This document shows, piece after piece, positions 1 through 64,000 of a stretch of DNA of 64,000 bases. Position 1 is the stretch's first letter. Every line of letters starts with the position of its first letter. The notes beneath the pieces are model-generated. The model was not told the DNA's origin and made no database searches. It saw only the letters and a program-made list of their open reading frames with translations. The position numbers and the translations under genes are program-made. The DNA comes from Magnolia sinica. Taxonomy: Eukaryota; Streptophyta; Magnoliopsida; Magnoliales; Magnoliaceae. Where the stretch lies: assembly GCF_029962835.1 (NCBI RefSeq), contig NC_080574.1, positions 20,868,001-20,932,000 of the forward strand, read 5' to 3'.

Positions 1-1457
1 AGATGTCTCTCTAATGTCGGGTGTAATAAGTGGCTCCTTGGTTATTTATTTATGTTTTTGCTCCTGGGACCCACTGCTCCAATTGCTCTGTTGGGTTCCA
101 GCATGAAAAAAAATGAGGTTTGATAAGGAGGCTCAATGGCCCACCCGGGGTAGATGGTCCCCCTATCAAAATCATATCTTCATCCCTGATAAGGGTGCTG
201 ACATTTGTAGCATTGTTTATTTCTCATCCTTGCTTGAACGATGGTGATATTTGATCGGCGAGATTGTTTCACCTGGGCCAGAGATCCATCCATATTTCTG
301 AATGAATGGTCTCGATCACCCCGTAGTGGGCCAGGAAGGGCGAGCCTCCCTAACGTTCTCCTATGCTAATTTCGAGCTGGCACTCTCGTTTGCAAGGGGA
401 AAGGTCTTTTGACACTTTGACGCTGGAAGTCCCGAAGTACCAACCCAGATTGGGTTGTCGCGATGTTCTTCTCTGCTATTTCTCGTGTCTTCCTTATTTT
501 TCTCGGGATATATTAACATATCGGCTATTTATCTGCAATATAACGGTAAATAGGGAAATAAACTATTCAATGATTGCTTTCAAGTTCAAAAGTAAATTAA
601 CTAAAATAAAATGAGGTCTCAAGTCCAGCCGGTTGGACCATGAGTTTCAGTCCACACAGGTTATAACTTCCAACATTTCATGTGTATGAGAAATCCCACG
701 TGTCATATAGATTTTGCCAACCATAAAAATTAAATTATATAAAAATCAGTCACATCCACTCAATGAGTGAACCACGATTCTATTTTTCTATCTATCAGTG
801 GATAGAAATTGTTTCTATGCTTCGATCCACCTGATGAGTATATGGAGTTAATTTTTGTAATACGTGATGCTCATAGTAGTTACAAGCTATTGTAAGGATT
901 GGATTTAATATTCACTTAATATATTGGAAGTTATCTGATGAACGGACCATATTTGTGGTCAAAGTGGTTGGACTTGAGAACTTCTCAAAATGAATAGGGA
1001 TGAGGCTTGCTAATTCCACACGCGCGGGGGCACGCTTTAAATATTTTACAACATGTGAGATCTGAGCTTTCCATGAGATTATTAATGTTTAGATGTTCTA
1101 CATACAAATCAGAGAAATTGACTCTTTAGGTGGGCCAGAGAGTAGAAAGTATATTGACGGTTTTTTCCTTGCCATTAATTTGTCGTGATTTGTTATGGCT
1201 CACCTGAGGTGTGAAATGGCCTGATTTTTATGTAAGAGGATTTTAACAGTGGAGATCACGTGATAAAAAGCTCAGATGCAGCACGTGTCACGTTATAACA
1301 CATGTTCGCACATGTGAATGTGCATGGCTCCCACACTCATGTGGAATTAGAGAACCTTAACAAAAGGAAGTAGTCTCGCGATCGTCTGTTGGATATCTGA
1401 TATCAGGACACTCAAACCCGCCGTTGCCACTCGCGGTAATGTGATTGCACGTCCTGC
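1..1457. other. intergenic DNA, no gene seen
   Basis: No reading frame here has plant coding character, and no RNA gene was recognised. The short open frames have no family resemblance and look like chance. The stretch contains phrases such as 'gggcca' and 'gtgggcc' that recur in the dispersed repeats of the rest of the window, so part of it is probably decayed repeat. Confidence 0.5.
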
Positions 1458-1596
1458 TCTCTTCATCAGGTGGGCTCTACTGTCTGTGATTTGTCGGTCG
1501 TGATGCAGAAGGATTTGGCAGCGTGTATGTCGAGTGGCCACAATTGGCCTATTATCCTTTAGCTATTCAGTTGTTGGGACCGGATTCAGTGAGGCC
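1458..1596 (+). repeat. 139-bp direct repeat, left copy
   Basis: This stretch, starting TCTCTTCATCAGG and ending CAGTGAGGCC, recurs at 8424-8562 at a constant offset of 6966 bases, and I see no mismatch by eye. The copies lie immediately outside the two LTRs of the Ty1/copia element. The left copy ends 3 bases before the 5' LTR and the right copy begins 2 bases after the 3' LTR. It is therefore placed like a target-site duplication but is about 28 times longer than the usual 5 bp. Confidence 0.9.
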
Positions 1597-1599
1597 ATG

Positions 1600-2691
1600 T
1601 GTTGCAAAATTTTGATTTTAATAAAATATATTTTAATACTAAAATAATATATAATATACAAAAATTGTTTTGAAAAACACTTTTCTATGGGTTTTTGGGA
1701 ATAGTCCAACATGAAAAGAAAAGAGAAAAAAGCTGGTTTATATGAAGGATGTGAAGTATTATAATATTTACCTACCTAATCCGTGGACTATGGACCTCGT
1801 ACGCGTGCTCTCGCGCTCGGGCCCCGGCACGGGCACGGGCTCGGGCTCGGACTCGGTCTCGGTCTCGAACTCGGTGCGAGGGCATGGGCATGTGAGGCGG
1901 TGTGGCTATAAAGGCGCTAGTGGCGCACCGCACGTCCGCATCGTGTCGCAAGGGTCGCTCTTTCGCGACCTTAAGCGAACCGGAGCGAGACGTGTGCAAC
2001 TAAGTGGCTATGGCGGGTGACTTGTTAGCAGAGAGACTAAAGGACTGGGAGAGAAATCTCTCAATATAAATAGAGGTGAAAAAAGGTCATTCTAAGTGTA
2101 ATTGTTCATGCAGTAATTAGTCAGACCATGCAGAAACTATTGCATAGCTAGCCTCAATAGCTAGAAAACGGCTATTGTTGTCTCACAACAATCGATGCAC
2201 GCTTTAATGGCTCATGCACTGTGATTAGAAAAAAGTCATAAAGCGGCTAGTTTTCCAAAGAAATGGCTTAATGGAATTTAAGTCTCTAGACCATAACCCC
2301 TAGCCACCATAGCCTATGATGGATGGGGTTTCAATCCATCTCAACTCACTCCAACAAACTCATACGAACTAAGACAGTCAGCCCCTTTCCACTCATATAT
2401 TCTAGTGTTTCCAACAACGTAGCAAGGCTTAAACCTTAGTTTGAAGAACAGACCGATGTAGTCTAAGACGGTTCAACCGAACCGATTCTTTGAAGATTTG
2501 AAGTGACTGTAGAAGTCGAAACTACTTTTTCTCTTTTTTCTTCTTCTCTTGGAATTTTTCTTTTCTACTGTAATACCAGAAAGTGTGTAATTGAGTTCTA
2601 TTTGGTGGGCCTTCGTGTTTGCTGTAACGCAGACCCACACCCGGCTCGTCGTATCCTAGAAGTTGTTTGCTTGTAACCTATCGCATACTCA
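1600..2691 (+). repeat. Ty1/copia 5' LTR
   Basis: It pairs with 7315-8422 over both ends. A GC-rich run of GGGCAC/GGGCTC hexamers lies at about 1815-1870, and a TATAAAG box-like string lies near 1909. The segment from about 1865 to 1975 does not align with the matching part of the 3' LTR. Confidence 0.9.
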
Positions 2692-5600
2692 ATTCACTTG
2701 AGTAGGGGCAAATAACGCTTTAAGGACGACATTTCAGACGTGCTTACTGTCCTGATTTCTGATTATTTTGTAATTTTCGGTTTCCACATTATACAGAAAA
2801 ACATTAATCTGTATAATTTGAGACAATCTTAAAGTGTTATTGCGATAGCCGACAGTGTTTCATCTATCAAGTTGATGAATCAGGACTTGATACGTCTTGA
2901 TCGGTTCAATGGAACCAATTTTACAAGATGGCAAGACAAGCTAAAATTTCTTCTGACGGTGCTGAGCATCTACTACATATTAGATCCAAATCTGCAAGCA
3001 CTACCAAAGCATCCGACACAAACACACCTAAATAGGTTGCTGCTCGCACTAAAAGAGCTAAAAACGATCTCTTGTGTCGAGGACACATTCTGAACATGCT
3101 CTTGACTGCCTGTACAATCTGTACTAACAGACATTATCAGTAAAGAAGATCTGAGCAGCTTTAGAGTTCAAATACAAGGCTAAAGAATGAGGAACCAACA
3201 AATTTCTCATCGTCAGGTATTTTAACTTCAACATAGTAGATAACAAACCACTACTGCCCCAAATCTAAAAACTGCAACTAATAGTAAACAAAATCAAAGC
3301 CATCAAAATTGATCTTCCTGAATCATTCCAAGTCGGGGCTATCATCGATGTGGAAAGACTATAGAAAGAAGTTGTTGCATAAAACCGAGGACTACACACT
3401 GGAACAAATTCAGAAACACCTCAGGATTGAGGAAGAATCCCGTAACTGCGATAGAAAAAATGATAACGGGAATACCTCGTCCAAGGTACATGCTGTAGAA
3501 AACACTAATAACAAACATCCCGAGAAGGACGATTCCCTGAAACCTAATAAAGGAAAATTTAAGAAGAACACCCTGAAGAAGAACGGAAAGTTCAAGGGCC
3601 CATGCCATGTCTGTGGAAAAATCGGGCACTATGCTCGAGTATGCTGCTATCGCAAATCCAAAAAAGAGGCAAATGCAGTAGAAGAAGGCGATATTGTGGC
3701 TATGATCACTGAGGTAAATACCATTCAAGGCAAAGTTCCAGGTTGGTGGTATGATACTGCCACTACTGTACATGTGTGCTACTACAAATCAGCCTTCAAA
3801 ACCTATGAGGAATTGACCGATGGTCAAGAAGTCCAAATGGGTAATGAAGTCCGATCGAAGATTGTCGGTAAAGGAGCTGTCGAACTGATATTCACCTCTA
3901 GAAAGAAAGTGATTTTAACTAATGTACTGCACGTCCTAGACATGAGGCGAAACTTAGTTTCTGGGGATCTTCTGGGAAAACAAGGCATACGGGTGGTGTA
4001 TGAGTCAGGTAAACTGATTCTGTCCAAAAATAAAAATTTTGTCGGAAAGGGATATGCTTGTAACGGAATGGTTAAGTTTTCTCTGAATGAAAGTAGCACT
4101 TCTGCGTATATGGTTAAATCCGCTGGACTGTGACATGATAGACTAGCCCATATAGGGTATAGTACCTTGAAGTTCATAGCTAAGAATGGTTTAATCTCAT
4201 GCACGGATAATGAAACCAGAAAATGTGAAGTATGCATACGATCCAAAATGACGAAAAAATCTTTTCCAAGTGTTCAAAGATTGTCTTAAATATTAGATCT
4301 TATGCACAGTGATATCTGTGAATTAAACGACATTCTTACTCGTGGAGGTAAACGGTACTTCATAACCTTTATAGATGATTGCTCTAGATATGTGTATATT
4401 TATTTATTAAAGAGCAAAGATGAAGCATTGAACATGTTTAAAATATATAAAGGTAGAGAATTAACTAAATAAGAAGATAAAAATTCTCTGTAGCGATAGA
4501 AGAGGTGAACACTTCTCCAATGAATTCGATAACTTCTGTAAAAAAACATAGACTAATACATCAATATACTACGTCATACACACCTCAACAAAATGAAATA
4601 GCTGAAAGAAAGAATAGAACATTAGTAGAAATGGTCAATTCAATGCTGATAAGAGTAAAGTTACCACTAAATCTATAGGGAAATGCACTGCTTGCAGCAT
4701 GCCATATAATAAATAGAATTCCATCTAAAAAATATAAAATATCTTCATATGAAACATGAAGAGGTAGAAAACCTAACCTAGGATATCTAAAAGTGTGGGA
4801 GTGTCTTGCATATTGCAGAACCCCTGATCCAAAAGGAACTAAGTTAGGACCAAGAGCTATTAAGTGCACCTTCGTAGGGTATGCACAAAATAGTAAAGCT
4901 TATAGGCTTCTAGACATAGAGTCTAATGCAATAATAAAATCAAGAGATGTTGAGTTCTTTGATAACTCACTATCCTTGGAGTCAAAGGATAATGAAATCC
5001 AAACTCCTAATAGAGAACTAGAAAACATAGCTCCACAGATAGTGGAAGCTCCTATTGAGCCTCATAGGAGTCAAAGGACAAGAATAGAAAAGAGTCTGGG
5101 AGATGACTATATAGACTCACAACGTATCATTTTCCATCTTATAGAAGGAGATAAAGAAAATGTTATAAAAAAATACCTATAGTAATGACTATAGAAGATG
5201 ATCCGAAAACATATAAAGAGGACATATCCTCTAGATACTCAGCTTTCTGGAAAGTAGCTATAAACGATGAAATGGAATCTATACTATCAAATCAAACATG
5301 AGAACTAGTTAACTTACCTCCAGGTTCTAGACCCATAGGTTGTAAGTGGGTATTTAGGAAGAAATATCACACTGATGGGACTATCCAAACCTTTAAAGCT
5401 CGACTAGTAGCTAAGGATTTTAGACAAAAAGAAGGGATATATTACTTTGACACATACTCTCCTGTAGCTAGGATAACATCTATTAGGATATTATTTGCGT
5501 TAGCTTCCATACATTATCTTCACATCCACTAAATGGATGTAAAGACCGCATTCCTGAATGGTGACCTCAATGAGGAAGTATACATGGAACAACCTGAAGG

Positions 5601-7314
5601 TTTCGTTCTACCAAAAATGAAAACAAAGTATGTATATTAGTCAAATCTTTGTATGGATTAAAACAAGCACCAAAACAATGACATGAGAAATTTGATTCCA
5701 AAATACTATCTCATGGTTTCATGCATAATGTAGCTGACAAATGCATATATTCTAAAGTAAATGGTATTTGTATTATTATTATTTGTCTGTATGTTGATGA
5801 CATGTTAATAATAAGTAATAAAATGGAAGGAGTGACTGAAACAAAGAAGTTTCTATCTTCCGTATTTAAAATGAAAGATCTTGGACAAGTTGATATAATT
5901 CATGGTGTCAAAGTTAAAAAATATTGTGGGGGTTATGCTTTGTGTCAAACTCATTATATTGAGAAGATACTAAACAAGTTTAACCATCTAAATATAAAGG
6001 AAGCAAAAACCCCATTTGATCCAAGTATCAAGCTAAAAGAAAATACCGGAAGAACAGTTGCACAATTAGAATATGCGAGTGCTATAAGGAGTCTTATATA
6101 TGCTATGCATTGCACTAGACCTGATATCGTATATGTTGTGAGTAAACTTAGTAGGTTTGCTAGTAACCCCAGTACTGAACACTGGAATGTAATAAGTAGA
6201 GTTATTGGTTACTTAAAAGCAACCAAAGACTTAGGACTATTTTATTCAGAGTTTCCTGTCATATTGGAATGATATACCAATGCGAGCTGGATATCGAGCA
6301 CAGGGAACAACAAGTCTACTACAGGGTGGGTATTCACCCTAGGAGGTGCAGCTGTATCTTGGGGATCCAAGAAAAAAACTTGCATAACATACTCGACTAT
6401 GAAGTCTGAATTTATAGCCCTGACTGCAATAGGCAAAGAGGCTGAGTGGCTAAGGAATCTTCTATTGGAAATTCATTTCTGTATAAAGCCTATATCGGCT
6501 GTGTCACTACATTGTGATAGTGAAGCTACATTAGCTAGAGGCTATAGCGGCACTTATAATGGTAAGTCTAGACATATTAGTCTTCGACATGATTATGTCA
6601 GACAATTGATTCAAAAGGGAATCATTGTTATTTCTTATGTGAAATCAAGCAATAATCTGGTAGATCCTTTCACTAAACCTCTACCGAGAGAGGTAATAAA
6701 GGCTACTTTTAAAGGGATGGGGTTGAAGCTCTTCGACCAAAGTTCCACAAGTGATGGTAACCTAACCTAAAGTCAGAAAATTTCTAATTTTGGGTTTAAT
6801 GGGTAAGAACAAGTCACTGATCTGTGGAAAGTTTTCAGCAGTAAATTATAAAACTTAATCCATAATAGATAAGTGTTGAGCGTTACGATAGAGGGTTGAG
6901 TCTTAGAACTCTTAATGAAATCCAGTCTATAAGGACAAGTATCTTATAGTAACGGAGACACTGGAAGGATTTCACCTATATGAATGTAGAGATGGTGCCG
7001 TCTCTCATGAGAGTTAGGAGTTTTCTCTCGGGATCGTTTACGAATTAGGATAAACACATGGCCATTAATTGTGTTGAGCAAGATTGTGGGAACTCTAACA
7101 AACACATAGCGAATATATGTGTGGTATTTTCAATTCTGTTATCTAAGAATAACTGGTTCAAAGTTGCGGCTACTAGTCATTTTGACAGAGTTTTGAAATA
7201 CTTACACTAAAGAAAGATTAAAATCGAAAGATATCTTTCTTTATGCATATAAGCTGATTATTCTGGCAGTATTGTTTAACCGAGAAAATAATTTTATAAA
7301 ATCAAGTGGGGCAT

Positions 7315-8422
7315 TGTTGCAAAAATATTGATTTTAATAAAATATATTTTATTACTAAAATAATATATAATATACAAAAGTTGTTTTGAAAAACACTTTT
7401 CTGTGGGTTTTTGGGAATAGTCCCACATGGAAAAGAGAAGAGAAAAAACTATGGTTTATATGAAGGATGTGGAGTATTATAATATTTATCTACTTAGTTC
7501 ATGGACTATGGACCTTAGGTGTTCCAGTGCGTACGCACTGGAACACCCGCGTGCGCGCTCGCGCTCGGGCACGGGCTCGGGCTCGGGCTCAGGCTCAGTC
7601 AGGCCGTTAAACAGTATCATGTTTGTAAATCCAGGTAAAAACTGGGGTCTGATATGCAATATTTGACCCTCAACAGAACCGGAGCGAGACGTGTGCGAGT
7701 CGCGGTGCGACTAAGTGGCTATGGCGGGTGGCTGGTTAGTAGAGAGACTAAAGGACTGAGAGAGAAATCTCTCAATATAAATAGAGGGACTGAAAAGAGC
7801 TGCTGCAGCTAATGTTGAGCCATTAGTGCGGTCCATTGTAATGCTGCATGGCTAGCCCAATGCTAGAAAATGGCTAGCCAGCTCTCACAACAGTCAACAT
7901 GCAGCAGCTTAATGGCCCATGCACAACAGTTAGAAAACGGTCATAAAACGGCTAGTTTTCCAACAACTAGAAATGGCTTAATGGAATTTAAGTCTCTAGA
8001 CCATAACCCCCCAGCCACCATAGCCTATAAAAGGAGGACCTGGATGGGTTTCCAATCCATCTCAACTCACTCTAGCAAACTCATACGAACTAAGATAGCC
8101 AGCCTCTATTCACTCATATATTCTAGTGTTTCCAGCAACGTAGCAAGGCTTAAACCTTAGCTTTAAGAACAGACTAGCGGTGTGGTCTAGGACGGTTCAA
8201 CTGAACCAGTGGCTGAAGATTTGAATTGACCTGTGTAGAAGTTGAAACTACTTTTTCTCTTCTTTTCTTATTCTCTTGGGATTTTTGCCTTTTTACTGTA
8301 ATACTGCCAGAAAATGTATAATTGAGTTCTATTTGGTAGGCCTTCGTGTTTGCTGAACGCAGACCCACTCCAGGCTCGTCGTATCCTAGAAGCTGTTTGT
8401 CTGTAACCTATCAGCATACTCA
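7315..8422 (+). repeat. Ty1/copia 3' LTR
   Basis: It aligns with the 5' LTR at both ends. Its middle (about 7600-7675) is a different sequence of about 75 bp (beginning near CAGGCCGTTAAACAG) where the 5' LTR has a longer GC-rich block. A TATAAAAGG string near 8025 is absent from the aligned part of the 5' LTR. The GGGCTC hexamer run is present at about 7560-7600. Confidence 0.88.
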
Positions 8423-8423
8423 A

Positions 8424-8562
8424 TCTCTTCATCAGGTGGGCTCTACTGTCTGTGATTTGTCGGTCGTGATGCAGAAGGATTTGGCAGCGTGTATGTCGAG
8501 TGGCCACAATTGGCCTATTATCCTTTAGCTATTCAGTTGTTGGGACCGGATTCAGTGAGGCC
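8424..8562 (+). repeat. 139-bp direct repeat, right copy
   Basis: By eye this is a perfect copy of 1458-1596, directly after the 3' LTR. The sequence past 8562 differs from what follows the left copy, where the 5' LTR starts, so the repeat ends there. Confidence 0.9.
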
Positions 8563-9070
8563 GTGATGGGTGAGATTTGATTGGTCCAGCTCAGGTTTGA
8601 CATCGGCGCACAGAACCGGATTAGGTGAGGGTCGAAAAAACAGAGTTCATTTGAGACTGATGTGGTGAGATTTGATTGGTGGAACCTACGTCTAACCGTG
8701 GCCCTAACTCGGTGAGATTTGATTGGTCTAACCCATGTGTGACACCGGACAAGTTATTGTCCGGAGCTAATTTCAAACATGTTTTGCCTTGCTCATTTTT
8801 TATGACAGGACATAGCTAAATCAAAAATCACCATCTTGACCTCACCGAGCTGTGTGTTTCCATAACCTCAGCGGTCCAATTCCGTGTTGAGTATGTATTT
8901 GACAAAACTACTTCCAAATATGCTTTGCATGACCCTATCTCTAACAGTGACATATAGCCCAATTAGTCATCAGTATATCATGGCTTCACTGAACTCCATG
9001 TTTCTCTAGCCTCACTAAATCTAGCTCCAAATACATGTGGCTCACTTGAGGTTCAAGCAGCTTGCCTGAT
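8563..9070. repeat. intergenic DNA with degenerate ~47-bp repeats
   Basis: The 17-mer GGTGAGATTTGATTGGT occurs at 8569, 8664 and 8711, that is at spacings of 95 and 47 bases, with CGGATT-type text between copies. This suggests a degenerate short-period tandem repeat with one unit unrecognisable. No gene was seen in the rest of the stretch. Confidence 0.55.
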
Positions 9071-9630
9071 TAGAGCTGTACATGAACCGAGTTAGCTCGG
9101 TTAGATCGCTTGACTCGACTCAAAAAAGCTTGATTCGACTTGGTTCAAAACAGAGCTGATTTTTTTAGCTCGAAAAATTTTCTAGCCGAGTTCAAGTGTG
9201 CTCGAGCTCGACTTGACTCGGACCGATCCCCAACTCAGATCAAATCAGTTCGGTGACTCGGTTATTATGATATTGATGTTGCTCAGCAAGTATTTGATGA
9301 AATGACTCAACGAAGTGTTAGCTGGTGGCAATGAAGGTATGAATATGAAATATTTTGATTTTTATGTTGCCTATTAAGTGTTTGATGAAATACTTGTAAA
9401 CCGATGTTGCTGCTTTACATTCTGTGAGAAATTGAATGTGCACTTTATGTGTTTGATAAAATGCATGGAGGCTTTATCTTGACTTAAATCAGCCCAAGCT
9501 GTGCACCGAACCATGCTAAGCTGGCAAGTTAGGCTCGAGGACTAAGCCAAGTTGAACCTAGTTTGAGCTGAGGTCAGCTAGTGCCCGAGCCGAGCCGAGT
9601 TGTGTCAAGCTCAACTCATGTACACCTCTA
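9071..9630. mobile_element. non-autonomous hAT element with PPR-like passenger sequence
   Basis: The ends are short inverted repeats: TAGAGCTGTACATGA at 9071 and its near-perfect inverse ending ACCTCTA at 9630. The flanking octamers TGCCTGAT (9063-9070) and TGCTTGAT (9631-9638) match at 7 of 8 positions. An 8-bp target duplication with this terminal style indicates the hAT superfamily. The subterminal regions are dense in CTCGA/GAGCC motifs, a usual hAT arrangement for transposase binding. No transposase is encoded. The centre translates in pieces to pentatricopeptide-repeat-like text: DIDVAQQVFDEMTQRSV at 9269-9319, then VFDEILVN near 9378-9402 and EIECALYVFDKM at 9428-9463, in more than one frame and with stops. 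These look like captured exon fragments. A related copy lies at about 54617-55260. Confidence 0.8.
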
Positions 9631-9959
9631 TGCTTGATGATAGATGTTGTCGAACCCTCCATGATTCATATGTTTTATCCATACTTGCCATCTAATTTTT
9701 CAAGCCATTTGAATGCATAGACACAAAAATATAGCAGATCCAAAGCTCCAGTAGATCACATCACAAGTAGGAAGAGCAATTAAGCACTCACCATTATAAA
9801 CATTTTGATATATATATAGTATATATATATATATATTTTCCTTCATCTGAGTGTGTGCAGCCTTATTAAATGTTAAGGTGGGCCTTAAAATTTTTTTACC
9901 AACGGTTATCATGTCATTGTCCTTACTTTTTTACCACCCTTTCTACCGTCAATCACAAG
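9631..9959. other. intergenic DNA with TA microsatellite
   Basis: No gene was seen. An interrupted (TA)n tract lies at about 9808-9837. The remainder is AT-rich. Confidence 0.6.
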
Positions 9960-10403
9960 CTCGAAATAGGCTGGAGCTCGTTGGGCGTACCGTGATGCGT
10001 GGGTTTATCAACACCATCTATTCATTTTAAAATATCAGTCCTGTAACAATACAAAAAATAAGTCAGTTACAAGGTTCAAGTGGCCACGCACTGGGGATTA
10101 ATTAACTACCATTGAAAACTTTTTTGTAGCCATGAAAGTTTTTGATCAAGCTGATATTTGTGTTTTTCCTTCATCCAGGTCTATATGACCTTATAATCAG
10201 GTTGGATGGCTAATAAACATCACAGTGAGTCCGAGGAAAGTTTTAACGGTTCGGGTCATTATCACTGCTGCTTTACGGTGTAGTCCACCTGACCAGTGGA
10301 TCCGTCTTATTTTTGAGTTGGTGTCTTAAAATGATATGGTAAAATGGATAAACGGTGTAGATAAACCCATACGTCACCGTGAGCTGCTCAAAGCCCCAGC
10401 GTT
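9960..10403. mobile_element. foldback MITE, family M1, copy A
   Basis: The two ends are imperfect inverted repeats: GTACCGTGATGCGTGGGTTT near 9988 against AAACCCATACGTCACCG near 10363, extending outward through GGCTGGAGCTC / GCTCAAAGCCCCAG. The interior has the family phrases 'cattgaaaactt', 'ccttcatccaggtct' and 'gtagtccacctga'. The ends are approximate and no target duplication was recognised. Confidence 0.55.
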
Positions 10404-11124
10404 TTCCTAGCTAGGTTCTGGCGGTAGTAGTACCTAATCCCGGTCAACTTCTGTTCTCGTACCATGAATGAAGCTGTGTATTTTTAAAAAATTGCATCAC
10501 AGTGGCCCCACAACCATGGATATTCTTGGTGGCAGGGTCACCAGAGAATCCGCTTCCCCCTTATTCACACGCTTGCTTGAATAGCACATGTGGCGTGTGA
10601 CTCAAAACACGGGATTCTCCTGCGACATAGTGGGATCGAGCTCGATCGCAGCTCAACGGAAGCTTCGACGCTGACGTCTCAGGGGTCCCACCGTATAAAT
10701 GAGCTGGCCCCACATTACGAAAGTCCGCCCATCACGCTGACCACAAACACAGGTTGCATATGGACCGTTGGCTTTTCTTTTCTTTTCTTTTTTTTACTTC
10801 TAAACGCCTATTCTTTTGTTTTTTTAATCAGTAACCTCTACCTAGTGAGTTGGCGGGCAATAACCCAGCCCCTCTACACGTCAACACGTGTATCAAGCTA
10901 TCCACGTCTGCAATATCGAGGCCTTCCATAGCTTTAAGATCAGGCCAGTCCACAAACCAGGTGTTAATACAGCCGTCCATTTGTTTTGTACTCTAGCCCA
11001 CCGGCGGATCCTTTTGTAGACCCTGGCCAGATGAGTGGGCTGGCCTGATTTTTGGGTCATGGCATACACATTGACAGACCCGATGAACTGCTTGGAGTTG
11101 AGCCTTGGGTACTACGTACCGCAG
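10404..11124. other. intergenic DNA, no gene seen
   Basis: A TATAAAT string near 10696 and a T-rich stretch near 10775-10826 are present, but no frame or exon that I can support follows them. The open frame at 10590-10931 has low-complexity content and no recognisable domain. Confidence 0.5.
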
Positions 11125-11546
11125 GACCTAGCTAGAGACCGATGGTCCTGACAGGGACTCCACGGTGTATATGTTTTGCCCAAGTGGACCACACTATGAT
11201 AAGCAGTGGAGATTGAACGCCTACCGTTGAAAACTTATTGGAAGGCTATACAAGTATTTCATCAGACTAATATTTATGTTTTCCCTTCATCCAGGTTTAG
11301 GTGACCTTATGAACTGGTTTGATAACAAATAAACATCATGTGGTAGGCAATATTAAGGTTTCAATAATGGGCATCATTATAACCATTGTTTCCTTCCAAT
11401 AGTGCGGTCCACTTGAGCTTACCATCTATCTCCTTTTAAAGGTCTTGGCCTAAAATGATTTATCAAAATGTAGGGACAACACAGATAAAGCACATACATT
11501 ATTATGGCTCCACATAGCCCCCATCAGGGCCGTTCTCTAGCTAGGT
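11125..11546. mobile_element. foldback MITE, family M1, copy B
   Basis: The terminal inverted repeats are ACCTAGCTAGAGACCGATGG at about 11128 and the inverse of GTTCTCTAGCTAGGT at about 11532-11546. They continue inward through 'cctgacaggg' on the left and 'cccatcaggg' on the right. The interior matches copies A, D and I ('ccttcatccaggt', 'gcggtccacttgag'). No target duplication was recognised. Confidence 0.65.
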
Positions 11547-11629
11547 CATGGGGTTAGTATTAAGCCATACAAGAGTGTTGTATTGAAAAGGAGAGTCACT
11601 TGTCTACAAAACCCGTACCTGCAATGTGG

Positions 11630-11717
11630 CTGGTACCTAGACCGTATGACCCATCTTGATGTATGCACCCTATCTGGTACCTAGACCGTATGACCCATCT
11701 TGATGTATGCACCCTAT
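11630..11717 (+). repeat. 44-bp perfect tandem duplication
   Basis: The unit CTGGTACCTAGACC... ending GCACCCTAT occurs twice head to tail (11630-11673 and 11674-11717) with no mismatch seen, which suggests a recent slippage or repair event. Confidence 0.95.
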
Positions 11718-12534
11718 ATCTAGGCTGTTCATATGTTTCTCTATCTTATTTTGGGGCATGATATCGTGAACGCCTCCCTTTACGCGAGCATAGCATTGCC
11801 CTCACATCCCTAGCTTCGGTATTGATTTATTGATGTAATCATAGTATCTTATTGACCCAGATGTAAAAATACATTTTATTTGGAGTCGTCACTAATCAAA
11901 TAAAACTCAAAATATGTAGACGGGTAGAAACTGTAAAATTGCTTAAGGATCAAGAAATCATGATATTCTCCAACTCAAATGACTCATATTGTCAGTTTAT
12001 GACCGTAAATTCTAAGTAAGCGCTTCAGTGACAAAAAATAAAAAAATAAAAGAATGAAGGAAATGATTAGATACCCTTTTTCACCAACATAATGTGCAAT
12101 GTCTACTTTACAAGATTTAGCGTTTTTGAGAATTCTACATAATTTTAGTATTTTTATATTTAACTCATAAGGACAGTGCAGACAAAAATAAGAAAAAGAA
12201 AACTATCTAATCTTACATCACTTAGCTAAGTAGCCCCTGATAGGTGAATAAAGTGAAAATAGAGTGCATAAAATAAAATGCGATCTCGCCTTATAATCAC
12301 ATCTTCACTTGATCTGGTGTTATACAATGGAATCCATTAGGTGCTTTCAAGATGTACTGAGAGTGCTACATGTTTGACCTACCTGGATTTCTAATAATTT
12401 ATAAATCCATATGAGATAAATTTATTGAAGTCTAGATGAACCAAAATGACTGACGTATCTTTGTTTTAGATGGAGTGTCCACGAGTACCAAAAATGAAGT
12501 AAATAAAATTTCAAATGCACTGTGCCACGGGAAA
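11718..12534. other. AT-rich intergenic DNA, no gene seen
   Basis: No coding frame, RNA gene or clear repeat ends were recognised. Short A-rich runs occur near 12036-12050. Confidence 0.55.
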
Positions 12535-12850
12535 CAGACAGTGGTCATTGAATGCCAACCATTAAAAACTTCCTAAGGTCCTATGCAATGTTTGTTGACC
12601 ATCCAACCTATTAATAAGGTCACATAGATGAAAGGAAAACAACAAATATTAGTTTCATCAAAAAAAAAAAAAAGAATCGTGGCTCACAAAAGATTTTTAA
12701 TGATCAATATTAAACATGGTTTCAGTGGTGTGGTCCAATTGAAATTTTTATTTCATTTATTTTTTTATCATGCTTTAAAATAAACTAAAAAAACGAATGG
12801 ACAAGGCGGGCACACAATGCAAAGTCCTTGCCACATCGCCAACCCAAAGT
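12535..12850. mobile_element. MITE family M1, copy C, diverged or partial
   Basis: It carries the interior family phrases in altered form (inverted 'cacatagatgaaagg' and 'gtggtccaattgaaattt') and an end resembling 'ggacggcgtgg'. An internal A-run lies at 12661-12674. The terminal inverted repeats are too eroded to place. Confidence 0.4.
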
Positions 12851-13904
12851 GATGTCCTGTTTTCCTTACAATTTACCTGCTATGGTACTAAAGTGAATAT
12901 AATCAAATATAATCTCCACCATACATTTATAATGTTTTAATAAGTACATAAATGATATATCATGATTTTTCTGTCTATCCGTAACTACATGCATTGTTAA
13001 TTGCTAATTTGGGAGACAGCCAGGTCACCCTCATTTAAGAGAGCACACTCTAGCAGAACAGGGTATATACAACTACATAGCCTTACCTTAAGCATCCCTC
13101 AATGCCCAACCTTTATCTCCATTCAAAACTAAAGTCAGCCACATCAAAGGGAACAAGCTTGGAGGGAACACTTACCCTTGAACTTAAGGGGCCACACCTG
13201 AGCCATAAAATAACCTGATATTTAGCCTGACCCTTTATCTTGCTAAGAGCAATCCCCATTTTAATCAATGGCGGGCATTCTCTCTCAACAAGTTCCATGT
13301 ATTATGGCCCGCAAGGGTTTTGTATTGAACTGATTTTTGAGATCTGGAGGTCTTATGAGGTGATGCATCTGATGGACGGGTTGGATTCTGTGAACACTTC
13401 CCCGGCCCCACATCTAGCCGGTACATTGGAGCACACCCCTTTTGGTACCACCGGAAGCTACGGTGGTACGGTGCAAATGCGAGCCACACTACGGGTATGT
13501 GCTCACGACATCCAACTTGTCCATCAGACTCGTCAACCCGAAATATCCACCATACCCAAAAATCAAGGCATTAAACGCCTCATGTGGGCCACAACGTATA
13601 AAAATAAATGAATGGCTAGAAAAAACTTTTTAATTGTTTTTTATTTTTTGACACATTGTGGCTCACGTAAAGGATGAAATTATTTTTCTGGGCAAAAGAT
13701 ATTAGCAATATTTGCCACTTTATAAAAAGCTCAACGCACACGTGTTTCATGTTTGCACATGTGCCCGTGAATCCACAAATCTCTTGCAGACAGGCGATAG
13801 ATCCGAGCTTTTCATATGGCGGGACACGTGATTTGACACCCTGCTTCAAAAAGGCAGTTTCACTCCTTAAGTGGACCGCACTGTACAGAACAAAGGAACC
13901 CCTA
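12851..13904. other. intergenic DNA, no gene seen
   Basis: The open frames at 13240-13611 and 13674-14030 show no recognisable domain, and the second runs into MITE copy D. No exon structure was seen. Confidence 0.5.
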
Positions 13905-14396
13905 CAGAACACCCCAGATCCAGCCAGGTGCGGCGACTCTGATCGTGGGACCCACTTCGATGTATGCGTTGTATATCTACGCCGTCCATCTATTTTTTCA
14001 GCTCATTTTATAGCATTTTCTAACAAATGAGGTAGATCCAAATTTCAGGTGAACCACACGGTAGGGATTGAATTCCTACCATTAAAAACTTCTTGATCCA
14101 CAAAAGTTTTGTATCAATTTGATGTTTATGTTTCCCGTCATTCAGGTCTGTGTGGCATTATGAACAGGTTGGATGACATATAAACATTACATTGGGCCTC
14201 AGAAAGTTTTTAATGGCCGGCATTCAATTATCACTGTTTTCCTTTGGTGCAGTTGACGTGAGATTTGGATCTTCTTTATTTTTAGGACCATGCTATAAAA
14301 TGAGCTAAAAAACCGGATGGACGGCGTGGATATACAAAAAATACATCAAGATGGCCCTTGGTCAGGGTCGTACCTACCTGGCCGGATAATCCGCCC
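13905..14396. mobile_element. foldback MITE, family M1, copy D
   Basis: The long inverted ends are clear. ACGCCGTCCATCTATTTTTT near 13979 pairs with ACCGGATGGACGGCGTGG near 14312, and outward TCCAGCCAGGTGCGG (near 13919) pairs with the inverse of CCTACCTGGCCGGA (near 14376). The arms exceed 60 bases with mismatches. The centre carries the family phrases. It has no coding capacity. Confidence 0.7.
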
Positions 14397-15229
14397 TCTC
14401 TGTCTCCTCACCGTGCAATTGTTTTGCGCACTGCCACGCACCAATAGTTTTTACGCCAAATGATCTAAAGCAACAGGGCCCACATATGGAAAGCTAAGAT
14501 ATCGCACATGTATGGTACGTTGGCACGCGTGCTTGCGTGTCAATGGCAGAGCTCCACATGGCTCGCCAGATTTAATAATTATTCACTTTCTTTTTCGCTC
14601 CAACGCGATGCACATGTTTCTAATTATTTATTCGAATAACGCAAACATTACTTATAAGTTATAAACGTCCAAATAAAAGTAAAACATTACTTATTTGATA
14701 AATGAACATGTACTGCACCTGCGCCATAAACACGCCGTGCGTCTTTTTTCCTTTTCGCCAAAAATTACTGTATGTACCCACATCAGATCAGTTAGAAAGA
14801 TGGGTCTCATCATGAAGATTATCTGCTGTAAAAATTAGACCATTCTACTCATTAATTGAACCAGACCATTAAATTCAATGGACAGCCGTTGATATGGCCC
14901 AACATAAAGATCTGAAGAACCTGATGAGCTTATCCGTTCTACTTTTCATGCTGAATGATCTCCACCATGGGGACAGGACATTTTAACGGGTCATACGTAT
15001 TCCTACGCACTTGGACACATTGATGGAAGAAGAGCGCTGTATGGTTAGTTGATCGCCCTGACTTCTGTAATTATAATCTCTATATACTCGGCTGACTGTA
15101 CCAAATACGGCTCTTTTGGCGGGTCATGGCATTACGCACGTGAGATAATTTAAGTCATTTGCGTAGTTGTAGCTTAACATGCTCCGTTTATAACCAAGTT
15201 TGATGAGAATTGTCTTATTGTGATAGCAT
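14397..15229. other. intergenic DNA, no gene seen
   Basis: Nothing recognisable apart from generic repeat phrases. No coding frame or RNA gene was found. Confidence 0.5.
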
Positions 15230-15640
15230 GTGGAGGCAGAGAATGTGAGTGAGATCCAAAGCGTCCATCAGGTGTGCCGCCTAATTTCAAGCCGTTTGCC
15301 AAAAATCAGGCTCATCCCATTGTCAGGTGGGCCACACCATAGGAACCGTTGGAATGGTAACGCCTACCATTAGTTGTCTGAGACCCACCATGGCTGGTAT
15401 ATGACATCCAACCTGTTCAGTTGATGCATCCTACCAGGATGAAGGGATATTCTAATAATCAACCCATTCCATGAATAAGGTGGTCCCACCACATGAACTT
15501 AGATAACCATTATTTTACACTGTTACCTATTTTTTGGCACACGTGAAATTTGGATTAGTCTATTTTTGGGATCTGGATAAAAAAAATGTGGTGGTGAATG
15601 TACGAAGAATTCGAATCTCATCAAAATGTATCATTCCCCA
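15230..15640. repeat. MITE-like dispersed repeat
   Basis: It shares the 'gggccacacca', 'gaatggtaacgcctaccatt' and 'ggtcccaccacatga' phrases with the M1 family. Well-matched terminal inverted repeats were not found, so the ends are approximate. Confidence 0.35.
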
Positions 15641-16383
15641 ACAATAGCTCAAGTAATACTTGAGCTTCTGAATTTACAAGGAATTGGATAGGATGGCTGT
15701 ATATACATACGATCAGAAAATTGTACATACGTTTCATAAGACAATCTGAAACCGTCCAAACCGTTGAATCTGCCATGGATGGATCATGACAAAAGAAATT
15801 AAACTAAATGTCATGACAGCTTTTACCAAATGTCATATAATCACTGTCATGATAGCTTTTATCATCGTAAAATAATCTTATCCACGCCATCCACAAATTT
15901 ATAAGATGCGTGCCAAACAAGCCCTTAGGGGCGGCATTGGGCCCGATAGCCCGTCTGATCCGACAATCCCTACCCAACTTTAGTATGGGCTTGGGCCTAC
16001 TAACTTGGCCCATTAGTCAAGCTTGGGGCTCATATGCATAGCTAAATATATTTTTGGGTTGCTCAAGTCAATTTTAGCCTAACCCAACTTTATGCATAAA
16101 CGTACTATATACTAAAAATACATTATTCTAATTTTCAAGCAATTATCTATCTTGAATGTGGACCATTGGTCTGTTTCTCTAAAATGTTTATTTCTTTACT
16201 TATGTGTGACCCATTTGATAAATTGATTTATTAGAAAAATTCAAGGGAAAAATAGAAATTTTATTAATCGTAGGGTCCAGTTGGATTGCAACCAAATTCC
16301 TTCGGGTCAAGCTTGGATCTATGCTAGGCCCATGACAACCTTAGGCTATGCTTGAGCCTTAAGCCTTAAGCATGGGGTTAGGC
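15641..16383. other. repetitive intergenic DNA interrupted by the gypsy element
   Basis: It is rich in 'gggcttgggcc' and 'aacccaact' phrases. Similar text resumes after the gypsy element ('ttgagccccaacccaact' at about 30759), so the gypsy element appears to have landed inside an older repeat. No gene was seen. Confidence 0.5.
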
Positions 16384-19372
16384 TGTAACGCCCTAGAAAT
16401 CGGGGGTTGCGCATACGCTCGACTCTCAAGTTCCCGAGTGTCACTTATAATTGATTCGTTAATATACGTTTAAATCCAGTTTAGTTGCGCGAACCTGGAA
16501 ATTCCTGGAACATGAGGCATCACACACACAAGCTTGCTGAAATGAAAGGGAATAATAGGTATATATACAGATCCAAAAGAATATAACGGGTCGCCTAAGG
16601 CGTCGCCCAACAAAATCACAAAAAGAATGATATGCCCAAAAGAATAAGGCTGAGCCCACACTTAGTGATCCAATCCCACCTCTCTAGCTGACGGAGAGCC
16701 GTCCATCAACTGGAAGTAGGACAACTCGTCCTCCTCCTCGCAGCTCGCCTCGCTAGGCTCCTCATGCCTTGAGTCACCTGCATCTATAAACGGGTCTGGT
16801 TGGTGTTTTAAAACACCGTCCCAGAGTGAGAGTGAGTGATCAACTCAGTGGGTGCTATTAGTCTCAAGTTATAACAGGCATCAATTATAATATGAACTTA
16901 ATGAAAAACATTTAATCATAAAAACTTAACTAATCTTATTAATGCGCATGCATGATAGATGATATGATGCGTGCCCTCTCCACAACGCTCCCTCGAGCGA
17001 CTCTATCTAACGATCGCGTATGACAACACTCCCTCAGAGCGACCTCGACTGCCGAGTCGCCACCCTAACTAGTGCGATATGATGCGATGGTATTAGCCGA
17101 GTTCTTAGTTAAGTCCGTTCATCCAGCAGGTTGGAAAATCTGATACACCTCACATATCAATGCCCTTAACTGGTTACGAGGCAAGACTCCCCAATGTGTG
17201 AGGCCGAGACCCCACGGTTCTTCATCCCGTCGGGTTCCTCATCCCCGACTTCAAGTACATGAGGAGTGCCGAGAGAAAGGGATCGCTCGCGGTCACTACG
17301 AGGACGCGCGGCACCCCAGCATAGGTCGACAGCTCAGACACAGTGTCTCATTCCACTATGCCCGGCTCACGAGGCGATGGACCAGTTTTACTGTAGATAT
17401 CGATGGGCTACAACGGTTATAGGGTATTCCAGGTTCCATACAGAGGTGAGCAAACAGGGTTAGCAAAAAAGGTTGGTCAGTAAGTAGGCAAGATCGCATG
17501 AGTCAGGTGAGCGTGAGACGAGTGACATTGGGCACAAGAGACCCACGTAGTCGAACTACTGCTACTCGTACACACCCGCCCAAAACCACGGCTCTAGCCA
17601 TAGCATAGTCCTACCGATGGGACTACCGTCTCTCCTTATGGTCCTGACCAACCCAAGAGGGTGAGGGTGATCCATAACATGCCAACTATCCAGGTTATCA
17701 ACTAGTATAACATATCATATACTCATGCATCTCAACTATACACAACGGATACTCCTACAAGCAAGCAAACATTATCAAGAAACAAAGTGCATGTGAGGGT
17801 GTGGGTTTGTGAGGAAGTTAAACACTTCCTCCATCTTAAGAAATCATATGCACAAGGGGAATAAACCATACTCACAATGAAACACCACATATGAGGAAAA
17901 AGGACTAAACAAACATGAGCAATGAATCATCCATACATAATATCATGTGAGAGTCAAGATCAACATAACTTTGAGAACTAAACATGCAAATTCATACAAT
18001 TCTAACAAACATACAATTCCTAAGTTCTCTCTAAATTCTCTAATACAACACCCAACACACAAAATCATTAAACACATACTATAATTGATTTTAGGCCACC
18101 TAAGAATAATAGTCTGCACCTATGGATTGTTGGAGGTTCGGAAAACGACCTAGGAATGAGGGCTTTTGGGTCGATCGGCCGGAATCCCTAGAACAAGCTC
18201 TTGCATGTTAGAATTTCATGCAATCTCTTCTTAATATATAGATTTTCAAGAAGAAGGGGTAAATGATCTTACCTAGAAGAACCACGGACGATTGTTGAAG
18301 TTATGGTGTAAAGTTTCACTTGGAGAAAGGATAGGGAGTTGAAAGGGTTGATTCCCTTGGGCCCCACCTCGATCTAAGGTCCACCTTAGCTCTCCTTCAC
18401 TCTCTCTTTCTTCTCTCCTTGCTTTCTAACTCTCTCCTTACTTCCTTGGTAATGGTAGTTGTGGTGAGAGTTATGAGATAAGGCTAGGACTTTATTTCCT
18501 AGAGTTGGGCCAAGTGGCCTTAAGTTTTAATGAATTCCCACAATGGCCCTCTAGGACTCCTTATTGACTTTGGGGTGGACCCAACACCCCCTAGGCCACC
18601 AAATTTGGTGAGTAGGTGCCTCATGACCCGATAAGGGGTCATGCAAAGTTTGGGGGCAAACGGATCAACAAAGGTGGGGTTTGATCATACGGTTTCGATC
18701 TTTAAATGACCCTTTGGGGACCATTTCGGTTGTTGGGGTAGTTCTGGAGGCCCCTTGGACATAAAACTTATAGAATAGGTGGTTCATGGCTCGATGAAGG
18801 GCCATGCAAAGTTTGGGAACGATCGGATATGGGGTTTGGTCGTACGGGTCTGATTTGCGATCAACGGTTACCGTGCCACGATAAGGTCCCAGATTTTGTG
18901 GACGGGCGAAGGACAGTACATTAGACCTTCACCAAAAATTTAGAAGAAATCCGACAGTTGAAAAGCCCGAAGTCTCAGTTTCATTTACCAGTGCCAGATT
19001 TCAACTCTAGCCTTGGGTGGGTTGACAAGTGCTGCCGGAACGGTACGAAAAATTAACTTTTGGGTTTCTAATGAGTCCGTGGTTCGCGATGGACCACAAG
19101 CCCAGTGAGATCTATGGTTCCCTAAATTTTATAATTTTCCGACCTTCCTGCGTCGCGGTATAGCCCGTACAAGCGGATGCTAAGTGTATCCGACTATCTG
19201 GCTTAGTGGCCCGCACTAGGCCCTATCATGACCCGTCTGGTCTACTCTAATGGGAAAATCCTAGGTTAATTTAACTCATGGTACCCCACCGTGAGGGGTT
19301 TAAATGAATGGTCCTGCGGAAAATCTTACGTGGATGTCTCAGGACACTGTGCTGGTTGGACAGGATGTTACA
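16384..19372 (-). repeat. gypsy 3' LTR (left, 2.99 kb)
   Basis: It opens TGTAACGCCCTAGAAATCGG and closes GATGTTACA, giving the inverted TGTAAC/GTTACA ends. It matches the right LTR over most of its length except the middle, about 17100-17650. A CT-rich block with short direct repeats lies near 18380-18440. Confidence 0.93.
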
Positions 19373-22300
19373 CTGTTCTAAGTTAGTTTACTTTTGTTGG
19401 TTTCTCCTAGTTGTATTGCTGAAGCAGGCTTGGGTAATGCTTACGGACTTCCACTTCTGTCTCCCAAGTGGCCTCTTCTTCATCATGATAGGTTCATAGT
19501 ACCTTGACTAATGGGATGACCTTGTTGCGTAGAATCTGCTCCTTTCTATCAAGTATTCGAGTGGGTCGAAGAATGCATGTGACATTTTTTTTAAGCTCCA
19601 CATGCTCCCACTTGATGATATGCAAAGGATCGGAGACGTACTTCTTCAACATCGATACGTGGAAGACGTTATGCACTCCGGCGAGAGGGGTGGGTAGGGC
19701 CAAGCGATAGGCAACCGCACCCACCCGGTCCAAAATCTGGAAGGGCCCGATGAACCTTGGCGCGAGCTTTCCTTTCTTGCTGAATCATAAAACACCCTTC
19801 ATTGGGGAGATTTTGAGAAACACATGATCCCCAACTTCAAATTCCAAGTCCCTTCGTCGAGTATCGGCATAACTTTTTTTATCTGCTTTGAGTCGTTAAG
19901 AGACGGCGTCGGATAATTCCAATCTTCTCAATCATGACTCGCACCAAATCAGGCCCTAGCAAACCTTTCTCGCCAATTTCCTCCCAACAATGGGGGGCTC
20001 GGCATGGACGCCCATACAAAGCCTCGTAATGCGTCATACTGATGCTAGCCTGGAAGCTATTATTGTAGGCGAACTCGGCATACGGAGACAGTCATCCCAA
20101 CTCTCCTGAAAGTCAAGTACGCAAGCTCGCAACATGTCTTCCAATATCTGGTTCACCCGCTCAGTTTGCCCATCTGTCTGTGGGTGGAAGGCGGTACTAA
20201 ACTTCAACTTCACTCCCATGGCCTCTTGGATGCGAGCCCAGAAGATCGACGTGAATCGTGTGTCCCACTCCGACATAATCTCCAACGGGACGCCATGGAG
20301 CTGCATTATCTCCTTGATATACAGCTTGGCTAAATCATCGGCGGAGCTAGAAGTCTTGATTGGCAGGAAATGGGCTGATTTGGTTAGCCTGTCCACAATC
20401 ACCCATATCGAATCGTGCCCCTTTCTAGTCTTGGGCAAACCAAAAATGAAGTCCATAGATATGAAGTCTCACTTCCATTCTGCTATGGGTATGGGCCACA
20501 AAAGGCCTGGTGGTCGGCGGTGTTAGGCCTTGACCTGTTGGCACGTGAGGCATCAGGACACATACTCTGCTATTTCCTTCTTCATGTTGTCCCACCAATA
20601 ATTTCACTTCAGATCCTGGTACATTTTTATGTTACCAGGATGCATCACCAACTTGGAGTTGTGAGCAGCATTTAAAACTTCTTCCCATAGTCCTTTAAGG
20701 TTTGGAACACATAGATGGCCTCGGTACCGCAATCACCCATCGGTACCTATCCTCCACCCAGACCCCACATCATTCCTTGCTTTCTCTTTTATCTTCTTCA
20801 ACAACTCATCGCCCTCCTGAGCTTCAATGATTTCGCTGTTAATCATTGACTGGGCTTGAATGTGGGCTACGACCTCATATGATTCCTCCACCGTTAGCTT
20901 CATGTCAAAGTCTTGCGCAAACTCCACCATGTCCCACTCTCTCACCATTAGCGGTGCCGCAAATTCGATTACCTTTTTGTGACTCAATGCGTCCGCCACC
21001 AAATTTGCCTTGCCAAGGTGATACAAGACGTCGAACTTAAAGTCCTTCAACATCTCTATCTAGCGACGTTGTCTCATATTCAGGTCCTTCTGGGTAAAGA
21101 TGTATTTGAGGCTCTTATGATCAGAAAAGAGCTCAAACTCCTCACCATAGAGATAGTGTCTCCATATCTTCAATGCGAAGACTATCGCCGCAAGCTCAAG
21201 GTCATATGTAAGGTAGTTTTCTTCATGTTTCCTTACTTGTCGAGAGGCATAAGCAATTGCCTTATCTTTTTGCATGAGTACACAACCCAAGTCCACTCGA
21301 GAGGCGTCTGTATAGACAGTGTACTTGACCCCTTGCTCAGGCAGTACATGCACACGTGCCGACGTCAGTTTATCTTTCAACTCTTGGAAGGCCCTTCGCC
21401 TTCTCATTCCAGGCAAATTTGAGGTCCTTCCGGGTCAACTGGGATAGCGGCCGAGCTATTTTTGAAAAATCATAATGAATCTTCGATAATAGCCGGCGAG
21501 ACCGAGAAAACTTCTCACTTCCGTGATCGACTTTGGTTGCTTCCAATCCTACACGGTCGCCGCCTTGGCAAGATCCACAGATATTCCTTCTTTGGACACT
21601 ACATGTCCCAAAAATTTAACCTCCTCCCAGAAGTCGCATTTCCTGAATTGCGCAAACAACTGATTTTTCTTAAGTATTTTTAGGACCGCTGTCAAATGTT
21701 CTTCATGTTCCTCACGGCTCTTTGAATAAATCAATATATCGTCGATGAACATGATGACGAATCTATATATGAACGGCCTAAAGACCCTATTCATGAGGTC
21801 CATGAATACCGCTGGAGCATTGGTGAGCCCGAACGACATAAATAGGAACTCATAATGGCCAAAACAGGTTCTGAAAACCGTTTCTGTATATCCTCGTCCC
21901 TAACTCGCAACTGATGGTACCCTTTTTGCAGATCGATCTTTGAGAAATATTGAGCACCTCTCAGCTGGTCGAACAAATCATCAATTCTGGGCAAGGGGTA
22001 TTTGTTTCGAACTGTCACTTGGTTCAACTTTCTGTAATCTACACATAAGCGTAATGAGCTGTCCTTCTTCTTCACAAATAGGACCGGGGCTCCCCAGGGT
22101 GATACGCTGGGTCGGATGAAGCCTGACTCTAGCAATTTGTCGATTTGAGATCGCAGTTCTTCCATCTCACATGAGGGCATGAGGTAAATAGGCAAAGAGA
22201 TGGGCTTGACACCCGGAGTCAGATCGATCATGAAGTTTATCTCACGTTGAGGGGGAAGTCCAGGTATGGCTCTAAATACGTCCTCAAAGTCTTGGACCAC

Positions 22301-24403
22301 GGGTGTGCATGTTATTGATGGCCCATCATAACCGTCCTCTAATGAAGCATAACACAAAATCCTATGATTGTGGCTAACCTGGACTGGGAATATGAGGGAA
22401 GTGTCGTCGTCTTCGTATATTTTCACTGTCAGTGTGTCACAGTCAATTTCTACATTCATCATGGTCAACCAATCCATGCCCAGGATGATGTCATAATGGA
22501 AGATCTTGGTCACCATCAAATCCACAAGCACCACCTTGCATCCCAAGTCAATGGGGCAATCACAACATATCTTTGTTGCCTTTGAGAAAGTACCGGCGGC
22601 AGCAATGATCTTTACTCTTACGAAAGGAGTAGGGTGCAGTCTTAGACGCTTGACGGTTGCATGCGATATAGGAGAAGCAGTAGATCCAGTGTCCACTAGC
22701 AGAAATATGGGAGTACCTTATATGTGGGCCGTCACCTCAAAGGTCGTAGGAATGGAGATGACTGCATCCTGGCCCTTGGCCACTAAGGCATGTACCCGTG
22801 CCTGCTGTGGAAAGTTCGACCGCTGCATAGGCCATTGTGGCGGCCTAACTTGAGGTGGCGGTGGACGGCGAAACTGTTGACTAGGCCGCATGGCCTATAG
22901 GGGCGAAATCTGCAGTGCCTGCTGAGGGGGTCTATTATTGCGCTGAGGTGGCGTGAAGCCAAGATCCCTCATCCCCGTGAACCAATACGACTCCGAGTGG
23001 CCAGTCCTCCTACAATAACCGCATATCTGTGAAGGTCGTGTAGAGGGAGCAGGTGTAACAACTACTATGGGCGGAGAGTGCGGGCGCGGTCTTTTCCCTG
23101 CAAAAGAAGAGGATGGCCCCTCTATTCTGCTTCACAGCCCCAATTGTGAACGGTTCTGTGCGACTCGCTCCTCATCCTGTTCCGCCCGTATGAACATCTC
23201 GATAAGCTCGGCGTAGGTCTGGATGCTCGCACAACACATCTTTGAGCGGATGTCACTCCTCAAACCCACTGAAAATCGTCTCTTCTTAATCGCCTCGTTG
23301 GCAATCATTTCGGAAGCGTAGTGCGACAATTCTGTAAATCAATTTTCGTATTGCGCTACAGTCATTCCACCTTGTTGGAGGCGGAGGAATTCATTCTCCC
23401 TCTCATGCTAGTACGTCTGAGGGAGATATTTCTCATTGAAGCGGCCTTCAAACTCCTCCACGTCCACACGTGGTTCTCAGGGATGGAGCGGAGGACGCTC
23501 TCCCACCACAGGTCCGCCTCTTTCTCAAAGAGGTAGGAAAGGAGTTCAACGTTCTCTACTTCTGTACAATGGAGAGGCCAAAGCAGTTTGGTGACTCGGT
23601 TGAGCTAGTATTCCGCTTCCTCGGGGCGGTGGGTGCCGGCAAACGTAGGCGGCCTATACCGCTGGAACTGCTCAAATAGGGTGCTTATGCTAGTCGCGGA
23701 CGAGGTTAAGCCGGGTGCTTCTGGTTGTGGCATGCCCAAATTCTGGGCCAAGGCTCTCATCACAGTGGCCATCATTTGTTGTTGATGTTGCATATTTAAG
23801 GCCATCATTTGTTATTGTTGTTGTATGAGAAGCAACATCTGGCCCATTTAGTCCATGGCCTATGGCGGAGGAGGTACGGGTGTCACGGCTTGCAATGGCG
23901 GTGCATTCAGGGCCGCCTCTTGGGCAGTACTACCCGTATTTTGGGAACCGCTAGCCCCTTATGTGCCTTGTTGTTCATCGAGGAGCTGGTCCTTCTCTAC
24001 CATGCCACCATGAGGTAGGCGAACGAATCGACCCTCCACACGCGGAGGCATTTCCTAGAAGAATGTTCTCGAATAGGTTAGGTACTAGAACATTTCTCAT
24101 ACCAAGGTCATGAATAAATACACCGGATCTATATATATCCTATTTATGAACATAACCAACCACACACACAAGCATTCTCATGATGGCAAGAACATTTCAA
24201 GGCAACCTATACATTCACATTGATTTTAAAATGCCATTGACATGGCCTGTTAGATGTTACAGCATGGATTACACAGATTACTAGATATGCTAAACGAAAG
24301 GAAAATACAAGCAAATTAAGCAAAGTCCTAAGCATCCTTCAGTACATGGGATTAGACTTAAACAACTCAAAGCAAACTACTAATCATCAGTAAGGTGGTG
24401 CTA

Positions 24404-25615
24404 CTACTCGTCTGTGTCGGGTGAAAGCAGGGGTGCTACTTCCCCCTTGCTGCAGCAGATCAGGGCCTTTATGGCTCGATACATCTTCTTGTTCCACTTC
24501 TCCTGTTTCGCTTGGTTCGCCTCAATCATTGCTTGGTTCTCCTCGATTCTAGTCATCCTAGTGTCGAGTGTTTCCAAGCGCCCAATTACGTCTGGAACGG
24601 CAAGGGATCCACCGTCAACTCCTTCGGCTCTCTCAGCTTCGCCTCCGCCTTCATTTTCATTCTCGCTCTTGTTGTCCCCATCACTTTCCTCTTCTTCTTC
24701 GCCAACATCCTCATATTGGTCGATGCGGGCTTGTCGCTGCTTGGGGCCTATTCCCATCCTATTCAATATGTCATCACCCAGTAGTTGAGTCGGTATTGGA
24801 TTTCCATCCGATCCGCCTACTCCATATTGTTGAGCCAACTGACAGACTAGGCAACTAAATGAAAGGCATGTACTCTTCCTTGTAGATCTCGCGGTCCGCA
24901 CAATCTGGTGGAGTACTATGCTGGGGAGGCACACATCTGCCCCCTGTCCCACCTGATATAGGCACTCTACCATATAGCGGGAGCACTCAGAGTGGTTCAG
25001 TAACCTCAAATTTTAGGCGTAGATGCGGTGAAACACTCGGTACTCCGGCTTAAGGTCGGTTGAGCTCAGACCGACCTCTTGCTTCCCCAGTTTCCACTGG
25101 GCAACCTGTCCACACAAAAAATAGGTCTGCTCCTTACGGGCTTGACTCATATCCAAATCTCTCTTGTAGATCTGCACCTCCCCTAGTGGCACTCTCAATA
25201 CGCTGGCAATGACCTCCACCCCAATTGGGAACCTCTTGCCTCCCACTACTAGATCAAAGCCCAGTGGCTCGAATTGAGGGTTTCTAATTCGCAAGTAGAA
25301 GGCCCTGGCTTGACCTTCATCTGCTTGGGAGTCTCTATAGAATACTGGACCACATCCCTTCTTTATAAGCCCACCGAGTAAGGCGTACTTATCGAACAGA
25401 TGCTCTTCCACGGAGGCTTCGAAGGCGACACTGCATATGCGAAAATTTCTCATATCCTCAACGGGTGGTCGGGACTGCAGGAGCCCCTTGAGAGTTGTTC
25501 TTACGCTTGGATCGGACTTCTGCTACTTCCTTCCCCTTTGGATCGACTTTTTGCTTGCTTCGCCTCTCTCGGCTCGGCCCCGACTCGGCAGTTGCCGGTC
25601 TTTTCTTCCCCATAA
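24404..25615 (-). other. extra reading-frame region upstream of gypsy gag
   Basis: This region lies between the primer-binding site and gag of the gypsy element. It encodes a basic, lysine-rich start, a central region with text such as LGGLIKKGCGPVFYRDS and FPIGVEVIASVLRVPLGE, then CLPSIVLHQIVRTARSTRKS, an acidic stretch rich in E and D, and a coiled-coil-like tail (LDTRMTRIEENQAMIE). The middle resembles what Pfam calls a putative plant transposon protein (Transposase_32 type). I infer this from memory, without a search. It is broken like the rest of the element. Confidence 0.55.
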
Positions 25616-25699
25616 GTGAAAGAATCACCGGGATGGAGAAAAAGGCGGTGACGGTAGCTGGAAATGCTATTTCTTTGGCAAGGAGATGGATGGTTATTG

Positions 25700-26470
25700 A
25701 GAATGTGTAAATAGGGAAATGGGTTTGTTAAAGGGGGTTTTGGGGAAATGAGGATGGAATGGGTTTTGGGAGTTTGAAGTTGAGTATGGTCTTGGAATTG
25801 GGAAGAATGGGTTGAATGTGGGTGGTTTTGTTGGGTTTGAAGGAATGAACTTGAAGATGGGTTGAAGATATGGGATTTGAGAAGGGTTTTGAGATGGTTT
25901 TATGAGGAATGGAGTTGGAGAATGGGAATTGATATGTGAGTTTGAAGAAATGGGTAAGAACGGTTTTGAGATGGGTTTTGGGAATAGAGTTTGGAGGTGA
26001 GGGAGAGAGAGTGTGAGTTGGATATGGGTTTTAGAATGGGTTTGTTGGAGGTAGGTTGTTGAGATTTAGGAATGGGATTGAGAAAGGGGAAGATGATGGG
26101 TTTGAGGAGATGTGATTAGAAGAAAATGATGGGTTAGAAGAAAGGCTAAGGGAATGGGTTTGGGAAAGGCTTCCCAAGGGTTTTGAAGCAAGAGAAGGGG
26201 AGTGAAGTGGGAGGAAATGAAGTCAATGGTGTTTATTTGTAAGGGAAGTGGACCCCACACACTTGCATGTTGAAAAGGGGAGGGATTTTCAGATTTTCGG
26301 GCCTGGGCATGGCCACGTCGGCACTCTGGAGGTCCTGGCGTGGGCACGCCAACGCTCTAGAGATTTCAGCGTGGGGAGTGGGCGTGGGCACACCGGTGGG
26401 TGCGGGCAGCGTGCATGGGCTGGGCGTGGGCAGCGTGCGTGGGCTGGGCATGGCCACGTTGGGGCTTTGT
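25700..26470. repeat. low-complexity tracts in gypsy leader
   Basis: At 25700-26200 the plus strand is a long run of GGGTTTTG/GAATGGG-type text. At about 26335-26460 GTGGGC/GGGCAGCGTG units repeat. These lie between the extra frame and the 5' LTR and are non-coding. Confidence 0.7.
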
Positions 26471-27020
26471 TGGGGTCCCGATGTTTTTCAATTTTTCGGT
26501 GCCAGTAAGGCCCCCCCTAGGACATGCCATATATGAATTTAGAGTAGGAGAAGCCAATCTACGCAATGGGCCTAGTGGTTTCGCGAGATTTCTCCCGGTT
26601 CGTGGCCAAAATCCCAGGTTTCCTCCGTTCCACTAATCTTAGTAAAATCTCACTCACTCCTAAGTCCCTATCCCCAATGGATCGAATCTAATAACTTGAC
26701 CAGATACTAGTTCATTCGCACGTGGATGTTAGCTTCGACCTTCAAATTGTTCAATCTCCGGCTCGTTCCTATCCATGGGTAGAGATCTGGTACGACTCCC
26801 GGACCCATTTTCTAACGTCGCTACCTACTCTTGCTACCAATCCAAATTCCTAGGAAGTCTTGCCGTCCATCTAAGATTTTCGGTTCGGGGTATGGTATGG
26901 ATCCTAATGTCTTAAATTTCTGTTGCGTTTTTCTAATACGTATCCTCTCAAGTCAGCGGACGCATAGTGAGTTTATGACCCATGACCCAATTAATTTCAA
27001 ACCATACTTTGATACCAACT

Positions 27021-30000
27021 TGTAACGCCCTGAAAATCGGGGGTCGCGTATACGCTAGACTCTCGAGTTTCCGAGTGTCACTTATAACCGATTTCGTTAA
27101 TATACGTTTAAATTCAGTTTAGTTACGCAAACCTGGAAATTCTTGGAACATGAGGCATCACACACACAAGCCTACTAAAATGGAAGGGAACAACAAGTAT
27201 ATATACAGATCTAAAAGAATGTAACGGGTCACCCAAGGCGTTGCCCAACAAAATCAAAAAAAGAATGATATGCCCAAAAGAATAAGGCTGAGCCCACACT
27301 CACCGATCCAATCCCGCCTCTCTAGCTGACGGAGAGTCATCCATCAACTGAAAGTAAGACAGCTTGTCTTCCTCCTCATAGCTCGCCTCACCAGGCTCCT
27401 TATGCCTTGAGTCACCTGCATCTATGAACGGGTCTGGTTGGTGTTTTAAAACACCATCCCAGAGTGGGAGTGATTGATCAACTCAGTGAGTGCTATTAGT
27501 CTCAAGTTATAACAGGTATCAATTATAATATGAACTTAATGAAAACAGTTAATCATAAACATATAGCTAATCTGATTAATGCGTAAGCATGATAGATGAT
27601 ATGATGCGTGCCCTCTCCACAACGCTCCCTCGAGCGACTCCATCTAACGATCGCATATGACAACACTTCCTCAGAGCGACCTCGACTGCCTAGTCGCCAC
27701 CTTAGCTAGTGTGATGTCATGCGATGGTATTATACATTTAACAAACTAACCCACGAAGTCCACCCAACTGGAGACTCAATATGCAAGTCCAAAAGAATCA
27801 TAAACTATGCATCCCTACCTAAAATGACAATACAAAAACACCGGTGGCTACAATCGATCATCCACATACTCAAAATACAAGAACTCCTCACTAGGGTACA
27901 CATACTCTTCAACAAGTGCATCCTCCTATAGGGGACTTGCATTGATGAAATCGCCTAGTTGGTCTATTAAAACACCATGCCTAGCTCATGAGTGATGGAC
28001 TAGATTGATTGTAGATATCGATGGTGCTATAATAGGTCTGTAGGGTGCTCCATAGTATCAATTATAGAGGTGAGTAAACGTTAATGCAAAAAGGTTGTAA
28101 GTAGGCATAGACCACACGAGTCGCGAGCTGAGACCGAGTGACATCGGCGCAAGAGACCCATGATAGATTGATACTGATGCGTGCCACTCGTCCACAACCC
28201 ACCCAAAATCGACGGGACTAGCCATCTAACATATCTATCGTATGGGACAACACTCCTCTGCATGCGACCTCATGCCTAGTCGCCACCTTAGGCTGAGTGT
28301 GATGTCATAACGATGCCAACTTAGCCGAGTTATCAACTAGTATAAGTCAATATCATATACTCATGCAGGTTGAATCGATACACCCCACGGATACTCCTAC
28401 AAGCACCTAGATTGTGAGGCCAAGACCCCAAAGTCATGTGAGGCCGAGACCTCGTGGTCTTGATCCCGTCGGAAGTTACACTTCATCCATCCGAAGAAAT
28501 CATATGCACAGAGGAGTGCCGAGATAAAGGGATCCATCACGTCACTACGAGGAGCGCGAACACCACATGATGAGGACCGACGGATCAAACAAACATGAGA
28601 ATCATCCATACATAATCCACCATGCCTGAGAGCGAGATCAACGATAACTTTGATGGACTAGTTTCATTGCAGATATCCATGGCAATTCCAACAAACATAT
28701 AATTCTTAGGTTCTCTCTAGATCCTCCAAACACACATCCCAACACACAAAATCATTAAACGCATACTATAATTGGTGCTAGGCCACTAAGAGTAATATAG
28801 TCCACACTTATGGATCGTTGGAGCGTTCGAAAAATGACTTAGAGTGAGGGCTTTGGGTCGATCGACGAAATCCCTAACAAGCTGATGTTAGAATTCCATC
28901 GACAATCTATTCTGTAACACACCCATTTTCAAAAAACGGGTGAAGGATTTCACATTAGATAACTCACGGATCGATGGGACTGACCGTCTATGGTGTCATG
29001 AGTTTTCCTGAGACCAACCCAATAGGAGTTGAAAGGGTTGATTCTGCCCCACCTCAATCTAAGGTCCACCTTATCCAGGTTATCAACTAGTATAACAATA
29101 TCATATACTCATGCATCTTAACTATACACAGCGGATACTCCTACAAGCAAACAAAGATTATCAAGAAACAAAGTGCATGTGAGGGTGTGGGTTTGTGAGG
29201 AAGTTAAGCACTTCCTCCATCTGAAGAAATCATATGCACAAGGGGAATAAACCATACTCACAATGAAACACCACATATGAGGAAAAAGGATCAAACAAAC
29301 ATGAGCAATGAATCATCCATACATAATATCATGTGAGAGGCGAGATCAACATAACTTTGAGAACTAAACATGCAAATCCATGCAATTCCAACAAACATAT
29401 AATTCCTAAGTTCTCTCTAAATTCTCCAATACAACATCCCAACACACAAAATCATTAAACGCATACTATAATTGGTGCTAGGCCACCTAAGAATAATAGT
29501 CCGCACTTATGGATCGTTGGAGGTTCGAAAAACGACCTAGGAGTGAGGGCTTTTGGGTCGATCGACCGAAATCCCTAGAACAAGCTCTTGCATGTTAGAA
29601 TTCCATGACAATCTATTCTTAATACATGAATTTTCAAGAAGAAGGGGTGAAGGATCTTACCTAGACAACTCACAGATGATTGTTGAGGTTATGGTGTAGA
29701 GTTTTCCTTGGAGAAAGGATAGGGAGTTGAAAGGGTTGATTCTCTTGGGCCCCACCTCAATCTAAGGTCCACCTTAGCTCTCCTTCACTCTCTCTTTCTT
29801 CTCTCCTTGCTTTCTAGCTCTCTCTTTACTTCCTTGGTAATGGTAGTTGTGGTGAGAGTTATGAGATAAGGCTAGGGCTTTATTTCCTAAAGTTGGGCCA
29901 AGTGGCCTTAAGTTTCAATGAATTCCCACAATGGCCCTATAGGACTCCTTATTGACTTTGGGGTGGACCCAAAACCCCCTAGGCCACCAAATTTGGTGAG

Positions 30001-30750
30001 TAGGTGCCTCATGACCCGATAAGGGGTCATGCAAAGTTTGGGGGCCAACGAAGGTGGGGTTTGATCATACGGTTCCGATCTTTAAATGGCCCTTTGGGGA
30101 CTATTCAGGTTGTTGAGGCAGTTTTGGTGGCCCCTTGGATATAAAACTTATAGAATAGGTGGTTCATGGCCCAATGGAGGGCCATGCAAAGTTCGGAAAC
30201 AATCGGATATGGGGTTTGGTCGTACGGGTCCGATTTGCGATCAACGGTTACCGTGCCACGATCAGCTTCCAGATTTTGTGGACGGGCGAAGGACAATACA
30301 TTAGACCTTTACTGAAAATTTAGAAGAAATCCGACTGCTGAAAAGCTCGGAGTCTCAGTTTTATTTACCAGTGCCAGATTTCTACTCTGGCCTTGGGTGG
30401 GTTGACAAGTGCTGCTGGAACGGCACGGAAAATTTTCTGGGTGTCTAATGAGTTCGTGGTCCATGATGGACCACAAGCCCAGTGAGATCTATGGGTCCCT
30501 AAATTTTTATAATTTTCCGACCTTCCCATGTCGCGGTATAGTCCGTACGGGCTGATGCTAAGCGTATCCGGCCATCTGGCTTGACGGCCCGTACTAGGCC
30601 CTATCATGACCTGTCTGGTTTACTCTAATGGGCTAATCCTAGGTTAATTTAACTTGTGGTACCCCACCACGAGTGGTTTAATCGAATGGTCCTGCGAAAA
30701 ATCTTACGTGGACGCCCCAGGACACTGTGCTTGTTGGACGAGACGTTACA
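27021..30750 (-). repeat. gypsy 5' LTR (right, 3.73 kb, internally rearranged)
   Basis: It opens TGTAACGCCCTGAAAATCGG and closes GACGTTACA. From 29076 to the end it follows the left LTR cleanly from its 'ccaggttatcaac' point on. Between about 27950 and 29075 it instead carries a mixed version of the same LTR parts, so material equivalent to left-LTR 17690-18390 appears twice, once garbled and once clean. This accounts for about 740 extra bases. Confidence 0.85.
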
Positions 30751-30755
30751 TAGGC

Positions 30756-31530
30756 TTTGTTGAGCCCCAACCCAACTCATTAAAAACGAGGTAGATCCAA
30801 AACTTAGTCACCCTTAAAACAAACCTAGAGCCACATAAGTTTGGATATGGTGTTATTTAATGCATATAAACATCATGGTGGACCTTAAGGGTGTGTTTGG
30901 TCTGTGGAATTGAATGGTATTGAATTGCATTAAATGGGATTAACATCATTATTACACAATGATTGCATGTCCAGAAATACCATGATATATTAGCCATCCA
31001 ATCCCATGTTTGGGATACAATTTTTGCTATGCGAAAACACCAAATTAAGCAAAATCATGTTTGGTAGACCATGGAATTGTAACCAACGGACCAAATTGAC
31101 AATGAATGTCGTTCACTTGTACACATATATAACTAGGATGTCACATGTAAACGGTTATATGGATGGACGACATGGATAAACACGCACATCAATGTGGGGT
31201 CCACATGTGTAGTAGATTTCAAAATCCATGGAAATCCTACATGGGACCAAATGCAATTCCATCCCCCTAATCCCAACTTCTCCAAATGTTGGATGAAATT
31301 GCAAGGGACCAGATGCAATTCTATCCCAACTAAACTCATCTAATACTTTGCGCCAAGCGTCTCTTAAGAGACTTTCAAAGTTGAGTGTTTTCATTTCGAT
31401 CAAACAACCACTTTCGCTAATAACTCGAGGCATTAGAGGATGGTGTGTATCAATGTACATGAAATGGACTTAACAATTCTCAATGTTTCCTTTGATGTAG
31501 TCCACTTTGTTGTTTAGGATTGTCTCCATG
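30756..31530. mobile_element. M1-type repeat split by a Tourist-like insertion
   Basis: The outer M1-type text ('gtagatccaaaactt', 'aacatcatggtggacc', then 'tcctttgatgtagtccactt') is interrupted at 30889-31364. The inserted segment begins GGGTGTGTTTGGTCTG and ends CGCCAAGCGTCTCT. TAA flanks it on both sides (30886-30888 and 31365-31367), as expected for PIF/Harbinger-type MITEs. The terminal repeats match only partly (about 7 of 12). Confidence 0.5.
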
Positions 31531-31794
31531 TTTGAGCTCATTGTGGAGGACAAGGATTGAGTAGCAAATCCCACACCACCTCCAATGGTGGTGAAATGGC
31601 GTGGCAAATTTTAATGGCTAGTGGTATGTGGGCTATACACCATGTCAAACAGCCGAGTGCATGCTCGAAGGTTGTAGGCACATATATGACTGGCTGATAA
31701 AAATCACCACATCATTTCACCACCACCATAGTGGTGTGGGTTTCACTGCCCAGTCTGGGTCCATTGATTAAGGATGTGGAATGCGACGTAACCC
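31531..31794. other. intergenic DNA, no gene seen
   Basis: It contains an inverted pair ('ccacaccacctccaatggtgg' near 31580 and 'ccaccaccatagtggtgtggg' near 31720). This suggests another small foldback element with ends I cannot define. Confidence 0.4.
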
Positions 31795-32800
31795 TGCCTG
31801 TCTCTAGCCAGGAATGGATAGTTTTATGGGCGGGGTCTATTGTGATGTATCCATTTATTCATGCCGTCCATCCTTTTTCTATATTATTTTAAGGTATGGG
31901 CATAAAAATAAGACAGATCCAACGTTCAAGTGAACCATAAATGACTCTTGCATTTAATATAACTGTGATTTAATACCTTAAGGGGGTGTTTGAAGCATGG
32001 GATTAGATGGGTTTAAGTGGGATGAAATTACCAAAATGTAATGATTACACTATGTCAGGGATTGGCTCCTGATCTTATGGATTGAGGCCATCCCACTCCA
32101 TGTTTGGGAAATGGATTGGTTACTCATCTTGCTATTACTGGTCAGTGCTCTGTGGGCCCCACCATGATGTATGTGTTTCATCCGTGTTGTCCACCCATTC
32201 TTTCGTGTCATTTTATGATATGAGCCCAAAAATGAGTTTGATCCAAATCTCAAGTGAACCGCACAGTTGGCCCTAAGAGGTTTTTAATGGTGTTATTGAA
32301 TTACTACTATTTTCTCATGGTGTGGTCCACCTTAGATTTATATCTAACCTATTTTTGGGATGGAGACCAAAAACTATATTTCAAAATGGATGGACGACAT
32401 GGATAAAACACACACATCATGGTGGGGTCCACATAACATCAACCACTTGCTATACGAAACCCAAAGTAAGATTGTAGAAACCCTTGCCCCGACGTTGATT
32501 CTAAGAAGGGCTTCACAACCCATACTTTATGTGATTTCCAAACACACCTTGCAATAACCCATGCGACCTTAAAACCCACTTCCATCAAATTCCATTTAAA
32601 CCCATGCGCCAAATGCCCCCTAAGCATTTAATGCAACTCAAGCTTATTTCCTATTATGGTTCACTTGAGCATTGGATCTACCTCATTTTTGTGAATATAC
32701 CTTAAAATGATGCCAGAGAGAAGATCTGGATAAACAGATACATCACAATGGGCTCCCCCACATAACTGCCCATTCAGGGCTAGAGAGCTGCGGAGTTTGG
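31795..32800. mobile_element. MITE family M1, copy F, carrying nested insertions
   Basis: The left half (31795-31981) and right half (32624-32800) together have M1 family text: 'gtgatgtatccat', 'gccgtccatcc' and 'gatccaacgttcaagtgaacc' on the left, and 'gttcacttgagcattggatct', 'gataaacagatacatcac' and 'tcagggctagagagct' on the right. A Harbinger-like MITE lies between them. Confidence 0.65.
31982..32620. mobile_element. PIF/Harbinger (Tourist-like) MITE
   Basis: It begins GGGGGTGTTTGAAGCATGGG and ends CCATGCGCCAAATGCCCCC, an inverted repeat of about 20 bases with a few mismatches. A TAA target duplication flanks it (31979-31981 and 32621-32623). It has no coding capacity. A further M1-type repeat (about 32140-32435, 'gggccccaccatgatgtatg' to 'cacacatcatggtggggtcc') sits inside it, giving three layers. 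Confidence 0.8.
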
Positions 32801-35800
32801 ACGAAATCCGCATCCATTCGTTAAGATGAGCCGATAAAATGAAGGGACGGAGTTTAATATAAAACAAACAGCAGTGGGCACCACAGGTTCCGGCAAGTCG
32901 CGTCGCCTCCTCAGCTCTCACTGTGTAGTGAGGTGATGTTCGAATGAAGACGAGTCAACCATTCGACGATACGCAACCCACACTTGAAACATCACACCGT
33001 GACCTGACTCCGAGGATAGCGAAATAACCATCTGCCAGTCGCCGCGTGGCAAAGCTGTGACATCAGATGCTAGGTCACGCATGCCATTCCTGTCATGTCG
33101 CTCTGCTAATCTCTTCTACTCTGCTGGAACATAGTACTTCGTAAACATGCAGATTGAAACTATACAAGTGGCATACTTTCATGTTAATCAACACGATTGA
33201 TTTATAAATATTCATAAATATTACTTGTAAATAATCTGATAAATATGATTTATAGAAACAAAATTGACGGTTGAAAAAATAGAATATTAGTGGTCCGGTT
33301 CATTATATGGAATTTAAAATGATCCAACTAATTTATTTTGTGTGTCTTCCCTATCTATAGTTTTTTCTATGATTTGGATGGTTTGGATTGAGACATACGG
33401 ATGAAAAACATGATATATATACATATGCATGTGCACAGATGTTTACGTCCTCCTCCAATTGAGTCTTCTGAAATATAAAAAAAGGCAAAAGGTATGGTTG
33501 TGTCCAACCACTTGGGCCGTTGCGATTGGCCGTAAGAGAGGAATCATTGAAGTAGGTTTGCTGGACTTTAGCACACTTTCCACGCACTTTTACAGCAGGA
33601 CCATGCCTACGTGGCAACTATCCATGACTACCAAGCAATTGCGGCCCACCTGATGAGCGTCTAGTGTTTTGAATAAAGGATGGTTACAGTGATCCCTTCG
33701 TGATGAACGGCCCTGATCTTACACACGTGTGCCACTCTATCATGTATGCTACAAAGCCCCGCATCCATCTCAGCCAATAGAGTACGATCACGGCTTCTTT
33801 CGGTGAGTGGGATGCACGGACTTTCGGGAATGACTCAGACTGTTGTCAAATGCGGGAACCATGGGGCCATGCCAATCAAGCACGTGTGGGATCCTCAGCC
33901 CAATCAAACGGTGGGCCCAACACGTGACATGAGTACGAACAAGATCGGACAGTTGTCGACTTAGCTCATCCAATATCCGGTAAGAGCGATCCCGCCATAA
34001 AATGGCTAAGGTGTTGTGGGCCGGAAATGATCACCTACGAGTAAGGCACCACAACCTGTGTTATCGTACATCTTTTCTGCCAGTATGCCAAACGTACAGG
34101 GCATCGATACCATATAAACTACAGCTCGTACCATAAAGATCATCCAAAACAGAAAAATGTTTTGATTTTCTCATCAGTTGGGCCACAACATTGGAAGTAA
34201 TGGATAGACAACTATATGGCTACGTATGTAAGTGTGACTCAAATTGTAAGTGGATGTAACTGATTTTATATAAGAATGATCATCAATGTGGGAACTACAT
34301 TTTTTACGGTACTGATTTCCACAAAAGAGTGGTATGTTGGCGGAAATACGGGAGAGTACCACAAGTTGTGGTACTACTACCTGTAGGAGGTCATTTCTCA
34401 TTTTAGGCTGGGCAAGGTTCCTGCAGTATAGGTGGTTAGCCTGCAAGGGCTTGGTCCCCAATGTGATATCTTATCATGAAAGAAAAGGCATTATTTTAAG
34501 AGGCTCATATTGATCGGTCATTCCTTGTTCACTAAGGGCCGTTCGTCGCCAAACACAGGATATGTCTCTGGTCTTGAGATGAATCCTGTCCGTCCATTGT
34601 TCCCCCGTACATGGATTCCCTTTACTGAAAGTAAATCGAATGGACCTTCACATTCATCAGTTCCTTTTGTTAAATCGTTTGCATCTAGATAGTTCACATG
34701 GGTTGACTCGACATTTCCATTATATTTTTCATTTTAAGGCCATTCATGAAAGGTTCCTGATATATAGATGTGCTGGATTCATAGATTAGCCTTTCAGTTC
34801 TCAATTATCGGGTGACGAATGGTTGTCCCGATCCATCGCATCTGAGGCAAATTGCGCCCAGGCTGCGTTTGGAATTCAAACCTAAACCGCCAATCAACCA
34901 CTAAAAATGATATTTCCACCCATAAAATAGATAATTCCACACACATGAAGCCAGTTTGGTCATTATAGATGTTGATTGAGAGTCCTCGCTGTGAGAAAGT
35001 ATTACGACAAAAGCGTTGGACTCCAATGTGCGTCTGTAGCGAATTACTAGATTGTAGCAACTCATCCGGTAGTACATTTTGCACACGTGCTAACCAATCT
35101 AGACCATTAGAATAGTGGGCCCCACTTTGGATGGAGCGTGGCCTGGAAATCAAACTGATTAGATGTTCCTAGTCATCTGATTTGATGCCATCAAATGGAT
35201 GATTAAAATGAAATGATCAGCAGTACAAATTCAACGTGCAAATTTAGCATCCAACAGTGTGATTTTTAGGCCAGTTCCACTCGTTATTAAATGGTGGTAA
35301 CTCATCAATCATCATGTAAGTGTGCCAACTGGGACGGATCTAAATTGTGGTCCCCACTATGGATGAAAGATCTTCGAGATATACACTCATCCCAACGATT
35401 CTAATCATCTGACGCGGCCATTGGATTTGGATCACCATCAATTCTCTTTTATCCATTCATTTTATGGCCACTGATTGGATCGTTAGCACCTTCTAACAAC
35501 TTTATTTTCTTGAAATATGGTCCATCAGCAAATAGTCCAACCATTTGGACGGTATGGATTAGATGTACATGCATGCCAATGAACCACCACCATTTATAGG
35601 TATGGTGCAAACGCATCCAGTAACTCCCGTGGGAACAATTCCATTATACATTGCTCGACCAGAGAATATCCATGTACACCTCTTGTTTTCAGTTTCTACA
35701 AGTGGGGTCCATGAAACAGTGAATTTCCCACCACCTTTTTTGGTTTGATGTGGACTGTTGGTGTATTTTCTTTATTTTTGGCCCATCAATTGAAGGGTCA

Positions 35801-37355
35801 AGATGTTTCCATCCATGATATCATCAAAAACTTAAAATAATTCCATTGAAAGCCTTCATTTGTTGCTCTCTACTATATTAACTGAGACTCATCATCGTAT
35901 AAACTAAGTAGTTCAAGGATGGTTTATATTCTTCTAATGTGTTTGGATGTACCATAAATCTCAAGTGTAAAATTAGACACAGGCATTGAGATATTATACT
36001 CGGGGTTGTGTGGGGCCCACAGAGATGTGAGTGATAAATTCACTCCATTGATCTATCTTGTAAAATTACAATAGAATAGGATTTTAAAATTTAGATCTAA
36101 AACTAAGAAGGGTCAGACCAATAATAGAGTCGGAACGGAAATATCCACCATTGAAATCTTTTTAGAGTTGACTGTGATGTTTCTAGACCATCCAAGCCAT
36201 TCATAGGGTTAATGAGACTCAGATAAACAAATATCATCCTGATACAAAACTTATATCACTCCCAAGCATTCAATCCCTTTTGTTCATGTGGTATGGCCCA
36301 CATGAGTTTTGAATCTATCTTATATTTAGAAACCTGTCCTATTGTAGTCTTTCAAAACAGATGGCCAGAGTGTAATCGTCGAGGACATATTTGTAGGCTC
36401 TATACAACCTTGGGCAGAGGAATATCTCCACACGTGTGTCACAGGCAATCCGCTTCCCGTTACCCCGAGCGTAACAGAGAAACCCTCCGGTCGTGCGTTG
36501 AGGAAGGTCTTACCAAAAACTAGTTGTCAATGCAATTAGTTGGGGTTGTGGGGTCCACCATGGTCCATATATAGAATTCAACTGATCTAACATGGTTGTC
36601 CCGTTATGAAAATGATATGCCCCAAACTCGGGCTAATCCAATTATCACGTGAATTTTAAGGTTTTGGATGGTTTTCCACTTTTTTCTATCTTGTGGTCCA
36701 ATATATCACTGGATCGCTATGATTTTTGGTCCATTTATATTTCATTGTGGGGAAAACCTTTTATATGGATTGGATGAAACGCATGTACCACGGTGGGCCC
36801 TGCACACAGCTAGTTGCTGTATAACACCTCCCTCGAGGGGAACCAGCGGAGACCGTTTTTGCAAGTTGTAAAGGTGCTTGATCTCGTAGTCCGCGGACTA
36901 CAAAAGTGAATTACTAGTCTGCTAGTTGCGCCGTCGGTATAGATGATCGGAACCGTTAAATAGGTAGGGAACACTGTGAAAGAGCAGTTTAGTTATTTAG
37001 TTGCAAAATATGATGGAAGTTTGACTATGGGCAACCCAAGAAATAAAGTGTTAAATCGTTTGTATTCAAGATCAGTTTTTAATGGTTAAATCATCAATAT
37101 AGGAAAATAGGATATTCTGTGGATTATATATGGTGAGGATCTATATCCTGAAATACGTATTACACTGATCAACGTGGCCCAGTAAGCGGACTACAATTTA
37201 ACTTCAGTAGTCTAAGGACTACCTACCTTTTTTACACCATGAAAGCAACATGTTCAGCGGGCTCGGGCGAGATCCAACGATACGATATGAACGCTATCTG
37301 GTGAGGGGAAGACCAATATATCGCGCTATTTTAGCTAGTTATTGACGACTTCCCC
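32801..37355. other. intergenic DNA upstream of the bZIP gene
   Basis: No supported gene on either strand. M1-like or related repeat phrases occur at 35100-35800 and about 36005-36300 and at 36540-36830 ('gggtccaccatgg', 'accacggtgggccc'). An inverted pair 'tagtccgcggacta' / 'agtagtctaaggactac' (36886 and 37205) may bound a small element. The stretches 32930-34170 and 34500-35100 hold nothing I recognise. Confidence 0.5.
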
Positions 37356-37427
37356 TTAAATACCATCGGCTTCCACCTCTCTCTCCCTCTTTCTCTCTCT
37401 CCCTTGCTCGCTCTCTCTCTCTCTGCA
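37356..37427 (+). promoter_or_regulatory. probable core promoter and pyrimidine patch of the bZIP gene
   Basis: A TTAAATA box (37356-37362) lies about 30 bases before a long CT-rich stretch (about 37377-37427) of the kind common around plant transcription starts. The first non-coding exon then follows. Assignment rests on position only; no transcript data are available. Confidence 0.5.
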
Positions 37428-37504
37428 GAAACCCTAAAAAGTTCATTTTTTTGAGGGTTTTTCAACCCCAAGAAGAGAGAAGCAGAAGCTGCAGCTTCGA
37501 TCCG
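37385..37504 (+). other. bZIP gene 5' UTR exon 1
   Basis: The sequence holds CTGCAGAAACCCTAAAAAG and AGAAGAGAGAAGCAG purine-rich text typical of plant leaders. It ends at a good donor, TCCG followed by GTACGTCC (cut after 37504). The acceptor is TTTTTGAACAG ending at 39200, giving a 1.7-kb leader intron. The transcription start is approximate. Confidence 0.6.
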
Positions 37505-39221
37505 GTACGTCCATTTTCTCCTCTTCCTTAGAAACTCAGAAAATCGAATGCTGTTTTCATTTTCTCTTTTCTGTCGGAGAAAAATCTGTTTTGCCGAGAA
37601 ATCCGGCGTCTTGATTTTCCTCTGCTCCTTTTTTCTTTTTGAAAATTTGTTATTAAAAACATCAGTTTCTTCTCACTTTTCTTTTTTCTTATTCTTTTCT
37701 TAATTTTCGAACATCTCCGTTATCCAGATCGTGTTTTTTTTTTTTCCTTCGTTAATTAATTTTCCTGAAAAATCCTCTTTCAATTTTTACGATATATGTA
37801 TTTCTTTTCCGTGGTTCTCGTGGCATTGTATAATTCTTCTTGATTTTTTTATTTATTATTTATTTTTTTTTATGGGATTTTGGATGATGTGTATGACTAT
37901 GTTTTTTGGGGGGGACGAATTTTCATATTTTTGGAAGGATTTATCATAGCTGTTAGTGCATGTTGATTTGAAAAAACGCTGCATGCGCACAGTGTACATC
38001 GATCACTCGGTGCACACAAATATCACCAACTGTCAGAAAATGATGGGTGGTAGTCTGACTCATGAGATTGGAATTTTTTTTTATTTTCATTATTTTTTAA
38101 AAAATCCCATTTGGATTGATTTTCGATTCCCATATGATGGGAGAAGACATGTGCGCACCAACTCTTGGTGCATACGCATACTGTGCGCGTACCGGAGTTG
38201 CCTGATTGAAATTTATAATGTATCGGGAATGAGCGTGGGTGTTTGTGGTTTCAGTGAAAATGTGATTATTATTATTATTTTTTATTAATGGCTTGTTATG
38301 TAAATGATCGATGGTGGGGTAAGTAGTTTTAGAAGTCATCTTTAAATTAGAGGGGGTAGCAAACTCCATAAAATTATGAAATGGGTTGGGAATTGCAAAC
38401 TGATATCTACAACCATATTGATTGATAGATGCATCCTTCTGTACGTTTGATATTAAAATAGTACAACGTTGCACAATTATATTACTGAAAGTAGAAAGAA
38501 ATGGTGCATTTGTCAGGGAATTGCTTGGCAATTTTACTTGCAAAAGAGTAAATAAACTGAAAGAAACAAACCAAGGAAATGGTCCAAATCATTCCCCTTT
38601 CTTTGGTTATATGTCTGTTTATTCATTCTAGGAAATGGAGGTGAACCGGATTTGTGGGAACTTGAAACTTTTGGGAAATGCTTCTAAATACTTGTGGGGC
38701 TTTCTTTCTCATCAACTTGTCATGTTTGCATTGTCAGTAGAGTACGCAGTCTTATGATTTGTCTGAGTGCACTATTGAATTGAGCAGCAATATCTGTCTA
38801 ATAAAGAGAAATAAACAAATTGTGATTTCCTTCTTTAGCATCCATGTTGAGGACTTGGGCTCCAATTTGCAATTACATCAGTTGAAGATGGACTTGAAAG
38901 GAAGGCTAACACAAATTGAGGGTTACCTGCCTTGTATCAATACCAAAGAGATGGCTGAATGTTTCGTTTCTTTTAGATTACACTAGAATTTTCCAATTTA
39001 TTTTGCTAGTGCATCCAAATGCATCCTTAGAGTTCTTTTCTTCTTTTTGTTTTTTGCCATTTAGAGGGAATCATTTGAGAAGAGTTTCAAACGCGTATAT
39101 GGTGTGGTCTTGTTTAGAATTCTATTGCATTTGATGCTGTTTTGTTTAAATTTCTCCTGATATTTGTCATGTCCTACCCTTTTTATTTATTTTTGAACAG
39201 GTGGGAGATTTTATTTAAGCT

Positions 39222-41697
39222 ATGGCGAACACCAAAGGGATGGCACACTTTAGAAATTCACCTTCCACTGGGAAACAATCACTTCTTCCTCCTAAAAGTC
39301 CATTCCCTAGCATATCCCCATCATATGCAGATTACGGCTCCTCTTTAATAGGGTCCAAAGGCATTCCAAAGCCACGAGAGGGACATAGGCACCACCAACG
39401 CACTTCCTCCGAGAGCATTCTCATTGAGGAGCAACCTTCTTGGCTTGACGAACTCCTAAATGAGCCAGAGACGCCTGTGAGGAGAGGAGCTCACCGTCGG
39501 TCATCTAGTGACTCCTTTGCATATTTGGAGGCATCTAATAATTCTTCTAACGTAGATAACAAAGCTCAAGAGGAGTACAAGTATAAAAATCTAACATCTG
39601 TGCCTTCATGGGGATCTGTGGACTTTGATCGCTTTAGAGACGTACAACATGCCTCTTTCTATGCAGAGAATTCTTTTGCGACACAGCAGAATAGGGGATG
39701 GGAATCACCCTTGAATTCCGTGACATACCCAAGTAGCTATCCATCTGCACGAGATCATAACATTATACTCCAGAGCTCTGGATCATCATGTGCTCCGAGG
39801 AGACCAGACAGAGTTCCATCTATAGCTACTGAAAAGCAAGACCAAGAGGAACCTGGTCATGATCTGCAAGGTTCTTCTGAAAGGGATGGATCTTATGCTA
39901 AGCCTTGTGTATCTGAGTCGGACACAAAACGTGCTAAACAGTGAGCTCTCTGCTAATACTCTTTCTCTTTTGAAATTATTTTTAAAAGTTGTCGTTTCTT
40001 AATGTTACCATTTCACAGTGCAATTATTTTCTGCTCCTTATTGATCTTAAGAAAGGATGCTAATTTACTATTGTTGTGTATATTTGTACTTGGACACATC
40101 AGATACATTAGGTTATATTCTACTCAGCATTTACATCATCGTGGCATTGGGTTAAATTTGTTGATAATTTATGTTATCTCATCATCATCATCATCTAAGT
40201 TATACCAATTAATTGGGGTCTGCTGCATGAATCCTGTCCCGCCAATCCACTCCATCAAGGGCCATACCTTCAGTTTGGAATGTCACTTGACACAACCTTC
40301 CTCAGGTACAATGTAATAGACTATTACATAGGTTGATCACAATCAAGCACTATCTAATAGACTATTATATCACATAGGTCGTTACATGGTGTTATAGAAT
40401 TAACGGTTAATTTTACTTGGTTATATGACAATTATACATGACTCCAATCTGACTTGGATTATTACAGCTACCTTCCCTATGTTTCAAATATTTGTTGTAG
40501 ATTCCCCATAGAAGGATACCCTGTCTATTAACATCATTTCTTTGAGCAATTGACTGTCCTACACCTTTCTCATATGCAACTAGTTGCGGACATGTGGGCC
40601 CAGTGTAGTGCATGTATGTTATCCAACCCATTCAGCATGGTCACTCCACCATTGAAATATGACACCCCAAAAATCTGGTCAGTCCAACCATCAGGCGGCC
40701 CGCCACATGAATTTGGAGGTTTTTGGGTGGTTGTCATTGGTTCAATGGTGTGGCCCACCTGATGATTGGATTAGCCTGATTTTTTGGTTCCAATATCTAT
40801 TGAGTGATCCTGCTGCACAAATCGGATGCCATTTATACATAATGGTGGGCCCCACAGCAGGCAAAACAAACTCCTCTAGAGGGTATTTTTATCATTTGGT
40901 ACAGATTCATCTGATGACTCTAATGGAGGGTAGGTTCCTGCAACAATCCAAAACAGAGGGGGGGGGTAGGTATAATTGTCGTATAACAGGGGATGTTGCT
41001 GCAATTAAAGATTACTGAGAAATGAATGGGCACTCTCTTTTATGTTAAATTTGCTTTTTTACTTCATGATGAACACTGATTTATGCTCATCTGATTTTTC
41101 TGTTTTACTACCCAAAATAATTCAGTTTGATAATGCCCCTGGCACAAGTCGTTTGGGCAACTTGGATCATTCATGAACCTGAATTTACTGCTTCCAAGTA
41201 TCCCTCAATAAGTTACAATTGTTAAATTGATGTTTGTTTTCTCAATTCTTTTCAGTATCCTTTTTCTATCAATTCTTTTTCTTCAGTCTGCTAAGTACGT
41301 CACCACTTTGTCAGAATTGTTGGGGTAGTTCTTAGCAAGGCTTAGCTTTTCAATGCTATTGAACTGTGGCAAATGGTAGTGAGAGGTTCTTGTTCATCAT
41401 CATCAATATCGTCGAAGCCTCATGCCAACTAATTGGGGTTGGCTACACGAATCATGTTCTACCCTTCCACTCAATCAAGGACCATATCTACTGGTGGGAG
41501 TTATCCACTCTTTGCTACCCCCAAGCCCAGAGAACGGGGGGTTGTGTCAAGTTGTCCGCCAGCATCAAAATTCTGCCACGATGCCCTTAATTATCAATTA
41601 TGTGTGGAATAAGTAATCCAACTCAAGGTGTTTTGAGTGTAAGCTGTTGAGAATCCAAGCAAAACGGCTACAAATTTGATCCGAACCAACCCCCCGG

Positions 41698-41748
<51 letters not shown>

Positions 41749-44700
41749 CCAACGGAGTAATCTTATTAAAAAGCAAGGATATTCACGCGATGGGAAGCAA
41801 GTTGCTGATTGAGGAACTTTTTTAAATAAGGATAATAAAACTTTATAAATGTGTTGCTAAGACAAAAGTCGAAGTGAGAAAGAATACATCCTTAAAACAT
41901 TACAACCTTAACAAAGATAAAATTTTAGAATCTTTTAGATTCTTAATCCCAAATGCCCATTCTAGCACATGTCACTTGGACTTCCAAACGACCTCTTCCC
42001 ATGGACATTTAAAAAAAAAAATAATCAAGAAAACACCTATTCCATTCCTCCCAAATATTCCATAGAACTGCTAGCAACATCATACGCTAGATGATTGATT
42101 CTTTCTTAACTAGATTCCTGTTGTGCCATGCCCCAAAGAGAGCTTCTATTGAGGAGGGCACAACCCAACATGCTTCGAACATAGCCAAGATCACGGCCCA
42201 CACTTGTGTTGGAAAAGAACAGTGAATAAAGAAATGGTCAATCGATTCTGCATCGTTCATACACAAGGCATATATTGGGAAGGACCATGGATCTTTTTTG
42301 GAGGTTGTTTATGGTTAAGACTTTCTTCCTTCTTACCAGCCATGTAAATGTTGCCACCTTGTTTTTTTTTTTTTTTTTGAAAAGTCATGATTGCATAAAA
42401 ACAAAGAAAAATACAGGGGAGGGATCCAGGGAGTGCTGAGACGGCAACCAAATCTAGACTCCAAGGAAAAGAAGGTCGTAACCCTTCAAAACATGAACAT
42501 TGGTCGCCTATTCTACAATAAGATGCTTTGCCTTAGAGGCAACTACAAATGTTGCCACCTTAGTCGGGGCTCTGTACATCTAAAACTTGTGGAAAAACTC
42601 ATGATTTTGGAAGATGTGGATTTTCGGATCACCCTGTAAAAAGATTTAACTGTGAACTTCCCCGATGGAGCAGCTATCCAAACTGAAGAGTCGCTAGAAT
42701 CCGAAGAGGGATGAATATTCTGCAAGCACCCCAATAAGGTGGCATAATCAGACACCTCCTTGTCTGATAAGTGTTGTCAAGGAGGGCTCCATGCACCAAT
42801 AGCACCAATATAAGAAAAACAATCAACTACAAGCATATTCTTGGATGGAGCTAGTTGTTTTGCCAAAGAGAGGAATTCAACTTCCAAGGGCCTATCCCCC
42901 TACAAATGATCCTCCCAAACATGGATACAAGTTTTGTCCCCAATAGAGGAGGCCAACCCTTGCTTGAACGACTTACCAATAGATACAACGGCCTTCCAAA
43001 TGCCCAAAGCTGATGATTTCTGAAATTGCACATGGTGTAGGATATGATACTCTACCACGACTATACGTGGAAGCTTGGCAGAGCTATAGAATGAAGGCTA
43101 TGTCTCGAGTGGGGATGAAGACTAAATAATTTTTTTGCCAATTAAATACACAATTGCTTACTTAAAATAATATGCCAATTTAAACTTAGTAAAACAATTG
43201 AACACTAACGCTTCCAAGCTAATAGTGGGTTCAATCACGTAAACTACAATAGACGCGACGTGCTAAGCAACTAGTCTATAAATGGTGTACATATGTGTGT
43301 GGGATGTGCTAAATATTAACTCTTAGCATTTATCTAATAATCCATATATTTAATTCATTAATCAATCACATAAACATAATTAAACAAATGCTCAAATGAG
43401 AATCCCAAACATAAGCATGTATAGTGGTTCGGTTTCCTTATTCCACTCCCGGCGAACGCACTTTACCCATGAGTGTGCCGGATTTCACTATCAGAGGTTT
43501 TAAATCAGGTTTACCTCTAACATTTACATCCCTACACAAGGACCTAGCGTACACTCCTGTCGGAGGCTCCCGCAAAAGACTTTAATTGGTTTTCAATCGG
43601 CTAACCAACAACCTTAGTCATAGTCCAATGACCTACATTTACTCCTACAGGAGGCTCCTACAGATACTAACACATATACACTCGTGTTCGGTGAAATCGA
43701 CCCTACATAAAAGCCTAGGTCCTACACAAAAACCTATTGAGTTTGGGTTACAAACTCTTACCCTCAATCCTTCACAACGAAAGAGAGTATGACTAATTGA
43801 CATTGGTCGAATTTGAGCCCCTTTGATGCGCTGTCTCAGGTTGCTTGATTGATGCTCTCATGCGCTTCAATTAGCTTCATTTTTGCTCCTCCGATCGTTG
43901 ATGCCGATGCGTTGCCAATGTTTCAGCTCCAAGACCAAACACTTTGTATACAATGTTCCTTTAAGGTGACCAAGGTGATGAGAAGTTGGTAGAATCTTTT
44001 ACAACTAATGGAGTAGTTGAAATCCTAGGGGATTCACCTATAAGATTCTTCTAGAGGATTTAGACAAATGATATGCCAAGAGTATTGAGTATAATATCTA
44101 GAAAATTGTGGAGTTCAAGTTCATCTTCTCATGCGATGTTGAAATCCTCATTAGAGTCTTAAAGCTCATGAAGATGACTTGAAACTCATGGGATTAGAGG
44201 TTTAGGATGTAGGATATCAATGTGGAATAACATAGCATTTTATTGCATAAAAAACCCATCATTTCATCCAAGAACTGAATGCCCTTTTATAATAAACCGA
44301 TTTGCAATAGCTATAAAACGGCTAGTTAACAGCTTTCTCAATAGGATCGAAAGGGCCTTCGATGGGATCGAATCCTCTATCAATCCCATCGAGAAAATTC
44401 AAAATTATCTCTGTTTGGTTACTGGACTCATTCTTCAATCGGATCAAGTGGCACTTGGATTCCATCGAGTCCCATCTACAACTCGTTGATGGGATCGAGA
44501 ACTACTCGAAAACTATTGTTTTGGGCATATGATTTCACAGCATCTTAGTACCTCTTCTAGTCTTACTTATCATGTTCAGTTAAGCTCTTAAGGCTAAGGG
44601 ATTATCAAACAAGGTTTACCTATTAAACTATGATCATCTAAAGGTTCAAATGTTGTTTTGGTTCAAGGGTTATGGTCATCATTGCTAATAATCTTCCTAA

Positions 44701-45691
44701 CTCTTCGGATTTGGGGTACGTGATTCTGAAACATCGCTGAAAGTGACTTTAAGGCGAGTGTAGGTAATTGACACTCATAGGGTTACGGTTCACCGTGGCC
44801 ATGTCCACTTGTGTCTTCGGTCTTTAGCTTCTAAGGGCTCAACCGACTAAATGACACATGGACTCACGTGATTGACAAACAAGGTGTGCTAACAATTTCT
44901 TTGTCTCTCATCCACCCACTCTCCTCTCTTGTGTCCCATATTTAAACACAATAATCTCCCTCCATAGCCCACCCTCTTTCGTACAGAATCTCCAGTGCCA
45001 CTTCCCTAGAACTTGACGACTAAAACCCTCATTAGTCATTAGTTGACATATATGCTATATAATTGCCCTCTACCTACTTGAGTAAAAGAAATATTTGGGA
45101 TGGGTAGCAAGTCACTGATTGAGGAATTTCACGACTGTCCTCATTTGCTGATGTATCTGCTACAAAATTTACACCTCCACCTACTCAAGTAAATGAAATA
45201 TTTAGCCCAGATGCAAGGTCTGTACATCAATTGGAATCAAAGCTCCAAACCTAAAACCCGTGGTTAGACTCCTGCATTTTTCACCCACATAGTGATATTG
45301 CTTGAATCACCTTCCACAACAAACTTCTCTTGAACGTGGCAGAAAAAAATGCAGAGATCTCTTAGGAGAGTGCTTCCGCTACATGAGCTCCTCTTGGAGG
45401 AATAGGAGCTGCAAAAAACCGTATGGATGTTACCTTTTCCGTTTCTTGGAACCCCCGCCAAGATTGCCTATAGAAGTGCCATCAAAATTTAATTTCCAAA
45501 CACTCCCAGGGGCAGGGTCCACCAGGACATTTTCTTGGCCACCTGATATCCAGTCTTTATATACGCTTGAATCATGTGAAAGTTCGGGGCAAGGTATTCC
45601 ATAACAGTAATGGTGGCTGTAACGGCCGCCGCTGTTATCTTTATGATACAAATTGTTATGGTCTCTCCTTTTTTTTTTTGTCCTTTTTAAA

Positions 45692-45724
<33 letters not shown>

Positions 45725-48700
45725 AAACTTTGTCTGCCTTGTTACAGGGCCATTACGACCTTTACGGGAGGCGTAACGGTGATTATAAGTCATTTTTTCC
45801 ATAATGGCTATTATGGCCTCATAACATAACGGTCTTTATGGCCTCATAATGGCCGTTACGGCACACCATGGTTCGGGGAACAAAGCGCTCGAACCATAAT
45901 GTTGAGCTTTGTTTTGTAATGCAATTTCAATGCAGGCATCTTCACATGGTTCAACACCTGGCCATTCCTTTCATTCCAGATCCATGGTATGCCAAATCGG
46001 TTACGTATCGGCCGTATCGGCCAATACGTAACGGTAACGGTGCGAACCGTTACCCGTTTCGGGGCTGAAATGGCTGATTCGATTTTTTGTACCCGTATCG
46101 GCCGATACGGGCGTAACGGGCCGTTACGGGCCCGTAACGGTAACTTCTTTTTTTTTAGCTCTGTTTTTGCTGTTTTTTTGAAACCTCTTGCTTCCAAACT
46201 GTTTCTAATTCCTTCTACTACTAATTTCGACCAACCTTAGCTAGGTATTTGATAGAAAAACACATTATATTATAGATTTTTTTGAATCAAAGCTCGGTGG
46301 GCCATTTTTCAGAAATTTGTCAAAAATAGGTATTTATACTTTTTTTAATATATTTTGCTGTTTTAATCATGTCATATGATGTGTTAATCATAGTAGAACA
46401 TGTTAATGTGCATTTTACAGATTTGGGGTGCCATTTAATAATTTTTTAATATTTTTTTCCATTTACGCATGAATTTTGGCCCCTTTTTTTAAAATTTGAA
46501 AAATCAGTTTTTAATGGCTGTTTTGCTGTTTTAATCATGCCATTTGATGTATTAATCATAGTAGAACATGTTAATGTGCATTTTACAGATTTGGGGTGCC
46601 ATTTTATATTTTTTTAATATTTTTTTCTATTTACGCATTTATTTTGGCCCTTTTTTTGAAAATTCGAAAAACCATTTTTAAATTATTCTTTTGCTGTTTT
46701 AATGATGTCATATGATGTGTTAATCATAGTAGAACATGTTAATGTGCATTTTACAGATTTGGGGTTCCATTTTATATATATTTTATATTTTTTTCTATTT
46801 ACGCATTTATTTTGGCCCTTTTTTTGAAAATTCGAAAAATCATTTTTTAATGATTCTTTTGCTGTTTTAATGATGCCATATGATGTGTTAACGGTGATAC
46901 GGGGGCGTTCCTTTGATCTGTGCTGCAGAATGTCTCTTCTTGGCTCACCCTCACAATCAAGATCCTACTTTGGTTATGATGCCTATCTAGTATTCTTATG
47001 CAGCCCAAGGATATTTGTACGACTCCAAACAACATTTATTTTTAATTTTCAAAAATTCCCATTTTCTCAATGATATTATCTTTGGGGAATTGCAAATCAC
47101 CATGAACTTTTTAAAAAAAAATCTTCAAAGTGCCTCGAGATCCCGTCAACTTTAGAAGAGAAAACCACTAGTACCTGCCTGGGACTTCTCCATTAATCAT
47201 TCAGTTGTGAAGGAAGTATTTGAATATGGGGAGAAAATGTGAGATCAAATTTAATGAAATGGCTCTTTCAAAGAAAGAGGAAAAATCCTTTGGAGGTTGC
47301 TTCCTTTAGCATCCTTTGGAGGAAAAAGATACCATGTTTTCCCATTGCATTACTACCATGTATGGGTCAAAAGGAGCCTGTTGTTACCCAAATCTTATGT
47401 CGAACAAGAGTTGTGGAGGTGATAAAAGGGGATAGGAGAGGGCTTGTTAGGTATTTCGAGGAATAGTATTCTGAATGGAGCAGTATGGATGAGCCCCCTT
47501 TGACTTTTGGTCTCCAATCAAATCCCATCAAAGGCTGTAACTTGTGTTTCCAATAGAGCTTTTTCATCAGTTGTTTAAGAAGCCGTCGGCAGGATTTAGG
47601 GAGCGAAGCTGTTGGCCTGATATTTTCTCCATGGCCTCTATTTTCTCCTCAGATGTGCATAAAATGTCTTGGGTTCTCTTTTACTCCTAATGTTAAAGAT
47701 GGTTGAAAATGTTAATGAAATTAGACCCATCATTATGGGGAGGGAGTTTATTTGTTATTTTTTAATGCAGGCAATTTGCTCAGCGGTCTCGGGTCCGGAA
47801 ACTTCAGTACATAGCTGAGCTGGAAAGGAATGTCCAAGCTTTACAGGCAAGTCTTAAAGCAGGCGGTTCAGTTTAGAATTCTTTTCTCAATGATAATGAG
47901 AATAATCAATTGCCATCGCTCACACTGATGTCAGGATCGCATGTCATAATAGTTTTTAAATGATTTTTGTTTAGAAAAATATTATTAAGAAACAAGGAAT
48001 AGATGTTGTTACATGTTGGAATAACAGCCCAAAACTGACCAGCTATGGATCCACAACCTAACAGTTGGTGGTTTTCATATCTGATTGGAGGGGTTGTTCG
48101 GTGCATGCAGTAAATGATTACTCAGGACGAGCGTCCTGATAAAAAAGAAATCTTCTGCAGATTTTATTTTATTTTTTAAAATTTGTTTCCATTGATATTT
48201 AATCCTATTTTATATGATTTTATAGGCAGAAGGGTCCGAAGTTTTAGCTGAACTGGAATTTTTGGATCAGCAGAATCTCATATTGAACATGGAGAATAAA
48301 GCTCTGAAGCAACGATTAGACAGTTTGGCTCAGGAGCAACTCATAAAGCAATGTGAGTAACGTTATCTAACTACCTACATCTTGGACTTGCTTTCTATCT
48401 TTGCCTTTATTGTGTTATGTTGCTTGGCAACTATAGTATTTTTCTATTAGAAATTTCAAAGAACAGACAAAATGGAACATGGTCTTAAAATAGGAGTACG
48501 CAAATAATTTCTCAAAAATAAAGAAGGTTTATGTAAATTACGATCATCGTTGTTGTCATCACCATCAGCTTTGCCTTTCTGCTCTCTCCTTGCAACTTGA
48601 AGTGGGACCATTGAGCTTTTAAATGGTAGAGTGGCAAGAGCTTTATGATTAGCTGGCCTGCAGATATCAACCATCTTGTACGATAGGCTCTGGAACTGGC

Positions 48701-50575
48701 CATGTCATGTGGTTGCCAGTTGTTTAACTTTTTCCAAGCAATCATGAGAATTCCTTTTTAAACATGATTTATAAAGCGAAGCAAGCCTCTGATGATGGTG
48801 ATATGATGATGATGATGATGTAAATTATATCCTAGGCAAATGCAACTGACATTGACGTGCACTGGCTTGTCCATAGACTTTGAACAGTTTTATGATATTA
48901 CAAAAAAAAAAAGAAAAAAAGAAAAAAAGAAAAAAAGCATAATTACCTAAGAGGACCTATGGGCATGGTTTACAACATTTATGGCATTGAGTGAACTGGT
49001 GCAAGTTGATACTACTTTGGTGGAGAATGGAATGTGGCACACTTGTACATTATGATTTGGAACAATTACAACTGAGATATAACAAGTTGTGTGCCAATCC
49101 CATTTCCTAGGTGGTTTGTGTAACCGCTCCTTGATTCTTTGGCTACTGGACACATCCTATTGTGCATCATACACATGAATGGTCCAGCCATTGGTCCAGG
49201 TCATGTGTGTTTGACCAAAGATGGCCCCTTACTGTCTAATCAAAGGACTTCTTGTTGACGCATGGCATGCTGTTAACTGACTGTCCAATTGCAAGACGTG
49301 ATTGGATGGTTAGGATTGCCTGATTGGAGTGCTTGGGCCATGACCAATCCAACACAAGCCCAATGCATTCCAGGATGAGTATAAGACCGCTCCCCTGTAT
49401 GAGTGGGATGGATACATCATGGGATCATACCTCATTATTTTCATATCAGTCCATAAAGAAGAGAAATGATCCGATCCAGCAGCTGTATTAGAAGTTATGG
49501 TACAGCCTTTTTTTCCTGCCAATGTTTAGAATGTCCCATCTGTAAAAAAGGTGGGCCACACCATGATGATCAATTGGCATGAAAATAAGGCTGATGAACA
49601 TATGCAGCAGGACACTGTCAATATCAATGAACAGCTGATGGTATGAATTAGTGTACTGGTATGGCCAACCCAATGAGTGAATCATCCTGTTTTTCCTGCC
49701 TAGTGATCATCATAGCGTGGCCCAACTCTGTATGACAGGACCTTCTACATATCTGACATGTTGGCCGAAAAAAATGGCTGGCATAATCAGTTCCAATATA
49801 GCTGTCGTATGTGAGCAATTCTCCATAACGAAAACATGTAGATGAAGTTACTAGTTCTAATAGAAAATAGATTTTGGACCATATAACTATTTTCACATAA
49901 CTAGAAAAAGAAAGAATGTTTTAGCAGTTGCGAACATCTTATGTGGCAGTTCTTTTTTATTGTTAAAATAGAACCTGTTACCTGCTTCTGCAAACATCAC
50001 ATCTCACTTCACAGCATGTCATGTTGGCACGAAATAAGTCATTTTGCATATGAGGCTGCATATATTGCATCTGATATGCCAACTCATACCCATTCCGTTT
50101 TGAATGGGAGATGGAATAAAAGAATCAGAAGGACTTGTTTTTAGTTACTGTTTCTTGTGCTCTTTTAATGAAATAGAATGAAAGCAAATTTACCCCCTTT
50201 TCTGGATCCAAGTCTCTCTGTGTGTCCAAAAATGTAAAACCTCACTTCCAAAGGCATCCTAAGTAGTTTCGAATATTTCTTTTACAAAAAGAAGGAAGAT
50301 GCCCTTAGTTGGCTCCATGGAGCAATTTTATTGTCTGAGCATTTAATACGAGGGGACTAAAATCTTGATGTGATGATGCAGTGGAGCATGAGGTGTTGGA
50401 GAGGGAGATTGCACGGCTTCGATTGTTGATGTATCAACAGCAGCAGCAGCCCCTCTCTTCCCATCACAGACCGGGTAGCAGTAGAGACCTCGATTCCCAA
50501 TTTGCTAATCTCTCTTTGAAGCACAAGGAGGCCAGTTCTGGCAGGGAACCAGTCAGTGGCCCACTCCACACTTGA
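39222..50575 (+). CDS. bZIP-family protein, At4g06598-like, four coding exons
   Basis: Coding exons are 39222-39940, 47771-47846, 48226-48352 and 50382-50575 (1116 bases, 371 residues plus stop). All junctions keep frame. The start ATG follows a UTR acceptor at 39200. The first exon encodes a serine-rich, probably disordered region with the conserved blocks [35 protein letters not shown] and [13 protein letters not shown]. Residues about 233-250 form the basic region ([17 protein letters not shown]). A leucine zipper follows with L/V every seven residues from L257 to the DSL heptad, then [17 protein letters not shown] and a C-terminal tail. The overall text matches plant bZIP proteins of the Arabidopsis At4g06598 type, near the group E bZIPs. 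The role is presumably nuclear, DNA-binding or dimer-forming, but this is inferred. The invariant Asn of the basic region is K239 here. No frame damage was seen, so the gene looks intact. Confidence 0.93.
40183..40320 (-). mobile_element. RTE LINE 3'-tail fragment
   Basis: The inverse of the standard RTE tail is visible: a TCATCATCATCATC run, then 'accaattaattggggtctgc' and 'tcaagggccatacc'. The same tail in forward orientation ends the LINE at about 61822. The 5' end is missing. Confidence 0.55.
40585..40875. mobile_element. small foldback MITE
   Basis: The ends are inverted: 'catgtgggcccagtgtagtg' near 40590 and 'cataatggtgggccccacag' near 40837. The interior has 'gtgtggcccacctgatgatt'. 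It is a different family from M1 although it shares the 'gggccc' phrase. The ends are approximate. Confidence 0.45.
41395..41530 (-). mobile_element. second RTE LINE 3'-tail fragment
   Basis: A CATCATCATC run is followed by 'ccaactaattggggttggct' and 'tcaatcaaggaccatat', like the fragment at 40183. Confidence 0.5.
41701..41745. repeat. (CT)n microsatellite in bZIP intron
   Basis: About 22 perfect CT units. Confidence 0.98.
41860..43035 (-). mobile_element. L1-type LINE relic (zf-RVT region)
   Basis: The minus strand encodes text like [16 protein letters not shown] and [18 protein letters not shown], and upstream of it [18 protein letters not shown], typical of the zinc-binding RT-associated domain at the end of plant L1 ORF2. 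The frame is interrupted by stops and by a later retro-insertion at 42361-42546. Orientation is antisense to the bZIP gene. Confidence 0.75.
42361..42546 (-). mobile_element. short retro-insertion with poly(A) and 15-bp target duplication
   Basis: The segment starts with a T17 run (42362-42378, a poly(A) tail on the minus strand). It is flanked by a perfect 15-base duplication AAATGTTGCCACCTT (42346-42360 and 42547-42561). About 185 bases long, it is either a SINE or a severely 5'-truncated LINE 3' end. It sits inside the older L1 relic. No internal Pol III A and B boxes were confidently placed. Confidence 0.85.
43036..44900. repeat. LTR-like dispersed repeat, unclassified
   Basis: No coding frame was found. 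It contains blocks such as 'gtggttcggtttcc', 'cccatgagtgtgccggattt', repeated 'ggaggctcc' and 'gatgggatcgaatcc', of the sort found in long plant retrotransposon LTRs. The string TGTGCTAA occurs near both 43307 and 44887. Clear ends or an internal region were not found, so it may be a solo LTR. Confidence 0.3.
45240..45605 (-). mobile_element. L1 LINE relic, RNase H-like domain
   Basis: The minus strand encodes [13 protein letters not shown] near 45510, then [20 protein letters not shown] near 45300. This is the pattern of the RNase H domain (LNFDGS and EGDS motifs) at the C-terminus of plant L1 ORF2. It is fragmentary. A short stretch 5' of it (about 45095-45125) resembles 41787-41815, so both relics may come from one family. 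Confidence 0.65.
45606..46905. repeat. GTAACGG/GATACGG-rich element with embedded tandem repeat
   Basis: Dense GTAACGG, CCGTTAC and GTATCGG motifs, many palindromic, occur at 45615-45870 and 45995-46145. A last GGTGATACGG lies near 46891. Subterminal motif arrays of this kind occur in DNA transposons such as hAT or CACTA elements. I found no clean terminal repeats. A poly(T)/poly(A) block lies at 45669-45727. Confidence 0.4.
46353..46885. repeat. 168-bp tandem repeat, about 3.2 copies
   Basis: The marker TTTTGCTGTTTTAAT starts at 46353, 46521, 46689 and 46857, an exact 168-base spacing each time. The units share 'catgttaatgtgcattttac' and 'agatttggggt'. Units are AT-rich and diverged by a few percent by eye. 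Confidence 0.93.
47847..48225 (+). other. probable GC-AG intron of the bZIP gene
   Basis: Exon text ends TTACAG and the intron begins GCAAGT, a perfect GC-donor context. It ends TTTTATAG at 48225. This joins ...QALQ to AEGSEV..., as in the homologous plant proteins I recall. A GT alternative (cut before GTCTTA at 47851, acceptor after GGCAG) keeps frame but gives AKGSEV and has a poor donor. Confidence 0.75.
48353..50381 (+). other. bZIP last intron
   Basis: The donor is AAGCAAT/GTGAGT and the acceptor GATGATGCAG. The 2.0-kb interior holds an A-rich tract (48901-48937, repeating AAAAAAAG), a short GATGAT run near 48806 and MITE-like phrases at 49320-49740 ('gtgggccacaccatgatga'). No gene was seen inside. 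Confidence 0.85.
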
Positions 50576-51453
50576 AAGTGTGATGAGCCAAAGCAATGCC
50601 AATGTCCAATCCCAGTTATGGTGAATGATTTTCTGGATCTTCTCACTGTTCGCTCTCTTTTCTTGTTTTGATATCTCTATGTGCACCTGATGGTCATGCC
50701 GGAAAAGTTCACTTCTCTGGTTGGTGACTCATCGGAGGTGATAGTTCATAGCTTTTGTTTTCTCTCTCTCTGTGTATTTGCACGAGTGATATGCCTAAAT
50801 GTATTCCTTTATCTTTCCCATCAAGCAAATTATATGAGGGTACGTTGGATGCTCATTTCAACTGAATTGCAACAATTCAATCAAGCATAAAGAGGAAATG
50901 ACCAAAATTGAAGCTGGGCCATTTTGGCCTGACTGTTGAAATATGCCCCGTCTAACCATAATTCATAATGACAGCCAACCCATAATTGAAATTGCATGCA
51001 TCTTGAGGCCGACTTGGAAGTGATCTGAATTGCTATTTCTATTTCTGGGATGGCCCGCTGTTATGAAATTTGAATGGACGGAGGCTAACCACACATCCAT
51101 CATTTCCACTTTCTTGGATTAAATTATGGCAATTCAATTGAGCATCCTATCACATCCTTAACTGGGTGAGTGAAGGCTATCTGCCTTGCTGAGCCAGCCA
51201 TTTAGAACCATCTGATTCGGAGTCCTATGATCCGGGTTACACCAGCAGCCGATAGGGAGATAAGGAGAGAGCATTTGCACTACTGCAGCTGGTAAGTAGG
51301 GTTGTAAGGACATGCACATCAATGAAACAAGGGGGAAATGCTTGCCAGAAATACAGACGGGCTGGTCTGTTATGTAACCATAGTAGAGTATGCAGATGTG
51401 GTAGTATGCAAAAACTCAATTCCCGTATTGATGTATTTTTGGGACCTACACAG
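50576..51453 (+). other. bZIP 3' UTR and downstream DNA
   Basis: Plausible 3' UTR follows the TGA, but no clear AATAAA signal was found, so the transcript end is unknown (perhaps 50830-50900). The remainder has no recognisable gene. Confidence 0.4.
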
Positions 51454-51463
51454 CCACTGCTGG

Positions 51464-51899
51464 GGGAACGGATTAGGTGTTACCCTTACCGTGTGGGGTC
51501 CACCTTGATGAATGTGTTGTATATCCATGCCATCCATCCAGTTTTCCAGTGCATTTTAGGGCGTGATCATTAAAAACTTTGTGGACAACAAAAGTTTTGG
51601 ATCAAGCCGATCTCTGTATTTTCCCTCCATCCAGGTCTGGTTGACCTTATCAGCAGGTTGGACGACAAATGAACATTATGATGAGCCCGAGGAAGTTTTT
51701 AATGGTGGGTGTTCATTCACCACTATTGCCTATGCTGTGGTCCACCTGAGATTTGGATCTGCTTAATTTTCGGGATCATGCCCCCAAATGGCCTGGAAAA
51801 ATAGATAAACAGGGTGGATATACAACAAATCATCAAGTTGGGCCCCACGGCAAGGGTAACACCCATAAGGTGTCACCCGGGTAACATCTAATCCACGGC
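51464..51899. mobile_element. Mutator-like foldback MITE, family M1, copy I
   Basis: The best-preserved family member. It is flanked by a perfect 10-base direct repeat CCACTGCTGG (51454-51463 and 51900-51909), close to the 9-10-bp duplication of Mutator-like elements. The arms are inverted: GGATTAGGTGTTACCC on the left and GGGTAACATCTAATCC on the right, continuing through 'gtggggtccaccttgatg' and 'catcaagttgggccccac'. The right arm contains about 23 extra bases because the GGTAACACC motif is repeated. It has no coding capacity. Confidence 0.75.
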
Positions 51900-51909
51900 C
51901 CACTGCTGG

Positions 51910-53524
51910 ATGCGAAAATGCTGCACTGGGAACAGGAATGCCTTTTCCACGTATGTAGAAGAATAGCCTATTGCATTTGCATGCTATATGGATGAATCTA
52001 TGGTCGAGCTCCATCTTGGATTTCTGTAGGTTTACTATTTTTAGCGGATGGTGTTGCCATGATTTGAAGTTGGCTTTAAACCATTCCACATTCATTTTCC
52101 GGTTAACACATTAAAAGGCCACTTTCCACGGAGTAGAATCAGATCATAACAAATCCAGGTCAGCTAATTTGACTCGATCATCGCAAAACCGGTCAGCTAT
52201 TTGTACACGAATCAATCTTCTCCTATCCATGTTTTGGCTGGTTTTGTACTAACTGGGCATGCTTTCTACTCGGACTGGCCAGTTTCTCAAAATCAGACGG
52301 CTTACAATTGAATAGTGGAAACATGTGCTTAAGATGAGGCAATGTGATGTTTGTTTGGGCTCCGTTTGGGCAGCGGGTCCCACAAACCTAGACCATTCTG
52401 GCCCCTCCCTCAGATGATAAAAGGGCTTGTGGTGATTAGCATCCTTCAGCGCTAACATGCCACTTCTGTAGGATATCGAGTGCCATGAAAACGGCAGGCC
52501 CCCCACCATGAAGTCGCACACTCCGTTCCATTCACCAGGTGGGCCGACATCTGTATGTTGTCCATGGATTCCTATGGTGTAACCCTTCTGATGCATGCAA
52601 CCGCCAGGTTTTTGTGCCAGATGATTTTTCATTGTAGATTTTTTTTTTTCCTTTCTTAAATGTTAGGTTCCTACAAACACTGCGTGTTGGCGGGAAAGAT
52701 GACTAAGCATTACAGGATATCTTTTAGTGATTTGCATCATCTATATGATAGGCCCACCTCTGTTGGATATTAATAATAGCAAAAAAGAAAAAGAAAAAGG
52801 AAATCGCAGATTCTATTAGTTTGAATATGGACAGTGTCTTTAAACATTGCTTTTGTGGACATTTATTGATAGTTTCCGGATCTTCCAATCGCGAGTATTT
52901 ACAGGCAGCAGCCATAAGCTGTTTATCTCGTCAGATAAACGGTTGGTAACACTGAAAATAACTCTAGATCCAACAGCATACCTATGCGAATCTGACCCGG
53001 AGGGTAAGGGTCCCACCATAATCTAGATTACACATAATCCGGATCTCTTAAGACTCATTCCTGGTTTTGCGACATCTCCTATCCAGACAGTGCATAACAG
53101 CAGTTACCAATAGCTGGATCTGGTTTGCTAGGTGCAGGATCGCATTCTCAGCCCAATCTCATTATTTGGCAGTGCAGATCATTGATCTGATTGGTTCTGA
53201 TATGGATGGAGGACGGCCCCAAAAATTTCCCGGATGATCCTAATCCTGTGTGGCTATTTATTATTGATCGTCTATTTCTAACCCGATGCTCCGAGGGTTG
53301 GAGCCATTTGGATCAGTTAACAGTGGGCCCTGCATGTGCAGAATACTATGGAATGGGTTTTAATCAACTGCGGGTACTCATCCCAAGTTACCATACAGGC
53401 GTCATTCCGCAGCCATCGTTCTATCAAAACCCAAGAGGCTCATCACTTCGTTAGGGATAAAACTACAAACAAGATTTACCAATAATTTATTATTATATAT
53501 GAAAGCAAACAATATGGCAACAAA
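51910..53524. other. intergenic DNA, MITE debris, no gene seen
   Basis: The open frames at 52249-52632 and 53191-53454 have no recognisable domain. Related repeat phrases occur at 52340-52560 ('aggtgggccgacatctgtat'). An A/T-rich tract lies near 52635-52655. Confidence 0.5.
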
Positions 53525-53598
53525 GATCGCATAGCGCAGTGGATTAGCGCGTTTGACTTCGGATCAAAAGGTCGTGGGTTCGACTCCCACTGTGGTCG
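53525..53598 (+). tRNA. tRNA-Arg (anticodon TCG)
   Basis: A 74-base cloverleaf. The acceptor stem is GATCGCA paired with TGTGGTC and followed by discriminator G. The D-arm carries TAGCGCAGTGG (A box). The anticodon stem is TTTGA/TCAAA with loop CTTCGGA, so the anticodon is TCG and it reads CGA codons. The T-arm is GTGGG-TTCGACT-CCCAC (B box). There is no intron. A TTTT Pol III terminator follows at once, and a CAA motif sits just upstream, as is usual for plant tRNA genes. CCA is not encoded. All stems pair, with only G-T wobbles. Confidence 0.95.
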
Positions 53599-54616
53599 TT
53601 TTATTTACATTTTGGTGGTTTTTTTTTTTTTTTTTGGGTACCTGTTTTCTCATGTGGGCTACCTCTCGATAAAAGGATTGTAGCCGCTCAGCTTGCATTT
53701 TTATCCTCCTTTCATGTTTTTGGGTTTTGTCATCAGTGTTTTATTATTATTATTATTATTATTTTTTTCCTGTTTTTGTCTTTAGCTCTGTGGTATTTCG
53801 AAATGGATGGGGGGCTCTTTCAATCCCGCTTCGTTACTTTCTTAGGTTCGCCACCACGAAAGATTCTGCCTGTCCAGTTTGGTATGTTCTTTTTTTTGGT
53901 CTGTCATTCTTTTGAAATAATTATATTTTTAAACTCGTGTCCTTAATGTCATTTCACATTTTTTAAGACGAAAATGGCCCTATTGTATTGGCAACGAGCC
54001 TCGTACTATTTAACGGTGCTATGTGTGGAGGATGATTTGCTAAGGTGCTAGAAACATTCATGATTGATTCACTAAAAAAGGAAAAATTCTATTCTAACAA
54101 TTGATAAAATTAGATAAGTCTTACATTATGAACTCTCAATTCAAACATTGAAATTCTTTTGGATAGCCGTGATGAATCTGGATCACCTCATTTTCTCATT
54201 CTAACTTTCTAGAGGTCAGAGACCTTATGTATGGTCCCTCCCTCACAATACCTAATTGTGGGTATGAAAGATCATTTTAGTGACTAAGGAATCAGAATCT
54301 TATTACAAATGAATTTCTGCAAATTCTTTTCTTTTCTAGAAACCACTCGTATGGGGTCATTTCTGTTTTTCTTAGAGCCTGTTTGGTGTGCATCGTTCCT
54401 ATATCTATATGGGAATAACATGTTAATGTCTCTTGTTATGGGGGCCCACATGTATGCACAACGCATGCACGTGCAGACAATTATATGGGCCCAATCATTA
54501 AAAAAACCTTTACATTAGAGTAAGTTATCATATGTGAGAAAAGAGAGTTCATTTAAGACTTGGTTTCTAAGGTGATATATGAGATCGTAAGTTTATAAAT
54601 AAAAGATACTTTTGCC
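53599..54616. other. intergenic DNA, no gene seen
   Basis: T-rich tracts lie at 53619-53636 and an ATT microsatellite at 53741-53767. No gene or repeat end was recognised. Confidence 0.55.
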
Positions 54617-55260
54617 TTGAGCTGTGCACGAACGGGGTTAGCTCGATTAACTCTCTCGACTCAACTTGAAAAAGTTCGATTTGACTTGGTTCAAAATTGA
54701 GTTCGAGCCGAGTCGAGTTGATTTTTAGAGTTTGAAAAACTTTCGAGCCAAAGTTCGAGCTTGAATCAACTCAGATCGAACCTCAACTCAAATCGAACTA
54801 GTTCAGTGACTCGGTTATTTTGATATTGATGTTGCTCACCAAGTGTTTGATGAAATGACTTAATGAAGTGTTGCTTCTGATTGCTACATTCTCTATGGGA
54901 TCGGCCAGTGGCGAGGAAAGTATGGATATGAAACAAATCACTACAAAAAAAACAAACATTACATAGTAAAACTAATCTTGGATCTTGATTTTGTCGCTCC
55001 CTACTGAGTGTTTGATGAAATACTTGTAAACTGTTGTTGCTATTTTGCAAACTATGAGAAATTAAAGGTGCACTTCATGTGTTTGAGAAAATGCCGCACA
55101 GGCTCGAACTGGCTTGAGTTGCTGACCGAACCGAGCCAAGCTGGCTAGTCAAGCTTGAGGACCGACCCGAGCTGAGTTCGAGCTAGGGTCAACTAGTGGC
55201 CGAGCCAAGTCAAGCTGTGCCAAGCTCAACTCGATTCAACTCGAGTTTTAGCTTTACTCT
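54617..55260. mobile_element. second hAT-type element with PPR-like passenger sequence
   Basis: Homologous to 9071-9630. It starts TTGAGCTGTGCACGAAC, has CTCGA-rich subterminal regions, and shares the centre. Pieces of PPR-like protein are visible: DIDVAHQVFDEMT near 54822, VFDEILVN near 55008 and EIKGALHVFEKMPH near 55054, again with stops and frame changes. It retains about 45 bases after the first motif that the other copy lacks. Terminal repeats are eroded and no target duplication is clear. Confidence 0.65.
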
Positions 55261-55392
55261 TGGCCTACTTCATTCAGGCTCAAAACATGTAGGGCTATTT
55301 ATTTCTAAGTACAAACATTGAGAGAAATGTGAGAGAAGTGAGCCAATGTCGTATACCATGTAGGGATGCAAGAGCAATGGTCAAAGTTGTTA

Positions 55393-55621
55393 AAGCCCGT
55401 TTGGATACCACCAAATAATTTACTTTTTCTACTTACAGTGGTAGATAAGTAACTTATTTGAGAGAAGTAAGTTTGGTTTATGATCAATTATAAGTAACTT
55501 TTTAAAATTAAAAAAAAAAACTTTAAGTTACTTTATTACTTCAGCTTAATAAGTATAAATCAAGATAAGTTACCTGAGGCATGAGTAGCTTATCTTAAGA
55601 AACTTAATATCCAAACGCCTC
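55393..55621. mobile_element. small MITE
   Basis: The ends are inverted: GCCCGTTTGGATACC on the left and the inverse of ATATCCAAACGCC on the right. The AT-rich interior contains inverted 'aagtaactt' and 'aagttacttt' motifs. The target duplication is not clear. Confidence 0.5.
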
Positions 55622-55795
55622 CTCATTGTCTAGTCCTGCCATATAAAGGAGTGTTGTGCATCATTGATTTGACATCAATGCAATGCAACTAATGGATGAG
55701 GTAGATCTCATGCACGATTTACACATGTGGTGATGGGACAACCTTGGTCACCACCCTATACATGAGCTCTTGCCTCTTGCCTAGATTCACTGTTT

Positions 55796-55824
55796 CTTCT
55801 TCTTCTTCTTCTTCTTCTTCTTCT
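55796..55824. repeat. (TTC)n microsatellite
   Basis: About nine perfect TTC units. Confidence 0.95.
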
Positions 55825-55929
55825 TTTTTTTGTAAAATTAATGTTGTGAATGGATTGGATTCAATGAAGATATGTGCATGTCTGAAGTGATTATCCTTTG
55901 ACAACGAAAGTGTTTGAGGTGGCACATTA

Positions 55930-57310
55930 GGAGAATTTGTGAGTCATGGAAGGACTGCAGTCAGCGATCAACTGAATGATGGAAGCCTTCGAATAGATTC
56001 GTGTTCTTAATGATGAGCAGCAAGATGAGATAGACGATGGAGCTCGCAGTTATCATGTTCATGGTGTAACATTGGTGATGAATCGTAGGCCACTACTTTG
56101 ATCACGAGGAAGTTGTTATACACGTCAATGGAGGAGATAAATTTACAACGACACAACATCTTTCGGATGAGGTGCACCATGAACCAAAGGATCTGTGATC
56201 TTATCATAGATGGTGGGAGCAATGAGAATCTTGTGTTAAAGACTATGGTAAAAAAAAAAACTGCAACTAAAGACAAAAAAAGCACCCGTCTCTGTACACA
56301 GATGGATCAAGGACGAATTAATGTGTAACATAGTGATGTGGAAGCTTGTCAAATATTATTTAATTGACCATGGCAGTACTATGTTGATGTCATGCATAGA
56401 TGATAGGAAAATACTTTAATTTTTCTAAAGATGGTAGAAATATTATCCTCACCCTGATGAAAATGGAGAAGTGCAGTCTTTTGTAACCGAACAAGATATA
56501 TAAATCGAGAAGAAGAGAGATCAATGCATTAGTTGAAATTGGAAAAGAAGTAGAACACATGAACATTCCAAAGAAGTTGAAACCAATATTGTAGGAGTTC
56601 AAGGGGAATATATGTCCAATAAACTTTTGACAAGTTGCCCCCCATGCGGGATATTTCTGCTACTCAAGTGGAGTTTGTCTTCAACAATATGTAGAATCGA
56701 TCCACCAATAAGTTGCCATTCGAAGTTGTGTATGATCGTATTCACAAACATACTCTCGACTTAGTCTCTTTGCTTAAGTTACCGGGTATGAATGTTGTGG
56801 TAGAAATATGGCAAACCAAATCATGATAGTGCATACTAAGGTCCAAAAGAAGTTGCAGGAGTCCAATACCAAGTATAAGAAAGATGTTGATAAACATTAA
56901 CTGCAGAAGGTATTTAAGGTGGGTGATAATATACTAGTTCACCTGTGTGAGAAAAAATTTCCGATTGGAACATATAAAAAACAAAGAAATGAGAAGATCA
57001 GTGCCTATGTTATTGATCCTCCCGAGGGCATGGAAATGTTAAGGAATTTTGTTGTGGTAAACTAGTATGAGTATTATGAGTTAAGTCCGTCAAATAATTC
57101 AAGGATGAGTTCTTTCCAAGTAGAGAGGACTGATGTAGGATGTAATAAAGATATATCCTTAACATGGAGGGACCAAAAGAAGGCCAAACGAAAGCGAAAG
57201 TAATCTGTCAAATTCGAGCCTAGTCTTACATAGGACACAATGTAATTTGACCCTAAGCATATCCATTTCAAAGAAATTCAATCGGGATGAGGAGAAATTG
57301 TTCTTTGAAG
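55930..57310 (+). mobile_element. Ty3/gypsy relic, internally deleted
   Basis: Plus-strand fragments of a gypsy polyprotein: protease-like text (NQRICDLIIDGGSNENLV) near 56180-56240 and integrase-like text (TNKLPFEVVYDR near 56710, HTLDLVSLLKLPG near 56750). Little or nothing of the RT-RNase H core lies between them. It is broken, with many interruptions, and no LTRs were recognised, so it is old. Confidence 0.65.
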
Positions 57311-58384
57311 TGTGAATTATAAATCAGTTATAACTTTTGACTTGGGTATCTTTACGGGACGTGCGACCTATCAATCTTTACCATAACGGGTCATTCGGGG
57401 TCAATTGACCCACAAAGTGGGTTTTGTCTATCCATTTCACAAGAAAACACACGCTTCAAAAATGAAATTTTAGAATTTTTTTTAATACTATTTTTAGTAA
57501 TTTCAAATTTTTTTTTTTTTATATTCCTTTATTTTTAAAGTTTTAGATTTTCATCTTTAAAAAAAATAAAAAATACTTGAAATCATGCTAGGACTCCTTT
57601 AATAAGATGTATTTGGATTTTCTATTTTTGGTAAATTAGGTGTTAAATAAGTTTTGCTATTTTGGATAATTTTTATTGGGGTTAAAATTTTGCTATTTTG
57701 GACAATTTTAAGCTAAGGGTTTATTTTTTCTTTGTTAATGGTGTAATGATAAAATTATATATATTAGACATTATTCAACAAAAATATTTGAGAGTTATCT
57801 CTTTTTTCTTGTAAATTCAAAGTTTTACCTACTTGAAAAAGACAATCTTTTTCATTGTTTCTTCATACTCTTCCCTGCGTCATCAAATATATTACATATT
57901 CAAAATAATAATTTCTATCATAAAATGTACATATACATGTGTGTTCAAGATACACAATGGACTTATCTGTCTTTGGGCAAGTGTATGCTGAACCTAAGCT
58001 CATAAGGCAACAAGCTACCAAATGTACTAGGATGACGACACGAATATGAGATCCAAGCCATTAAAATGTCCATTTCAACTTGTATTACTACGCTTCGATA
58101 CCTTGCACTTCACGTTTCCATTTAGATGCATGCAGTTTTCAATTCTAATGTGCATGGCAGTACATATAATTCAAATAAACGGTCAGATCATTCTGACGTA
58201 GGGTGTATGAGATGTGGGTCGTAATCAAGGGGCTACACTGTGTCTGCTCCCTAACCAAAAATATCAGGCCTCCTTATCATGTGGCCAAATCTACATTGTG
58301 ATTGTTCAGTGTTTGATTCGCGTAGCTAGCATTGTGCTACTCTGATGATAGAGGCATGTATATATATACACACACGATAGAGGT
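57311..58384. other. AT-rich intergenic DNA, no gene seen
   Basis: Long T- and A-rich stretches (57475-57580) and no coding frame. Nothing recognisable. Confidence 0.6.
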
Positions 58385-58917
<533 letters not shown>

Positions 58918-58923
58918 AAATGA

Positions 58924-59460
58924 TACTATGAGGTCGAGCTGTGTGGGCCCCACCGTGATGTGTGTCAAATATCAACACCGTGCATTTGATGGGTCCCATC
59001 TAAGTTATGAAATACCCTAAAAATCAGCCGTATATGGAACTCAAGTGGGCCATACCATCTAAACCCATGTGAAAACATGCCTAAAACATATAAAAGCACT
59101 TGGTGGAGCCCACCTGAGTTTTGGATGCAGCTGAAACTTGGTCCTGACCCCTCACCCCTCAGCCAAGTGGGAAACACACAATGGATGGGCTGAATTTGTG
59201 AACCATATCTCGGTGGGCCTAATAAATAATTATGATGGGCTGAATTTATGAACCACATCTCATTGAGCCCAATAAATAATTATGAATGTTATAATGGTAG
59301 GGTAACCCCTCTCAACTGTTGTATGTGGTGTGGCCCACCCAAGTCATGGATTGACTTGAATTTTAAGCCCGTGGACCACCATGGAAAGTTGCATCTTACT
59401 AATAGGGTAGATGTTCAACACACATCATGGTGGTGCCCACACAACTTGACCTCACGGGCA
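58924..59460. mobile_element. MITE-like foldback element with a 50-bp internal duplication
   Basis: The inverted ends are TGAGGTCGAGCTGTGTGGGC on the left and the inverse of CCACACAACTTGACCTCA on the right. They continue into 'ccgtgatgtgtgtc' / 'acacacatcatgg'. A 50-base block is repeated in tandem at 59184-59233 and 59234-59283 with several mismatches. Confidence 0.6.
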
Positions 59461-59493
59461 GTTCCCATGAGGTCGACCGGAAAAAACCATTTC

Positions 59494-59869
<376 letters not shown>

Positions 59870-60080
59870 CAAATTCAAATTCATTAAATATTCCAAAATT
59901 CGAATTTAATCAAATATATATAGATTCAAAAAACCCTATCCGAATTCAAATTCATTAAAAATTCAAAAATCTGAATCCGATCCAATATTCGAAGAACCTA
60001 AAAATCCTATCCGAATTCAAATTCATTCAAGATTAAAAAATCTGGATCCAATCCAAATTCAATCCGAATATATATTAAGA
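59870..60080. repeat. 71-bp tandem repeat, three copies
   Basis: ATTCAAATTCATT recurs at 59873, 59944 and 60015, exactly 71 bases apart. CCTATCCGAATTC-type text leads the second and third units. The units are AT-rich with CCGAAT/ATTCGG motifs typical of non-autonomous DNA transposon interiors. Confidence 0.85.
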
Positions 60081-60229
60081 CAGTTTTTCTCTCTTTTTTT
60101 TAAATAAAATACACAAATACCTTCGTCATCTGTCGGATCGTATCTTTATCGAATCAAATTGGGTAGATCCCAATCCAATCTCTATCCCATCTAAGCCTTA
60201 AATCCAATTGATTGCAGTCCCCTACAATA

Positions 60230-60850
60230 ATCATATTCCACCACTCCACAGATTCTTAACCAACGCAGTTCTTGGCCTTTGTCGCACATGAGGAAACCAT
60301 GTAAGTCTACCTATATTTATCTTATTACCTAGTAGTGCAGTCCTCATCTTATCAAACCGTGTACGTCTACTTTTCCTTATCTTATTACCTAGTACTGCAG
60401 CCCTCATCTTATCACCCGTCATCTCAACATCCTAATTTTTAGTACATTTATTCTGCAAACATATTGCTCCTTAATTGCCAGACATTCTATCACATAAAGC
60501 ATGGCTGGACTTACAACCATCCTATAAAATGTTTCTTTAAGTTTGAGTAGTAAAGTCAAACACAAAATCCAGAGGCATGTTTTCATTGGTACGCCACGAA
60601 CATAAAAAATTCCACAGCCATGTTTTCATTGGTACACCACGAACGTATAAAACTCCAGAGGCACGTCTTCATTTCTTCTACTCGCTTGAATTTTATGGGC
60701 AACATCCTTCTTAACCTCTCCATTCTCATGAATCATCAATCCAAAATATCGGAAGTGGTTATTTTGGTAAAACTTCTTGGTCAGCAATCTTTAACTAATT
60801 CCTCATTTTTACTCCTATTTTTACTAAATTACACTCCATATTGCTCTGTT
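60230..60850 (-). mobile_element. RTE LINE fragment, minus strand
   Basis: The minus strand encodes TFYRMVVSPAMLYVIECLAIKEQ near 60540-60470, then NVLKIRMLR, the conserved RTE region after the reverse transcriptase. Stops follow. A block of about 65 bases ('cttattacctagta.tgcag') is repeated at about 60318 and 60381. Orientation is opposite to the fragment that follows. Confidence 0.7.
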
Positions 60851-60879
60851 CTAATCAAGATATGTTTGATGAAGTAGTA

Positions 60880-61830
60880 ACAAATACCTGGACTTTAGTA
60901 GAGAGACATGTGAGGTCCCAATAACTATAGGCTTGCGCCAAGGTTCAACATTGAACCCGTACCTTTCTATATTGGTTATGGATGAGTAAACAAGGCATTT
61001 CCAAAAAGGGATCCCATGGTGTATGTTGTTTGTAGATGACATAGTTTTGATTGACAAAATGAAGGAGAGCAAAAATACAAAGCTAAATTTATAGAATGGT
61101 GCTTCAAAATCTAAAAGATTTAAAATTTGTCAGACTAAAATAAAGCATATGGAGTACAGTTTTGATAATAATATGAGTGAGAATGAGGAATTAATAAAGA
61201 TTGCCGACAGAGAAGTGTTCGAAAATGACCACTTCCACTATCTTGGGTCAATAATTCAAGAGTAAAAAATTTTGAGAAGGATGTTGCCCATTGAATTCAT
61301 GCGAGGTGAAAGAAATGGAGATTTGCATTTGGAGTTTTATGTGATCTTCGTGTGCCACTCAAATTGAAAGGGAAGCTGACTGGATGGCTATAAGACTAGC
61401 CATGCTTTATAAAACAAAATTTTGGGCAATAAAGGGCACCATGTCCACAGGATGAGTGTACCTGAAATGTGGATGTTGAGATGGAAAGTTACATGACAAG
61501 GATAGAATTAAAAATGAACGCATTCAAGGAAATTTAAGAATAGCACTAATAAGTAAAAAGCTGAGAGAAAGTAGCTTAGATGGTTTGGTCATGTACAACA
61601 AAGACTAAGAATAGCACCCGTTAGGAGTGAATTTGTGCAAGTTCAAGGCTTTAAAAGGGCAAATGGGGTGCTAAAAAAACGTAGGTGAAGGTAGCAAGTA
61701 AAGACCTGATGACCTGTGGCCTAAGTAAGTAGTGAATTTATGACATCAAGAGTGAAATGGTGGAAAAGGATTCATGTATACAACCTCAATTAGTTGGGAT
61801 AAGGCTTAGATGATGGTGATGACTCATCAC
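60880..61830 (+). mobile_element. RTE LINE fragment, plus strand, with 3' tail
   Basis: Plus-strand text includes ITIGLRQGSTLNPYLFILVMDE near 60920-60985 and WCMLFVDDIVLID near 61017-61055, the reverse transcriptase core of plant RTE elements (YLF..VMDE and F.DDIVL). Decayed downstream text continues to the tail 'cctcaattagttgggataag' and GATGATGGTGATGA at about 61785-61822. It is broken by stops and frameshifts and lacks its 5' part. Confidence 0.8.
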
Positions 61831-62637
61831 ATTATGGGTTCCTTCTAATCAATAGTCAAAACTGCAGAATCATGGGCACTACTTGTACAAACTGGCCCCC
61901 CCATAACTTGATGCATCCCAACTGCTATTTTCCTCCTGTAAAACTGCATATGTGGCACACAAGTAACTCAACTGAACTGTCCAAAGCATCGCTCTGATGA
62001 ACAAAAATTAAGATTATTTAATTATCTGAACTATTGGTTTGATGGATATCCATGGTAATGGCAGTTAGAAGCCTAGCGCCCTTCAATATGCATATTAAAT
62101 TAACTAAAATTACCATCCCATCTCCAACTTTGCATTTCAATCCAATATAATACATTGAAAGGCTGTGCTTAAAGTAACTAACTGTTCACTCTGGTTGGCT
62201 AGGTTGTGATAAAGAGAATGGCGTGAACTTTGGATCAGGACATTACTGATGAGTCTGATGCTGCACATGCATTGGCCCCATTGTTAAATGAGAATATAGC
62301 AAGTATAGAAAAGGGAAGAGATAAGAAGAGTGCTGAGATCCATGATACCTACAAAAAGGGAAGAGATCAGACGAGCACTGAGATCCATATACTGATGAGA
62401 CAACCTCAATAGTAACGTGCACTCTATAGAAATGACACATACTACATGCACAGTTACATCTAACTGCTTTTGATTAGAGATTCAGATGCCATACAATTTC
62501 TTGCTGACTGTTAAAACAATTGCCGGATCTATACATAAAATGGCATCAGAGGCTGTTGAGCTAAGCCCTCCCTTGCATCTTCTCTTCTCCAATTATCCAT
62601 CTAGTCAATCTGCTTGGATCCCCAGCAAGGGATTTAC
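61831..62637. other. no supported gene; imperfect ~45-bp duplication
   Basis: At 62308-62390 'aaagggaagagat.ag' and 'gag..ctgagatccat' recur at a spacing of about 45 bases. No clear exon was found. This region may be intron or flank of the minus-strand candidate gene. Confidence 0.4.
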
Positions 62638-62806
62638 AGGTGGGGACGATGCCAAGGTCTGCACCAATTTGATCATACTCTTTAAGTGCAGCTTCCATTT
62701 CTGCCTCAATGAGCGCATCATCCGCACCATCTAGCCCCATGCACAACGCATCAGAGTAATGTTTCTCTTTCTCGGGATCATGTTTGAAGGGTTCCATGGC
62801 AGGGCC
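62638..62806 (-). CDS. candidate internal exon of an unrecognised host gene
   Basis: The minus strand has an acceptor (TTCCTGTAG), an open exon of 169 bases and a donor (CACCT/GTAAAT). It would encode GPAMEPFKHDPEKEKHYSDA, CMGLDGADDALIEAEMEAAL and KEYDQIGADLGIVPT, an acidic, helix-prone sequence with coding-like composition. If not spliced, the frame runs on to a stop near 62561. I do not recognise the family. A possible 27-base exon lies upstream at 63146-63172, and the rest of the gene may lie past the window end. It could also be a gene fragment. Confidence 0.45.
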
Positions 62807-63145
62807 CTACAGGAACATTGTAACCAGATTAAGCACAATATGAACTGGCCATGGAAATTTTATATATATATAAAGGAAGAAAGAATGAAACTAAGGGATT
62901 GCCATGGAAGTCGATGGAGAAATGGGCTCATATTGTTTTTATAAGGGATATACCCATCTTTGCAATCGTCAGAACAAAAAGAAGTAAACAGCTTAACATG
63001 TACTTCTCATAATGGCAAAAATGTGACAGTTGGGCATATAGCATAAGCATTGACAAACATCAACAACAAATCATGATAGAAAGGTCATCAAACAGAGGAG
63101 AATGCTGCCAGCTCATATATGGACAAGCTTGGTGGGTGTGCATAC

Positions 63146-63172
63146 CTCTGTAGCTGGTGGTGCCGCATGTTC
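63146..63172 (-). CDS. possible 27-base exon, same minus-strand gene
   Basis: Between acceptor TTAACTAG and donor ACAGAG/GTATGC lies an exon reading EHAAPPATE that joins in phase with GPAMEPF of the next exon. The evidence is splice sites and phase only. Confidence 0.25.
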
Positions 63173-64000
63173 CTAGTTAAATTGTGATTTGGCACTTGCA
63201 TATTGTGCATACCAATTTGACCGATGACTGCACCATTCTGGATTGTCCGTGAAAGATACAGCATGGCATGACTTTGTTATCATATTTAATATGAGGGAGC
63301 ATACAATCAGCATTTTAAATAGCATACAATACATAATGTGGCTGATGCACTGCATTGGAGATGTAATCAGCTACATCAGTACCACAACACTTACACTACA
63401 GTAAATCTGAAATTGATCTTAGCATGAATAACAGGTTTCCTTAATTAGTTGAGTTCCTAGTTGGTTTTACTTGTTGCACAAGTTATTGAGTCCTTCTAGT
63501 TTATCTATGCTTTCTAAGTAGTTGAGTGTTTCTAGGACTGATTATAACCCTGTACTTGGGCCAAAAAGAGAAAGGCAATGTTCATAGGATTGTTTATGAT
63601 GTCAGGTTAGAACCAACAGGGAGTGCTTTGAATTCAAGAAAGACTGTGATGTACTCAGACCTAAAAGGGCATCCAAGTCAAAAAGTACGGTTTTGGCTGT
63701 ATCACCGTGCAAGGATTCGGTTGGCCAAACTTGCTGCCAATCTCTTCATTAGTGGCATGATGCAAGGACATGTGATGACCTAATCCTAAATCCATGTATG
63801 ATCAGGTTAAAGAATGTTCAAGTAAATACACAAATCAACTAACCGTTTCCAATCAAAGGGATTAAGTAAATTTCAACACAAAGATGAGGTTATGCCGTTA
63901 GGATCATGCCCCTTAGCATAAAATCATGTAAACAGTAAAAATGGACCTAGGGATATGAGGATATCCCAGATCTAGCATAAGTCAGTCCACGGTTAAGTTT
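63173..64000. other. no supported gene
   Basis: The plus-strand open frame at 63526-63783 shows no recognisable domain. Further exons of the minus-strand candidate may lie here, but I cannot place any. Confidence 0.45.

Follow-up and report, generated by a model that had tools for sequence, protein, structure and literature searches.

Origin of the element at 9071–9630

The 560-bp element located at 9071–9630 of the 64,000-nucleotide stretch of Magnolia sinica DNA analysed here (the window) raises the question of whether a very small hAT-type transposon has taken up part of a pentatricopeptide repeat (PPR) gene, and whether a second element in the window carries the same fragment. In the following, the first element is referred to as E1 and the second as E2. 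Both are probably old copies of one small, MITE-sized, non-autonomous Pack-hAT, the ancestor of which took up approximately 200–280 bp of a plant PPR gene, in a fragment that was broken before the two copies split.

Ends and extent of the two elements

The original prediction had assigned hAT-type ends and an 8-bp target duplication to E1, and both assignments were borne out (Table 1). The element is bounded by 15-bp inverted repeats with 14 of 15 positions paired and is flanked by TGCCTGAT and TGCTTGAT, equal at seven of eight positions. The left repeat starts with TAGAG, in keeping with the YARNG with which hAT-type terminal inverted repeats begin. A search for the E1-type end pattern with up to three mismatches gave four matches in the window, and at least four were also found in 15 of 100 shuffles. 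The loose pattern by itself carries no weight; the weight is carried by the opposed pair, with zero and one mismatch, together with the duplication. A further five end-like sites (two to three mismatches) were rejected, as all of them lie on the minus strand of the window and none has a plus-strand partner of its own. The density of CTCGA/GAGCC-like words in the left arm of E1 is among the highest in the window, and that at 7401–7800 is likewise high.

The second copy had been placed at 54617–55260. The copy proved to be real and its start at 54617 stands, but its right end is better set at 55256, where AGCTTTA is read against AGCTCTA and the flanks CTTTTGCC and CTCTTGGC agree at six of eight positions, a duplication to be read with the knowledge that this end was picked by seeking such a flank fit. 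With the end placed at 55260, the flanks do not match. The left end of E2 starts with TTGAG, which departs from YARNG, and erosion has blurred the right end; the assignment of E2 comes from its alignment to E1. The two elements are short (560 bp for E1 and 640 bp for E2) and non-coding, as is the case for MITEs with inverted ends, and six-frame translation of both is interrupted by stops.

Table 1. Coordinates of the features of E1 and E2 in the window
Feature	Position	Strand	Basis
E1 left target duplication TGCCTGAT	9063..9070	.	7/8 equal to 9631-9638
E1 left terminal inverted repeat TAGAGCTGTACATGA	9071..9085	+	14/15 complementary to 9616-9630
E1 left subterminal arm, CTCGA/GAGCC-like words abundant	9086..9262	+	arm-to-arm inverted repeats; word density; PPR profile <0
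E1 passenger, PPR-like, boundaries approximate	9263..9464	+	common to E2; PPR profile 14.0 bits over 9263-9486
E1 PPR-like unit 1, DIDVAQQVFDEMTQRSVSWWQ	9269..9331	+	translation, Pfam, PDB matches, PPR profile
E1 PPR-like unit 2 (DFYVAY, stop, VFDEILVN), frame differs from unit 1	9357..9401	+	
E1 PPR-like unit 3, EIECALYVFDKM	9428..9463	+	signature; best match of block 9351-9486, 5.8 bits
E1 right subterminal arm	9465..9615	+	alignment to E2; arm-to-arm inverted repeats; PPR profile <0
E1 right terminal inverted repeat	9616..9630	-	partner of 9071-9085
E1 right target duplication TGCTTGAT	9631..9638	.	7/8 equal to 9063-9070
E2 left target duplication CTTTTGCC	54609..54616	.	6/8 equal to 55257-55264
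E2 left end and arm	54617..54815	+	alignment to E1
E2 passenger	54816..55094	+	alignment to E1, window blastn, PPR profile, signature
E2 PPR-like unit 1	54822-54857	+	within E2 passenger
E2 PPR-like unit 2	around 55008	+	within E2 passenger
E2 PPR-like unit 3	55058-55093	+	within E2 passenger
E2 right arm and right end (eroded)	55095..55256	+	alignment to E1, end comparison
E2 right target duplication CTCTTGGC	55257..55264	.	6/8 equal to 54609-54616

A broken passenger common to both copies

Alignment of E1 with E2 gave 78.0% identity over 523 aligned bases. Between arms rich in CTCGA words, both elements contain a common passenger, approximately 200 bp long in the first and 280 bp in the second, which is colinear in the two copies and has common junctions, the flanks of the elements being different. 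The plus strand of the passenger reads, in pieces, DIDVA[QH]QVFDEM, VFDEILVN and EI[EK][CG]AL[YH]VF[DE]KM. The peptides anticipated at the centre of E1, DIDVAQQVFDEMTQRSV, VFDEILVN and EIECALYVFDKM, are indeed found on this strand, spread over two frames and separated by stops, and the passenger foreseen in E2 is likewise present, with DIDVAHQVFDEMT and EIKGALHVFEKMPH read from a segment that aligns to that of E1.

Units 1 and 2 form a direct repeat of approximately 41 bp in E1 (80% over 41 bp, 9351–9391 versus 9263–9303) and are similarly related in E2 (75% over 40 bp), while unit 2 of E1 and unit 1 of E2 are 85% alike. Such an internal repeat fits a repeat-gene donor, and a local duplication would give the same look. 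The units are spaced by 88 and 71 bp in E1 and by 165 and 71 bp in E2; as intact PPR repeats have a spacing of 93 or 105 bp, indels must be assumed. The 71-bp spacing between units 2 and 3, which is no multiple of three and shifts the frame, is identical in both copies; in each, a stop immediately precedes the VFDE of unit 2, and unit 3 has a TGA directly ahead of it. In combination, the shared junctions, the 71-bp spacing and the stops therefore indicate a single fragment that was broken before E1 and E2 split, and for these two copies they uphold the claim that capture was earlier than copying.

Other differences are private to one copy. Two stops follow EMT in E2, where E1 reads TQRSV, and E2 contains stretches of 30 and 47 bp that E1 may have lost or E2 may have gained. 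The K2P distance between the copies is 0.27 overall, with values of 0.28 for the left arm, 0.19 for the passenger and 0.42 for the right arm. CpG sites are involved in 15 of 41 differences in the left arm, 12 of 41 in the right arm and 5 of 33 in the passenger; the contrast between arms and passenger may be due in part to quicker decay of CpG sites and is not taken as a sign of selection.

That both copies already carry the same broken fragment is also consistent with the segment being the old interior of a larger hAT lineage, captured earlier, of which the E1/E2 type would be a deletion derivative that itself captured nothing; grapevine hATs with gene fragments as well as transposase are reported in the available part of PMC2528002. 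However, a blastn search of the window with both elements returned no third copy and no larger relative, all other matches being of at most 58 bases, and we regard an origin of this kind as unlikely.

PPR likeness of the passenger

The likeness of the passenger to PPR sequence was tested directly with a profile for which a single synthetic protein supplied three consensus-like repeats, dinucleotide shuffles serving as control. The E1 passenger (9263–9486) scored 14.0 bits, a value reached by none of 2000 shuffles (largest 6.3), and the E2 passenger scored 7.4 bits, again reached by none of 2000 shuffles, with a margin of 0.1 bit to the largest (7.3). The best of 652 other, overlapping blocks of the window scored 3.7 bits, and the arms of the elements gave plain scores below zero. 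The unit-1 block on its own outscored all of 3000 shuffles in E1 (17.2 bits) and in E2 (9.0 bits), as did the unit 2–3 block of E2 (12.2 bits; 23 residues ending with EIKGALHVFEKM and the next two). The unit 2–3 block of E1 (9351–9486) scored 5.8 bits, a weak pass, since 4 of 3000 shuffles did at least as well. The signature [ILV]..A..[VLI]F[DEK][EK]M, which was defined with the peptides already in view, has four occurrences in the six-frame translation of the window, all within E1 and E2, and none in 300 shuffled windows. A 58-bp match of unit 3 at 62711–62654 (69%), from which the signature is absent, was taken as chance.

The comparison with Pfam was less clear. Matches were obtained for two of eight peptides in a first set, both containing unit 1 of E1 (PPR_1 12.4 bits, E 0.13, cut-off 23.8; PPR_2 11.9 bits, E 0.26, cut-off 30), and in a second set a PPR match was obtained for one of eight, a merged reading (PPR_2 14.1 bits against a cut-off of 30). 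Written with X at its stops, the peptide of the merged reading matched nothing, and for the E2 peptide in that form no Pfam match was obtained; no match of the passenger peptides reached the curated cut-off of PPR_1 or PPR_2. Because one of two reversed control peptides matched an unrelated family at 12.6 bits, the Pfam scores alone are not decisive. The check put forward with the original prediction, i.e. translation and search against these two families, had a mixed outcome: the signal is above background by profile and signature, but every Pfam score is below cut-off.

Searches of the PDB gave a similar picture. For the unit-1 peptide, seven of eight matches were either PPR proteins or designed solenoids of PPR-like type, with four of the seven representing variants of a single design. 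The matches of a longer E2 peptide with X at the stops were a PPR chain (E 0.013) and a pair of crystallins. A profile of six peptides matched 29 chains (12 PPR, 14 leucine-rich-repeat by name, 3 others), with a PPR-DYW protein as the best match (4.7e-9) and a leucine-rich-repeat protein as the second (1.1e-5); E-values against repeat proteins are inflated, since many weak stretches are summed. Judged against the consensus sequences of the two families, the I..A part, which both copies have in units 1 and 3, is taken to favour PPR over leucine-rich repeats.

A likeness arising by chance, in what would then be an anonymous transposon interior, could account for single Pfam scores below cut-off, and for VFDK-like letters drawing leucine-rich-repeat chains as well (14 of the 29). 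Yet it would also have to account for passenger scores matched neither by any shuffle nor by any other window block, for the separate passes of the unit 1 and unit 2–3 parts, and for a signature that shuffled windows lack, and it is considered quite improbable. The PPR likeness of the passenger is above chance. By its sequence the passenger appears to be a decayed PPR fragment, which is no PPR domain by the Pfam cut-offs. The signal resides in the passenger and not in the arms; the host gene sequence inside the ends, characteristic of Pack-TYPE elements, is recognized by likeness only.

Proposed course of capture and decay

An ancestral element with hAT ends would thus have acquired approximately 200–280 bp of a plant PPR gene, which we guess, from the solved chains that ranked first, to have been of the PLS type. 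The acquisition may have occurred via aberrant repair or, as modelled for Pack-TYPE elements in the consulted text of PMC8903248, by neighbouring insertions being mobilised together. The element would have been moved by the transposase of a full hAT elsewhere. A single capture would have come first, and the element would then have transposed to two or more sites that differ in their flanks. The copies would then have decayed separately, E2 gaining its private stops and eroded right end and the two coming to differ by the two stretches described above. No protein product is expected from either copy. Pattern scans of viral contigs for the passenger and for the ends gave no matches in either case; the single match in a scan of prokaryote contigs, in Streptomyces, was taken as chance.

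A role of the element in supplying small RNAs that silence PPR genes is very improbable: a plant miRNA targeting PPR mRNAs exists in rice (osa-miR1425; PMC2607281, in the part available) and the strand folds beat shuffles (z −6.5 for E1 with 100 shuffles, −3.4 for E2 with 20), but the predicted fold is no single long hairpin (33 arm-to-arm pairs in E1, 24 in E2), most passenger bases are predicted to be open or paired inside the passenger, and the passenger K2P of 0.19 between the copies makes a near-perfect match to a donor mRNA doubtful. An effect of E1 or E2 on PPR genes through small RNAs is possible, albeit unsupported. A large family of MITE-sized hATs with a fixed PPR passenger, present in many copies and feeding small RNAs against a PPR clade, would be a long shot.

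Relation to known elements

Gene fragments within plant hATs were described in grapevine in 2008 by Benjak et al., and in rice and maize in 2022 by Gisby and Catoni. The Pack-hATs of rice and maize resemble E1 and E2 in their hAT ends, 8-bp target duplication, host coding fragment and lack of transposase (PMC8903248, text available); E1 and E2 differ in measuring only 560–640 bp and in that their fragment is old, broken and known by its PPR likeness. A term search for PPR or pentatricopeptide found no mention in the main text of that article. The Hatvine-6 elements of grapevine are likewise hATs with host gene sequence, transduplicated in their case, but have a common transposase coding sequence and variable interiors, whereas E1 and E2 are tiny and carry the same passenger in both (PMC2528002, in the part available). 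The same portion of PMC2528002 describes a PPR gene fragment in the grapevine element Cactavine-5, for which an antisense effect on PPR genes was suggested. Cactavine-5 is similar to E1 and E2 in having a PPR passenger in two copies, but it is a CACTA element, with the fragment downstream of the transposase frame, and not a hAT.

The grapevine, rice and maize elements, so far as these texts describe them (PMC2528002, PMC8903248), weaken the claim that host-gene capture is little described for tiny hATs. Carriage of gene fragments by hATs is already known in plants, and E1 and E2 add one more probable case. A PPR passenger in a hAT or MITE was found neither in the titles listed nor in the consulted text of PMC2528002, PMC8903248 and PMC2607281, although one may still be in print, and four forms of the terminal letters retrieved only papers unrelated to transposons by title. 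E1 and E2 show, in elements of very small size, the likely capture of host-gene sequence by a hAT, and that a PPR-like fragment was carried along in transposition when it was already broken; their sequences are handles with which to find the family and the donor, and the accepted picture is unchanged.

Other features of the window

Copia-like frames (gag, Pol_BBD, RVT_2) lie between repeated blocks at 1458–8565, and E1 begins approximately 500 bp beyond this region. The blocks (1588–2693 and 7305–8424, 78% over 1161; 1458–1599 and 8424–8565, 99% over 142) stand in swapped order on either side, and therefore do not constitute a simple LTR pair. At 16384–30750, repeated blocks that are approximately 91% alike (29072–30750 with 17687–19372 and 27021–27732 with 16384–17095) enclose frames for a protease and a reverse transcriptase as well as two Transposase_32 matches below the cut-off; the region is perhaps a large Gypsy-type element. 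The scan covered 10 of the 38 long frames of the window and gave Copia- and Gypsy-like retrotransposon matches together with two sub-cut-off matches to 'Putative plant transposon protein'.

Three self-reverse-complementary stretches, at 13918–14387, 32151–32433 and 58596–58878 (alignments of 507, 299 and 286 positions, 66–73%), are likely foldback MITEs, and relatives of the first are located at 10053–10366, 12490–12628 and 51568–51849. A tRNA-Arg gene (anticodon TCG) is found at 53525–53598, approximately 1 kb ahead of E2, and a tandem array with a period of 168 bp occupies 46341–46891 (3.3 copies, 90% matches).
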